A stretch of DNA of 64,000 nt from Magnolia sinica (Eukaryota; Streptophyta; Magnoliopsida; Magnoliales; Magnoliaceae), in contig NC_080584.1 in NCBI RefSeq assembly GCF_029962835.1, positions 84,224,862 through 84,288,861 on the forward strand, given 5' to 3'. The notes beneath the pieces are model-generated. The model was not told the DNA's origin, did not search any database, and saw nothing but the letters and a program-made list of their open reading frames with translations. Shown piece by piece: positions 1-64,000 of this stretch. How positions within the stretch are numbered: position 1 is the first letter of the stretch; each line of letters starts with the position of its first letter. Both the position numbers and the translations under genes were made by a program.

Positions 1-300
1 GGTTTGTGAGATACGACTGTTTTAAGGTTCTGACGGTCCTGATCACTTCCGCCTTTGATTGGGCTTTCTCTGTTCCATCTTTCCTATAAAAGTGTCCATG
101 AGCCACTCAACATCAAGATTGGACTGCACAAAGTGCCTTCAATGCACATGATTCGAATTTTATTGCAAATGGTTCCTATGATTATACTATAAAATGTCCA
201 ATCTTTGGTACGTGAGTATCTAATACCTCCTTCCAAAATATTTGCCAATTTTGCAAATAGGTCCAAAAAAAAAAAAAAAAAATCCAAGAAATAATCAAGA

Positions 301-302
<2 letters not shown>

Positions 303-351
<49 letters not shown>
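303..351. repeat. (AT)n microsatellite
   Basis: An almost pure run of alternating A and T. Short open frames crossing it translate to Ile-Tyr repeats and are not genes. Confidence 0.95.
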
Positions 352-352
<1 letters not shown>

Positions 353-556
353 CAGGTCCGTGCATCTATTAGGTTAGCCCAAGAAAAACATGGGAGTTGA
401 TTGTGTTCTACTAATAAAGTGTGGTACAATGTATGAAACAGAGAGACAGTTGAACAATGCCAGGCCGCAATTGCAATTAATGTGAATGTGGTGTGTGTGT
501 GTGTATTAGGACAGGTGCGTGCATCTATTAGGTTAGCCCGAGAAACACATGGGAGT
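352..556. repeat. Two direct copies of a 46-48 bp sequence
   Basis: The segment at about 352-399 recurs at about 511-556. Both contain GTGCATCTATTAGGTTAGCC followed by a near-identical AGAAA-ACATGGGAGTTG tail, with only a few differences. The copies lie about 160 bp apart. This may be a local tandem duplication whose middle has diverged. Confidence 0.8.
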
Positions 557-1189
557 TGGTTATACTTGTCTCGTGCTGTCAGATTGTGTAAAATACACAT
601 GGTGCATGTGGATGATGACCCATCATCCAAATCATCATGGAAGCAGCTGTGAATCGACTTTTAACCTAAATATTTTCTTCCAACTGAACAGTGGGTCTTT
701 CCTCAATGGGAGCCACGCGTGGTTTGTCTTTAGTATCCGTTCGTATGCCATCATGTGATGTTCTTGACTTCTCTAACCAACGCTATTTTCATACGCCCAT
801 TCACTACTGGAAGCACGAAATGGATAGTTTTTATTCATGTACGTAATAGCATGCGTGTTTGGTTTTTCGATCTCCCGAGTAATGCCAAGTAAATGAACCA
901 TTGTTATCATTTTAAGATATTTGTTGAAACAGTGATTTATCATTAGAAAACCTTTACAAATGTAGTTGATGGCACTATACAGCTAATTACTGGAGTAAGT
1001 AATCATTACCCATTTCAAGCTATTCAGTATTAAAATTAGAAAATCAAACCGGCCCTAAGAGAATGGTAAAGATTGCCCAAAAAGAACAAGATTCATGGAA
1101 GATTATCTCTTAGCTGGGTGTAAAGAAAGTTCTATTCCTGAGATAGAAACAGGAGTTTGCAATGCTTTGGAACTCCATTTAATTGACCC

Positions 1190-2100
1190 AAGTTCCCTGG
1201 TGGGATGAGGCATTGGGAATGGCTGGAAAAGCTTAGCTGATAGAGTAGATGGCTGAAAATCGTCACGTCACCGGTTCAAATTTGATTGTGCTAGCCTGAC
1301 TATGCAAAGTCACACGGAGGGTGTGACTAGTACTAATATTTAAGAAACACTTGGGAGGAGCATACCACCATGGATTAATTCTAGAACTCGCTCTAATCCA
1401 AAACTTAGGTGAGCCATATCATAAGGAATGGTGTTGGTTGATCATCCCAAAAATCTCTAAATTCATGTTTTGTGGTCACATGAGTGTTGAAATGTGCTAT
1501 TTCCGGGGCTTCCTTCCTAGTGTGGTGCACTAGATGAATAGCTGGCATATATACACCACAACGGACCATCACAATTTCAATATTGGTTTATTTTTAGGAA
1601 TACCAAAGTCAATTGTTCCCCACGATGAAATCACCTGAGTTTTGAATGGCCATGATCTTGGCCCAATCAAACGGTTTTTTTTTTTTTTTTTTTTGCATAT
1701 GTGACCAACTGGACTATTGATATAACATATGTTCAATCCTACAATTCATCTACAATTTGGGAGTAATTAGACCATTGATCTTTGATATCAAATTTATCGG
1801 ACTGTAAACCTTCAATTAAAAAGAGAAAAAAAAAAAAAAAAAAAACCATTTAGGTTCAACATTTGCTCGAATCAGTGTATGGTCCTGAATTTTAGGGGTT
1901 GAGCACATACTCGATCTCCAATATTCTAGGTATCACTTATGTTTAGGTAAGACCATCCGATGACCAGACATGTTGACCAATGGAAATGACCCTAAACCGG
2001 TTCAACGGTCACCACTTATCAACCTGGGTCGTGGCTATACATACACATGTAGGGAAATGTCTTAAGTCGGGGTGTTGAGTTTGACCATGATCCAATGGCT
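1190..2100. other. Intergenic DNA with homopolymer tracts
   Basis: No gene is recognised. A segment at about 1,199-1,345 has weak tRNA-like A-box and B-box resemblance (GGTTCAAAT), but no poly(A) tail or target duplication, so it is not called a SINE. There is a poly(T) tract near 1,675-1,694 and a poly(A) tract near 1,828-1,845. Confidence 0.5.
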
Positions 2101-2575
2101 ACACCCCCTGCCACCAGCCCGGTGGCTAGTGGTCGGTGCTCTATGGTCCCCACCAGATCATTTTATGGCTTGATCCAAAACATTAGAGGGATATAAATAT
2201 CAGGTAGACCATACCACAGGAAAACAATAATGATTGGACATCCACCATTAAAATCCTCCTAAAGCGCACTGTTCTAATTATTTGACATCAAATCTGATGA
2301 TTACGTCATACAGACTCAGATAAAGGGAAAAAGTAAAGATCAGCTTGATCCAAAACTTTTATGGCCCCCCAAAAAGCATTTAATGGTCAACGTTCATTCA
2401 ACATTGTTTCCTATAATGTGGTCCAATTGAGATTGGGATATACCTCATTTTTTGTCTCATATCAAAAAATGATCTAGGAAAATAGATGAAAGGCATGGAT
2501 GAAACACATACATCATGGTGGGGCCCACAAAACACCGACCATCAGCCATTGGCGGGTGGCACGGAGAGTAGCCAA
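2101..2575. mobile_element. Palindromic MITE-like element (unit A)
   Basis: The left end (TGCCACCAGCCCGGTGGCTA, then GTGGTCGGTGCTC) returns as its reverse complement at the right end near 2,520-2,570 (CACCGACCATCAGCCATTGG). This gives terminal inverted repeats of roughly 50 bp. The interior has the common unit of this window: 'gaccataccacaggaaaa', a block around 'catccaccattaaaa', then the mirrored half. No coding capacity is seen. The superfamily is not assigned. Confidence 0.7.
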
Positions 2576-2599
2576 TCCGTTTCCAAATGGGTGGAATCT

Positions 2600-3180
2600 C
2601 TGACCGTGGGACCCACCGTGATTAACTGGTGTACCACACACCACCAACTTCGATGGTGTGCGTACATGTCACTCCAAGAGGAGTGCGCCAACTACTCAAG
2701 CTCGGGAACGTACAAACCGTTGGAAGGAGATCAAAGTTACGCTAGCCGCCTAAGGATGTATTTATTATATCTACAGTACTGTAAACAAAAAAAAAAAAAA
2801 AAAAGTTATATCCAAAGCTTAAGTGGACCACATCACAAATAACAATGGAGACAATGATTCCTACTTTCAAAATATTCATAGGGCCCATTATAATATTTAT
2901 TTTTCACCCAACATTTTCATAAAGTCATGGGGATGTTAGATTGATACAAAACTTATGTAACCCTAAGAATGTTTTAATCGTAGAAATTCAATCTTTATTG
3001 CTTTTTATAGTGTGCTCCACGTGATCTTTGGATTTGTCTTATTTTTGGGCTCATACCTTACGGCTCGCCCAATGGACAGTTGGTTTTGAAATAACATATA
3101 CTTCATGGTTGACCCCACCTTAGTGATGTCAACACATGAGTGAGGTTGGTGGTGTGTGGTGCACCAGCTAATGGGCTTCC
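2600..3180. mobile_element. Palindromic MITE-like element (unit B)
   Basis: Left-end CTGGTGTACCACACACCACC recurs inverted near 3,140-3,170 as GGTGGTGTGTGGTGCACCAG, giving clear terminal inverted repeats. It abuts unit A and unit C, so 2,101-3,600 reads as a row of such elements. A poly(A) tract near 2,787-2,804 lies inside. An open frame across 2,486-2,842 spans two of these units and is not credible as a gene. Confidence 0.65.
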
Positions 3181-3600
3181 CTGTGATGTACGTGACTTAT
3201 ATCCATGCGGTCCATTTTAGGGCATGATCCCAAAAATAAAAAAGATCCAAATCACAAGTGGACCATTATATAGGAAAAAGTGGTAATGGACTACTAAAAA
3301 CTTTTTATAGGGCACAAAAGTTTTGGATCAAGATGATATTTGTGTGGTACTCCTGAGAGTCTACCTATGTTGAGTTCTTTGTGATCTTCACAAAAGATTG
3401 GATGGAAAATAATATTCTAGTGTCTCCCGTGACGTTTTTAATGGTGGGGATTCATTCACCCTTATTTCCCGTGGTATGGTCCACCTAAAATTTGGATCTG
3501 CTACAATTTGTTAACATGCCCTAAAATGAGCTGTAAAAATGGATGAATAGTATGATGTAAAGAAAATGCATCACAGTGGGCCCCACAGTTAGGTATTCAC
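3180..3600. mobile_element. Palindromic MITE-like element (unit C)
   Basis: It starts with the 'gtgatgtacgtgacttatatccatgcggtcc' type sequence and ends with its mirror form before 'catcacagtgggccccacag'. The two halves contain matching inverted blocks ('ttttagggcatgatccc' against 'catgccctaaaatgag'). It is non-coding. Confidence 0.65.
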
Positions 3601-4316
3601 GACCCATAAAAGGTGTGTTTGTTTTGGTGGTTCGTTGACGTGGCAAACTTTTGTGGCACTCACGGTAATTCTTCTTGGTTATCCAAAAAGTTCACAAGGT
3701 CTAGCAGACTGAATGATGCAAAATAAAAAATAAATAAATAAATAAATATCAGCTTCATCCAAATTCATAGGAACCCTAAAAGGATTTCAATGATAAGCAT
3801 TCAAACCCCACGTTTTTTTCTGTGGTGTGGTCCAGTTGAACATTGGATCTACCTTAATATTGGTAGTCTGTTATAGAATGATAGCAAAAAATAAATGAAG
3901 AGTGCGGATATAAAACATACATTATGATGGTACCCACAGAACTTCTGCCCCAATAAATCCATCACCAAAGTCACGCAGCATGACGGGTTGTCAAGTGAAA
4001 AAGCAGTAATTGACTGGACATTTCTCTCTCGAGCCAAACACGAGGGACACGGTTTGGCTAACGGTCGATACTCTCTGGGCCAACCACGATGTATGTGTTT
4101 TTATCTTCGCCACCAGTTATTTTTCTAAAGTATTTTAAGGATTGATAAATAAAATAAAATAAAATGAAATTGATCAAAGTTTTAAGTGGACCACACCATA
4201 GGAAAATAATAATGATCAAATATCCACCATTAAAAACCTGTTAATTCCCACTGTAATGTTTATTTGATATCAAAACAAATATCAGCTTCATCTCAATGAA
4301 ATTCAGGATATAGAGG
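3600..4316. other. Intergenic DNA with MITE fragments
   Basis: No gene is recognised. Fragments of the same palindromic repeat are visible, for example 'aagtggaccacaccataggaaaat' near 4,182 and 'gtttatttgatatcaaa' near 4,258, but complete ends could not be paired with confidence. Confidence 0.5.
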
Positions 4317-4672
4317 GCATGCTCACTATGCACCTATGCACGCGTGCACCTTTGCACACATGTCATGGTCGTCTAATCTGAACGGTCCATGTGACGTGGA
4401 ATCCCATGAAACCCCAAGGGACAAATTTTCACCCTGATCTAAATTTTTAGTGGGCCATAGCAAAAGAGAAATGCAAATGAGGGGAGGAAACTGTTTTCAT
4501 TTTTCATGGCCAACCAAAGTTTTGGATTAAAGTAAAAATTGAGCCTGGGGAGTTTCATGAGGTGCCGCTTCACGTGGACCGTTCAGATTTTGGAATCACA
4601 TCATGTATGATGAGTTCTCAAAAAATGTTCACAGGAGTTTCGTACGGACTGATGCGCAGCTTAGCATTCGAG

Positions 4673-4675
<3 letters not shown>
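4317..4675. mobile_element. MITE-like element, second family
   Basis: The left part contains AATCTGAACGGTCCATGTGA and, after a short gap, ATCCCATGAAACCCC. The right part contains the inverted counterparts near 4,545-4,595 (GGGAGTTTCATGAGGTGCCG, CACGTGGACCGTTCAGATTT). The inner arms also match (TAGTGGGCCATAGCAAAAG against CATTTTTCATGGCCAACC). A related half-element occurs at about 59,355-59,520. The right end runs into an (AT)n tract. Confidence 0.65.

Positions 4676-4732
<57 letters not shown>
4676..4732. repeat. (TA)n microsatellite
   Basis: About 57 bp of near-perfect alternating TA, immediately after the MITE-like element. Open frames across it encode Ile-Tyr runs and are not genes. Confidence 0.95.
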
Positions 4733-4737
<5 letters not shown>

Positions 4738-4954
4738 GGTCTCCTACACACAAGGCCGCATGGAGATTTTATGGAAGCTTTTCATATGAGCTATTAGATT
4801 ATACTCATGGCTGGGATTTAGCATATGTGAGAAAGAGAGAGCCTCCAAAATAATGACTCGTAGCGATACTTTCGTACTCTTATGGGATTGCATGTTCCAC
4901 GGCTCAAAAACTATTGGACAATGCTCTTTGGTTCGATCATGATGTACCTATATA

Positions 4955-5482
4955 TGTGGGAATGGTTCTATGCAGTCGAGCTCATGGCGACCTCCCATGA
5001 GGTCGAGCTTTGTGGGCCCCACCATGATGTGTGTCGAACATCAACGTCGTGCATTTGATGGGTCCCCTTTAAATTATGGGATATCTCAAAAATCAGCAGG
5101 TGCATGGAACTCAGGTGGGCAATACCATGTAAAATCATATGAAGACATGCCTAAAACATATAAACGCACTTGGTGGGGCCTACCTGAAAGTTGGTTTGAC
5201 CCTTCATCCAAGTGGGACACACATAATAGATGGGATGGATTTTTGAACGACATCTCAATGGGCCCAAAAAACTATTATGAATGTTTTAATGAGAGGATAA
5301 CTCCTCTCAACATTTGTATATGGTGTGGCCCACAAAAGTCATGGATTGACTTGATTTTAAAACTCGAGGCCCACCATGGAATGTTGCATCTGACTGATGG
5401 GGTAGATGTTTGACACGCAACATGGTGGGGCCCACACAACTTGACCTCATGAGAAGTTCCCATGAGCTCGACCGCATAGAAC

Positions 5483-5490
<8 letters not shown>
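4955..5490. mobile_element. MITE with ~85-bp inverted termini, copy 1
   Basis: The left end (GGGAATGGTTCTATGCAGTC then GAGCTCATGG and CCCATGAGGTCGAGC) matches the reverse complement of the right end (ATAGTTCTATGCGGTCGAGC) for about 85 bp, through GTGGGCCCCACCATG. Each terminus also contains a small internal palindrome around CTCATGGGAA...CCATGAG. TA-rich DNA flanks both sides, suggesting a TA-type target. A second full copy lies at 58,587-59,108. The open frame at 4,970-5,413 lies entirely inside and is not a gene. Confidence 0.85.

Positions 5491-5550
<60 letters not shown>
5490..5550. repeat. (AT)n followed by (GA)n microsatellite
   Basis: About 27 bp of AT repeat followed by about 34 bp of GA repeat. 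It sits between the MITE and the broken 3' end of the LINE, so the LINE tail is not preserved. Confidence 0.95.
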
Positions 5551-5551
<1 letters not shown>

Positions 5552-5647
5552 CATGATCACATGCACACATGCACGCCCAAGGCCCACTTCTTCAGAAAGA
5601 TGATCACATGCACACATGCACGCCCAAGGCCCACTTCTTCAGAAAGA
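5552..5647. repeat. 47-bp tandem duplication at the LINE 3' end
   Basis: The sequence GATCACATGCACACATGCAC...CTTCTTCAGAAA occurs twice in tandem and nearly perfectly. It covers the last codons and stop of the minus-strand LINE RNase H frame, so the C-terminal segment containing KKWALGVHVCM is duplicated. Confidence 0.85.
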
Positions 5648-6095
5648 TTAGACCCCGTAACTGAAGCGGAAGATCCCGCACGTGAAGGAATATGAAAGAC
5701 ATTTGGCTCTCGCTAGCCATACGAGCCAGGCCATCGGCCGAGCCATTGCCCTCACGACAAATAAGGTTGATCGACACATTGCCTCTCTTAATGAGAGCTC
5801 TGATCCTGTTAACCCAAGGGTTGAATTGCCAAGCAAACGAAGATTTCCCCAACAGAATGTCGACCGTAACTCTCGAATCTGATTCGATCTCGATGTTGGA
5901 GAAGCCTCTGTTCAGGGACAGCAACAACTCGTCATGCACTGCTCTCAATTCTATTGCGTTGTTGGTTCCCAACCCATAACACGACCCAAAGGCAAAGAGG
6001 AACGAACCTTTATCATTTCTAACGATTCCACCGCCCCCTGACGGCCCCGGGTTACCTCTGGAAGACCCATCAACATTAAGCTTCACACAGTTCAT
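5604..6095 (-). pseudogene. LINE RNase H domain (C-terminal part of ORF2)
   Basis: This 163-codon minus-strand frame has the plant LINE-type RNase H pattern. KLNVDGSSRGNPGPSGGGG carries the first catalytic Asp, then NNAIELRAV carries the Glu, IEIESDSR carries the second Asp, and REGNGSADGLARMAS carries the final Asp. All four acidic positions are present, so this segment looks better preserved than the rest. It belongs to the interrupted LINE, and the upstream frame continues with only a stop or short gap between them. It is a retrotransposon domain, not a host RNase H. Confidence 0.85.
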
Positions 6096-7130
6096 ACCTG
6101 GCCTGGCTCATTTAACTATATCAACCAACCCATTGTGAGGACCATCTAAGTTTCGACTCACGAGAGGACTACCTTGCCTATGCAAACCGGACTTGGCTAG
6201 CATCTTCGACACCCAATGGATCCACCACTTAATCTTAGAAATGCACATTGCAGCTTTCACAAGCCTTTGATCAAATCTGGCCCTATTTCTCGCCAACTAG
6301 ATTTCCAACAAGATGCAGCAGGTCGTGAATTTGTGTGATAGGGCCAAGCCTTCTCCAGCAGGGGACGAAGACCACCATTGTCTGAGTCTGATGTCAACCG
6401 ATTGGTTGGGGAGAATATCAATCCCGAAGATGATACGGAAATGGACCCATATGGCCGAAGCTAGTGCACTATAGAGGAAAAGGTGATGGATTGATTCAGA
6501 GGTAGGTCGGGACTGAGGGCTTTCATCACAGCAAATGCACCTGGAAACAAGTGGAATACCTTTGTCTTGAATGCGAGCATCCACCGACACTGCCCCTTAA
6601 AGAAATCTCCAGAGAAAGGTTGAGATCTTTGGGGGCCATTTCCTTTGACTGAACATAACTTACCAACCCTTGCATGTGGATCTCTACCTACATAACTCCC
6701 AAGCTGTTTGGACAGAGAAATTCCCAGAGGGGCCTAGGGGCCAAATACTACGGTCGTTGTCCCTCGAAGTAGCAAAACCACCCTACAAAATGGAGTCGAC
6801 ATCCACCTGCAACAGGAAAGAGAACACCGAAGATGGGGGGAGCAGCCCATTAGGGCCCAAGAAATCAGGGATCTTCAAGTCCAGCAGATCATCTGGCACC
6901 AGTCTGATCGTCTTCTGCAGCAGAGGAACAAGGCCTGACCCTTCTGGAACCTTTACCGACTAACCAGAGAACATTTTCATTCACCTGAGGAAATAGAGCT
7001 CTGATTTTTTCCCACAACGGCGAGGCAAAGGAGGTAGCAGTCCTCCTATTGCTAGATTGAAGATCTGCTTGGTATTTGGATTTCACGAGAAGAACCTAGG
7101 GCCCATTAGCTTCACTGAACTTCACATCCT
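6096..7130 (-). pseudogene. LINE ORF2 zinc-binding/linker region
   Basis: Minus-strand frames at 6,297-6,590 and 6,108-6,296 read on from one another. They contain a Cys-rich stretch (VSRCICCDESPQS then ESIHHLFLYS), which fits the reverse-transcriptase zinc-binding (zf-RVT) domain, followed by the usual WWIHWVSKML linker before RNase H. The segment from about 6,600 to 7,130 is the degraded junction with the reverse transcriptase. Frames are broken in several places. Confidence 0.7.
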
Positions 7131-7770
7131 ACACCATTTTAAGTCCAGTAGCTTTCACCAACTCCTTGAGTTTTCTAATCCCCAGACCATCGTCTACTAT
7201 AGGTCTCAAAATTTTCTTCCAAGAAATCCAATGCAGCTTGTGTTTTGCTTCCGACCACCCCCAAAAAAAAACCTTGCAAAGCTTTTCTCCAATTTGGTGA
7301 GGATCTGGGACAGGACCATTGAAGCTACCATTATGTGGAGAGGGATACTGCACAACACGTGTCTTATTAGAGTAGATCTACCGGCCTGTGACAGATGTCT
7401 TGATCTCCACCCGCTAATTCTGGCTTCCACCTTATCCACTAAGAATTGAAAATTAGCTACCTTAGCTTTACCTCTGATAAGAAGGACGCCCAGGTAGTTA
7501 ACTCCCACTCTAGATTTGCTTATGCCAAGATGACGCTCGATGGATCTAACTCGGCCCTTTGAGCTTATTCGAACACAAAAAACAACTCTTCCTACGATTG
7601 ATCCTTTGGCCCGAGACCTGTTGGAAATAATCCAGGAAAGCCTTGACCAAAAGAAGGGAGGACTTACTACCATTAAGGAATAAGAGTGTGTCATCTGCGA
7701 ATAGCAGGTGGGAGGCAAGCGGGCAGTCTCTTCTTAATTGAAACGGTTTGCACCACCCTCTTTCCATCAT
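7130..7770 (-). pseudogene. LINE reverse transcriptase, second half
   Basis: Minus-strand frames at 7,546-7,770, 7,206-7,718 and 7,129-7,353 together contain CPLASHLLFADDTLLFLNGS, the reverse transcriptase active site (F-A-D-D). Downstream come FLDYFQQVSGQRINRRKS and the thumb-like region (NYLGVLLI, ISGWRSRHLSQAGRSTLI, LHIMVASMVL). The frame shifts at least once. It joins the other RT half at 9,825 once the intervening LTR is removed. Confidence 0.85.
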
Positions 7771-9824
7771 TGTCCTTGTTCACAACCCCAAGTGTAGGGT
7801 CGCGATGTAGTAATAATCTTGATAAAACCGAGGTCAAATCCACAGGGACTAAACCTTGTACGCAATCTGAGAGTAACTAGAACTAGAACTAGAAGAAGAT
7901 GTAATCTAAATCAGAAAATTTTAAGAGAACAATGGTGAAATCTTAAACTAAAACTTATAAAGTTCAAAGGTGAGAAACTAGGGTGCCAAGGATCCACTTA
8001 TAGAGATCAGGGAGATCTATGCTTAATTCACGAACACAACTAGAATCAGAGTCCTATCTTCATCCAGTTGGAAGATATTTCATTAAAAACCAATCTGAAC
8101 TTCCTTTGATCCAGTTCTCAAGAGATGAGAGGTATGAGAATTAGAATTGATTCCATCACAAAACCATGCCCATGAGACAAAGCAAACAACAGAATTTAAC
8201 AAATCCACAACCAATCTCAAGGAGTTATGAAGTTAGGAAGGGTTTCATCATCCAATCATGTCCATGAGACGATGGTGAACAACAGGATTCCCAAGTTCAC
8301 AATCCTAATAATGAAAAGAACATGCTTAAAGCTATCGTAGATTTATTGTAAGTTAAGTCACAACAAACCATTAAAAATTGAAAACATTCCTTATAATCAA
8401 ACTAGAATCAAAGGTGGTTCAGTTTAAACATGAATCAAAGCATAGAAAACTACACATCACGCTACAAGCTTCACCTCTTAGCCCTAGCTAAGAGGTTTAG
8501 CCAATCATAATCATGATTAAACTAAAATCTGTTAAACATAAAAATCATAAACTAAAATTAAAAACAAAGGGAAGAAAAGAACTCTGGCAGATGGCCAACC
8601 CTATGCTCCTCTTGCTCTCGTCAGATATCCCCTTCTTCACATTCCAGATTGGTCTCGTCTCCATGTTTCTCCCTCCCTTTTATAGGCATGAAGTCGGTCG
8701 AGCTTGGAGAGATGTTAGGAGGAGTCGGTGTGAAGATATTTTGCGCAGAAAAAGGCATACGCAGCCTGTTACGCAACAATGTAACCTGAGTTGCATTTGG
8801 CTTGAATTTCTGGACAATGGAAGGCCTGTTCTTGGATTCTAACTTCATGGTGAGGGTAAGGGACCCCTTTTTCAACTTGTGGACGGTCTGGATCATTGAT
8901 CCAACCGTACCCTTGATCACAGAATGGCCACTGTGGTCGGTTTTCATGGACGCAGGGCCCGCGGAAAACAGGGCATGCTACGGTGATCGGTGGGCCCCAC
9001 AGTGCTATTTTCGAAAGAATCCATTAGATTCCTGACAAAAAATCAGTTGGAAAGGAGTGGTTTTGGCCGTGTGTACATATGCATGGGGCCAAGATCCCAT
9101 CATGGCTAGGGTCGTGCCCACCCCTAGGATGAATGAACGGTTCGAATCATCAAAATACTACACAGTGGTGGCCCACTATTGATTATAGCGTCCGTACCTT
9201 GTGGACGCTGTGAACTACGGAAGCCAGGTCGAGCGGGGGTCGGTCAAGGTGTGTTGACCAAGCCGGTGTGCTGTGTATGTGCACACTCGCACTGGGGTAG
9301 GCCCCACTGTGATGTCTATGATAAATCAGCTCTGTTTATCCTTCTTCTGATCCAATTTAATGGGTTGAGACCAAAACCAAAGCATATCCAGAGATCAAGT
9401 GGGCCCCAAATTAGGGATTTAGTAGCTGATCTATCCATTAGACCACTTTCACAAGGATCCAATGGCTAAAATTTGTTGTATACAATTATTTTAGGGTCCT
9501 CAAGCTAGATATAAAGTTTCGATCCAAACGGATGGTGGGAACCCTGTAATCTTGCATTCAGGGCGACTTTCAGGCCTCTTTAGCGTGAATTTCTTGATTT
9601 TCTCAGATCTTTGGCATGTAAATTCTTCGATCTCGATCCCCTGGGGCCCGTCCCTTACTTTGGTGACTTCTGAGCATTAAATCCCTGCATTTAACACCTT
9701 TTTTTCAGTATAGGCTCCTAAATTCACCTTGCATCACAAACACGATTAAAGTAGAGTGTTAAACAGTATTATGTTCATAAAATCAGGTAATAACTAGGGT
9801 CTAATATGTAATATTTGACCCTCA
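7771..9824 (-). mobile_element. LTR-type insertion in LINE (probable solo LTR)
   Basis: The LINE reverse transcriptase is cut at both ends of this 2.05-kb segment. Read on the minus strand it begins TGAGGGTCAAATATTACATA and ends ...CTTGGGGTTGTGAACAAGGACA, i.e. TG...CA. A promoter-like CTATAAAAGGGAG lies in the middle on the minus strand. No gag or pol is present, so a solo LTR is the simplest reading. The possible 5-bp target duplications (ATCAT and ATAGT) match only partly. The last 536 bp of the window carry the same family in the other orientation. The superfamily is not certain. Confidence 0.65.
8675..8685 (-). promoter_or_regulatory. TATA box of the 7,771-9,824 LTR
   Basis: The minus strand reads CCTATAAAAGGGAG about 1.15 kb inside the LTR, followed by a purine-rich leader. 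This placement fits the U3/R boundary of an LTR and supports the minus orientation. Confidence 0.5.
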
Positions 9825-10496
9825 ATAGTTCTCAAGTTACGGGAGAAAGCATCAACTGCCAGAATGAACAAGCCTAGGGAGAGCGGGTCTCCCTGACGCA
9901 GCCCCCTGGAGGATTTAAAGAAACCAGCCGCTTCACCATTGATCAACATAAGAACCAATTATTACTCTAGCAGGTTTCCATAAGGGATGTCCATTTATTG
10001 CTTAAACCAAACTTCTTGAGCACCTGGTTCAGAAAATCCCAGCTCACTTTGTCATACGCCTTCTCCAGGTCCAGTTTAAGCAGAATATTACCTCCTCTTA
10101 CTTTCCTGTTCAGATCTCTAAACACCTCCTGCACATACGTAATATTACCCGTGATCTCCCGCTCGCGAACAAATGCTCCTTGTTCAGCAAATATCAGTTT
10201 GGGGAGAAGTCTGGCAAGTCTGGAGGCCAGCACCTTGGATAGGATTTTATAAATCACATTACACAGACTTATAGGGCGATAGTCGGCGAATGAGGTAGTT
10301 GTGGAGGATTTAGGAATCAAATAGATTAAGGAGGAGGTGTATGCTCTGGGTAATGGGTTACCTGTAAGGAAACTTTCAGCCGCATTGAGAATATCATCCC
10401 CCACTACTTGCTAGTACTGAGAGAAAAATGCCACAGAAAACCCATCTGGACCAGGCACACCACCTTTAGGAATGGATGATGTTGTTAATAACAACT
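9825..10496 (-). pseudogene. LINE reverse transcriptase, first half
   Basis: The minus-strand frame at 9,967-10,404 has the classic LINE RT start: TSSLIYLIPKSSTTTSFADY, then RPISLCNVIYKILSKVLASR, AEQGAFVRERE and LLKLDLEKAYDKVSWDFL, which carries the first catalytic Asp. Upstream, 'GPDGF' is readable near 10,450, and downstream [11 protein letters not shown] leads to the LTR insertion point. An in-frame stop near 10,404 and another past 9,967 show decay. Confidence 0.85.
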
Positions 10497-11246
10497 TGTA
10501 ATGACCCGGGAAATTTCGTGCCAAGACCCGAGTACAACCTCCACTCTCTTTAGAAGTTGATCGTGGGGTAATTAGCGCTAAACTTGATTGCTTGTGAAAT
10601 TTACATCAATCACTTTAAATTTGATCTGCATGACTTAAAACTTGTAGTATCGTTAGCGCTATGTTACTCTGAAATCTGGGATTCATCGCTAAATCCGGTT
10701 ACTCTTGAAAATTTTTGGAAGCTTTGGATCGGACCTGGACCGCCCGTCGAAAGTCCGATAGCGATGATCTTATGCTGTTATGGTCACCATGTTGGACTTG
10801 ACCATCACCTCAAAAATCAAGTCCAGATGATGTTCTAAGTCGATTTGATTGAATCCGGAGTGAAGAGTGTGATAACGGTGAAAATTAAATATGATTTCAT
10901 GAAATCTGAGTCGTGTCGCTTACGCAATGATTTTAAGCAATCTGACCGTTGGATTCTGACCCAATTTCACCCTCGGATCAGGGAAGATGGTCCAGCCATG
11001 TCATTGTGCTTGTGGACCTGATCGAGTTTCGGTGACCGTTGAATTGAGTGTGGTCCGCCACGGCTGATCTGTAGATCCGATCGGTACGAAAACTTAGTCT
11101 GACCTAGATCCATGGTCAGTGAGCTTAAGTCCGACCTCTCGTGGAAAAAGGCCCACCGAAAGTGCTCCGTTAGATCGAGAGAGGCCTGTTTTGGTTATAA
11201 CCTAAGTATACCTTGGCCCTGGGGTTATTTTCATCAATGTTAGGCC

Positions 11247-11255
11247 TATATATAG
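11247..11255 (+). promoter_or_regulatory. TATA box of solo LTR 10,497-13,606
   Basis: TATATATAG follows 'gttaggcc' and precedes a leader with AAACCCTAG and a GA-rich tract, the expected U3/R layout for a plus-strand LTR promoter. Confidence 0.55.
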
Positions 11256-12464
11256 ATCTTAAAACCCTAGCTCTCTTTTCCATACGAATTTCCTAACCCT
11301 AGCTAAGAAAGAGAGAGAAAAGAGAGAGAAAGTGAGAGAGAAGTTGGTGAATCATCTTAGATTCTTTCCTATTACTCTTCATCCTTAAACCTTCACTTTT
11401 GAATCGTTATTCTGGCGATTTTAAGTTCATCCTTAGGTAAGTTAACTTAACCCTAATCTGTTTTAGAGCTTAGATGAGTCTATGTGTTGTTGTAGCTCAT
11501 TTATATTTTTGCCTTAGGTTATCCTGTCGCCGTTGACGAAGACATATCGTCTGAATCAGTTCAGTGCTCTATTTCTGGTTTAAGGTGCGGACTTTAATTA
11601 TATAGGTTATGGTTTTCAAGGCTTTCAATGCCAGCTAATGGTTTATTCTTGTTATGGATGAGATTTCACATGCCAAATGCTATGTTTATTATGCGTGCCT
11701 GATATGCATGTGTTATATTAAGATTTGTGTATTCTTTGTATATGTATAAAGTACCGTATACGTATAAAATATGAACATGTGATTGCCATGATTATCTGTC
11801 ATGTGTTTGTGCTAGATGTATGTGTGATAACTCTTTGACAAATGGAATTGTCCAAATGCGTGTATTTCAACATACATCATGTATGTTGAACTATGTATTC
11901 TAAGTGTTTGTAGAAATGTCTGAATGATCTAAAGTGTAATGTATTAACTTAATTGCGGGTGTTGAGAAGCGATTCTCAACTCTCTTCTTGATGTGTATGA
12001 TTTCCTACATGCAAGTCACAACCTTTGTTGTTTAACTTCAAGCATTACTTATGTGTAAATCCATGTTAAGTTGATATTCTTCAAATGCTTACATACTAAA
12101 TGACTTGAGTTGTTGTTCCATTACTATTCTAACTTGTTGATATGAATATCTGTTGTAATGGAATATGTTTGGGACTATGAATAGTCCAGGAAATCGGTCA
12201 TCGGCCTTGAGTTCATGGCTGAGGTTGCTTTCGCCACGTAGGACGTGATTTAACAAACTCAAGTCGTATTAGAGTTGTCGGCAGTGGTTTGGCCATACGG
12301 AGTGTTTGCGCACTCTATGTCGTTCAACCCAACGTGCACTCGTGCTAGTCGAGTTCGTCAAGTAACCCGATTGTCCGATGTATATTCACTATGTATGAAC
12401 GCTACTGCTTGAATCTAAGTTACCAAACTTACCATTGCAAATCCTGTTAACCATTGTACCTTGA

Positions 12465-12745
12465 TCCGCTAAGACTCATGAGCCGGACATGGTGGTATGA
12501 GACACCGTGGTCGAGCTGTCGGCCTAAGCTGGGGTGACGAGCCTCCCGTAGTGACCAGTGAGCAACCAAACTTGTGAGCCGATTATGGTGGTATGGGACA
12601 CTATATTCGTGCTGTCGGCCTACATTGATTGGTGACGAGGCCTTTGTAGTGACCTCGAGCATACCTGGATACCGCATTGAGGTGACGAGCCTTATTGTAG
12701 TAACGAAGGTATGATAGACGTGCATTGATTAGTGACGAGCCCTTT
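12465..12745 (+). repeat. Short degenerate repeats inside solo LTR
   Basis: Phrases such as GTGACGAGCC...GTAGTGACC and GAGCCGGACATGGTGGTATG recur three to four times. The matching block appears on the minus strand of the 15,910-21,200 LTR (CACCATGTCCGAGCTGTCAG), which links the two LTRs as one family. Confidence 0.6.
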
Positions 12746-13606
12746 GCAACGACCTAAAACCATATGATCGTATGAGATGTTTAGGACTGACGACCCTAGA
12801 ATGGATCACTGTTTTGGACATTGATATGAGGAAGGTACCTTAGCTTCCTAATCCTGCTGTATGAAAAGGACTAATAACAACTTGGTAATCATGTTCATGC
12901 ACCGCATTTGCATGTGCCTGGAAGAGGTGGCGCACTTTGAGGCGATGTCATGCGTAACATAAGATGAAGACGCTGAGGGTGTATGCGTGAGGGCACGCAT
13001 CATTCTACATACATCCTTGTACTAACAAGAGTACTTAGGATATGTTTGATTGTTCTTCTGCTTTATCATTACTGCTTGATTGAATTGATAACATGTTAAC
13101 CTTTGCTTTATTGTTCCATTGAGTTGATTACTCACTCCCACGTTCTGGGACGGTGTTTAAACACCCACCAGACTCTGTCTTAGATACAGATGTTGATGCG
13201 ACCCTGAGGCAGATCCGGAGTTCGAGGATGATGAGGCTGCATTTTCTTTCATGCAGCTTTCAGGCGGGTTCTAGTGAGCCTTATTCTGATGCGTGGGATT
13301 CTGGGATTTCTTTTTGGGAATAGATGATGTCATTTAATGCTTGTAATTTTGATAGTTGCACTTGTAAGTATGACCTGGTATGTATATGTATTTCAGGGAT
13401 TTGCACATGTACATATATATTTCTTTAAGTCTTCTGCTTGCGTCTATCACTTATCCCTGAATTATGTTTGCAGTTTGGCTTAATCTATTCCATGTTTTAT
13501 GCACTCTTACAGACAACATGCATCCATCATTCAATATGTTGCATAAGTGATGTTTTGGAACTCGGGAGCTGAGTTATGCTCGACCCCCGAATTTCAGGGC
13601 GTTACA

Positions 13607-14940
13607 CAACTCCTCAAGGGAGAGATGAGCAATCAGCTCCATGTTGTCTTCCTTAAATAGAAGAAAAGGGATGGATTGCAGAAACGTGTTCGGAGCTGAA
13701 GTATCTTCTGCCTGGAAAAGGGTGGAGAAGAAAGAAACAGCTGCACTCTTGATTTTAGCCTGCCCTGTCAGCTCCTCACCTGATGTAGTTTAATCCAGGA
13801 AATCTCAACTCTTCTCATCCGGGCCAAGGCAGTGGCGTGGAAAAACTTAGTATTTTTGTCGCCTTCTTCAAGCCATGTATTACGGGCTTTTTGCTTCCAG
13901 AAAACCTCTTCCATGAGTTCTCGTTGAGAGAGTTTTTGTCTCGCTGCTACCCCTTCGCGCTGAATATCTTCGCTCATATAATTCTGCATTTCACTTTTGA
14001 TGTTGTTAAGGTCCGCTTCAGCTTGCTTTACCTAGATGAAAACATTACCAAATACTTCCCTGTGTCCAGAGTCTTGACCCTTTTTAGTTTCAGCTGCACA
14101 TTGATCAAGGAGAGAGGGGAAAGCTGGCCTAACCAAGCTTCCTTAATAACCTGCATGAAATCATCATAGAGAGTCCACATTCTTAAAAACCTGAAAGGCC
14201 AGGGAGAGATAAGCGTTTGACCTAGAGAATAAAGATGCAACGGGGCATGATCAGAGTTGGAGCGAACCAGGTGCTCCACACGAAACCTCAGGAACGCAGA
14301 GAGCCATTGATCATTGAGGATGACCCTGTCTAGCCTTGCTCATACCCTCGCCAGGGCCGCCCTATTGTTGCTCCGGGTGAAGTAGTTCCTAGAGAAACCA
14401 GCATTCATGAGCTCCGCTTCTGGGCATATGGCTGCCATAAATTCATCAGAGCTAGCAATATCTGGCCTGGAAGCGCCAAGCCATTCCTTAGTTGTTAGCA
14501 CTTCATTGAAGTCGCTAGCTATTGCTAAAGGGCCATGGACATTCCAATTAATGGACACCATCTCCCTCCACAATGATCTTCTTTGAATTTTGCAGCACCG
14601 CACATAAATAATAGAAAACAGGATAGGCCCCCTGTAGTTTGGAACAGCTACATTTCAAGAAATCAACTATTTAGAGACTGAGGCCACAAAGACGTTTAGG
14701 GAGTTTTGGTAGAACACTCAAAATTTACCACCTTTCCCATCATTTGATAAGGAGCAATGAAAGCTGAGTTTTAAGCCAATCCCCACTCTCTTGGAGTCCC
14801 TGAGCATTGGTTCTAAAATGGCAACTAATGAAGGCTTGAATTTTTTATCAACTTCGAGAGAGCTGATTAAGTGGAAGAGTTTCCAACTCCACGAGCATTC
14901 CACACAATGGCTTCATCCATCAGTAACATAGCTAGAATTC
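13607..14940 (-). pseudogene. LINE ORF2 endonuclease and linker
   Basis: Minus-strand frames at 14,718-14,903, 14,340-14,603, 14,028-14,279 and 13,768-13,989 read in order as the start of ORF2. VAILEPM carries an AP-endonuclease Glu, GPLAIASDFNEVL carries the D-F-N-E motif, FSRNYFTRSNNRAAL matches the conserved F-T-W-S-N motif, and NSDHAPL is the terminal S-D-H. RNTWLEEGDKNTKFFHATA is the usual linker before the RT. Frames are broken by point changes. The segment ends at the CAACT duplication. Confidence 0.85.
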
Positions 14941-15909
14941 ATTTCCCTTCGCTTCAATCTTCTGAGCCTATTATACCAATCCCCTTCGCCGGTTTTGTTT
15001 TAGAATTTTCTACCCCTCGCTTTTCTGTTTTTTCCTCTAAGTGATTTTGGAACTTTGCTAAGGACCTCAAAGTCAGCCCTGTCTAGAGGCCTAGCAAAAG
15101 CTGGGTTTTGATCTTCTGAAGAGTTCGAGCATGGAAGGTCTTCTGGGATGAGAGATGGAGCCTATTGCCAGCTATGGGAAGACTCTGATGGGAGAACACA
15201 GTCCTCAGGCTGACTGTTGGTTGAAGGTTCCCTGTGATCCGATGATCCTTTATCAAAGTACAGGGAGAGATCAACCGCTAACTGAATGCGGTTGTTCGCT
15301 GACCTTGGCTGATTAATGGGAGTATGAACGCTCCCATTACCTGAGGGATTGTGCTGCGGATTCTCTTCTACACAGGGAGAGTCAGTCTCTGGGAACATAT
15401 CTAAGGGTCTGAGAGGAGAGCTCCCTTCTGATCTTACCTGAAGAATCTGAGAGATATCCCTGTTCCAGTCGATGTCCCTAAGGGGCGAACTCTCGAGAAG
15501 GCCTCCCGTATAGAGTTAATGTGAAAGAATCAGGATGGAAAGTTGTTGGCTTACTGGGTTGTCGCACGACACCTAGCCCATTAACTAACTTGGGGGGGGG
15601 GGGGGGGGGGGGGGAATGGGGTAGATGATTATGAAGTTGATTTGTATTTTTTGTCTGGGTGCACTTCTGTAGAATATGAATGATGATCCTCACTTTTAAT
15701 CTGCAAGAGACTTGCCCCATGAGCCTCAACTGACAGGGGATTGGACAGGGGTGAAAAATCTTGGGAGGGAGGATGATAATTCTCTAACATCAGGGGTTGA
15801 GAGCAGCGACACCATTTCTCCCCATTTCCATCTACTGAGTCCCTATCACAAATAGGTGAGAGGCACTTCTTGTAACTGCTTTCCATCCGAGCACCAACAC
15901 TGGTTCGAT
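14940..15909 (-). pseudogene. LINE ORF1 C-terminal remnant and ORF1-ORF2 junction
   Basis: Minus-strand frames (15,629-15,886, 15,478-15,729, 15,162-15,398 and 15,083-15,274) are rich in Ser, Pro, Asn and Gln and lack a known fold, as expected for the tail of a plant LINE ORF1. A 22-bp poly(G) tract (15,593-15,614) disrupts the frame. The putative ORF2 start is near 14,930. Confidence 0.6.
15593..15614. repeat. Poly(G) tract
   Basis: About 22 consecutive G within the LINE ORF1 remnant. A homopolymer of this length may be mis-sized in the assembly. Confidence 0.9.
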
Positions 15910-16984
15910 TGCAACGCCCCGGGTTTTCAAAACTTGAGTATATGACTCGTTTTCCAAAAACCCGAGTGTTAACCCTTAAAGATAGTCAAAATTAGGTATT
16001 TTTTTCTTTTCTTTTTCTTTTAGAGTTAGCAGTTTAGTAAAAGATGGACAAATCAAACATAAAGAAAAATTTTATTTGCATGTGAAATATACGAGTGGCT
16101 GCCCATAATGACTTATATAAACCAATGTTTCTATATTAACAAATACAAGAATTTCATAATTTACAGATGAGAAATAATAAAATGCACATAAATTTGAGCT
16201 GAAGATCGCGCAACTTCTCTTGGCAAATATAGTCATGCATCCTTGGCACTTGTACTCTGCTCCTCATCGAGTCTAAATATGCATATCATTTAAACCACCT
16301 GTACTACCTATACGGTTATATATTTGATGAATGAGTAATCAGCTCAGTGTAAATTCTCCTCAAGATTACACACCGCTGCATTAGTCAAGCATAGTTTTAA
16401 AGAATAAAGTATCCAAAATAATACATGATGCAGTCTTGTTTAAATGAATGGATGCGTGAATGCACATCGACCTGGGAAGGCTCATCCAGTCGGACTTGGG
16501 CCTGTCACCCATGCATATGACTGGTCATCAGCGCAGCACATCACGTGCATACATCACGTATAACACAATGACCAAGCTGTTGTACATCACATACATAAGT
16601 CGATAGTTGATGGTCTAGGAGCTAGCGAAACAATACCTCACTAAGCTTAAGGGCACATGCCATCTACATCATCTAGAGTTGGCCACCCGTCATCGCCAGT
16701 ATGCTATGAATGCATGATTAACCCATCCATTATTATTCAGATTACAATCAGCCAATTTAAGAAAGCTCAAAGGTTACTACGGGGGGTTCATCACCCATCG
16801 TAGGCTGACAGCTCGGACATGGTGTCTTATCTACCATCCCCGGTTCATGAGACTTAAACATTAAGATGCTTAATGTTAACCTCCACGACCAATGGCCAAT
16901 CATAGCGCCACAAGTAGATCTTATCATCGCATAGATATACAGAAATAATCCATCAAGCTACTGAGGGCAAATGAAAGCCACATA

Positions 16985-17190
16985 AGGCAAAAGGGGTAAA
17001 TATCACATCAAACGTGCAAAGGGCAGATATCACATCAAAGCCACAAAGGGTAATTATCACATCAAAGGTACAATAGACAGATATCACATCAAATGCGCAA
17101 ATGACAAATATCACATCAATGCTACAAAGGGAAGATTCACATCAAAGGCACAAAGGGCAGATATTACATCAAAGCCACAGAGAGCATAAG
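16985..17190. repeat. ~30-bp minisatellite inside solo LTR
   Basis: The unit GGGCAGATATCACATCAAAG plus about ten variable bases (for example CCACAAA) recurs about seven times with substitutions. It lies in the part of the LTR downstream of the TATA box as read on the minus strand. Confidence 0.8.
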
Positions 17191-18427
17191 TATCCGCAAG
17201 ATGATAAGTCCACACAAACTTGGGTAAAATGGTCACTAGGCCAGGGCCCATTATAGCCACAATCAGTCAAGTTACATTTCGATGGTGGGTGTGCATATAC
17301 AAGTGGGGTTTCCCACTAATAGAGGTACCAATTTAAGTTCCATAAGCAATCCACAAGTAATCTACAAGCATGAGAATATATACAAGTGTAACGTACATGT
17401 GTTTATATAAGATAAACATTGAGCATATAACTTAGAGATCAAATTCAACAACTAGCGCAAGTAATAGAGATATCAATTATCAAATATAATTAAAATAAGA
17501 ACTATCACTTAAGCTAATGGGAAAATGGAAAGCTCAAGGGGAAGAAATCATCACCTTATGTTTCGAACCATTTACATTGTCGCTAGAAAGTGCATGCGCT
17601 CCTAGATTCGAATCCTCGATAAACCACATTAGTTTGATCTGTAACTTGACCTGACCTTGATTTGAACTCCCCACTCTAATGTCACTCAACTGAACTTGCC
17701 TAGATTCAACTGCACTGGGTTGAACTTGACTGGACCAGAAAAATGAACATGGCATCGCCACCTCCTTTTCTTTCTCCTATTATTTACATATTGCAGGCCC
17801 GACAACAACGCCTAGCCTCTGAACTCAACCTAGCTCGATCCAAACTAGTGACCCGCGCACGACTCAACCCAACTGGACTCCGGCTAAGTCAACCGAACTA
17901 TCATCGAGTGACATGGTTATAGATTAATGATTGAACTAGAATAGATGACACCCAGGAAGTACCAGAATCCCTCATCCACCATCAAGTGAACAAAGCAAAT
18001 CTCGAACCCGTGACTTAACAAGATTATTACTAAGACCAACTTGGATCACCAAGGCTTAATTCGCTAACTCAGACGTTGGGTTGATTCACCCTTTTCGACC
18101 CACTCCGCTCAAGCTAACTCGGTTCTAACCTGAGTCTTCTTTCGAGATCAAACACCAACTTGGCTTACTAAAACAATTGAATATAAATAGCCACAACTTA
18201 GTCATCTAGTTGCTAGACTCAACAAACTTTACTGAGTCAACTTGGTAGTCAATAACATAAACTGAGATAACTCAATTTTCGGTCTAGAACTCACCTAACT
18301 AACTAATCTGGTGCGACTAAACCAGCACGACCTCCATTTGCTACAACAAAAACAAACCCGATCCGACTACCCAAATCAGCTGAATCAGTCACGACTCGAC
18401 AGTGGGTGTGCATGGCCACTACTTGCA

Positions 18428-18458
18428 CTCACACCCACACACACACACACACACACAC

Positions 18459-18510
<52 letters not shown>
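18428..18510. repeat. (CA)n and (CT)n compound microsatellite
   Basis: About 30 bp of CA repeat followed by about 48 bp of CT repeat. Overlapping open frames on both strands translate to His-Thr, Leu-Ser or Glu-Arg repeats and are artefacts. Confidence 0.95.
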
Positions 18511-18512
<2 letters not shown>

Positions 18513-19194
18513 TTTCTTCCCTGGTGTGAACTGGACCGAACCAGGCCCAACCTGATTAGAACAGGCCCAACTCAACTTGAACTCGGACCGAGTCCGGGTG
18601 TGGCACGGCAGCAGCGGGCAGCAACACATCCTCCACTCCACTCTCACTCTTTTCTCTTATTTCTCCTCCCTCTCTCCCTTTCAACTCAGCCAAATCTCAG
18701 CTCAGGAGTGACTCAGTGAGTCAGCTGCCCCACGACATGATTTTGACTCAGCAGTGCAAATCGATGAACAGACTGCACTCTAACGCTAGCCAAAATCTCG
18801 TCCATTTCAGTTTTTCTTCTCTCTTGAGGGGGATGTGGACGTGTTTGGGCAGCAATTCAACCTAACACGAACCAAACCGAGTCATGTCAGTGACTTCCGA
18901 CCCAGCAGCTCGGTGCGATACTGGACAAACAGAAATGACTTCTCTTTCTCCCTTCTCTCTCTCCTATTTCCTCTCCTATTTTCTCTCCTTCTTTCTCTCT
19001 GGTTTTCTCTCCTCGTTGCTCCCTCTGGCTCAGCCCGAGTTAGAGTTTAACTCAGATGGGTCTTGCATGCTACGGCGCCACAGCCCACCTGATTCTCACT
19101 CCCTCTTTCCTCTCCTGTTTTCTCTATATCTCTCTCCCTATATCTTTCTCTTTTCTTTCCTGGATATTTGGTGTGAATCTCGAGAGAACAGGGT

Positions 19195-19206
19195 CCTTTT
19201 TATAGA
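19195..19206 (-). promoter_or_regulatory. TATA box of solo LTR 15,910-21,200
   Basis: The minus strand reads CTATAAAAAGGACC, followed by a leader with an Arg/Ser-like CT-rich tract on the plus strand. This supports a minus-strand LTR promoter. Confidence 0.5.
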
Positions 19207-21200
19207 CTTAGGGTTGGGCTTCAGACCGCATCCAACAACGGATAGTCTGCCACAATGCTAGGATGAGGTTGTTACACCCACTGCTATCATTTGCATGGTG
19301 CTGACCCATCATGTGGGATGGATTCCCACCACCATGGCCCACCAGATGAGTGGCTTTGATCAGAAAATAGGGCCCACATCATCATGGTAGCTTTCACAAC
19401 TGGACGGAGAAGATGAAGTTGCCTCTCATGGCAAGTTCTCATCAACGGTCTAACTTGAAGATCCAGACCATTTGGATGGACTAGATGGGTCTCCTGACCC
19501 TTGTGGGGTCCACTAATCATATCACCATTCACCTAGCATGTGACGACTCGCGAGATAATCCATCGTCGAGTCTTTCTCATGCGGAGCGTGATTTTCCCGT
19601 GAAAACGGCTAAGGCCGTGGTTGCCCTAGGTTGGACGCCCTGGATAATCGGACAAGGCTTCAGCAGCAGCCCTAATATCACCAGCTAGCGCCCAAAAACG
19701 AAAGCATTCGACCATCTTTCTTCTGTCAATAGGGTGCCTCCCTTTTTCTATCGCTGAATGCAAGCCGGGGATTAACACGAGGAAGAACGGCTAGGATTGA
19801 AGGAGAGAAGATCACGCGGATTGCTAGCTTGGCACCATGGGAACAAAATTTCTATTTTCGGTAAAACAGTCGTATGTAGGTTGGATTTCTCCTAGGATGG
19901 TGTGCTTGCAGGGGTGTCCCAACACATAGGGATTGCTGGGTTTTGGTCAGAACCGAGGGCTGCACCCGATGGATGGTTCAGATGATCTGGTCGTAAATAA
20001 TTGGTGGGCCAAAATTTGGTGCAACATATGGTTTCTGTCTTTGAACGTTGTCCCATACATAGCCTATTTGCATCTCGATCTGTGCCTATGCACGAGTGTA
20101 ATACATCAAGTGGGGGCGAGGTTTTGGTCAGCAGTTCGTCCAAAATATGATGGACGGTTCCAATCATCAATCCGTGAAATGATGGTGGATCCATGTTCAA
20201 ACAGTGGGGCCCTCCATTTCGGTGGGAAGAAAGAAAGAAAGAGAGAAATTCTCTCTTTTCGGAAAGGTTGCAGGTCAAAGTGGTTTAACCGAGTCCTTCA
20301 ATTCGGTGCACAGTGAGTGCACCACCCCTAGTGCACATGCAACACCTGTGTGGGGTCCATTATGATGAAATCTATTTCTACTCCATTCATTCACTCTAGA
20401 GGTCCCCATCAAGGCCTCTGACTGAGGACCAGGCAAATCTAAAGCTCAGGTGGGCCTTATTTTATAGTTTTGCATTCCGTATGGCGATACATGCTGATTC
20501 AACAGTTAGATCATGTCTAGACTTGATCATTAGTGATCCTTGGGATTTCCAGCTTTGCCTAAATGAAGATCCTTAGTAGATTTAGTGACTTAAGGGCCCA
20601 ATTGTAATGATCAAGGGATGGACTGCTAAATTAAATATGGTGTCTAACCATTTGTCATTAATCTCGATCGATCCAATGGTCAGATTTGGCCCAAATCTCT
20701 AGCTTAGAGTCTTATGATTATTGGAAGGCATCTAACTAACCATAATTGTCAATTTAACAGTCTAATCGATTCCCTATCTACTCTTCGATTTTCACAAGTT
20801 AATATGGATAGACTTTAATAGTGGCTTTCACAATTTGGTGGTTACATCATGTAACCTCACCAAAAGTGGGCTAATAAACGATGGATCTCATAATTCAGGC
20901 TTCTAATTCTAAGATGGACAGGTGGATTTAACTATTAGGGGAATTGATATCCTAAAGTGAGTTTCTGTAATTACGTGATGGTCTGTCGTAAGGGTCGATT
21001 GAATGGAAAGCTCAATTTATGGGTGAATTCCACTCCCAATGGTCAGATGACTTGATACATGTACTAGATAGTTGAGATGGATAGATTGTGGGTCACTAGA
21101 CAATGATGTGTAAGGCAAGTCACATATGTTCCCACACACATGTAAACTGATTTAGATTTCCATGGTAGCACCCGAGTACTGAAAAGTACAGGGTGTTACA

Positions 21201-21769
21201 TCGATCCTCTCAACTATCGTTAGTTAGCCCTCATTATGCTTCTCCGAGGTCCCCTCTGCCATACGTCCTGCTGTCTCTATGTTGTTCTCTGAGGCCTTAA
21301 TGCAAGCAATTGGAAGGTGAGCCAACTGTCCTTATTGAATGCCATAGATATGGTTTTGGCAGGTTGAAGCACCTTGGTGGATCTAGGTCTAACTACCTAA
21401 ACTTTAACCTCTCCCATTAATTCTTTTCCCATTAAGAACCCCCCTTGCCGCCCTACCATCAGTCTCATAGTGAAATCTGATGAATGCGAAGCCTTTAGGG
21501 GATTTGCTATCTCGGAACCTTGGTATAAACACATCATTAACTTTCCCATACCTCTGGAAAATCGTGAGTAGATCATTTGAAGAGCAATTAAAGGGCAGAT
21601 TTCCAACATAGAGGTTGAAACCCCCTACTGCTCTTCCAGGGAAACGGGATGACTTGGATCTTCCAACTAAACGGGCTGTCTCAGAGCTGCCTGGCGATCT
21701 ACCTCTTCTAGCTCCTTTCACACTTACGCCCCTTCTCGATGGGGCATGGGAACCCATAGAGCTATGCAT
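21201..21769 (-). pseudogene. LINE ORF1 start with RRM domain
   Basis: The minus-strand frame at 21,404-21,769 (121 codons) starts with a basic Ser/Gly/Arg-rich stretch. An RNA recognition motif follows: FNLYVGNLPFN is RNP2, a helix with LLTIFQRYGKVNDVFIPR follows, and KGFAFIRFHYE is RNP1, then ARGVLNGKRINGR. A frameshift near 21,404 continues the reading into an overlapping frame and then into stops. RRMs occur in ORF1 of some plant L1 LINEs. The adjacent LINE ORF2 on the same strand, in the right order, makes LINE ORF1 far more likely than a host splicing factor. Confidence 0.8.
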
Positions 21770-22220
21770 CAGACCGAGTCGAATTGGATTGGGTCCAACT
21801 CGATTTGGTCCGAAATCTACATGGGCTGACCCGAACTCGATCCAATTTGGGACCTAGTCCGGGACATCTAACTCGAACCGATCCGATGTATGGTTGGCCT
21901 GACCTAAACCGACTCCGACTCGGTCGGGGAAACCAAGTCAAATCGGGTTAGGTACGGTTCGGATTGGGTTGGATCTGTGGGTCATTTTTTTTTCAAATGC
22001 TCTAAAATGATCACCAAAAATGGATAAACGGTATGGATATAATAAATACATCATTTTGGGGCCCATATAATTTTGATCTCATTTGTATCGTTCGTACAAC
22101 TCGGAGCTCGAGGCGCTGTCTTCGCTCGTCTTTACACGACACGTATCTACACAGCTACACAACACTTGAGTGACTAAGTCTATTGACGTGTCGTGCACAG
22201 CACGTATCTACACTACACAG
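21770..22220. other. Intergenic, GC-rich repeat-like sequence
   Basis: No gene is seen. The first 200 bp are dense in 'CCGACTCGGTCGGG' and 'GGATCGGGTC'-like words, a style repeated at 22,990-23,180. The remainder has tandem-like CACGTATCTACAC words near 22,140 and 22,200. Confidence 0.5.
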
Positions 22221-22690
22221 CTGTACGATCTTGAGTAAACTCAATTGGGCCCATCATGAATGTATGTGGTCTATCCACGCCATCCATCCATTTTTACACC
22301 TCATTTAAGGGGTTGGGCCCAAAATTGAAGCATATAAAAGGCTTAAGTGTATTATACCACAACAAACAGTGGGAATAATGATTTCCACCGTTGAAACCCT
22401 GCTAGGCCTCACACTGATGTTTATTTGTCATCTAACCTTTTCATAAGATCATACCGACATGGATGAAGGGAAAATAAAAATATAAGCTAGATCCAAAACT
22501 TCTATGGCCCCCAAGAATTTTTTAATGGTGGACTTTCAATTCACAATGTTTCCCACGGTGTGGTTCATTTGAGATTTGGATATGCTTCATTTTTGGGTTT
22601 AAGCCCTAAAATTATCTTATAAAATGAATGGAAGGAGTGGATAAAATATATAAATCATGGTGGGCCCTACATAGTTTACTCAGTACACTC
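22221..22690. mobile_element. Palindromic MITE-like element
   Basis: Left end GAGTAAACTCAATTGGGCCC and right end GGGCCCTACATAGTTTACTC form inverted repeats. Internal halves mirror each other (accacaacaaacagtggg against cacaatgtttcccacgg). Non-coding. Confidence 0.75.
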
Positions 22691-22739
22691 AGCGTAATGA
22701 GTTACTCAGTACAACAGTACGCAATCCGCTTACATCGCA

Positions 22740-22990
22740 GGCTCACTGAGTAGACTCTGTTGGGGCCCACTGTGAATGCATGTGGTTTGTCCACGCTGTC
22801 CATTCATTTTTCCAAATCATTTTAGTGGTTGAACCCAAAATTGATGCATATCGAAAGCTCAACTGGACCATACCACAGGAAAAAGTAGAAGTATTGATTT
22901 CCACCATTGAAAAATTTATAAGGCCCCAGTGGTGTTTATTTGTCATCCAACCTATTCATAAGATAAATATTTGTGATAAATATCCATAAG
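22740..22990. mobile_element. Half copy of the palindromic MITE
   Basis: It repeats the left half of the preceding element (gggcccactgtgaatgcatgtggtttgtcc, then accataccacaggaaaaa) but stops near the centre, so it is a truncated copy. Confidence 0.6.
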
Positions 22991-23240
22991 AATCACTCTG
23001 AATAGAATCGGATCGGTCCGGATCGGATCCATTCAGTTCGGATTGCGGTTCGAATCGGTCTAGATTGACCACGATCTGAACTCAATCCAAGAAACTTTCG
23101 GATCCGTGTAGCCGTACTTAATCCATACCGATCCAGGCCGTCGATTCGGTTCGGATCGGGTCGGATCCACCAGATCGGGTCAGACATGCCTAGCTCTAGG
23201 AACTAGGACGCAGATTAGATATGGACATGTTGAGCAACGA

Positions 23241-23699
23241 GTCAGCTACTGAAGTGACATCACCAAGTTCTGTGGGCCCCACTATGATGTATGTGTTATA
23301 TCCACACCGTCCATCCATTTTTAGATGTCATTTTAGGGTACGAACCAAAGTGTAAGGCAAATAAAAATTTGTAATTCACAATGGAGGGAGAGTGATTTGA
23401 AACTATCCCAAGGCATATCATAATGTTTATTTAAAATCCAACCTGTTCTAAAGTTAAAAAATATATGAAATAAGGGAAAACATAAATATCAACTTGATCT
23501 GAAACTTTTGTGGCCTTTACAAGTTTTTAATGTTGAGCTTCGTTGTCCCACTATTTTCTATGATGGGTCCACTAGAACTTTGGATTAAATCGTTCTTTGA
23601 ATATTGCCTTAAAATGATTTCTATAAATGGAGAGAAGGTACAGATACCAAAAATACATAAGGGAGGCTCACCAAACTTGCTGACGTTACTTCAGTAGCT
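23241..23699. mobile_element. Palindromic MITE-like element
   Basis: Left terminus GTCAGCTACTGAAGTGACAT plus CACCAAGTTCTGTGGG pairs with the reverse complement of the right terminus near 23,665-23,699 (AAACTTGCTGACGTTACTTC). The interior is the usual mirrored unit. No coding capacity. Confidence 0.8.
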
Positions 23700-24720
23700 A
23701 GCCTACTTAACCTGTCAGTAGCTAATCCGTGCCCGTGGAAACGCTCTCTCGTGGAACCCTCTCTCCTTTCACACTTACGCCGCTTCTCGATCAGAAAGCG
23801 GCGGTGCATTAATTGGCCAACCTAACTCTCGGGTCATTCCGATAGCGTCTCCACCATCTAGATATTCATGCGTGACACGTTGGCAAAGAAAAGGACAAAT
23901 CCAACTTGACAATCTGTCGAGCCGCTTTAATGAAAAACTGCTGCACGGAAAGCGTCAACGGATTTCCTGGCGTTACCGGAACTCTAAGATTCGTTCACGT
24001 GTGACACTGCTCAAGGCCGCACGATAGAGAAATCAGAACCACTCATCGGGTGATCCTCAAGTATATGAAAGATAATTAGGTGGGCTACGTATACACCTGA
24101 CATATTAAGGACTGACTGATGAGTAGCTCTGATCTTTCACACGTGTGTTGTCATGCCATGTGTGAGGCAAGTGCTAAATAATTTTATTTTATTTTTAAAA
24201 AAAAAAAAAAAAAAACTAGGGAGTTATCCCTATCGACCATCTGATTCTTTGGAGTTGGAACGCCTCACATGTGATTAATGATTAACATCTTCCCTGTAAT
24301 CCTGCCTACACTCCTACTTGGGTCGACCCCACCTACATTAATTGGCGCATTAGCATGAGATATATACGAAGTAATTAAAGATGGATGATGGCATACATGG
24401 AACATCTTTATTTGCAGGGTGAAAAAAAAAAAATGAATGGTAATATATATGGTACATTAGTACATGTGGGGCATTAGAGTACCAGAAGAGGCACACGTAT
24501 CACCGTAGACACCTCACTCGACATGTAGTGATTGGACGCATTAGTACTAAATTATGAACCACCTGACTCAAAACCCTAGAACTTGGAACCCACAAACCTT
24601 GACTTAAAACTCAAAAATCTTATCCAACCTAACATAGGGAAGGACGTTATGAGGTCACTGTCTTCCTCTTAGAATAATTACTTCGAATCCACGAAGTTTG
24701 CTGTACTTTTCACATATTTT
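23700..24720. other. Intergenic DNA with a LINE ORF1-like scrap
   Basis: No gene is recognised. The segment at 23,762-23,791 matches the LINE ORF1 start region (21,711-21,740) over about 29 bp with one mismatch, in the same orientation. It is followed in both cases by an ATGCA when read on the minus strand. The rest contains poly(A) tracts near 24,198-24,216 and 24,421-24,433 and is unassigned. Confidence 0.4.
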
Positions 24721-24724
24721 AAAG

Positions 24725-25150
24725 AAAAAAAAAAGTACATACATGCCACAAGAATTTCATTAATCATCAAAATATACAATGATTCGGGTGGGTCCCAACA
24801 AAAAGATTGCGGACCACAAATATCAAATATCCACATTATTAACTAGACATTAAGACAGAAGAGAACTTCCTAGAGATCCTCCGCTCAACCATATACAAAC
24901 CAAGTGTCCTCCTGAAGTAAGGGACTAGGGAGGGGAGGAACGACAAACAACTACGGGAAAGGAAGGGCGGCCATGAAGATAGATCCACAATCAAGGGCAT
25001 CAAATGGCACGTAGGCCTGCTTTATCCAACGCTAGCGCTCCTCTACCTAACCTCGGAAGGTGAGAGTGACACCTGAATATTCTGTTTAGGCATCCGTCGC
25101 TTGCCATTCTTGCTAGCGCATCAGCCACTGAGTTCCCATCTGATCTCGTC
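24725..25150 (-). mobile_element. 5'-truncated LINE 3' end
   Basis: On the minus strand, SDGNSVADALARMASDG is the last acidic motif of a LINE RNase H. It is followed by about 30 further codons, a stop, and a 3' UTR with GATGATTAATGAAATTCTTG leading to a T/A-rich tail near 24,723. The matching motif in the large LINE is GNGSADGLARMAS. The body upstream of RNase H is missing, as usual for 5'-truncated LINE insertions. Confidence 0.75.
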
Positions 25151-26275
25151 ACAGATATTACTCAAATCCAAAAGGGAATAAAAGAAATAAATTCCAATAA
25201 ATTTGAAAATAAATTGATTGATAATTGTCTAATGTGTGTCCCCATTATACCATTAATAAAGAAAAAAAACTAAATCAAAATTCGTAATCATAAAAAATAG
25301 CAAAATTAAAAATCGTAATTATAAAAAAAATAGCAAAATTAAAACTCTAATAAAAATCTTAATTCTAATAAAACTCTTCTAATGGCTAATTTCTAAAAAT
25401 AAAAATTTCAAATAAAATTTTACTAGAATAGTCATATCATGATTACAAGTTATTTCTTTCAAAATAAAAATAAAAATCTAAAACTCTAAAAATAATGAAA
25501 TATAAAAAATTAAAATTACTAAAAATGGTTCCTCCCCCCCCCCTTTAAATTTCATTTTCGAGATGAAAAGCCTGTTCGTTGATGAAACGGACAGACATGG
25601 CCCACTTTGTGGGTTGGTTCACTTCCAATGACCCGTTACAATAAAGATTGATAGGTTATGCGCCCGGTAACAATACTCGGATCAAAAGTTATTTTCAATT
25701 TACGATTCACCCTCTTTTGGTCCAACCATGCTAAGAATGTATCAGTGATAGGTCATACATCAAAACCCATATAAGTCTACCTAAAGCACCCAAAATCTAA
25801 TCCACACTAGCCCAAGACCCATTCTTCACCATCCTAACCTCACCACAAGGCCGGATTAATGGAAAAAAAAGAGCAATCGAAATCATATTTCTCTTTGGCC
25901 TCATCCTACAACGAGAACCTGACACATGGCACTAGGGACATCCTTGAGTCTGTTGTGCCCCGAAATTAGGGTCAAAGAAGGTAACACAAATTCAATTTTC
26001 GCTATCATGTTGAATCTAGGGATGTGATGATGGTCACATGACCACGAGGAGTAATGTCTTAAATAGGGTATCGGTCTAACATACTCACTACCGGAAATTA
26101 AATTTCCTCTAATGATGACTCACTCTTTTAGTTGATTATTTTCCATTGTCTTTCATCCGAATTATAAAATTTACATCCTAGGAGTCAATAAAAGGAGACC
26201 ATGTATCACATGGGGTCTTAAAAATCAATCACTTTAATCCATGTGATATTTCACTTTTCACTTACCCATTTATTC
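25150..26275. other. AT-rich intergenic DNA
   Basis: 25,150-25,530 is very AT-rich with repeated AAAAATCTTAAT-like words and a short poly(C) near 25,531. 25,560-26,275 is of ordinary composition. I recognise no gene or element in it. Confidence 0.5.
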
Positions 26276-26765
26276 ACTACCAAAAAAACGGGTAAAGGCT
26301 ACGGATTTAATCCGTAGCCATAGACCTAAGGCTACGAATTAAGTCCGTAGCTAGTCCGTAACACGACCGTCGTCGTAGGTGCCATAACGATAGGTTTGGA
26401 ACCTATGGCTACGGATTAAAACCGTAGCTATAGGTCTATGGCTACGGATTAAATCCGTAGCCTTTTCCCTTGTAGCAAAAAACATAAACAGCTATAGATA
26501 TTATTTGTAGCTGAAAGTCCGTAGCAATAGGCCAAAATTTAAAAGGCTATACCTATCTGATTATTGGCTACGGATTTAATCCGTAGCTATATGTTAAATA
26601 GCTATAGATATAATCCATAGCAATTATATCTGTAGCAAAAACTTCAAACAGCTACGAATATTATTTGTAGCTGAAAGTCCGTAACAATATGCCAAAATTA
26701 AAAAGGCTACACCTGTCTGACTAGTGGCTACAATCAGTATCCGTAGCTATTTTGTACATTGAAAA
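26276..26765. repeat. CACTA left subterminal repeat region
   Basis: GGCTACGGATTTAATCCGTAGC-type palindromes and half-sites (GCTATAGATATTATTTGTAGC variants) occur about ten times in both orientations. These resemble the subterminal transposase-binding repeats of CACTA elements. Confidence 0.85.
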
Positions 26766-27000
26766 ATTAAATCACCTGTTCATTCAATTACCACCTGTTC
26801 CTTCAAATACCACCTGTACAATCATTCATTCATTCAATTACAATCATTCATTCATTCATTCAATTACAATTACAATCCTTCATTCATTCAATTACAATTA
26901 CAATCCTTCATTCAATTAATTGCAATTACAATCAATTACAGTTACAAATACAATAATGCTGAAAATACAAATCTTTGGCTTCATTAGAGAAATGTGCTCG
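26765..27000. repeat. ATTC/CAATTACA-rich tandem repeats
   Basis: Imperfect tandem words TTCATTCATTCAATTACAAT and CACCTGTTC repeat over about 180 bp inside the CACTA element. No coding potential. Confidence 0.75.
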
Positions 27001-27199
27001 ACTTCACCGAATTTCAGCAGCTTCGTATATTCCATCATCCTACAAACAGTCATGTCATTCATAAATTAGAATGCCCATTAGAGAAAAGAAAGACAGTGAA
27101 AGAAGTGCATCACGTATAACCACTTTTTTTTTCTTAATGAATTAAAAAAAAAAACTCAAAGAGGAATAAAATTGACACAAAAGAAATGGTCTCACCATA

Positions 27200-30100
27200 T
27201 GATTATAGGTTTAGGTTTGGTTTAGGTTTAGGTTATAGGTTTAGGTTAAGGTTAGGCTATAGGTTATAATTAAGTTTAGGTTATAGGTTAAGGTTTAGCT
27301 TATAGATTGTGGTTTAGGTTTAGGTTAAGGTTTAGGTTATAGGTTATAGCTTTTGGGAAGTTGATTACAGGTTAAGGTTTAGGTTTAGGAAATCGGGTTC
27401 GGGTTCGGGATCGGGTTTAGATTTGGGCTTTCAAGTTTAGGTTTAGGTTAGGGAGTTGAGATTAGGATTAGGTGTAGGTTTGGGTTTAAGAATTTGAGAA
27501 TACATTTAGGTTTTAAGTTTAGGTTTAAGTTAAAGGTTTTAGGAAAGGTTACAAGTTTAGGTTAGGTTTATGTTTAGGTTTAGGTTTAGGTTATAGGTTA
27601 TAGCTTTAGGGAATTGAGAATGGGTTATGGTTTAGGGAAAGGTTAGGTTTAGGTAATAGGTTTTGGGATTTGGGAATAGTTTTAGGTTATAAGTATAGGT
27701 TTAGGTTAGGTTATAGGTTAAGGTTTAGGGATTTGAGTTTAGGCTATAGGTTTAGGTTTAGGTTTAGGTCTAGGTTGAGGTTTATGGAATTGAGTTTAGG
27801 TTATAGGTTTAGGTAATAGGTTTTGGGATTTGGGAATAGTTTTAGGTTATAAGTATAAGTTTATGTTAGGTTATAGGTTAAGGTTTAGGAATTTCAGTTT
27901 AGGTTATAGGATTAGGTTTAGGTTTAGGTTTAGGGATTTGAGTTTAGGTTATAGGTTTAGGTTTAGGTTTTATGTTTAGGTTTAGGTTTATGTTTGAGTT
28001 TTGGGATTTGAGAATGGGTTCGGGTTTAGGTTATAGGTTTTGGAATTTGAGAATGGGTTCGGGTTTAGGTTATAAGTTTTGGTTTTGGTTTAGGTTTATA
28101 TTATAGGTTTTTAGATTTTGGGATTTGGGAATAGTTTTAGGTTATAAGTATAGGTTTAGGTTAGGTTATAGGTTAAGGTTTAGGGATTTGAGTTTAGGTT
28201 ATAGGATTAGGTTACGGTTTCGGTTTAGGATATAGGTTTTGGGATTTGAGAATGGGTTCGGGTTTAGGTTATAGGTTTTGGTTTTGGTTTTGATTTTGAT
28301 TTTGGTTATAGGTTTAGGTTTAGGTTATAGGTTTTTGAATTTGAGAATGGGTTCGAGTTTAGGTTATAGGTTATGGTTTTGGTTTAGGTTATAGGTTTTG
28401 ATTTAGGTTATAGGTTATAGGTTTATGTTAAGGTTTAGGTTTAGGTTAAAGGTTTTGGGATTTGAGAATGAGTTCACGTCTAGGTTATAGGTTTTGGTTT
28501 TGGTTTTGGTTTAGGTTATAGGTTTTGGTTTAGGTTATAGGTTTTGGAATTTGAGAATGGGTTCGGGCTTATAGGTTTTGGTTTAGGTTATATGTTTATG
28601 TTTAGGCTATAGGTTTTCGTTTTGGTTTAGGTTTAGGTTATAGGTTTTAGTTTAAGTTATAGGTTATATGTTTTGATTTAGGTTATAGGTTATAGGTTTA
28701 GGTTTTAGGTTTTGGTTGTGGTTTTGATTTAGGTTATAGGTTATAGGTTTAGGTTAAGGTTTTAGGGAAAGATAATAGGTTTTTATTTAGATTATAGGTT
28801 ATAGGTTTAGGTTTTAGGTTTAGGTTTAGGTTTTGATTTATATTATAGGTTATAGGTTTAGGTTTAGGTTATAAGTTTTGAGATTTGAGAATGGGTTCGA
28901 GCTTAGGTTATAGGTTTTGGTTTTGGTTTTGGTTATAGGTTTTGGGATTTGAGAATGGGTTCGGGTTTAGGTTATAAGTTTTGGTTTTGGTTTAGGTTTA
29001 CGTTATATGTTTTTGGATTTGAGGATGGGTTATGGTTTAGGTTTAGGAAATCGGGTTCAGGTTCGGGATTAGGTTTAAGTTTGGGTTTTCAAGTTTAGGT
29101 TTAGGTTTAGGTTAGGGAGTTGAGATTAGGATTAGATGTAGGTTTTGCTTTAGGGAATTGAGTTTAGGTTATAAGTATAAGTTTTAGTTTAGGTTATAGG
29201 TTTTGGGATTTGATAATGGGTTCAGGTTTAGGTTATAGGTTTTGGATTTGAGAATGGGTTTAGGTAATAGGTTTTGGAATTTGGGAATAGTTTTAGGTTA
29301 TAAGTATAGGTTTAGGTTAGGTTATAGGTTAAGGTTTAGGGATTTGAGTTTAGGCTATAGGTTTAGGTTTAGGTCTAGGTTGAGGTTTAGGGAATTGAGT
29401 TTAGGCTATAGGTTTAGGTTTAGGTTTAGGTTGAGGTTTATGTTATATAGGTTTAGGTTATAGGTTTAGGTTATAGGTTTAGGTTTAGGTTTAGGTTTAG
29501 GTAATAGGTTTTGGGATTTAGGAATAGTTTTAGGTTATAAGTATAGGTTTAGGTTAGGTTATAGGTTAGGTTTTGGGATTTGAGTTTAGGCTATAGGTTT
29601 AGGTTTAGGTCTAGGTTTAGGTTATAGGTTAAGGTTTAGGGATTTGAGTTTAGGCTATAGGTTTAGGATTAGGTCTAGGTTGAGGTTTAAGGAATTGAGT
29701 TTAGGTTATAGGTTTAGGTTTAGGTTTAGGTTGAGGTTTAGGGAATTGAGTTTAGGTTATAGGTTTAGGTTTAGGTTTAGGTTTAGGTAATAGGTTTTGG
29801 GATTTGGGAATAGTTTTAGGTTATAAGTATAGGTTTAGGTTAGGTTATAGGTTAAGGTTTTGGGATTTGAGTTTAGGTTATAGGTTTAGGATTAGGTCTA
29901 GGTTGAGGATTAGGGAATTGAGTTTAGGTTATAGGTTTAGGTTTAGGTTTAGGTTGAGGTTTGGGTTTTGGAATTTGAGAATGGGTTCGGGTTTAGGTTA
30001 TAGGTTTTGGTTTTGGTTTAGGTTATAGGTCTTGGGATTTGATAATAGGTTCAGGTTTAGGTTATAGGTTTTGGATTTGGGAATGGGTTTAGGTAATAGG

Positions 30101-30900
30101 TTTTAGGATTTGGGAATAGTTTTAGGTTTTAAGTATAAGTTTAGGTTAGGTTATAGGTTAAGGTTTAGGGATTTGAGTTTAGGCTATAGGTTTAGGATTA
30201 GGTCTAGGTTGAGGTTTAGGGAATTGAGTTTAGGCTATAGGTTTAGGTTATAGGTTTAAGTTAAGGTTGAGGTTTTGGGTTATAGATTAAGGTTTTAGGT
30301 CATGGGTTTTGGTTTAGGTTATAGGTTATAGGTATAAGTTAAGGTTTAGGTTTAGGTTTAGGTTTAGGTTTAGGTTATAAGACATAGGTTTAGGGAATTG
30401 AGAATAGATTAAGGTTTAGGTTTAGGAAATCGGGTTTGGGTTCGGGATCGGGTTTATGTTTGGGTTTTCAAGTTTAGGTATAGGTTTAGGTTAGGGAGTT
30501 ACGATTAGGATTAGGTGTAGGTTTAAGTTTAGGGAATTGAGAATACATTTAGGAAATAGGTTTAGGTTTAGGTTTTAGGTTTTAGGTTAAGGTTATATGT
30601 TCAAGTTTAGGTTATAGGTTTAAGTTAAGGTTGAGGTTTAGGTTATAGGTTAAGGTTTTAGGTCATGGGTTTTGGTTTAAGTTATAGGTTATAGGTATAA
30701 GTTAAGGTTTAGGTTTAGGTTTAGGTTATAAGACATAGGTTTAGGGAATTGAGAATAGGTTAAGGTTTAGGTTTAGGATATCGGGTTTGGGTTCAGGATG
30801 GGGTTTATGTTTAGGTTTTCAAGTTTAGGTATAGGTTTAGGTTAAGGAGTTAAGATTAGGATTAGGTGTAGGTTCAAGTTTAGGTTTTGGTTTAGGTTAA
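27200..30900 (+). repeat. 3.7-kb telomere-like (TTTAGG)n degenerate array
   Basis: Almost the whole stretch is built from GGTTTA, GGTTATA and GGTTTTG words, with scattered TTTAGGG heptamers of the plant telomere type. It is not a pure telomere tract. A longer unit, containing TTGGGATTTGGGAATAG then TTTTAGGTTATAAGTATAGG, recurs near 27,660, 27,820, 28,120, 29,270, 29,510, 29,800 and 30,100. A second phrase (TTTGAGAATGGGTTCGGG) recurs many times. It lies wholly inside the CACTA element. Open frames across it (29,242-29,463 and 29,804-30,028) only spell Tyr-Arg-Phe-Arg repeats and are not genes. Confidence 0.95.
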
Positions 30901-30939
30901 GGGTATGGTCCCTGCAAAGCAAATACAGATATAAATACG

Positions 30940-31240
30940 GCCATCCGACATAAATGCCAGGCCCCTCCAATGTTGTCCATAAAAAATGGACAGCTTCATC
31001 ATGGTCATAATAGCGGTTCCCTCTTTCCAGGGAACCTCGCTCTTCCGAATAGCTCCGACGCACATCCGGGTCTGCTCCATTAATTTCGATCAAATACATA
31101 AACACGGCCTATCCAAATGGCCAGGCCCCTCCAATGCTGTCCATAGGAAATGGACAGCTTCATCATGGTCATAACGGCGGTTCCCACCTTCCAGGGACCC
31201 CCGCTCATCCGGATAGCTCCGACGCACATCCGGGTCTGCT
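30940..31240 (-). repeat. Duplicated ~130-bp block with conserved reading frame
   Basis: Two direct copies (about 30,957-31,078 and 31,124-31,232) share about 90% identity. On the minus strand both stay open in the same frame, through ADPDVRRSY, ERGSLE, GN, YDHDEAVHFLWT and LEGPG. I do not recognise the protein. Differences include Ser/Pro and Arg/Gly changes that keep the frame. It may be a captured exon that was duplicated inside the CACTA element. Whether it was ever coding is unknown. Confidence 0.6.
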
Positions 31241-31486
31241 CGAATGCTTACTTTATAAAAGAAAATCTCCCCTGTTTTCTCAAATTTTCCATTTCAATCT
31301 TTTTTGGCCCAAATCCATGTCAATGCATGAGAGTCATGCATAAACATGGATTTTAAGCAAAATACATGAGGAAAATTACAACATAGATATCATGCACACT
31401 ATATCACATAATGTATTGTTTGATGAACTACACATGTGCATTCTTGACAAGACACGTATTGTTGTCCATCTGCATTAACACTTACC

Positions 31487-31559
31487 CTTTGGTTGGTAAA
31501 ACCCAAGTAATCAGCTCCCATCATGAATTCAAGCAGAGCATATTTGCATCCCACAACAA
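31487..31559 (-). pseudogene. Possible captured exon, unidentified
   Basis: On the minus strand a TTATTTTAG acceptor is followed by 73 bp of open frame (reading GCKYALLEFMMGADYLGFTN) and a GTAAGT donor. The clean splice signals fit a captured exon. The protein family is not recognised. Confidence 0.4.
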
Positions 31560-31853
31560 CTAAAATAATAATAAAAATAAAATCAAGCACATACCTTCCA
31601 TTAAAAAGGGCAACATGTGTAAGCGTGGATTAGCCAGATTGAATTGTGTAGGGCCCTGAAAATTCAAATTGATTCAGAATTAGTCGTTGGTATCCTCATA
31701 AATATTGAGTAGTCTAGTATACAGTGTGTGCATTGATCAATGTTGAGTAGTATATAGGACAATCCGAAAGCCGGCTGCCAAGAACTATTTGTCTGTATAA
31801 AGAAGAAAACAGTACATGCCAAGCCCCACCCAACAAATGACCCATAATAATAC

Positions 31854-31940
31854 CTTTTGAATTACCCGGCACCCATACATCTGAAGGCTCCAAGGTTGAA
31901 TGTGGCCAGTAAGCTGATTTGCTAGTTCTTTTCTCTACTC
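31854..31940 (-). pseudogene. Captured PUMILIO (PUF) exon fragment
   Basis: Minus-strand translation gives [20 protein letters not shown] then RVIQK, followed directly by a GT donor (GGTATTATT). [13 protein letters not shown] is a hallmark Pumilio-repeat sequence of plant APUM proteins; here a Trp replaces the usual Leu. Only one exon end is recognisable, so this is a fragment and not a functional PUF gene. The parent exon border appears to be retained, which suggests capture from genomic DNA. Confidence 0.75.
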
Positions 31941-32544
31941 AGGGCTTCCATGATAAAAAAAACTGCAAAGACAAACAATAACCGAGCATTTTTATATCAT
32001 AGGCGAACGAGTTCATACAACCAACATGAGAATGAATATAGAGACTACCAGATCACCAGCCTACTGCCTTTTTAAAAAAGATAAAGGAGGGCAGATGAGC
32101 AGGGGAAAAAGAATTGAAGGTATCTTTACGGGGAAAAGAAAAAAAAAGGGAAGGAAACTAATGATTGTTTTTCTAGAAAAATCATACCTTTTAAATAACA
32201 TAATTGCCAAACACATCAGTCATCAATGTTGGAGCATGTGGGAGAACTTCTTCAAAAGCAGAATAACTACAAAGTGAATCAAGAATCAAAAGGAGCATAA
32301 ATGACAACAACTAGCATATGGTAGCCACATCCACCATGAGACTTGGAAGTTTTACACAGCTGTAAAATCCTACAAGGAACAAACTCCTCATCTTGCCCCT
32401 AATCTATCTGAACATCCTCATTTCAACTATAATCATCCTAGATATTTATAGAGTTGTGTTATTTTTTTAAATGATGGAATTTTATTAATAATCCAAAAAG
32501 CCACACAAATACCTGCAGTTATAAACAAATTACTGTTGCAAGCT

Positions 32545-32800
32545 TACCTGGAGGAATCAGACCAACAACAATGTAAGGTTTCTCAAATTACTCGAAGCAT
32601 GAGGAATCAGACCAGTCAGATTGTTTCGTTGCAACATCAACTCAACCAAATTCTTGAGATTCCATAATTCTGTAGGAATTGTACCTGAAATCTAATTTAT
32701 AAAAAAAATACAAAATTTTAAGCATGGTCAAATTACCCAAAGCAGGAGGAATTGGACCAGTCAGAGAGAAGTTGAAGATCCTTTTCTTTCTCAAGTAGTG
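32545..32800 (-). pseudogene. Captured LRR protein fragment
   Basis: Two minus-strand stretches fit the plant LRR consensus (LxxLxLxxNxLTGxIP). Near 32,690-32,560: SGTIPTELWNLKNLVELML, then RNNLTGLIP. Near 32,780-32,720: NFSLTGPIPPALGNL, then TMLKIL. They are separated by an AT-rich gap. The lower-coordinate block ends in a GTAAGC donor at 32,545. This is a piece of an LRR receptor-like protein. No kinase domain is present. Confidence 0.7.
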
Positions 32801-33242
32801 AAGCAACAAGGGAGCTTAATGCCTACAGAATATATGCATTTTCTTCAATACCTCTACCACAAGAACATATGCATTTTCTGACAAACTGCAAAAAAGAAAC
32901 TATTTGAGGTTATTCATGAAGTAAAAATTGATATAAGATGGACAAATGACAAATGACAAGTGAGAGTAAGACCCAAAACACTGCTTCATAAGGTCCTTTT
33001 TTTGTAATAAGCATCCAAAAAAATCCATTAAATAAAATACCCTATAGTTCCTCAGTCTAAGTTGCAAGTGGGACCCATGTCTAGAAAAAATTATTGTTAA
33101 ATCTGACAGGTTTTTCTAACCTTTTCTCAACATTTCAAAACAAGCGATGGACAGATGGTTATGAGCTTCTAATCAGCGCAATTTCGAGTCTTTAAGAACA
33201 TCCAATGAAAATAATGTATCGAATCCACTGTGACTTACTTCT

Positions 33243-33501
33243 TGTGCTAAGCCTTTGTGCCTTCATCAGATTACCAAGGTTGCTATGAGCATCAACCTGC
33301 CAATAAGGGGAAGATCTGCAAATAGTAATTTCAATGCATCTACAACAAAAGAAGGAAACTAAATGATAAAACAAAACAAGGATTCACCAAGCGAGGGTTC
33401 AATGCAAGAGCCTGGTGACAACACCGGGCTGCCTCATTAAGCCTTCCTTTCCTCATATATGCACTAGCTAAATTTGACCACGCATCACAGAAATGGCGAA
33501 G
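33243..33501 (-). pseudogene. Captured SECRET AGENT (O-GlcNAc transferase) exons
   Basis: Two adjacent minus-strand exons match the TPR region of plant SECRET AGENT O-linked GlcNAc transferase. Exon 33,388-33,501 reads FCDAWSNLASAYMRKGRLNE and CCHQALALNPRL, between a TTTGCAG acceptor and a GTGAAT donor. Exon 33,243-33,296 reads VDAHSNLGNLMKAQ after a TTGGCAG acceptor. A one-base insertion then shifts the frame (CAAAGGCTTAGC where CAAGGCTTAGC is expected). The intron between them is short (91 bp). Only these two TPR exons are present, so this is a captured gene fragment inside the CACTA element. Confidence 0.8.
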
Positions 33502-33999
33502 CTGCAAATCATAAAGAATAAACAATATACATATGCATATATATGTATAACAGAAAGCAGATAAGAAAGGTAGTCTTGTCCTCTAGTCAGTGATAAAGAT
33601 CAACAAAAAAGGGAAACATCATAAAATGTCTCCTTACAATACTTAACACAGAGAAAATCATAATTAAAATAGTTGAATCAAGATAAGATCCAATAGATAA
33701 AAAGGAGGATCATAGATGCATTCTTTTGTTTCTAATTTGTGAAACAACAAACAAAACCACCCAACTCATAAGAGAGAAGAGAAAACTGAGTCTTTTCCTC
33801 TAAATATCAACTAGGCCTGGCAATGGGCAGGCCTGGGGCTGGTTCAGCGTTGGATTTTGAAATAGACAGGCCAGGCCTATTCAAAATATCAATTTTGCCT
33901 AGCTCTGGCCCACCCCATTACCAGCCATAATGTCAATGTTCTCTAAGTAGCATGCTAATGTCTGTTTGGATCTGCCTATTTTTGATCTCATACCTTAAA

Positions 34000-34580
34000 A
34001 TGATATGAGAAAAGGGATGTACAGCTTGAATAAACAGATAGGTCACAGTGGCCCCCACAGATCTGCCCGTATGTTGTCAGCTGGGGTGGGACGCATTCCG
34101 CGTCCATTCCCTGAATACTCCCTTATGGAGAAATCTCAACCCTTCCATTTGGCCTGCAAATGGCCTTTCCATGCTGGGCCTGTCAGCTCAAAGTATCATT
34201 TCCCCTGCACATGTTTCAGCCATATCCTAAGGTCCAGGATCATATATTTCATCTGTATAGTTAGTAATCCGATTCCGGACCCAAGATCCACTAGGCCATT
34301 CCTACAATTTGTTGTCATTGGGAAATTCAACAATAAAGAGGCCAAAAGTTGAACGGCTTCAATCCTCCAATGCTGGAGAGTTTTGGGACGTATAATCTGA
34401 GACCGGGCCCCTGGAGGTGGAAATGGATTGCATCCAGCCCCTGCCTAGATAGACTTGGTCCAGGCAGGGGCTCTGTGGAGCCCACTGTGATGTATGGGTT
34501 TATACCACTCCATCCATCCATTTTGCCAGATCATTTTACGGTCTATCCAATATTCAAACATTATGTGAATGTTTCCTAAT
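34000..34580. other. CACTA interior with MITE-like fragments
   Basis: No gene is recognised. Words of the palindromic MITE family are visible (ccactgtgatgtatgggtttataccactccatcc near 34,483-34,516). Flanking 33,510-34,000 and 34,580-36,150 are unassigned AT-rich sequence with a poly(T) tract near 35,780-35,797. A possible tRNA-like B-box (GGGTTCAATCC) near 34,922 is not enough to call a SINE. Confidence 0.4.
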
Positions 34581-36164
34581 CTGATCCTAATCCAATACAC
34601 TGGGTGCATCCAAATGGAGCATCATGGAAGTAATGAAATTTGTCTCAAATTCCTTACCAGTGGGTGGCAAAATATTCTTCACAAAGAAGAAAATGGCCTT
34701 CTCATGGGTTAGATTCATACTCTTTCGAATCAACTAAACAAATTGCCCCACAGTTAAGTCAGCAGGAACAAGATACCTGCACTCAAAAAATAGCATGTGC
34801 AATAAATCAAGCCTCAAGAATGGCTAAAGGAAACATCCAACCAAAAACAAAATGTAGTGTGTTAGATATCTCCCGCTAGTTAGATGAGCAGACAGACGGT
34901 GTGGTGTGTGTGAGTGATCCAGGGTTCAATCCAATGCCTTTTTTTAAAAGAGGAAACAACAATTTATTATAAAGCCCATAAAGCGAGAAAAGAATACACA
35001 TAACTAGCACATGGGATGGGCCATATACCATATCCTGTGGCCAACTGGACAATGTAATCCTTAGATTGAAGGATTTTGAAGGGTGAAAATGGGAAGTCAA
35101 ATTAACTTCAGTTGACTTCTGATAACCATCCACTTTCTTCCCCAAAATTCCAATGAAATGATTTTGGGACATGGCCCATCCAAGGTAGAGACTAGAGAAC
35201 CTACCCAATGATAGGTTTAGATTAGGTAAACGTTGTAACATGAACAAAAAACAAGTCACATTATGGGAAAGAAATTGACAAATTCCATTTGCTAATTCAA
35301 TTATAAGATGATTATAAGAGTAAACACTATGCCATGTTTTGTAATATGACAACTTGCACATTTTTTCTCTCAAAATAATGGTCAGTGTAGCTGCTGCAGC
35401 TGTCGAAGTTCTATACTACTGTGTCAAAAGAGAGAGACCAACTAGACTGAGAGCATTCATCATTCATGGTTGAGACACATGTTAATGCAAAACTTTAAAA
35501 GCATATTAGACAGTAGGAAAGGCCCATGTGTGTTAGCAGAAAACTACTCAGGTTATAACACTGTTACTAGACCATTACAAATATGTAGGTACACAGATAT
35601 TTTCCCCTAGGATGGGACTCGCATGATGAATAGACCAGGAGACAAAAGGCTGGCTTCTCTAAGCAATAGGTGGTTCTCTATGGCACCTTTCTACTAACTA
35701 GACCCACCAGCCTTTAAAAAAACTCATCATTGATAGACAGAGCATTTCACCTAATACATGCATTGCAGATTGACACGACTTTTTTTTTTTTTTTTTTTGG
35801 AGCAAGCAACAAAAGCAACTAAATCAAAGAAAAGATTAGGGAAAAGAAGTCCTAATCCAAAGGGCTGATTGGTGGATTCCTTTAGAGGCTAGGCCCACTA
35901 CCAAATCATTAGAACCTTTACTTGCAATATTAAACAAGTGGCAATAGAAACATACAAGTGGCAATAGAAACCTGTATACAAGTGACAATAGAAACATACA
36001 TGCTTCAACAACAAAATAAAATTAAAATTAAAATTAAAAACTTGAATCAAGATGACAAAAAACCTGAATCAACATGACAAAAAACTTGACATTTAAAAAC
36101 CTGTCTTTCCAATGGACAAGAAACAAAGCATCTCCTGAAAAAACTGAGTTCTGTTGATTTGATT

Positions 36165-36557
36165 TGTCTTGACCTTCCATCTGAAATGCAGTGATGCCAT
36201 TCTCATTACCAGCAAACTGCATATTGATTAGAGATTAGCTAGATTCCTTGCTACTTTCAATTGGTATTGTAATTTCAGCAAGTTTGATTAGAAGCATTCA
36301 TGAATATAACCTCAACATTCTTTTCAAATGCAGATTGGGGCCTGCATATCAAATGTGAAGCTTGATATCTATAAAAGATCAGATTAAACAGACAAAACTA
36401 AGATTTCTAATTAACGATTAACCTCCATATAAGGCTGGAGAATTCCCTTCTCCATTCTGAATGGAACACGCAGAATGCTTGCATTATCTATTCCAAGTAC
36501 TTTCTCAAGATGTTGATTGCAAGTAGTACCGACTACATCAGGTAATAGTCCAGTCAC
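36165..36557 (-). pseudogene. Captured exons, one PNPase-like
   Basis: On the minus strand, an exon at 36,423-36,557 (135 bp, in frame, AG/GT borders, reading LLPDVVGTT and [15 protein letters not shown]) is of unknown origin. After an intron of about 200 bp, an exon starts at 36,216 after ATGCAG and reads FAGNENGITAFQM. This resembles the KVAGNE-GITAFQMD segment of plant organellar polyribonucleotide nucleotidyltransferase. It loses similarity after about 13 residues, so the match is suggestive only. Confidence 0.45.
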
Positions 36558-36895
36558 CTATGTTCCACAGCAAAAAAAAAAAAAAAAAAAATCATCATGA
36601 GAAAGGTAAAAACGAATGAGAATTAGAAATTAGAAGAGAAATCTCATGTTTCTGGCTTCTCCGGACAGGGTGAAACCAAAACCTGGAAATGGGTTGAGCG
36701 TTTTCCCTTCCAATGTCCTCAGCTGACAACATTCTCTTACACCCTCCCATTATGGATCAGTAGGAGCATCCCACGGCTGCAGCTTGGCGGCGGGGCCCAC
36801 TAGGGGAACAGGATAACTAGCATGTGCACTCTGCACAGGCTAGATTCCCCATCATATATAACAACCACATAAAAATTTTCAACTTCATCAAAAAA

Positions 36896-37400
36896 TCACC
36901 ATCCCCATCGAATTGAACGAGGGAAAATGGCTAAAGTAAAAAAAAAAATTATATAATATGAAAAGGGAAAAAGAAAAGATATTCTAAAACAGAAAACCCT
37001 TGATTTGAAACAAGAAAAATTAGCTAAAACTCCGAATCGAGCTCTCGATGGGGCAAATGTTGGTGTCGATCGGTGGAGGTGGTGACGCTGGTGGAGTAGG
37101 GACGGTGGCTGTGGACGAAATTTGTGGTCACAGGGGCTGCGGCTGGTGGAGGAGACGAGGTGCTGACGAGGATAGGATGAAAGGAGTTTCGAAAACCCTA
37201 GCACATGGTGTGATCACATATCAACGAGGAGTTTGCAGCGAAAGGGGGTTTTGAAAACCCTAGCGAGAGAGAGAGAGAGGTTGGGAAACAGGGGGTGCGA
37301 GAGAGAGGGATTGGGTTTTGGGAGAGGCGCGGGCGCGAGAGAGTGGGTTTTGGGAGAGGGGTAGGCGCGCGAGAGAGAGATTTGGGTCGCGCGTGGGATT
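36896..37400 (-). other. Captured 5'-UTR/first-exon-like region
   Basis: On the minus strand this reads like a plant gene start: CT-rich leader, repeated CTCTCTCTCGC, two CTAGGGTTTT boxes, then a possible ATG near 37,204. The encoded 102-residue frame (Ser/Pro/His-rich) has no recognised domain. It may supply a promoter or leader for a chimeric minus-strand transcript through the exon fragments. No transcription evidence is available. Confidence 0.35.
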
Positions 37401-37439
37401 TTTTTTTGGGGTTGACGGACGACACTTCTAAGTCCTTAA

Positions 37440-37720
37440 TCTTAGCTCTTGTGGGGCCCACCGTGATTAATGTTATTTATCTACTCCGTCCATTCATTTT
37501 AAAAGATCATTTTAAGGGTTGATCCAAAAAATGGGTTAGATCGAAGCCATAACCGGACCACATAAAATATTAACGATAGAAATTTATTTTTTATTATTTC
37601 TTATGGTGTGGTCCACTTAGACTTTTAATCTACCTACTTTTTGGGCTCATCCACTGACATTATATATCAGAATTTAGGGGCGGCTTAGATAAAATACATA
37701 TATTCCAATGGGCCGCATGG
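37440..37720. mobile_element. MITE-like element inside CACTA
   Basis: Left: 'gtggggcccaccgtgattaatgtt', then the central 'tggtgtggtccacttagac', then 'caatgggccgcatggagcc' at the right. This is a shorter, diverged member of the palindromic family, inserted near the CACTA right end. Confidence 0.55.
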
Positions 37721-37764
37721 AGCCCCTTAAGCACCATCAATCTCTAATAAGAAGTGGTGGAATG

Positions 37765-37889
37765 TATGTTTTAGCTACGGATTAAGCAGATTTTAGCTAC
37801 GGATTAAAACTGTAGCAACTTAGCTACGGTTTATATCCGTAGCTAAAAGCTTCTAAGGTCCGTAGCCTTTACTCGATTTTTTGGTAGTG
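37765..37889. repeat. CACTA right subterminal repeats
   Basis: AGCTACGGATTAA, AGCTACGGATTAAAAC, AGCTACGGTTTATATCCGTA and GGTCCGTAGCC occur within 120 bp of the right terminus. They mirror the left subterminal motifs. Confidence 0.85.
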
Positions 37890-37967
37890 ATTACAAAAAT
37901 TTCATTGGCTTCAACTATGAAAATCCTAAAGTCTCCTTATTTTTTAAACAACATAATCTATCTCCAT

Positions 37968-37973
<6 letters not shown>

Positions 37974-38002
<29 letters not shown>
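37974..38002. repeat. (GA)n microsatellite
   Basis: About 29 bp of GA repeat between the CACTA end and the terpene synthase promoter region. Confidence 0.9.
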
Positions 38003-38005
<3 letters not shown>

Positions 38006-38671
38006 AAGATCCTAAAAATCCTAGCCATCCAAGCATAGGTAATTGGCATCCGAGGAGAAAATCAAGAAATTCTTGTCGGTTGAGGTCACAGGAAAAGTGT
38101 GTTCGTTGAGAAGTTCCTGTATGTCAGGGTCACAGAAATTTCATGTTGGTAGAGAAGTTCCTGTAGGTTTGTGGTCACAAGAGATTTGTGATTATCGAGT
38201 TCCTGTATACAAGGACAGGCAATTTGCACGGCCAACAAAGATACCGGACTAGTTATCTACATAATGTCATGTCTTAGATCATGTATTATGCTAACCATAT
38301 ATATGAGCTGTGCAAGAGATGTGAAACACGAGTTGTTGCTCTAGACATGCATTCAACGGTATTGATTTGTACGTACATCACGTTCCAGCCCTCTATATTG
38401 ACCGGACTCCACTATAGTGCCTGTTTCACACCGCACATTGGACCCCAAGCTCTTTTGGGTCCACTATGTTACTGTCCTTCAAGTGCACCTCGATGCTAAG
38501 CTCTGGAGCCAAAACTCAGGTGGCCCCCACCACCATGATTGTATCTTTCATCAAATCCACTCTCTTATGTCTTAAAGTCGCTTCCTTTAATTAAAAGTCA
38601 TCACATCAGGGTTGCAGAGGCCCTGTAAAAAGGGGTCACTTTCTACCGTTGATCATTCAAAACCCAGTGGC
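38003..38671. other. Upstream region of the terpene synthase gene
   Basis: No gene is recognised. It contains three spaced copies of a GAGAAGTTCCTGTA-like word (near 38,110, 38,154 and, as CGAGTTCCTGTATA, 38,198), each preceded by a GTCACA word. This is the presumed proximal promoter. Specific cis-elements were not confirmed. Confidence 0.4.
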
Positions 38672-38678
38672 TATAAAT
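38672..38678 (+). promoter_or_regulatory. Putative TATA box of the terpene synthase
   Basis: TATAAAT within GTGGCTATAAATGCGG lies 114 bp upstream of the chosen ATG, a normal spacing for a plant promoter with a short leader. The leader that follows is T/C-rich. Confidence 0.55.
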
Positions 38679-38785
38679 GCGGACCATTCCCTCCTTGCTT
38701 AGCTAGAACACCAGCTCTTGTGTTGGTGAAGATTTCTCTTTTTCTTCTTCTTCCTCCTTTTTATTTTATTTTATTTTATTTTCCA

Positions 38786-39762
38786 ATGGAATCCATTGAG
38801 GGTCTTGTTAAGGAGATCAAGGAAGAGATTTTCTCACCGGTTGATCTCTACTGCTTTGTGGTGCCTTCTGCTTATGACACAGCCTGGATGGCCATGATCC
38901 CACACCCTCAACATCCTAACCGTCCAATGTTCTACAAATGTTTGGACTGGATTCTCAGTAATCAGAGGGAGGAAGGGTTTTGGGGAGAGCCAGGCCAGTC
39001 CAATGCCCCCACCATACAGTGTCTGTCTGCCACCCTGGCTTGCATGGTTGCACTCAAGAGATGGAATGTGGGGTCCACCAACATAGTGTTAGGTATTATT
39101 TATGGTTTTGATATGAACTCTCTTGTATCCACATAAAATGCAAACTTTTCAGTATCTCCCTGAGAGCACACGTGAGGACTGAAAAACAGGTTTTCATCCT
39201 TATGGGTTGGAATTTGGGAAACCAAAAGTTACTGGCCTTACATTTGGAAATGAGGAAATTGGTTATTATATCTAAACCCCTCATCAGGCTATCTGATTGC
39301 TTAGGTTCCTTCTGTCAAAACTCGGGCCGACTTGTGCTTCATTTTCCCGCAGAATTTAGACCAATGGTTAATTCTCTTTAACCGTTCATTTGTTGGGTGG
39401 CCCACCTAATTATCATATTAGCCCGTTCTTCGACATGACATTGATTTTCATTTTCCCGCAGAATTTAGACCAATGGTTAATTCTCTTTAACCGTTCATTT
39501 GTTGGGTGGCCCACCTAATTATCATATTAGCCTGATTCTTCGACATGACATTGTCCCTAATCTGAGCTCTCCTTCCAAACAGGCAATCAGAAATTGCAAG
39601 CATGGGGACCGAATTTCAGAATCGTTTTCGCTTAGTCCCAAATTTAGATTGGCTGAACAGTCTTAACCATCAATTGTCCAGGATTTGTTTAAATATAACC
39701 ATCATTTTCATTTTTAACCACCCAATTAATGTCTGCAAATCTAGTAGTCATTTGACTTCAAG

Positions 39763-39796
<34 letters not shown>

Positions 39797-42700
39797 GGGA
39801 AAGGTGGGAGCACCTGCAATAATTTTATTGATTCAAAAAGACAGTATATATAATCATTTGGGTGGGCCCAGCAAAAAGAAATCAGGCCTCACGAATTATT
39901 TGGCTTGCTTCTATTTTGCGCATGAAATTTTCAAGTGCCTGCGTATCATCCATCAGACCCCATGAGAGTATCCAAAAATTTCTTCTAAATTTATGTTGTG
40001 GGCCACATTAATATATTTTTTTTCTACTTCTTTTATTCTCGTACTACCTATAGATAAATAATCATAATCTCCTATACGAGCCAACCATATACCGCGGGAA
40101 ATTTCAGTTGGTTTTTTTGGTAGGACCACACGTGTACAACGGTTGTAACTTGATAAGCTCATGTTCTATGGAAATTTCAGGATTGCAATTTATTCATGCA
40201 AACACAGATAAGCTACTAAGAGAGGAAGATGGTTGCTATCCTCGTCAGTTTGCCATTGTTTTCCCCGCCATGATTGAGCTTGCGCAAGCTGCAGCCTTAG
40301 ATATATTTCCTGATGGCTTCGTGGAAGTGGTCGACGATATCTTCTGCGAGAGACAGAGAATTCTTGAAATGTATTGCTTCTTGACGCAATCCAATCTCTG
40401 CTTCTGATATTCATCTCTGTAGATCTTAGTCAGTCTGGCCCAGATCTCCGGTCCCATCCATCGTGGTCCGAGCTTTGGATGCTGAACTTTTGGCCTTGTG
40501 CACATCTTGATTTGATGCTCATGCTAGGGCTCGGCCACATACCAGGCCCATTTGTGACTGATATTGGTCGAACCCAGGCTTAAATTTCAAGCCTAGGCCA
40601 GTCAACGGGCTGATCATCGCTTTGCCAGAGCGGCCACCTTTGTCATGTGTTTGTGAGTATGCTAACAGACATTTAAATGCAGGGTAAAATGCACTGATCA
40701 AGCTTATTATCCTCCACTATCATCATATATGGAAGCATTGCCTGAAACTTATGTAAGTCCCGAGCACATACTCGAACATCAGAGCGAAGATGGTTCCTTG
40801 TTTCAGTCACCTTCTGCCACTGCGCATGCTTTTATGGCTACAAGAGATAAAAATTGTATGGTGTACTTGGAATCTGTGGTCCAAAGGTGTAAGGATGGAG
40901 GTGAGGAAAACTATAACACTTGTTTCGGTTACATGGCTCTCTTTTTCTTTTTCTTATTTGTGATTTTTGTTTCTGTCACTCTCTAAAATCGTGCTGTGGA
41001 CTTCTAACCATTGCACTTTGGTACAGTTCCACCAGTGTATCCCATCGATGAAGAACTCATAAAGCTTTGCATGGTTGATCGATTGGAGAGATTAGGTTTG
41101 GCGGAGTACTTTCAGGAGGAAATTGAAGAGGTTTTGTGTGGCGTTTATAGGTAAAGTAATAGAAGCCATTAGTGGAAAGAGTGCACCTTTTTTTTTTTTA
41201 ACTGAAGAGAGGGAAAATGCACCTAGCCATGGTAGGGCAAAGCATCGCCCGGTCAAGATGCTTAACACTGCTACCAACCAAAAACTACGATGCTCTTCTA
41301 AAAAAATTAAAAAATAAATAAAAACACACACAAGCTCACAATAAAGGGAGCAGATTAGATGCGGCCCCAGCCTCACCCAAGACAGTACGGCCCACCTTTA
41401 TGTATTTATTCTGTATCCGCGCAGTCCAGCTGTTTTTCGACATTACTTTAGGGCATGAGCCCAAAAATGAAGCAGATTCAATTCTCGGGTGGATCATACC
41501 ATCGGAAAGATTGGTGATTGACCATTAATGGCAACATAAGAATTGGATTAAGTTGAAATTTGGTTGGGTTCGTGTCCTTACCTCAGTGGTAGACTCCGAG
41601 GAGTTTCAACACAAGGTCTTGGGTTTGATACCCATAGGTGGTGAAATCCCACTTCGGCCTGTGTCGGGTGCGTGTGTAAATATTAAAAAAAAAAAAATTA
41701 AGTTGATATTTGCCTTTTCTCTTCATGGAGGTTTATGTGACCTTATCAACTGGTTAGAAAATAAACATTACAAAAACACTATGGTGGTTACTAGAGAGCT
41801 TATAATGGTAGAGCTTCCAATCACCACTTCTTCTTATGTTATGGTACACATGGGATTTGAATCTTCTTCATTTTTGGGATTATTGATGTAGAGGGGGTCG
41901 TAGAAAATTTCATCGCCAAGATGGATCAAAAAAGACTCGGTTAGTGACGGAAGTGATCCCGACTGTCAGAACCTTAAAACGGACATATCTTGCAAACTGG
42001 AATGAGTTACTGGACATTACATGTATGATTTTGGGGTAGGAGAAGCTACTTCAGCCACCCAACCCTACTACAACAGTTGAATTTTCATTTTATTTTCATT
42101 TTTACTATTTATAGTAAGTTTTAGTTTGATTATAACTCTTCATCCGTTGGGCCTTAGGAGTTGCGTCGAACATGAAAATTGCTTAGAATAATTAGGAGAA
42201 TAGCATGGTTGAGCCAAATAAGACATTTACTATTTTTGGCCAAAAATCATGAGGTCTAATGGAAATCATGATAGTCTATAAATAGTAAGTTTACTATTTA
42301 TACCTCGCAAGCTCGAACTTGGTTTGAAATTTTTTCACGCTTAAAAAATCAGCTCGACTCATCTCGAACTCAGTTTCGAACTGAGCCGAATCGAGCTTTT
42401 TTTAGTCGAGTCGAGCGAGCTAACTGAGCTGACTCGGTTCATGTACAGCCCTATGCAACCCATGTAATATGGTTCAAGATTCAGCAACCTTTTTTTTTCT
42501 TCTTATTTTCTAACTCCAACAAGATTCAGCGACCTTGTTGGAAGGGCATTCATGACTTTTGTGAAATGCAAAGATCTTCTCTACCACTCAATGGCCCATC
42601 CGCATTCAATTTGACACAGTCTGAATCATTTGTGGTCCTCACCACCAAGTTCTTCTGCGGCCTCAGATCCTCCACCACACCCATAACTTCCATGGATAAG

Positions 42701-45700
42701 TTTAGGTCCACATATCCTCATCTGTGCATTGAATTTTCTTTTAACCCATGCACCATAAATATATATTTTTTTCATTCCTTTTTATTTTCACTTAGTAATC
42801 ATCTATTTAGTAATAGTTCAAGTTTGATTCAACGAAACATTTTTTGTTCTGATCCAATAATTAAAACATTGATCACAAAAGACTAGGAATCATACCCATG
42901 GACGAGCATGCAGCCGCAATGTGCAAAAGAGGATAAACAAGTACAGTAGTTTCCTCTCTTTCATACTACTACTATTTGGTTGCCACAGTCGCATTAGATA
43001 TTAATAAAAAATTGTTGCCTTGAATGACATAAAATCTTGGTCTCTAGAGTGGGTAAGAAACTTTTAAATTGGACTAACTCTCAGAAATGCTTGCGATAAT
43101 TTTTCAAATAAATGTGTAGGAATTGGAGAAAGCAAGAATCAGAAGCAATGATAGAGTCCATAGCCCCACAACAGATATTCAAGGACTCGTTATCATTTCG
43201 AATGTTGCGAATGAATGGCTACCGTGTATCCCCAAGTAAGTTATTTATTTATCTCATGTCTTCATCGTTCAGTTGTCCAAACAATTTCAGGATGTTCATA
43301 TGCATTCATTTACCACTTGTAGAAGTATCCCAGTCCCAAAATCAGATAACTGATAATGAAAATTTTCTTTTTTAAGTTCAAATAGTTGGTTACTTTTTGT
43401 CTTGTTAGAGAATACATTTGCACATTGATATCTATTTTTACTCCTCCCTTGGGATGCCATATATATTCATAAACTAACCCTATTTAATTAAGATAACCCA
43501 ATACAGAAAAATTATCTCCCAAGGGAGCATTGAAATAGATACCAACACAAATATATTCTCTAATATGTCTTAGCTGTCCACTAAATGTCCCCTGGCCTAT
43601 ATGTGTAATTTTCGGGTAATTGGAACCCGTTGTTTGACTTTTATGCATGCCATTGAGTGAGTGTATGTGAACCATAATGCTTTGCCAAAGTATCAATTTT
43701 TGTTCGACCGTCTTCTTGACGCCGCTTGGATTTTTGTTTGCAGGGAGGTTTTGTTGGTTCTTGCAAAATGAGGATATTATAAAGCACATCGAGGAAAACT
43801 ACGAATACTTCTCGACTGCGATGTTAAATGTTTACAAAGCAACAGAACTTATGTTTCTAGGTGAAAATGAACTCGAGGATGCTAGAACATTCTCAAGAAA
43901 GTTACTAGAGAGGGGAATGGCCATGAGAAATGTAAAGAATAGTGTTGCTACGTCCAATAATCAGGAAGAGGTAATTAAACCCTTTTTAATGGGCTGGGCT
44001 TGGGCCAGTTACCAATACTCCTGCATAATTTTATAGTGGACCACACTTTGATGGGCCGAACTTTTTTAAAAGCAAAAGCCCACATAAGAAAAACTATTAA
44101 AGCCCAGGTTGCCCCACCTTTGTTTATAAAGTTTTTCGAAATACGAGGAGTAAAGTTCTTGAAAAATTATAGATTTTAATATCTCTTAAAGGATCTCCAT
44201 TTAGATATAATCAAATTCTAAAAACAAGAACAACTAAAAGTGGACATTTTACCTTATATACTTTGATCATTGATACCCATCGTCCACGTAGGAGTTCTCT
44301 CTTTGATTCATCCAAACAATAAAGATGTAGGAAAAGATACTCCTCACACCCCACTATAGGGCTGGGGCGTGGGCTTGTGAGAATCATCCAAGGTTGGACC
44401 ACGCATTTATGTACACATGATGATGGGAGGGAAAAGAGAAAGAGGAACCTCTTTTCTATTTTATCTACTATTTTCTTTTTCTATCTTTTTTGTCTCCAAA
44501 TGTCCAAGCTCTCATCTCTATCCCTTGGAATATGATTTATTTATAAGGACTCAGGATCATAGAGTTGGACTAGTTATGGTGCTCCTGATATGAATGGATT
44601 TCAAGTCCCTACACATGTGGAGGAAGTCACGTGAGGCTCCTCACAAATAAGTTCCATTCATAGATTTAGAGTATCCTTCTTGTGGGCTCTAAAGTTGTTA
44701 GCTAGCAAAGATGCAAAGTGATAAAAATGGGTTGTTTTTGTGTTTTTAGTTAATGATACTTCTTTCTCAAATAAAAAACAAAGAAAAATCAAATTAATTT
44801 TCAACAAAAATGTCCCAACTATTTCCTAAGAAAAAAATAATTCTAGCCATACTTTACATGTACCAAAATAGATACCATTATTCCCACAAGAATAAGTGAG
44901 AATAATTGATTCATTCATTGTTACCAGTGCATCATACGATTCTGAGTCATGAGGCTCTTTGTTTACATAAAATGATGATGTCAGGGATGACGTGATGAGG
45001 TCAATCACCATCTTCCTCAATGGATAACTGCCTTGAAACCATAAGGCTCTCTTGAATCAACAATAGAAAATCTTAAATCCACGTGAAGAAAGAAGAAAAC
45101 TTCTAAGAAATTAAATTATTTTAGCTAATGAATCTATAGTAAAAAGTAAGTTTAACATCTTTAAATAACTCTAAAAACGTAACCGAAGAGTTGTAATCAA
45201 ATAAGGAAACAAATTCTAAAAAAATGCATAAATTTCCGTTATTTGTCAACTTATCGAGTTGACAGGTCGAAACAACAAGAAATTTTGTGATTTATGACCT
45301 ATCAACTTGATTTATCGACTTGTTTAGATTTCAACCTATTAGCAAGATTTGTCAACCTGTCTAAAGTGGCAGAAATCAGCCAGCAAGCAATCTAGAACAG
45401 TACTATTTTGACTTATCAAACAGTATTTCGACCTATCAAAATTGGCAGAAATCATCCAGCAAGCAATCTGAAATTTCAGGCAAAATTTCGACCTGTTGAC
45501 CACAAAGGTCGACTTGTCAAAAGTTGGCTGAATTTTGTCGATTTCTCATTGGGCTTTTTCGGGTTCATGTGTGTTAGGAATGTGCTTGATCCACATTCTA
45601 CATCAAATGAGATGTAAAGATTTTAATAACAAGATATTTGGATAATTGAAATAGAAATAAGGACCTGTTTGTTTCACCATTTGCCACCATAATGTAAAGA

Positions 45701-48700
45701 AAATGTGCAATGATGACAAATTACTTTACTAGCTCTTAACACTATCTGCATTCCATTTGACCGCGAATTTTCATGTTTGGTTTACAAGTAATAAAATAGT
45801 AATAATGAACATTTTACATTCCTTCAACATCAAATCATTATGAAAATACATTGATGTCATTGTTTGGAAATCCTGGTGATGCCATGAAGAATTCCAATGA
45901 TTATGAGGTCCTTTACCCATCTCAAGAATACATGCGCATTTCACCGATGATTCCTGTGGTTAGTTTGACTGTTGTAAAATCATAATGATGACACATGTCC
46001 TTTTCATTACCGGTGTAATTCATAAAACAAACAGGACTAAACAACTATGGAAACTAAAAATTATCAATTTATATAAATGTGTGTGATGACAGATTGAACA
46101 TGAACTAATGCTTCCATGGCTTGCTCGATTGGATCATCTCGAGCACAGAGTGACCATTGAAAGAACCGAAAAAAACTGTCTATGGATGGAAAAGGCCTCA
46201 TATTATAGGTATGGACGTCCAAGTGTCATCAATTCATCATAATTGCACATCCTATTTTTTAAAGATCAAAAGACAGAGCTTTATGGCAGGTTATCATTCC
46301 TAAACAACAGTTTGCTACTGCAACTAGCAAAGGACAACTACACACAACGTCAATTGATTTTCATGAACGAACTGGAGGAGTTGACAAGGTGGTAAACTCA
46401 TTTTCTAGTAAATCTATTTGATCTTCTCCATTAATTAGATCCATTGCAAACATTTTTACTGCAATTATAGTGCAAATAGTTGCCATGGGACCCGACTATA
46501 ATGTTCTAATTATAATAACATCCACATCGATCATTTTACATGTCATCCTTCATTTGCCATGGGCCAAAAAGAAGTCTAGCCAATCCATATGACTCAGGTG
46601 TATACACACAAGTAGGAACGCTTTTGGCGTTGGACTGGATGCCCCACCATTAATTTGTGTTGGGCACCACCCATATTTCAGAATGGCCTCATTTTTTAGG
46701 TGTGTCATCATCTGGGGTAGATGTTTCACATGAATGAATTGGATGACAAGTTCATAACATGGTGAGTCCTCTATGAGAATAAAGGGTGAGCATCTTCTCT
46801 TAAATCTCCTACTCGTGTGGCCCACCTGAGTCAAGGATCAGCGTCATTTTTAGGCCCATGACCAAACAATGGATGGCCTGAGTGGATGTCAACACCACAT
46901 CACGGTAGATCCCACAACAACCATTTGCGCTAGCTATAATATAATGAATATACATTTGCACTTGATATTTTATCTTACAAACACAGTAACAATAACAACC
47001 ACCCGGCCAGGCTATCTATTGTACGTGTAAACTACTACATGGAATTCATTGCTTGATTTAAATGCAACCATTTCACTTCTCAAATCAAACATTGTGGGTG
47101 TAGCGATCGAGCAAGGTGTCTCATGCCATTGTTAATAGATAATGGAAAAAGTAATTTGTTGTATTTTCATATAGTGGTCCTTATACATTGTATCATGATT
47201 CGTGATATTCATAGGTGGTCAAAGGAATCAGGTCTACGTGACATAGGATTTGGTCGAGAGAAGACCACCTACTGTTACTTAGCCATTGCAGCCGTTGCGT
47301 ACAGTCCTTCACTTTCTGATCTACGGATGGTGGCTGCTAAAAGTGCAATCCTTGTTACAGTGATTGATGATTTCTTTGATATGGAAGGTTCGATGGATGA
47401 GTTAAATCAACTCACAGAAGCAATCCGAAGGTACTTGCCGGCCATCCATATTAGGGTTATTTAAACTGCATGTTTTATATGATTTTATTGTCTTTGTTCT
47501 TAAAATCATTTATTGTTTAATGGCACAAGATGGGATGTGGAGGGATTAAGTGACCACAGCAAGATCATCTTTGATGCACTTAACAATCTCATTAATCATA
47601 TCGCGGAAAAATCGTTGGATAAACAAGGGCGTGATGTTACAGATAATCTTCGGGGAGTGGTAATTTTTCTAAGCTTTAACCATTAATCATATTATTTTGT
47701 TATTGTGAGTCCCTACTCGTGGCTCTATAATAGACCTTGTAAGTTTCAACACTGAGGTCATGAGTTCGAGTGCCCATTATGGAGTGTGTGGGTGTGAGTG
47801 TGTATATAAAAAAAAAAAAATTGTGTCATTGAAAAATGCTAAGGTGGTTCATTTGTGAGGGATTGAAGAGGCAGTTCCTGCACAAGGGCCAAGGCATGAT
47901 ACCTATTTGTGATCTAGACCGTTCAACAACATGGAGCCCACCATAAAATTTGCCTGGCCAGATGTCTGGCTGCTTATTTCATTAGCTGAAAAACACATGT
48001 TTGCACTGATCATAAAGATTCTACGCCATCACTCTTTTTCTTCTCTTGCTGTCCAACTTTTTTTTCTTTGCAAAGTGGCCTAACTAGTGAATGGGCGGCA
48101 GGGAATGTTCATGATTAGTGCAACATGATTAATGGCCTGGATATCACACGTGTGCCACATTGGGAAACAGTGAATTGGCTCATCCTTCTCCCCAATAAAA
48201 TGGCCTCAGCGTTTCTCTCTCGTTCATATGGGCAAATTAAAAGCCAGTTATGCTGAGCCCACACACCCACGCAAGCCACCTAATCCACAGGTGACAACCT
48301 ATGCCAACATGGCACTAGGTAAAAATCCTAGCCATCCATCAGGAGGACCTCACAATTTAGATGTTACTGCCCAAATACAAAGATGGTCCATTTAGTAGGT
48401 GAGCCATCATATTGACAACCGTACATTTGTTCAGTTAATTGTGATTCACATGAATAGTGGTCCGACCTAATTGTTGGCATGGGAATTCTAAACGGTACCC
48501 TTCTAATGGATGGCTTGGATATTGTCGATATTCGCCATGCTGGCATAAGTGGTGGCATGTGTACTGGCTGACTTAACTACACGTGTGATCTAATTAGGAC
48601 AGCTCTTTGAAAGTTTTAACAAAAATGCTAAGTTTTTTTTTTTCCTTGTGGAAGTGGTACGAAACATTTGTTTCATGGCTAAAGGAAGCTGAATGGAGCA

Positions 48701-49873
48701 GAATGCTAATTGCACCATCCATAGACGAGTATATCCAGACCGGCATGATCTCCATTGCTGCACATACTATTACGCTTCCAGCAATTTATTTGATAGGCCC
48801 AAGGTTATCAAAATGCCTGATAAGGCCATCGCACACTGAAATTATTACAAAACTTCTCATGGTTATAACACGTCTACTCAATGACATACAAAGCTACCAG
48901 GTAAACAAGCATTTTCATTGAACTTGTTCCAAGTAGAAGGCGCATGTCATATATAAAGTGATAACTGATTCAGAAGATTAGATTATTTAAAATTTGCAGC
49001 CTAGTTTTTTTTTCTTTTCTTTTTTTGGTGCGGCCCAGATGGAAGGGCCCACCAGTCTCATATATGGCAAAAAACTTATTACAACCTAGGCTATTTCGGG
49101 CGGGGCAGCAATACCATAGCAGGCCCGCCTATCATATCCTATACAAATGATTGACTATTTCAGCTTCCTCACGGATGGGAAGATGAATCATTATGAAAAT
49201 CTAGTTGTGTTTCTATCAATCATTATGAAAATCTCATGTCCAATCTCACTTTCAGAAGGAAGAAGCAGATGGGAAGATGAATATTGTACTGCTATACATG
49301 AAGGAGAATCCAGGAGCACATATCAAAGACTCGATTGCTGGTATAAGAAAGATTCTCGATGTGAAGAAGAAAGAGTTGCTTGAACTTGTTCTAATGGATG
49401 ACTCCAGCAACATGCCCAAAGCATGCAAACAACTCCATTTATCTTGCTTAAAAGTATTTCAGATGTTCTTCAACTCCAACAATGGGTATGACTCTCCCAC
49501 TGAGATGCAGGACTACATCAACAAAGCAATCTATGACCCTTTAATGGTCCAAGTTCAACACTCACTCCAGCAAGAAATTATCCAAGCTCACTACGGATTA
49601 AGGAAGGAAAATGCAAGTCTCAAACCTCAAATTGCCAGAAGTTTTCAAGATCATTGTAGCAAAATATCGACCCTACGAAAAATAACCCGCTTGAGTCCAG
49701 AAAATTGGTGCAAAATATCTCATGATTATACCTCGCCACGTCATACAGGCATCGTACCATTTGAAGTCAGACAATTGAACCTTGGTGGTCAAGTCCATTT
49801 GAAATTTCGATTAAGATCCTACCCTAGCATATTAACACCTCATAGGGTGGCTAAACCTTTATTTTGGTTATAA
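38786..49873 (+). CDS. GES: Geranyllinalool synthase-like terpene synthase (TPS-e/f)
   Basis: Twelve exons join in frame with GT-AG borders: 38786-39092, 40181-40370, 40683-40900, 41027-41150, 43120-43235, 43744-43970, 46093-46208, 46290-46388, 47215-47430, 47530-47659, 48655-48900, 49256-49873. The total is 2,607 nt, or 868 residues, close to the roughly 870-880 of geranyllinalool and Clarkia-type linalool synthases. SAYDTAW is at 28-34 and EDGSLFQSPS at 201-210. REKTTYCY (481-488 region) precedes the class I Mg-binding DDFFD at 517-521. The NSE motif is N657, S661, E665. No class II DxDD is seen. There is no plastid transit peptide before residue 28, so it is probably cytosolic or ER-associated. 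The family ionises geranylgeranyl diphosphate to geranyllinalool, precursor of the volatile homoterpene TMTT. A linalool or nerolidol product cannot be excluded. No stop or frameshift is found. Confidence 0.9.
39339..39553 (+). repeat. ~110-bp tandem duplication in intron 1
   Basis: CATTTTCCCGCAGAATTTAG through TTCGACATGACATTG occurs twice in direct tandem with only one or two differences, so it is recent. Each unit contains CCCGCAG, a plausible 3' splice acceptor. Confidence 0.9.
39764..39925 (-). mobile_element. LINE 3'-end fragment with (TAA)n tail in intron 1
   Basis: An (ATT)n tract of about 33 bp is followed by sequence resembling the 3' UTR of the LINE fragment at 24,725-24,800 (ATTTTATTGATTCAAAAAGA, then AATCATTTGGGTGGGCCCA). 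Read on the minus strand, the fragment ends in (TAA)n, which would be the retrotransposon tail. Confidence 0.5.
41385..41890. mobile_element. MITE-like element in intron 4 of the terpene synthase
   Basis: Left: 'gtacggcccacctttatg', then 'cattactttagggcatgagcccaaaaatgaagcagatt'. Right: 'atgttatggtacacatgggatttgaatcttcttcatttttggg'. These mirror each other around the centre. A SINE sits in the middle (41,563-41,696). The element is non-coding and does not disturb the exon borders. Confidence 0.65.
41563..41696 (+). mobile_element. tRNA-derived SINE with 16-bp target duplication
   Basis: It has an A-box-like TACCTCAGTGGTAGACTCC and a B-box GGGTTTGATACCC about 35 bp apart, then 3' sequence ending in poly(A). 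Target duplications ATTAAGTTGAAATTTG (41,547-41,562) and ATTAAGTTGATATTTG (41,697-41,712) differ at one base. This is a complete, 134-bp SINE inserted into the centre of a MITE, inside intron 4. It is a SINE and not a functional tRNA gene. Confidence 0.85.
42300..42470. other. Intron 4 remainder, CTCGAACT-rich repeat
   Basis: The intron from 41,891 to 43,119 shows no gene. A stretch rich in GCTCGACTCATCTCGAACTC words near 42,310-42,450 resembles a dispersed repeat. An open frame at 42,566-42,886 has no recognised motif. Confidence 0.4.
45230..45560. mobile_element. LTR-like fragment in intron 6
   Basis: Repeated words such as TTTCGACCTATCAAA, TCGACTTGTTTAG and GCAGAAATCAGCCAGCAAGC (twice) resemble the U3 repeats of some plant copia LTRs. 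No ends or coding regions are seen, and the rest of intron 6 (43,971-46,092) is unassigned. Confidence 0.35.
46389..47214. other. Intron 8, with MITE-like sequence
   Basis: No gene. 46,640-46,930 contains the GGGCACCACCCATATTTCAG and ATCACGGTAGATCCCACAAC style of the palindromic family, partly inverted, but its ends are unclear. Confidence 0.4.
47707..47820 (+). mobile_element. SINE candidate in intron 10
   Basis: It has an A-box-like TACTCGTGGCTCTATAATAG, a B-box-like TGAGTTCGAGTGCCC, then GTGTGTGGGTGTGAGTGTGT and a poly(A) run. The architecture and the 3' part resemble the intron 4 SINE. Target duplications are not clear. The rest of intron 10 (to 48,654) is unassigned, with poly(T) tracts near 48,057 and 48,633. 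Confidence 0.5.
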
Positions 49874-50109
49874 GAAATTGTGTAGTTTTAGGCTTGTTAC
49901 AGTGGGATTGTACTGTTGGGTGCTCTTGTAGTATGGCATTAGCTCTATTTCAAATATCCTCTGGTAATACTAAAGACTTCAATCTTTTTAATTACAGTGA
50001 GAGTTTATAGTTTACATGCTGATGGTTTGGTTGTTGATGCTGTGGAGCATTTGTTTTATTCAATATAAAAAGGTACTTTCGAATAGTCTGTGATGCTTCA
50101 TGTTCACCC

Positions 50110-50466
50110 AGTTGGAAACAGTGATTTCTGCAAATCCAAAACCGTGTGCATATCTTATGTGCAAGCTGTTAGATTAGATTTTTTTTCTTCTAAGATCAGA
50201 TTGCTAGCTATGTAGATTTCTTTCTAGATTTCTCTGGATTATTTTTTCTTTATTTAGCTACTCCTAGGATGAATCTAGACAAGGATAGTTTAGTAATTTC
50301 ACACAATAAAAAAGCCTATAAATAGGCAGCAGTGTAATACGATTTTCAATTCATTCCAATAAAGTTAGCAGTTCTTTCTTCTTCTTCTTCTTCCAAAAGT
50401 TTCAAGTTTTTGTTTCATGGTGGCTGCAGCCACACGTCAGCAGGAAGCTGGGTTTTAGACCCAACA
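50110..50466 (+). repeat. 5' LTR of the copia element
   Basis: 357 bp, beginning (A)GTTGGAAACAGTGATTTCTG and ending ACCCAACA. The terminal T of the expected TG has mutated to A. It carries a TATAAATA at 50,317-50,324 and a (CTT)n tract near 50,378-50,393. A 12-bp stretch near 50,187 is absent from the 3' LTR. Confidence 0.9.
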
Positions 50467-50469
50467 AAG

Positions 50470-50481
50470 TGGTATCAGAGC
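50470..50481 (+). promoter_or_regulatory. Primer-binding site (initiator Met tRNA)
   Basis: TGGTATCAGAGC, complementary to the 3' end of plant initiator methionine tRNA, lies three bases after the 5' LTR. It is the usual copia primer site. Confidence 0.9.
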
Positions 50482-50489
50482 TACTGATC

Positions 50490-51780
50490 CTTGGGCCTCA
50501 TCAGCCGTAATAAGGAGGCTCTACACTGCATGTTTTGGGTCTGCAATACCCAAGACAAATCAGTCGTGGAAGGAGGTCTCGCACTCCCTGTTTTCCCTCT
50601 GCCAGGTTTGTTTGATCGTCAGTTGTGGTGGGCCCATAACCCACAGGTCCAGTTTTTTTTTCAGAAACAGTTTCCAGCAAAAAATCTGCTTTGAAAAAAA
50701 ATTCGATTGAAAAAATCTGTTTTCAAAAATCAGATTGCAGCAACAACCTGTTATCAAAAAATCAGATTGCAAAAAAAAAAAAAAATCCGATTCAAAAAAT
50801 CTGTTTTCAAAAATCAGATTGTAGCAACAATCTGTTATCAAAAAATCAGATTGCAAAAAAATCCGATTGAAAAAATCTATTTTCAAAAATCAGATTGCAG
50901 CAACAATCTGTTATCAAAAAAATCAGATTGCAAAAAAATCTGTTTGCAAAAAAAAAAAAAGAGATTGCAGCAAATAAAAAATAAAAAATCTGATTTGTAT
51001 GAAGAACCCACTATGGAAGAAGAAGCCGCTTTCACCAATGAAGAAAAGATCACTCTAAAAAATCAAAGGAAGAAAGACAATAAGGCTTTGTTTCTCCTCT
51101 ATCAAGGGTTGGATGAATCCACCTTCGAAAAGATTGCCGAAGCAATATCAAGCAAGCAAGCATGGGATACCCTTAGCACCATCTTCAAGGGTGTAGATCG
51201 AATGAAGCGGGTTTGCTTTCAAACATTAAGAACCGAGTTTAAAGCGACTCACATGAAGGAAGGTGAGAATATTACTGATTATTTTTCACGTTTGCTTGTA
51301 ATTGTCAATAATTTGAAAAGAAATGGTGAAAAGATTGAAGATGTCCGAGTTATTGAATAGATACTTCGATCCCTCACAACCAAGTTTGAGCATGTAGTTG
51401 TGGCGATCGAATAATCAAAAGATATTGAGAAACTCTCCATTGAGGAGTTGATGGGATCGTTGCAAGTTCATGAGCAACGAATGCAGAAGAATGCCAGTTC
51501 CATGCCGATGGAACAAGCTTTAGAGTCAAGATTGACTCTAAATAATAATAATGGTGGACGTGGAAGTTCACAACGTGGTGGACGTTTTGCTAACAATCGC
51601 GTAAGAGGCAAAGGACGCAGATACCAATAAAGCCATGGCCAAAACCAGTAGAAAAATACCAATTTCCATGGAAGAGGAAATGGTAGAGGTAGATCTATAC
51701 ACGGACGAGGAAATACAAAGAACATCCAATGCTACAATTACAACAAGCTTGGCCATTAAGCATCTGATTGCTGGAGCAAG
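50490..51780 (+). pseudogene. Copia gag
   Basis: After a leader containing four or five copies of an AATCAGATTGCA...AATCTGTT repeat (50,700-50,960), the frame reads EEAAFTNEEK, FLLYQGLDESTFEKIAEA, AWDTLSTIFKG, TEFKATHMKEGENITDYFSR and later a Gly/Arg-rich tail with a CCHC-like knuckle (CYNYNKLGH). The stops at 51,358, 51,412, 51,628, 51,649 and 51,757 all lie in one frame. The knuckle stop replaces a residue inside the zinc finger, so Gag would not be functional. Confidence 0.85.
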
Positions 51781-51783
51781 CCG

Positions 51784-53110
51784 GTGACTCAAGACGAGCT
51801 ATCCAACTATGCCGAAGCATCAAGCCATGAACAAGAAAGCTCCACACTTCTCCTTGCACAAGAGAAAGGTAGTGATCAGCATGATGTATGGTATCTCGAC
51901 ACGGGTGCAAGTAATCACATGTGCGACGACAAGAAACTCTTTGTGGAACTCACAGAAGGAGTTCATGGGGATGTAACGTTTGGAGACTCATCAAAAACAC
52001 CTGTGAAAGGTAAAGGTAAAATCTAAATCTTTCAGAAGAATGGTGTTCCAAACTATATCTCTAATGTGTACTATGTGCCTAACATGAAAAGTAACATACT
52101 GAGTCTCGGACAACTCCTCGAAAAAAAGTATGTCATACACATGGAGAACTCTTCTCTTTCCATTAGAGATATGCATGGACGTTTAATTGTAAAAGTCCAG
52201 ATGGCGAAGAACCGTATGTTTCCTCTCCATATAAACACAATGCTTGAGAAGTGTTTTTATGGAAAAGCAAAAAATGATTCCTGGATGTGGCATCTTCGCT
52301 TTGGCCATCTAAATTTCAGTGGCCTGAAACTTCTGTCATCATCAAGCATGGTGCATGGTTTGCCTACTATTGAAGCTTCAGAACATGTGTGTGAGGCGTG
52401 CACACTTGGGAAACAACAAAGGAACTCCTTTCCGAGTGGAGTATCCCGAAGAGCAAGAGAATCGTTGCAGTTGGTTCATAGTGACATCTGTGGACCATTA
52501 GATCCAATCTCTCTTGGAGGTAATAAATACTTTATTACCTTCATTGACGATTTCAGTAGAAAATTATGGGTGTATATAATCAAAGAGAAGTCTGTTGCTT
52601 TTACTATTTTTAAAAATTTTAAGGCCCTTGTTAAAAAAGAAAGTGGTCTTAAAATCAAAACTCTTCGATCTGACAGAGGTGGGGAGTACACCTCAAATGT
52701 TTTTCGAGAATATTGCAAGGAACATGGCATTAAGCAACAACATACTACAGCGTACACGCCACAACAAAATGGAATTGCGGAACGGAAGAACCGCACCATC
52801 CTCGATATGACGAGGACCATGCTGAAGGAGAAAAGTCTGCCAAAGAATTTCTAAGCAGAGGCAGTTGCATGTACTGCATATCTGCTCAATAGGTGTCCGA
52901 CTAAGAGTGTCAGATTCCAGACACCGCAAGAAGCATGGAGTGGATACAAACCGAGCGTGGCACACCTTAAGATCTATGAGTGTGTTGCCTACGCTCAAGT
53001 TCCAGAAGCAAGAAGGAAAAAGCTTGATGATCGTGGCGAGAAGTGTATCTTCATCGGCTACAGCGAAGAGTGAAAGGCATACAAGCTCTACAACCCACTA
53101 ACCAATAAGC
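51784..53110 (+). pseudogene. Copia protease and integrase
   Basis: Protease: WYLDTGASNHMC, with the D-T-G catalytic motif. Integrase: the zinc-binding segment (WHLRFGHLNFSGLKLL, then CEACTLGKQ), and a catalytic core with LVHSDICGPL (Asp), LRSDRGGEY (Asp) and NGIAERKNRTI (Glu). All three D,D,E residues are present. In-frame stops occur at 52,024, 52,852 (where family members have Trp before AEAV) and 53,071. The reading frame is otherwise continuous through this region. Confidence 0.9.
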
Positions 53111-54975
53111 TGGTGGTGAGTAGAGATGTGGTATTTTGTGAGGAAGAAGCATGGAAATGGAACGAGGGAAACTCAGCCAAAGAAAAGCAAGTCGAGGTCG
53201 AAGAATATGAAGAAGAGAGACATGAGAACAAGAGCAGACACCCACATCACCCCCTTCGAATCACAGAAGTCCAGGAGTACGCTCCATCTCTCCTGAAAGT
53301 ACTTCATCAAATCAGAATTCATCCAGCACATCTTCATCCGATTCTCCTTCACCGTTGGCTCCTATTAAAATGAAAAGCCTCAACGACATCTATGCAGAAA
53401 CTGAGGAAGTGAATTTATTCTGCCTGTATGCAGACCATGAGCCTTTCACATTCGAGGAGGCTGTGAATGAAAAATGTTGGAGAAAGGCTATGGAAGAAGA
53501 GATTCATGCCATCGAGAAGAATCAAACATGGGAGTTGACCTCACTCCCCAAAAGCCAGAAGACCATTGGTCTCAAATGGGTGTACAAAATCAATAGGAAT
53601 GCCGATGGTAAGATCGAACGATATAAGGCAAGGCTCGTAGCAAAAGGCTACAAATAGAAATATGAGGTAAACTATGAAGAAGTTTTCGCTCCAGTTACTC
53701 GCCTTAACACTGTAAGAATGATTATCTCCCTTGCAGCTCATCACAGTTGGATGATCTACCAACTGGATGTGAAATCTGCATTCCTAAATGGGGTACTCGA
53801 AGAAGAAGTATACGTTGACCAGCCTGAAGGCTTTGTCATGCAAGGGGAGGAACACAAGGTGTATCGGCTGAAGAAAGCCTTGTATGGGTTGAAGCAAGCT
53901 CCCTGTGCTTGGAATGCACGGATTGACGGTTATCTTCAAGAGAATGGCTTCGTCAAATGTCCGTATAAGCATACAGTCTATACAAAGAAGAATGCCTGTG
54001 GTGATATCCTTATCACTTGTTTATATGTTGATGATCTGCTATTCACTGGGAACAATCAGGCGATGTTTGAAGAATTCAAGCAGGCTATGTTCAAAGAGTT
54101 CGAGATGACTGATGGTGGATTGATGTCTTTCTTCTTGGGCATTGAAGTGAAGCAACAAGTCGGCGGCATTTACATATCCCAGAAGAAGTACACAAAGGAA
54201 CTTCTTGAGAAGTTTCAGATGGTCGACTGTAAAGCCGTAAATACACCTGTAACAATAGGCCTGAAGCTCACAAGAGATGGAGAAGGAAGAAATGTCGACT
54301 CAACCCTATTTAAGAGTCTAATCAGAAGCTTAAGGTATCTCACAATCACTAGGCCAGATATAGTCTACAGTGTTGGGCTTCTAAGCCGGTATATGGAAGC
54401 CCCAAAAGAGTCACACTGGCTAGCTGCAAAACGAGTACTAAGGTATATCAAAGGGACTATTGAATTCGGTCTTTTTTATGCATATGATGATGAAGCGATA
54501 TTGTATGGATACTCTGATAGTGATTGGGGTGGTGACCAAGATGAAAGAAAAAGTACCACAGGCTATGCTTTTTATCTTGGGTCGACAGCATTTACATGGA
54601 ATTCAAAGAAGCAGAGTGTAGTCGCCCTATCCACATGTGAAGCTGAGTACGTAGTAGCTTCATCCACTGTATGTGAGGCGATCTGGCTAAGGAATCTGCT
54701 AAAGGAGCTGAAGCATCTACAGGAGGAATCCACTGTTATATATGTGGACAACAAGTCGGCAATCAAACTTGCCAAAAATCCAGTTTAGCATGGAAGGAGC
54801 AAGCACATCGACACAAGATATCACTTTCTTAGAGATCAAGTAAAGCAGAAATTGGTAAAGCTGGAATACTGTCACACCACTGAGCAAGTGGCAAATATCT
54901 TCACCAAAGCATTGCCAACTGACACATTCAGGAGACTTAGATCAATGCTTGGAATGAAGCCGGTTTTGGTTTGAA
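53111..54975 (+). pseudogene. Copia reverse transcriptase and RNase H
   Basis: After a Glu/Lys-rich linker there is one frameshift near 53,240. The RT then reads TWELTSLPKSQKTIGLKWVY, FAPVTRLNTVR, YQLDVKSAFLNG, YGLKQAP and LYVDDLLFTGN, with the catalytic Y-V-D-D. RNase H reads YSDSDWGGDQDERKSTTGY, VALSTCEAEYV and IYVDNKSAIKLAKNPV. Stops at 53,655 (in KGYK*KYEVNYEE) and 54,786 interrupt it. It ends naturally near the polypurine tract. Confidence 0.9.
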
Positions 54976-54981
54976 GGGGAG
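54973..54981 (+). promoter_or_regulatory. Polypurine tract
   Basis: GAAGGGGAG immediately before the 3' LTR, the expected plus-strand primer. Confidence 0.8.
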
Positions 54982-55326
54982 TGTTGGAAACGGTGATTTC
55001 TGCAAATCCAAAACCATGTGCATATCTTATGTGCAAGCTGTTAGATTAGATTTTTTCAGATTGCTAGCTATGTAGATTTCTTTCTAGATTTCTCTGGATT
55101 ATTTTTTCTTTATTTAGCTACCCCTAGGATGAATCTAGCCAGGGATAGTTTAGTAATTTCACACAATAAGAAAGCCTATAAATAGGCAGCAGTGTAATAC
55201 GATTTTCAATTCATTCCAATAAAGACAACAGTTCTTTCTTCTTCTTCTTCTTTCAAAAGTTTCAATTTTTTGTTTCATGGTGGCTGCAGCCACACGTCAG
55301 TAGGAAGCTGGGTTTTAGACCCAACA
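54982..55326 (+). repeat. 3' LTR of the copia element
   Basis: 345 bp, beginning TGTTGGAAACGG and ending ACCCAACA (short inverted TGTTG/CAACA ends). TATAAATA is at 55,177-55,184. About 96% identical to the 5' LTR outside one 12-bp gap. Confidence 0.95.
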
Positions 55327-55849
55327 AAGCTACTCCCCTTATATCTTCTTAATATAAGCTTTCAACCCTAAATAAATGGAAACATTGAATATTTTACATG
55401 AATCTAGCGATCAGACTGCTTGATGGGAGACCCGTCTGTGACACATGTGATAATAACAAAAACTAAAAACTAAATAAAAATAAAAATAAAAATAATTAAA
55501 AAAAATTGTTAAATAACCACTCTGGGAAGCAAACCTCTTCTTCTTCTTTTGGTCATTTTCAACTTTCTTATTTATAACAAATGATGCTTCTTCTTGTTTT
55601 TTTTGAAACGTGGGAACTCACGACCAGTAACAAATGATGCTTACAACAGTTTAGTATAATCAGATATCTCGGTGTCTATCTTACATTAAATAGTTTTCTA
55701 TTTCAAATCAGCAGCATCTACCTAATGAGATATCCAATGCACCATCCCTCTAATTAAGTGAAAGTTGAAAATCTAAATTTTAAAACAATCTAAAATTAAT
55801 TAGAAATAATCAAATATCCTATACAAAAAAACAACTGTGCTTATCATTG
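55327..55849. other. Intergenic DNA, nothing recognised
   Basis: AT-rich sequence with TAAAAATAAAAATAAAAATAA words near 55,470 and no gene or paired repeat that I could identify. Confidence 0.5.
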
Positions 55850-56364
55850 TTTTTGTTGATGGAGTGCCTTTAATTTGTTGTAGAGAGGGCATTTTTCAGC
55901 TCGACCAGAGCTTGTCTCGGTTGGACAGAAAATTTCTTGAATTAGACATTTTGCCTTCTGTGATGTTTTGCCCATTTTTGGTTTGACTAGAAGTTTGTGA
56001 ATCAGTTCAATTCGACCCGACCAAAGGTCCATTTGGTTTGACCGGACATAACGCATAAGTGCAAGTTTTATTTCTAATCGAGTACGGGGTGCATAAATAC
56101 TCTTGTAATTACAAGATAAGGGTTAAGCAAGATGTGTTTAGGCTTGAAAGAGACTAAAGGGTTTTGAAGAGGATAACTTGGGTTTCATATATAAGTTGTT
56201 TCATCTCTTGTACTCTTCTGAATATAGTGGATTGATCATTTGTGGTTTTTTTTTTCTATAAGGGTTTTCCACATAAAAATATCGTATGTCTTTTATGTTT
56301 TCTTGGATTTTTCTTTTTTCTATTACTTATTTGATTTGATTTGAGGTTGCTTCTGCCCCCAACA
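55850..56364 (+). mobile_element. 5' LTR of a second copia remnant
   Basis: The segment ends with CCCCCAACA, followed by AG and TGGTATCAGATC (56,367-56,378), a near-perfect initiator-tRNA primer site. It contains leader-like CTTGTACTCTTCTGAATATAG and TTTCCACATAAAAATATCG words. The left border is approximate. Confidence 0.6.
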
Positions 56365-56404
56365 AGTGGTATCAGATCATACTTTGGGTTAATAGATTGA
56401 ATCT

Positions 56405-56982
56405 TGAAACATGACATCAAGGGGATTTAATATGAAACTCGAGACAACAGTTCACAGGTAAAAACAATTTTGAACTATGAATGTGAGATTAACTTCCTTC
56501 TAGTTCAGCAAAGGCTACAGTATGCAATCATTAGGAAAGCAAAATGTTTGGAATCTATAATCGAAGGAAGATGTTTGTGATAAACTTGATCAGAGGACGA
56601 TTAGAATAATTCATTTGTACTTGACCAACGAAGTCATTTATAATATAATCAATGAGACAACTATCATGGGCTTATGGGTGAAGTTGGAGAGCATATACAT
56701 AATGAAATCACTCACCAATCATCTATATCTGAAAAGACAGTTCTATACTATGAAGATTGAAGAAGAGCTAGGTATCTCTAAGCACCTTAATATCTTTAAC
56801 AAGCTAATTTGCAAGTTGACAAGCATGAAGGTGAAAATTGACAAAGAAGACAAAGCTCTAATTTTGTTGATATCTCTCCCAGAGTTCTACGAGTATTTGG
56901 TTAATACTCTTTATTATGGTAGGGATACCTCAAATGTCGAAAAACTCATTTCATCAGTTTGCGAGACACAACTAATTATTTA
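56405..56982 (+). pseudogene. Tnt1-like copia gag fragment
   Basis: The frame at 56,615-56,983 (122 codons) reads LTNEVIYNIINETTIMGLWV, YIMKSLTNHLYLKRQFYTMK, HLNIFNKLICKL and DKALILLISLPEFYEYL. This is the standard Gag core of Tnt1-type elements. Upstream codons to 56,405 are broken by a stop. No pol follows, so this is a truncated remnant unrelated to the element at 50,110, whose gag differs. Confidence 0.8.
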
Positions 56983-56989
56983 AGATTCT

Positions 56990-58250
56990 AACTGACCGGA
57001 TTGCTTCCACCACCGACCTAGCCTTCTTTGGTCCATTTTTTTCCATAAAAGTGTCTGCAGTTCGCTCTACATCTATGTTCCACGAATATGCTTGCTCATT
57101 GTCTTAATGTCGTTATTCATAATATGCAGGTAACAATCCCATCTTCATATTATCTCATGGGAGGCCATCACGTTCAGTATCTTATCTCAGATCCCTCCTC
57201 TCGTCGGGGGGACATCTTCCTTGACAAGGTGGGGCTGGGGAATATCAAGAAAGCTCGCTAATGTGAGCCCAGGCTGTGCTCTTTCTTCTCCAGCAGATTT
57301 TGATATGCGTCTCTCTCCTAGTTTCCAGGGCATTTTCATTGTAGCAGGATTATATGTTAGGCAAGGGTTCTGTCCCCGCCCGAAAATTCTTGTACAACAT
57401 TGATGCCTATTAATATATATCAAAATGTTCAGTTGTTATAAAAAGAAAAAAGAAAGCACTAGCTCACATAATTACTTTATGAAGTTTCGAACTCAGGCTT
57501 ACTAGCGTGTGGGCAGTTTTTTTTTTTTTTTTTTCATCCTTCCGAGAAAGGTGATTGCACACCACCTGAAAGTTTATTGAATCAGCGAAAAAACTGAACA
57601 TCCATTTAGGCGGGCTTTAACAAAACGGAATCTGGGCCTTGCCTAGCTATCATATAAGATTAACGAACACGAACTATATAAGGACAAGCATGCCCTTGAA
57701 GACAACCGCAAAAGCTGAGAACTTATAAACAAAGGGAAAGGGACATATCTCAATGCCAATCTGCTCCATGAACCAAAAGGGCAAAAGGAAAAAAAAAAAA
57801 AGCTGCTCCATGAACTGAATGATGGAGAGAAGATTCTTCAAGTCACTGGAGCTTCCTTGCATGGGAATTACTGGGCCACACCAACTACTTCCTACGAAAG
57901 AGAGGGGTTAAAAAAAGTACCAGAGCACACGTGCATCTAGATCACACCACACTTGGGATGAACTTCAACTCCTTACCACACCTTTAGCCAAGGACAAGCA
58001 TGTGGGCGTTTAAGCTCAATAAATCCAATCTAAAGTGCAATGGACCCCATCTAAAACAGGGCCATCTGTGGCGACGTTACCTATATATGGCCCTAAGTTT
58101 TGATAAAATGAACCATGTATTGTATATGAGAATTCATATCGAAATCAGACTAGATCGATTGTCATGCACCAATTTTTCATTTGCATGCTACTTAATAGGT
58201 TCGTATTTTTTTATACATTAATTAAACCTACGACACTGCTTCCCCGCGTA
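56990..58250. other. Intergenic DNA, nothing recognised
   Basis: No gene. There is a poly(T) tract near 57,510-57,533 and a poly(A) near 57,788. Short open frames at 57,187-57,423 and 57,674-57,862 show no motif. Confidence 0.5.
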
Positions 58251-58517
58251 AACACAGGTGGTCCAAGAACTCAGGTGTGCGTGACATAGGACGAGAGAAG
58301 ACCAGCTATTGTTACTTTGCCATTCCAGCCTGTGCATATATCATCCTCCACTTTCTTATTCACGAATGGTAGTCGCTAAGAGTGTGATCCTTCTTACAGT
58401 AATTGATGATTTCTGTGATGTGGAAGGTTCGTTAGATGATTTAAATTGCCTTACAGAAGCAGTTGGAACGTCGACCATTCAATATGAATTATTATGTCTT
58501 TGCTGTGAAAACTCTTG

Positions 58518-58555
<38 letters not shown>

Positions 58556-58586
58556 CATGGGAACGTGCCTGTGTGTGTGTATATAT

Positions 58587-59105
58587 AGGAAATGGTACTA
58601 TAAGGTCTTCCTCATGGGAACTTCCATGAGGTCGAGCTGTTTGGCCCCGCCCTGATGTGTGTCGAACATCAACACTGTCCATTTGATGGGTCCCCTTTGG
58701 GTTATGGGATATCCCAAACATCGGCCTTATACGGAACTCAGGTGGGCCATACCATCTAAAACCATGTGAAGGCATGTCTAAAACATATAAAAGTACTTGG
58801 TGGGCCCACCTAAGGTTTGGATGCGGCTGAAACTTTGTCTGACCTCTCATCCAAGTGAGACACAGGGCTGGAATTTTGAACCACATCTCGCTGGACCCAA
58901 TAACTAATTTTGAATGTTTTAATGGGAGGGTTACCCCTCTCAACTGTTTTCTGCGGTGTGGCCCCCACAAGTCATGAATTAACTTGATTTTTAAGCCCAT
59001 GACCCATCTGACTAATGGAGTAGATGTTCAACACACATCACGGTGAGCCCACACAACTCGACCTCATGGGAAGTTCCCATGAGGTCGACCTCATAGTACC
59101 ATTTC

Positions 59106-59108
<3 letters not shown>
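58587..59108. mobile_element. MITE with ~85-bp inverted termini, copy 2
   Basis: It begins GGAAATGGTACTATAAGGTC and ends with the inverse (GACCTCATAGTACCATTTCC). The same family as copy 1 at 4,955-5,490, matching it through most of the interior (for example ATTTGATGGGTCCCC and GGTGGGCCATACCA). It is bracketed by TA-rich tracts and lies inside the terpene synthase pseudogene. Confidence 0.9.
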
Positions 59109-59192
<84 letters not shown>

Positions 59193-59196
59193 TACA
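59109..59196. repeat. (TA)n and (CA)n microsatellite
   Basis: About 68 bp of TA repeat followed by about 20 bp of CA-rich repeat. Open frames across it are artefacts. Confidence 0.95.
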
Positions 59197-59199
59197 CAC

Positions 59200-59358
59200 T
59201 ATACGCTTAACCTTATCATAGCCTTCTATAAGGTGCTATACCGTTGACCTTACCACAGCATTCCGTAAGGTTGAGCATTATATATACATATACACTCAAC
59301 CTTAAAGCCTTCCCTAAGGTGCTATAACGTTGACCTTTTTGTAGCATTCCGTAATTGC
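59200..59358. repeat. ~75-bp local duplication
   Basis: AACCTTATCATAGCCTTCTA...GTTGACCTT...GCATTCCGTAA is followed by a second copy (AACCTTAAAGCCTTCCCTAA...GTTGACCTT...GCATTCCGTAA) about 90 bp later, with several differences. Confidence 0.7.
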
Positions 59359-59519
59359 TTTGTATTTCTCTTTGCTATGGCCCACCAGAATATTAGATCA
59401 GGGTGAAAATTTCCCACAGGGGGTTTTATGGGATTCCGAATCACATGGACCGTTCAGATTAGACACCCATGGCAAGTGTGCAAAGGTGCGCACGTGCGTA
59501 GATGCGCAGGGGAGCATGA

Positions 59520-59520
<1 letters not shown>
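59359..59520. mobile_element. Half element of the 4,317-4,675 MITE family
   Basis: GCTATGGCCCACCAGAATATTAG...GGGATTCCGAATCACATGGA...CCGTTCAGATTAGACACCCA is the inverse of the left half of the element at 4,317. Its other half is missing and an (AT)n tract (59,521-59,553) follows. Confidence 0.65.
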
Positions 59521-59558
<38 letters not shown>

Positions 59559-60115
59559 TTTAATGATGGTAATGATGGTAGATGGGATGGAGAGGGCCTA
59601 TATGGTCACAACAAGGTTATATTTTCTGCACTTGATGATCTTGTTAATGATATTGCGACGACATCCTTCAAGCTACAAGGGCACGACGTGGTAAAGAATA
59701 TTCAAGACATGTTATTTTTTCCATAGTTTACCTTTACATTTTTTTTCTCATGAGCATGTGACCCACCAAATGAGTGGACTGGTGCCCAGAGGTCATACAG
59801 ATGTGCCACCTCGTGCAGGCCTTAGCATTTTTCTCTTTCTCATTTGCAGAAAAAAAGGCTAATGGGTTTTTTTTTTCATGTGTAAAAGTGGTATGAAAAA
59901 TGTGCATGTGTCATTGCTAAAGGAAGTTGAATAGAGAAGAATGAGAATTGCAACAGCCATAGATGAGTATATATATTGAAAATGGCATGACATCCATCGG
60001 TGCACATACCATGACCATTCCAGCATCTTATTTGATTTCTCTAATCTTTGGACACCATTCACATATGGTGAAAAATAAATTCAATTGAATGGGGTTTCTG
60101 AGTGATTCCCCTAAG

Positions 60116-60600
60116 TTGATTAATGTAGATGGAATGGAAAAGTCAGATCAGTCTAGGGCACCGAGAGCAGAATTACGTCTGTGCTTCCTTACCTCGAGAT
60201 GGTGGAAGACATTCCCTCATAATTATCAAGGATTCTCAATGGCTATGTTGATATCCTTGTAGAGCCCATCGATGTTAATTTACCACCTTAGGTTAGAGTG
60301 GCCATTTCATTACACCAATTCTAGGATGCAAATCCACTAATGTGCGATCCCACTCGCTTTCTTTTCTCTTCTTCTTCTTCACCTTTGGCCGGTGGTGTGG
60401 GCCTCTCTTATATTTTATGGGCTACATGCCCTTTTGGAAGAAATAAAATTGTTTTCTTATTTCCACCCCCCCCCCCCCCCCCAACCAAAAAAAAAAAAAA
60501 AGAAGAAGAAGAAGAAAGAAGAAGAAGAAGAAGAAGGAGAGATAATAATTAATAAGCCTGAGTAATGGTCCATTTTCCCCTATCTTAGTAGTTCGAAGAT
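60116..60600. other. Intergenic DNA with poly(C) and (AAG)n tracts
   Basis: No gene. A poly(C) run near 60,466-60,482 is followed by poly(A) and an AAG/GAA-rich tract to 60,540. Confidence 0.6.
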
Positions 60601-60959
60601 GAGATGGCTTGTGGTGTATATTGATTATCATTGATGATTGCTTGATGAGCTTCATGGGATGATCTAGTTTTCTAAGCTAGATCTTCGATGGGGTTATCAA
60701 ATTCACGTAAAAGAAGAAGATATTTCTAAGATAGATCTTCAACAATTTGTTTTGGTATCCATTGATGATATCTTAACTTGCAAATTATTTTTAATACCCT
60801 TCATTTTTATCAGTTATTTGTGAAGATCTCTAATTGTTGAGCAAATCAACTACTTGGGGCATATTACTTCAGGGGAGGGTGTAAATGGGCATATTAATAC
60901 ACAGCCCGTTAAGGCTCTTAGGAGGTTCTTGAACCTGACAGGATGGTATGAAAATTTTA

Positions 60960-61290
60960 GGATGTGGTTCTAAATATTAAGTAGATGCAAATCTCAGGCG
61001 GACCACACCACAGGAAACAGTGATGATTGAACGCGCGACATTAAAAACTTTCCAGGTTTAATTTCCATCCAAACTGTTGATAAGGTCAACCAAACATTGA
61101 TAGGGTAAAATACAAAAATCAGCATGATCTAAAACTTATTTGGCCTACAAACTTCTGTATCTACTTAAGTTTTAGACTAACATCCTACAATGAGCTGAAA
61201 AATTGGATGGGTGACGTGGATATACAACACATTCATCAAGGTGGGCCCCACATGGTAAGGGTAAGGTTTTACCTGCGTGACACCTAATCC
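60960..61290. mobile_element. Partial palindromic MITE in gypsy remnant
   Basis: 'ctcaggcggaccacaccacaggaaacagtgatgattga' through 'acacattcatcaaggtgggccccacatgg' is the right two thirds of the common palindromic family. The left end is missing. Confidence 0.6.
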
Positions 61291-61442
61291 GCTCCAGATG
61301 TAAAATGGTCATCCCCATAGCTTACACGAGCAAGGCCCTAACATTGGGAGAAGTCATCGTGGATAAGAAAGAGATGCAAACCATGATGCGTGCCATTTCA
61401 AAGTGGTAGTTGTACCTGGAAGATATCTGTAGAGCCATAAAA

Positions 61443-62022
61443 GTGTTGACATCACCAAGTTTTGTAGGCCCCACCATGATATATGTGTTATATCTACACC
61501 GTCCATCCATTTTACGAGATCATTTTAGGGCATGGACCCAAAAACGAGAGAGGTCCAAAGCTAAAACAGACCACACCACAGAAAGCAGTGGGGACAAAGA
61601 CACCCACCAGTGAAACCTTCCTAGGGCCCACCATGATGTTTATTTGATATCCAATCTGTTCATAAGGTCACAAAAAACTGGATGAAGAGAAAACACAAAT
61701 ATCAGCTTGATAAAAAACTCGTGGCCCCCAAGAAGTTTTCAATTATAGGCACTCAACCTCCACTACTTTCTGTGGTGTGGTCCACTTGAATTTTTTGCCT
61801 CAATTTTACTTCAATTTTGGGCCCATTCCCTAAAATGATATTGCAAAGTGAATGGACTGTCTGGATATTACATGTACATCTGTGGTGTGGTCCAATTGAT
61901 TTTTTTTGCCTCAAATTTGGTCCCATTTTCTAAAATGATATTACAAAATGGATGGACGGTATGGATATAACGTGTACTTCATGGTGGGGCTCACAGAACT
62001 TTCGTGACATCAACACACCACA
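61443..62022. mobile_element. Palindromic MITE-like element in gypsy remnant
   Basis: Left terminus GTGTTGACATCACCAAGTTT plus TGTAGGCCCCACCATGA matches the reverse complement of the right terminus (TCATGGTGGGGCTCACAGAA...TGACATCAACAC). A short internal duplication near 61,800 and 61,890 ('gtggtgtggtcca..ttgcctcaa') is present. It separates the RNase H pieces of the gypsy remnant. Confidence 0.85.
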
Positions 62023-62799
62023 GTGGTGGCAACCCACGCAATCCTCTTCCAAAGTCTAACGTACATGATGGACCCGTGCATTACATTCATGCTCAATGGC
62101 TAGTCAAATTAATAGGGTATGACTTTGATGTGGTGTTCAGGAGAGAGGTCAAAAATACTGTAGCTGATGCATATCCAGAAGATCAGATGAGGTGGCCAAC
62201 TGACTAATGCTTTCTATATGCAGTTGCAAGGGTCGATTCCTTCATCATCCAACAATATACTGGGCAAAGAAGATCTTGCTAACTCTCCAAATGCCAGATG
62301 CCAGTCACTCAGGATACTTGAAAACATATAAAAAAAATTATTTCATATTTTACTGGAAAGGAATGTGGAAGAACATAAAAATTTTGTAATTTGTGAAGTC
62401 TGCCAGTGGAATGATAGAAAATCTATATCCATCAAGCCTCTTACAACAACTGTCTATTTTAGAGAGTATATATGGATTGAAATTGCCATGGTTTTTATTG
62501 AAAAACTGCCTACTCTCTTTGAAAGAGTGTTATTTTTGTTATAATAGATCAATTTTAAGAAAATATAATCTTTCATAGAAATTAGAGTCATGGTTGTATC
62601 CTAATATCATTATTTTTCTTTATGATAGATGGTTAATAGGCAAAATTTTGTTGTTACTAGTTGGCTCAGTGAATATTGGACTAATTTATGGCAGAAGATT
62701 CAACATGGGAGAAGGCCTGAACCATTCAAAATTGATTCCCAACCATCCAACCCTGATAACAAAGTCGATGATGAAGGTGGAGGGATGTAAGTTCCTATT

Positions 62800-63464
62800 T
62801 TCTCAAAGATTTTTTTTTTTTTTTTTTTTACTTTTATGCTTACATAGTTGGGGTTACATTATCTTTAGGTCTCGTAAATAGTTACTTTTATTTTTACTAT
62901 GTGGGTTGGGCATAAGAAGTATGTATGGGGCATGTAGCACATGTATACAATCATAAGAAATAATAATATTGTTCCTTGGGAGATTTCCATTAACTCAAAT
63001 CAAACTCAGCTTTCACTTTCTCCCTTATTTCATTATGAGATTAATTAATTATTACATGCATTGGTTAATCTAAGTGAAAGGACTTCTTAATGATTAGCAT
63101 TGTGTTTGAGATAAAATGTCTAATCGTGATTAAGGGTTTGGAGCTGGTGTTTGATATTTCTGTTAACCATTGGGCATCCGGCATCAGGCATCTCACATAA
63201 CTGCAATTGGTGTTATGGGATTGGCTATGAGAGGCAACGGTGTCAATAGCTAGTGATGTGTAAGTCATGGTATTTATCTAACGTAAAGAGCACTACAACT
63301 TTTCCTATCATGATAAGAGCATGGATAATTAATTCGAAGAGATATGGAGTAATTGGATTGCATTGAGAAATAATTATTGTCATTGGGAACTTTTTTAAGT
63401 ATTTAACCTTGCTTGGGAATAAATGCTAATGTTCAGGTTTAATGGCTTTCATTAATGTCTCTTT
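62800..63464. other. Intergenic DNA, nothing recognised
   Basis: A poly(T) tract at 62,811-62,829, then AT-rich sequence without recognisable genes or paired repeats. Confidence 0.5.
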
Positions 63465-64000
63465 TGAGGGTCAAATATTGCATATCAGACCCCAGTTGTT
63501 ACCTAATTTTATAAACATAATATCATTTAACGCCCTATTTTAATCGTGTTTGTACTGTAAGGTGAATTTAGGAGCCTAGACTGAAAAACGGTACTAAAAG
63601 CGTGGATTTAACCCTCAAACATTACCAAGACCGAGGACGAACCCCAGCGGACTGAAATCAAAGAATTTACATGCCAGATATCCAGAAAAAATCAAGTGAT
63701 TGAAGTTTAAGTGGCCTGAAAGTCGTCCTTAATACAAGATCACAGGGCTCTCACCATCTGTTTAGCTCGAAACTTTATATCTGGCCTGAGGACCTTGAAT
63801 TAACAGTACACGTCGAAATTCAGCTCTTGGATCCCTCTGGAAGTGGCCCAAAAGATAGATCACCCAAATATCAGCAATTTGGGGCCCACTTGATCTTTGG
63901 ATATGCTTCGTCTTTGGTCTCAACCCCTTAAATTAGATGAGGAAGCAGATTAACGGTGTGGATTTAACCAAACATCACTGTGGACCCCACCTTGAGTAGT
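63465..64000 (+). mobile_element. Second copy of the 7,771-9,824 LTR family (partial)
   Basis: From TGAGGGTCAAATATTGCATA to the window end, the sequence matches the minus strand of 9,824-9,290 (for example AGGTGAATTTAGGAGCC, GAATTTACATGCCA, TGGCCTGAAAGTCG, GGCCCACTTGATCT). Similarity starts abruptly at TGAGGG, which defines this end of the LTR. The element continues beyond the window. Confidence 0.8.

Follow-up and report, generated by a model that had tools for sequence, protein, structure and literature searches.

A probable non-autonomous Pack-CACTA element carrying fragments of five host genes in Magnolia sinica

The 64,000-bp stretch of Magnolia sinica DNA analysed in this study (the window) contains an 11,615-bp element, at 26275-37889, with gene fragments between CACTA ends. 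Its minus strand carries fragments of sucrose synthase (SUS), ATG8, SECRET AGENT (OGT; SEC), an LRR receptor kinase and PUMILIO (PUM), all intron-bearing except the LRR piece. We consider it highly probable that the element is a non-autonomous Pack-CACTA of the En/Spm type, with five host-gene fragments, that has been copied to at least 12 sites, was probably assembled by fusion and bears its gene pieces as passive cargo. An earlier note on this DNA had already recognised the element, the fragments on one strand, their splice signals and the prospect of siblings, all of which held, whereas its possible PNPase fragment, its 5'-UTR-like region and its special combination with an array did not.

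The left end opens with CACTACCAAAAAA at 26275, and the inverted copy finishes at 37889; the right end had been placed correctly before and the left end one base late, at 26276. Matching termini, an ATT duplication and subterminal repeats, as previously described, were all confirmed (Table 1), and the GGCTACGGATT/AATCCGTAGCC repeats also occur near the right end (37771-37866). No other occurrence of CACTACCAAAAAA was found in the window with one mismatch allowed. Across the genome, a 30-base terminal pattern gave 281 matches vs 0 for a reversed-pattern control, and the best 40 of 1,490 candidates for the 201-bp left end scored 95-100% (window copy included). Terminal inverted repeats starting with CACTA, a 3-bp target duplication, and subterminal direct and inverted repeats place the element in the CACTA (En/Spm) superfamily, and it is identified as a Pack-CACTA by host-gene fragments between the ends, with no transposase in 30903-37400, and by copies at different sites. 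Transposase models searched in six frames of 30903-37400 gave no match at E<=1, with 26275-30902 and 37401-37889 lying outside the scan. For the TNP2-type transposase (PF02992), 150 matches were scored of 1,669 candidates, and none lay within 60 kb of 165 termini (a partial list); no autonomous partner with these ends was therefore recognised near the termini listed. The element may be mobilised in trans by the transposase of another element.

Table 1. Features of the element and its flanks in window coordinates.
Feature	Position	Strand	Remarks
Left target-duplication copy, ATT	26272..26274	.	3-bp target duplication
Left terminal inverted repeat	26275..26305	+	29/31 bases match right end
Left subterminal direct and inverted repeats (GGCTACGGATT...AATCCGTAGCC)	26296..26760	.	
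Telomere-like array, TTTAGG/TTATAGG-rich	27206..30902	+	repeat of the family's left arm
Junction	31458..31460	.	1652-bp segment (length in sibling C15) missing from window copy and three close copies
PUMILIO fragment	31844..32262	-	gene C9:1868600-1871400, 83.2%
LRR receptor-kinase fragment	32564..32765	-	without intron; gene C17:61659200-61660900, 92.1%
SECRET AGENT (OGT) fragment	33183..33953	-	gene C3:19849491-19853110, 93.6% and 87.3%
ATG8 fragment	34551..35937	-	gene C1:13529984-13534254, 91.4% and 89.7%
Sucrose synthase fragment	36357..36692	-	best gene C15:76752300-76754400, 70.3%
CACTA right arm, including GA-rich "5'-UTR-like" stretch	36688..37889	.	joined to SUS piece
Right terminal inverted repeat	37859..37889	-	inverted copy of left end
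Right target-duplication copy, ATT	37890..37892	.	3-bp target duplication

In minus-strand frames, ATG8 (PF02991, E 6.6e-12), sucrose synthase (PF00862, E 8.2e-09) and TPR (PF00515, E 5.5e-08) scored over Pfam's own cut-offs. The LRR (PF13855, E 0.0013) and the PUMILIO repeat (PF00806, E 0.0091) fell below them, and PDB chains also matched PUMILIO (E 1.6e-06). The DNA matches of SEC, ATG8, LRR and PUM to host genes (first values in Table 1) support these identities. Protein or domain matches, together with host-gene DNA, thus agree with the earlier assignment of PUMILIO, LRR and SECRET AGENT to the minus strand; the possible PNPase is instead sucrose synthase, and no PNPase model reached E<=1 in any of the three minus-strand frames; the ATG8 fragment had been overlooked. 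Judged by sequence, the SUS piece is assigned to its gene family, with no individual source gene fixed at a best match of 70.3%; against the C7 gene it is 84.2% identical over 133 bp. The plus-strand control of 30903-37400 returned a single match, at E 0.81, and no further gene was accepted there. A 179-aa minus-strand frame (34876-35415) lies within the stretch matching introns of the ATG8 gene and was taken as chance. CACTA left-end sequence was not found at the five host-gene loci as fetched.

The gene block is shared by 12 copies, located on 10 contigs and 1.5-5.2% apart. Both ends are shared among siblings, and target triplets were identical at both ends in four of the five copies checked (ATT, GAA, CAT, ACA) and differed by one base in the fifth (C8_83), in agreement with both termini belonging to the same element. 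With a clock of 4e-9 per site and year (1.2e-7 per 30-year generation; PMC10999834), the window group dates to 1.9-2.2 Myr and the 12 copies go back as far as 6.8 Myr. The best genes lie at distances of 0.046 for SEC, 0.064 for ATG8, 0.079 for LRR, 0.100 for PUM and 0.173 for SUS. Because the largest sibling-sibling distance (0.054) exceeds that between SEC and its gene, the clock is uneven and no order of capture is drawn.

Relatives that carry the SEC-ATG8-SUS or the PUM part separately suggest that the element was assembled from older Pack-CACTAs. SEC-ATG8-SUS sequence occurs at five loci (L022, L023, L024 and the pair L026/L028), and SEC adjoins CACTA left-end sequence in all of them but L028. 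The PUM block occurs at six loci (L029-L034), two of which show left-end sequence, with no CACTA end within the stretch fetched in the other four; the partial carriers of both kinds were read out to 1-1.5 kb. Smaller neighbouring Pack-CACTAs may have fused and lost their facing ends, a PUM/LRR carrier joining a SEC-ATG8-SUS carrier at 33183 and the latter joining a CACTA right arm at 36688-36692. Alternatively, the fragments could have been gathered stepwise within one element by abortive gap repair and template switching, with no fusion. The roughly 5 bp of microhomology (AATGG) at the junction of SUS and right arm, the short tandem repeats at 35934-36000 and 36036-36089 near the ATG8 boundary (35937), and the finding of no leftover internal CACTA ends at the proposed fusion points would suit such a course. 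However, loci holding just SEC-ATG8-SUS or just PUM in the stretches read are what fusion predicts, and 62 bp of SEC present in L022, L023, L024 and L026 are missing at 33183 in the window element; stepwise gathering is the less likely course and fusion the reading that we prefer.

Fusion may not be the only exchange within the family. In their left arms, three window-group copies differ by 1.0-3.9% from five elements for which no block is listed, yet by 7.9-10.0% from siblings C15 and C4_40, whose blocks are only 3.0-3.7% apart from theirs. Left arms, array-bearing or not, may thus have been swapped among family members. A quicker divergence of arms than of blocks could, however, explain this pattern without exchange: the arms of C15 and C4_40 are 6.5% apart, their blocks 4.0%.

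The gene pieces retain much of their exon-intron structure. The SUS exon (36557-36423) has AG/GT at both ends; the ATG8 exon (34776-34658) contains an in-frame TAG and has introns on either side; introns are retained around the SEC exons at 33501-33388 and 33296-33239 (the latter frameshifted) and in PUM, where the exon pieces comprise 32262-32188 (mid-exon start, in-frame TAA) and 31962-31854 (frameshifted). As the earlier note had it, splice signals are intact: the window copy preserves 11/11 native splice dinucleotides, and the 12 copies together 127/132. These counts, and the position of all five fragments on one strand downstream of the GA-rich arm, would fit a working chimeric gene with a promoter in the right arm, a spliced minus-strand transcript and a protein or RNA under selection. 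Nevertheless, five of five on one strand is expected by chance once in 16, and the NRPE1 fragment of siblings described below lies on the opposite strand. Exons show no clear drop in diversity (0.0318, against 0.0371 outside them; a proportion of 0.114 of 1000 resamples was as low), and the codon positions vary alike (0.0286/0.0299/0.0313). Stops or frameshifts occur in exons of many copies, the window copy included, and the exons joined without LRR give a longest frame of 67-88 aa. No purifying selection on the reading frames of the captured exons was detected. The exons therefore look unconstrained, which makes a selected chimeric protein unlikely and a working chimeric gene as a whole quite improbable. 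The pieces are instead most probably passive cargo; were they transcribed in sense, splicing into chimeric RNA could follow, by analogy with soybean Tgm-Express1, but probably without a selected protein.

Both flanks of the gene block are parts of the transposon itself. The GA-rich stretch that had been described as 5'-UTR-like belongs to the right arm and is not captured cargo, because the same stretch occurs at two other loci (L037 and L038, 85.9% and 86.9% identical) where the adjoining inner sequence is not the gene block. The telomere-like array, whose combination with the fragments had been thought special, is likewise a repeat of the family's left arm: it occupies the same place in 8/8 close left ends fetched (the window, two siblings and five others), on six contigs. 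In C11_33, C4_81 and C2_49 the block has no array next to it, whereas C19_27, the sister of C4_81, carries the array, a distribution discordant with the block tree. That it represents true telomeric DNA acquired at a chromosome end is very improbable: the array is TTTAGG-rich with G on one strand, as a telomere would be, but it contains 16 single TTTAGGG units in 3,697 bp and none in tandem, and its constant place in the left arms also speaks against a telomere. Two papers that use "telomere-like" apply the term to chromosomes, not to CACTA elements.

Least probable of all is a Helitron or Mutator element nested inside the CACTA, since, although Helitrons (TC/CTRR ends, insertion at AT) often carry same-strand gene pieces, SEC adjoins CACTA left-end sequence at L022, L023, L024 and L026 and the target triplets of siblings flank the CACTA ends.

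Beyond these five fragments, a sixth, from NRPE1, is read in five siblings within the segment (1652 bp in C15) that the window copy lacks at 31458-31460. NRPE1 is the largest subunit of RNA polymerase V, an enzyme required for RNA-directed silencing of transposons. The window element is without NRPE1, and parsimony on the block tree suggests that its own piece was lost. NRPE1 pieces were scored at at least 123 further loci, with a longer piece at at least 39. Identity to the gene is about 93-98% for the longer pieces, and in a comparison of 24 loci the perfect runs range from at least 40 bases to at least 100. Seven of 124 NRPE1 loci lie within 20 kb of a terminus on a partial list, six of them siblings of the window element, and the pieces as a whole were accordingly not tied to its family. 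At L071, the telomere-like array and NRPE1 units are joined, and a CACTA end lies about 3.6 kb away from the units. As boundaries vary by locus, NRPE1 may have been captured more than once, or once with different trimming afterwards. Codon-position diversity was nearly equal in 20 NRPE1 copies (0.0405/0.0425/0.0393; 15 taken from the best protein matches plus five siblings, a sample biased towards intact copies), so that selection on the copies was set aside; pN/pS was 0.71-0.74 among the copies and 0.25 vs the gene. Transposons here, CACTA lineages among them, might have captured and mass-copied NRPE1 pieces that could weaken silencing, either as decoys or as a source of small or antisense RNA directed at NRPE1, and so form an RNA-level counter-measure built from captured host sequence; we regard this as unlikely.

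Published CACTA elements already include carriers of several gene fragments and carriers of satellite arrays (PMC1947982, PMC8903248, PMC8978399). Soybean Tgm-Express1, a 5.7-kb non-autonomous CACTA, contains exon and intron pieces from five unrelated genes, sits in a host-gene intron and is shown to be spliced into chimeric RNA (PMC1947982). The Magnolia element is similarly non-autonomous, with pieces of five unrelated genes and usable splice sites; in contrast, it is 11,615 bp long and has a telomere-like array, for which the available part of that report describes no counterpart in Tgm-Express1. Pack-CACTAs of Arabidopsis, maize and rice contain coding DNA from several loci, and growth by fusion of neighbouring elements has been proposed for them (PMC8903248). 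The present element shares their CACTA ends, multi-locus coding DNA and proposed growth by fusion, and adds to that account, as far as accessible, carriers of two sub-blocks and incongruent left arms in one genome and a 3.7-kb array in the arm. A Chenopodium CACTA bears gene fragments near one end and a 171-bp satellite array near the other (PMC8978399), an arrangement like that of the Magnolia element if its right end is the 5' end; the Magnolia array differs in being degenerate, with units of about 6 bp, and in occurring in 8/8 close left ends fetched. Captured fragments have also been proposed as camouflage or epigenetic conflict, the idea being that a host gene and nearly identical copies of it in transposons might have silencing signals in common (PMC8978399). 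Unlike those cases, the gene concerned in the relatives is NRPE1, part of the silencing machinery itself. Among the matches listed from the open PMC literature, none was titled for a CACTA that bears a telomere-like array, and none mentioned NRPE1 pieces in transposons. The NRPE1 spread is the most novel lead, the element type itself being already known.

For annotation, the SEC, ATG8, SUS and PUM pieces may be called genes by gene predictors. The element and its relatives offer natural evidence on how multi-gene Pack-CACTAs may arise, and the fusion model is directly testable because a single genome still contains the joined product alongside carriers of two sub-blocks. The NRPE1 pieces raise the question of whether a transposon that copies a piece of its host's silencing polymerase gains thereby.

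The element is a non-autonomous Pack-CACTA transposon whose inverted ends match at 29 of 31 bases, with an ATT target duplication at both flanks and repeats built on the core GGCTACGGATT in the subterminal regions of both ends, which upholds the CACTA termini, subterminal repeats and ATT duplication described in the earlier note. The array in its left arm is ruled out as a plant telomere, as its 16 TTTAGGG units all stand singly with zero tandem pairs. Around the element, frames that by eye resemble a Copia-type retrotransposon polyprotein (50695-54788) and LINE RNase H and reverse-transcriptase parts (5604-7733, minus strand) were seen, and a plus-strand open frame lies about 0.7 kb to its right (38591-39136), presumably containing a terpene-cyclase-like stretch judging from its motif.

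Features of the element and its captured gene fragments (window positions)
Feature	Position	Length	Strand	Minus-strand order
Element	26275-37889	11,615 bp		
Degenerate TTTAGG-type array	27206-30902			
Gene fragments, all	31844-36692		minus	
Sucrose synthase (SUS) exon	36557-36423		minus	first
ATG8 exon	34776-34658		minus	second
SECRET AGENT (SEC) exons	33501-33388, 33296-33239		minus	third
LRR receptor kinase fragment	32765-32564		minus	fourth
PUMILIO (PUM) exon pieces	32262-32188, 31962-31854		minus	last

Host genes were matched by the PUM, LRR and SEC pieces, as expected from the earlier reading of these minus-strand fragments, with best identities of 83.2% (C9:1.87 Mb, 419 window bp), 92.1% (C17:61.66 Mb, 202 bp) and 93.6% (C3:19.85 Mb, 607 window bp, with 87.3% over a further 166), respectively. 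The C3 gene is an OGT (PDB search E 5.8e-85, versus 7.1e-29 for SPINDLY), SECRET AGENT being the plant name for this type of gene. PUM may instead have come from a paralogue of the C9 gene. ATG8 is closest to a gene at C1:13.53 Mb (91.4% and 89.7%); short 20- and 22-bp tandem repeats adjoin the ATG8 boundary (35934-36000 and 36036-36089) and are possibly repair filler. The SUS fragment is assigned to its gene family, being 70.3% identical to the best host gene (C15:76.75 Mb, 336 window bp), 84.2% to a second (C7:94.49 Mb, 133 bp) and 75-88% to the element's relatives L022, L023 and L028; the C15 and C7 genes are no more than candidates for its source. Because introns came along with the exons, capture took place at the DNA level. 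CACTA left-end sequence was absent from the fetched stretches of the five host-gene loci (L027, L036, L045, L046 and L048). At the PUMILIO gene L045 (C9:1868600-1871400), a reverse-transcriptase match (PF00078, E 4.3e-09) lies downstream of two exons, perhaps in an intron.

The sibling search proposed earlier was made across 1,838,573,281 bases in 127 contigs (window at C12:84224862-84288861), and its counts are lower bounds because only the best candidates were scored. The fragment-bearing block (31460-37889) occupies at least 12 genomic places, window counted, with pairwise differences of 1.5-5.2%, narrowing to 1.5-1.7% within the group made up of the window, C2_110, C9_86 and C8_83. In C2_49 the match extends no further than 37043, and C8_83 is without 32897-33078. 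Target triplets are the same at both ends in four of the five copies with both ends fetched (ATT, GAA, CAT and ACA; 5 of 12 copies), C8_83 having ATT/TTT, one base different, and these copies are therefore products of transposition.

The array is present in all eight close left ends fetched, from the window (L001), two siblings (L002 and L003) and five other loci (L004-L008). At these five, no gene block was found among the best 40 of 8,190 candidates scored, and no array was found within 1.5 kb beside the block at C11_33, C4_81 and C2_49. In the left arm, the window, C8_83 and C2_110 copies differ by 1.0-3.9% from the five other loci and by 7.9-10.0% from siblings C15 and C4_40, the blocks being 3.0-3.7% apart. 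Arms may diverge faster than the block in general, and C15 and C4_40 do differ more in the arm (6.5%) than in the block (4.0%). From these distances we favor, with moderate confidence, an exchange of left arms between family members.

Partial carriers, in which only the SEC-ATG8-SUS or the PUM part was seen, were compared over fetched stretches reaching 1-1.5 kb. In L022, L023, L024 and L026, SEC and ATG8 sequence adjoins CACTA left-end sequence, which resembles the window's at 69-76% over the longest matches. SUS follows in L022, L023 and L024, a SUS part lies in L028, about 30 kb from L026, and an extra SUS exon occurs in L022, L023, L024 and L028. In the two loci with left ends read, L022 and L024, no PUM separates SEC from the left end; the PUM block is found in L029-L034, of which L031 and L032 alone show left-end sequence (within the 1-1.5 kb fetched). 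At 33183 the window element lacks 62 bp of SEC that L022, L023, L024 and L026 have, and at 36688-36692 its SUS piece meets the CACTA right arm over the bases AATGG. Gap repair is a possible origin of the element. Because the partial carriers, the SEC loss and the AATGG junction fit it, we prefer a model in which neighboring CACTA elements would have fused and lost their facing ends, as proposed for Pack-CACTA in excerpts of two reports (PMC8903248, PMC13317346).

Between positions 31458 and 31460, sibling C15 carries a 1,652-bp segment that is missing from the window and its three close copies, and this segment bears, on the element's plus strand, a fragment of NRPE1, the RNA polymerase V largest subunit (PF00623, E 2.8e-16; PDB RNA polymerase V, E 1.7e-28). 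Five siblings were seen to carry the fragment (C15, C18, C13, C19 and C4_40, with a stop in that of C4_40), C2_49 has NRPE1 matches near the block by coordinates only, and the window has no NRPE1 match. In siblings L043, L013, L015, L017 and L044, the segment absent from the window copy holds the exon fragment and then a second unit, partial or whole; elsewhere units stand in tandem about 245 bp apart, with 12 near-whole units in L050. Locus L071 (C4:39817700-39827600), not among the block copies listed, combines NRPE1 units with a telomere-like array and a variant-type CACTA end (CACTACCAGAAAAATGGGG).

All of the best 150 of 554 candidates scored in a genome search with NRPE1 protein matched, representing at least 124 loci (20-kb grouping), one of them the NRPE1 gene (C7:95.75 Mb, open frame of 591 aa), compared with 84 candidates for PUM and 44 for SUS. 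With 2.3 kb of the gene as DNA query, the best 40 of 681 candidates comprised the gene and at least 39 other loci, each with 0.9-1.1 kb at 93-98% identity. One of these, L070 (C6:43286000-43295600), holds 1,413 bp of NRPE1 at 97.5%, about 2.1 kb past the last of its CACTA transposase-type domains (PF13963, PF02992, PF13960, PF13952 and PF03004) and on the opposite strand; searches of L070 found neither element ends nor any similarity to the window element. Of the 39 loci, three are within 15 kb of a scored transposase, against a random expectation of 0.13, and 0 of 127 tested places with shorter pieces lay within 40 kb of any of the 39. No clear selection on NRPE1 frames appeared among 20 copies tested.

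The open PMC literature yielded no published account of NRPE1 spread in transposons; transposon proteins that counter silencing, such as VANC, are already known (PMC10398659, PMC5735166). Soybean Tgm-Express1 is likewise a CACTA element carrying fragments of five genes (PMC1947982), the Pack-CACTA of maize contain more distinct loci than other Pack-TYPE elements (PMC8903248), and a Chenopodium CACTA likewise carries an array, there a satellite (PMC8978399). The window element is of this same, already published kind.

Diversity among the 12 copies was 0.0318 in 812 exon bases versus 0.0371 in 5,618 other bases, a value as low arising in 0.114 of 1000 resamples, and was 0.0286, 0.0299 and 0.0313 at codon positions 1, 2 and 3. 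Native splice dinucleotides are kept in 127 of 132 cases (11 sites per copy, 12 copies). In the window copy, ATG8 and PUM-a are interrupted by in-frame stops and SEC-b and PUM-b are frameshifted, and the longest frame of the joined exons without LRR spans 67-88 aa. Judged from sequence, the captured exons look like passive cargo.
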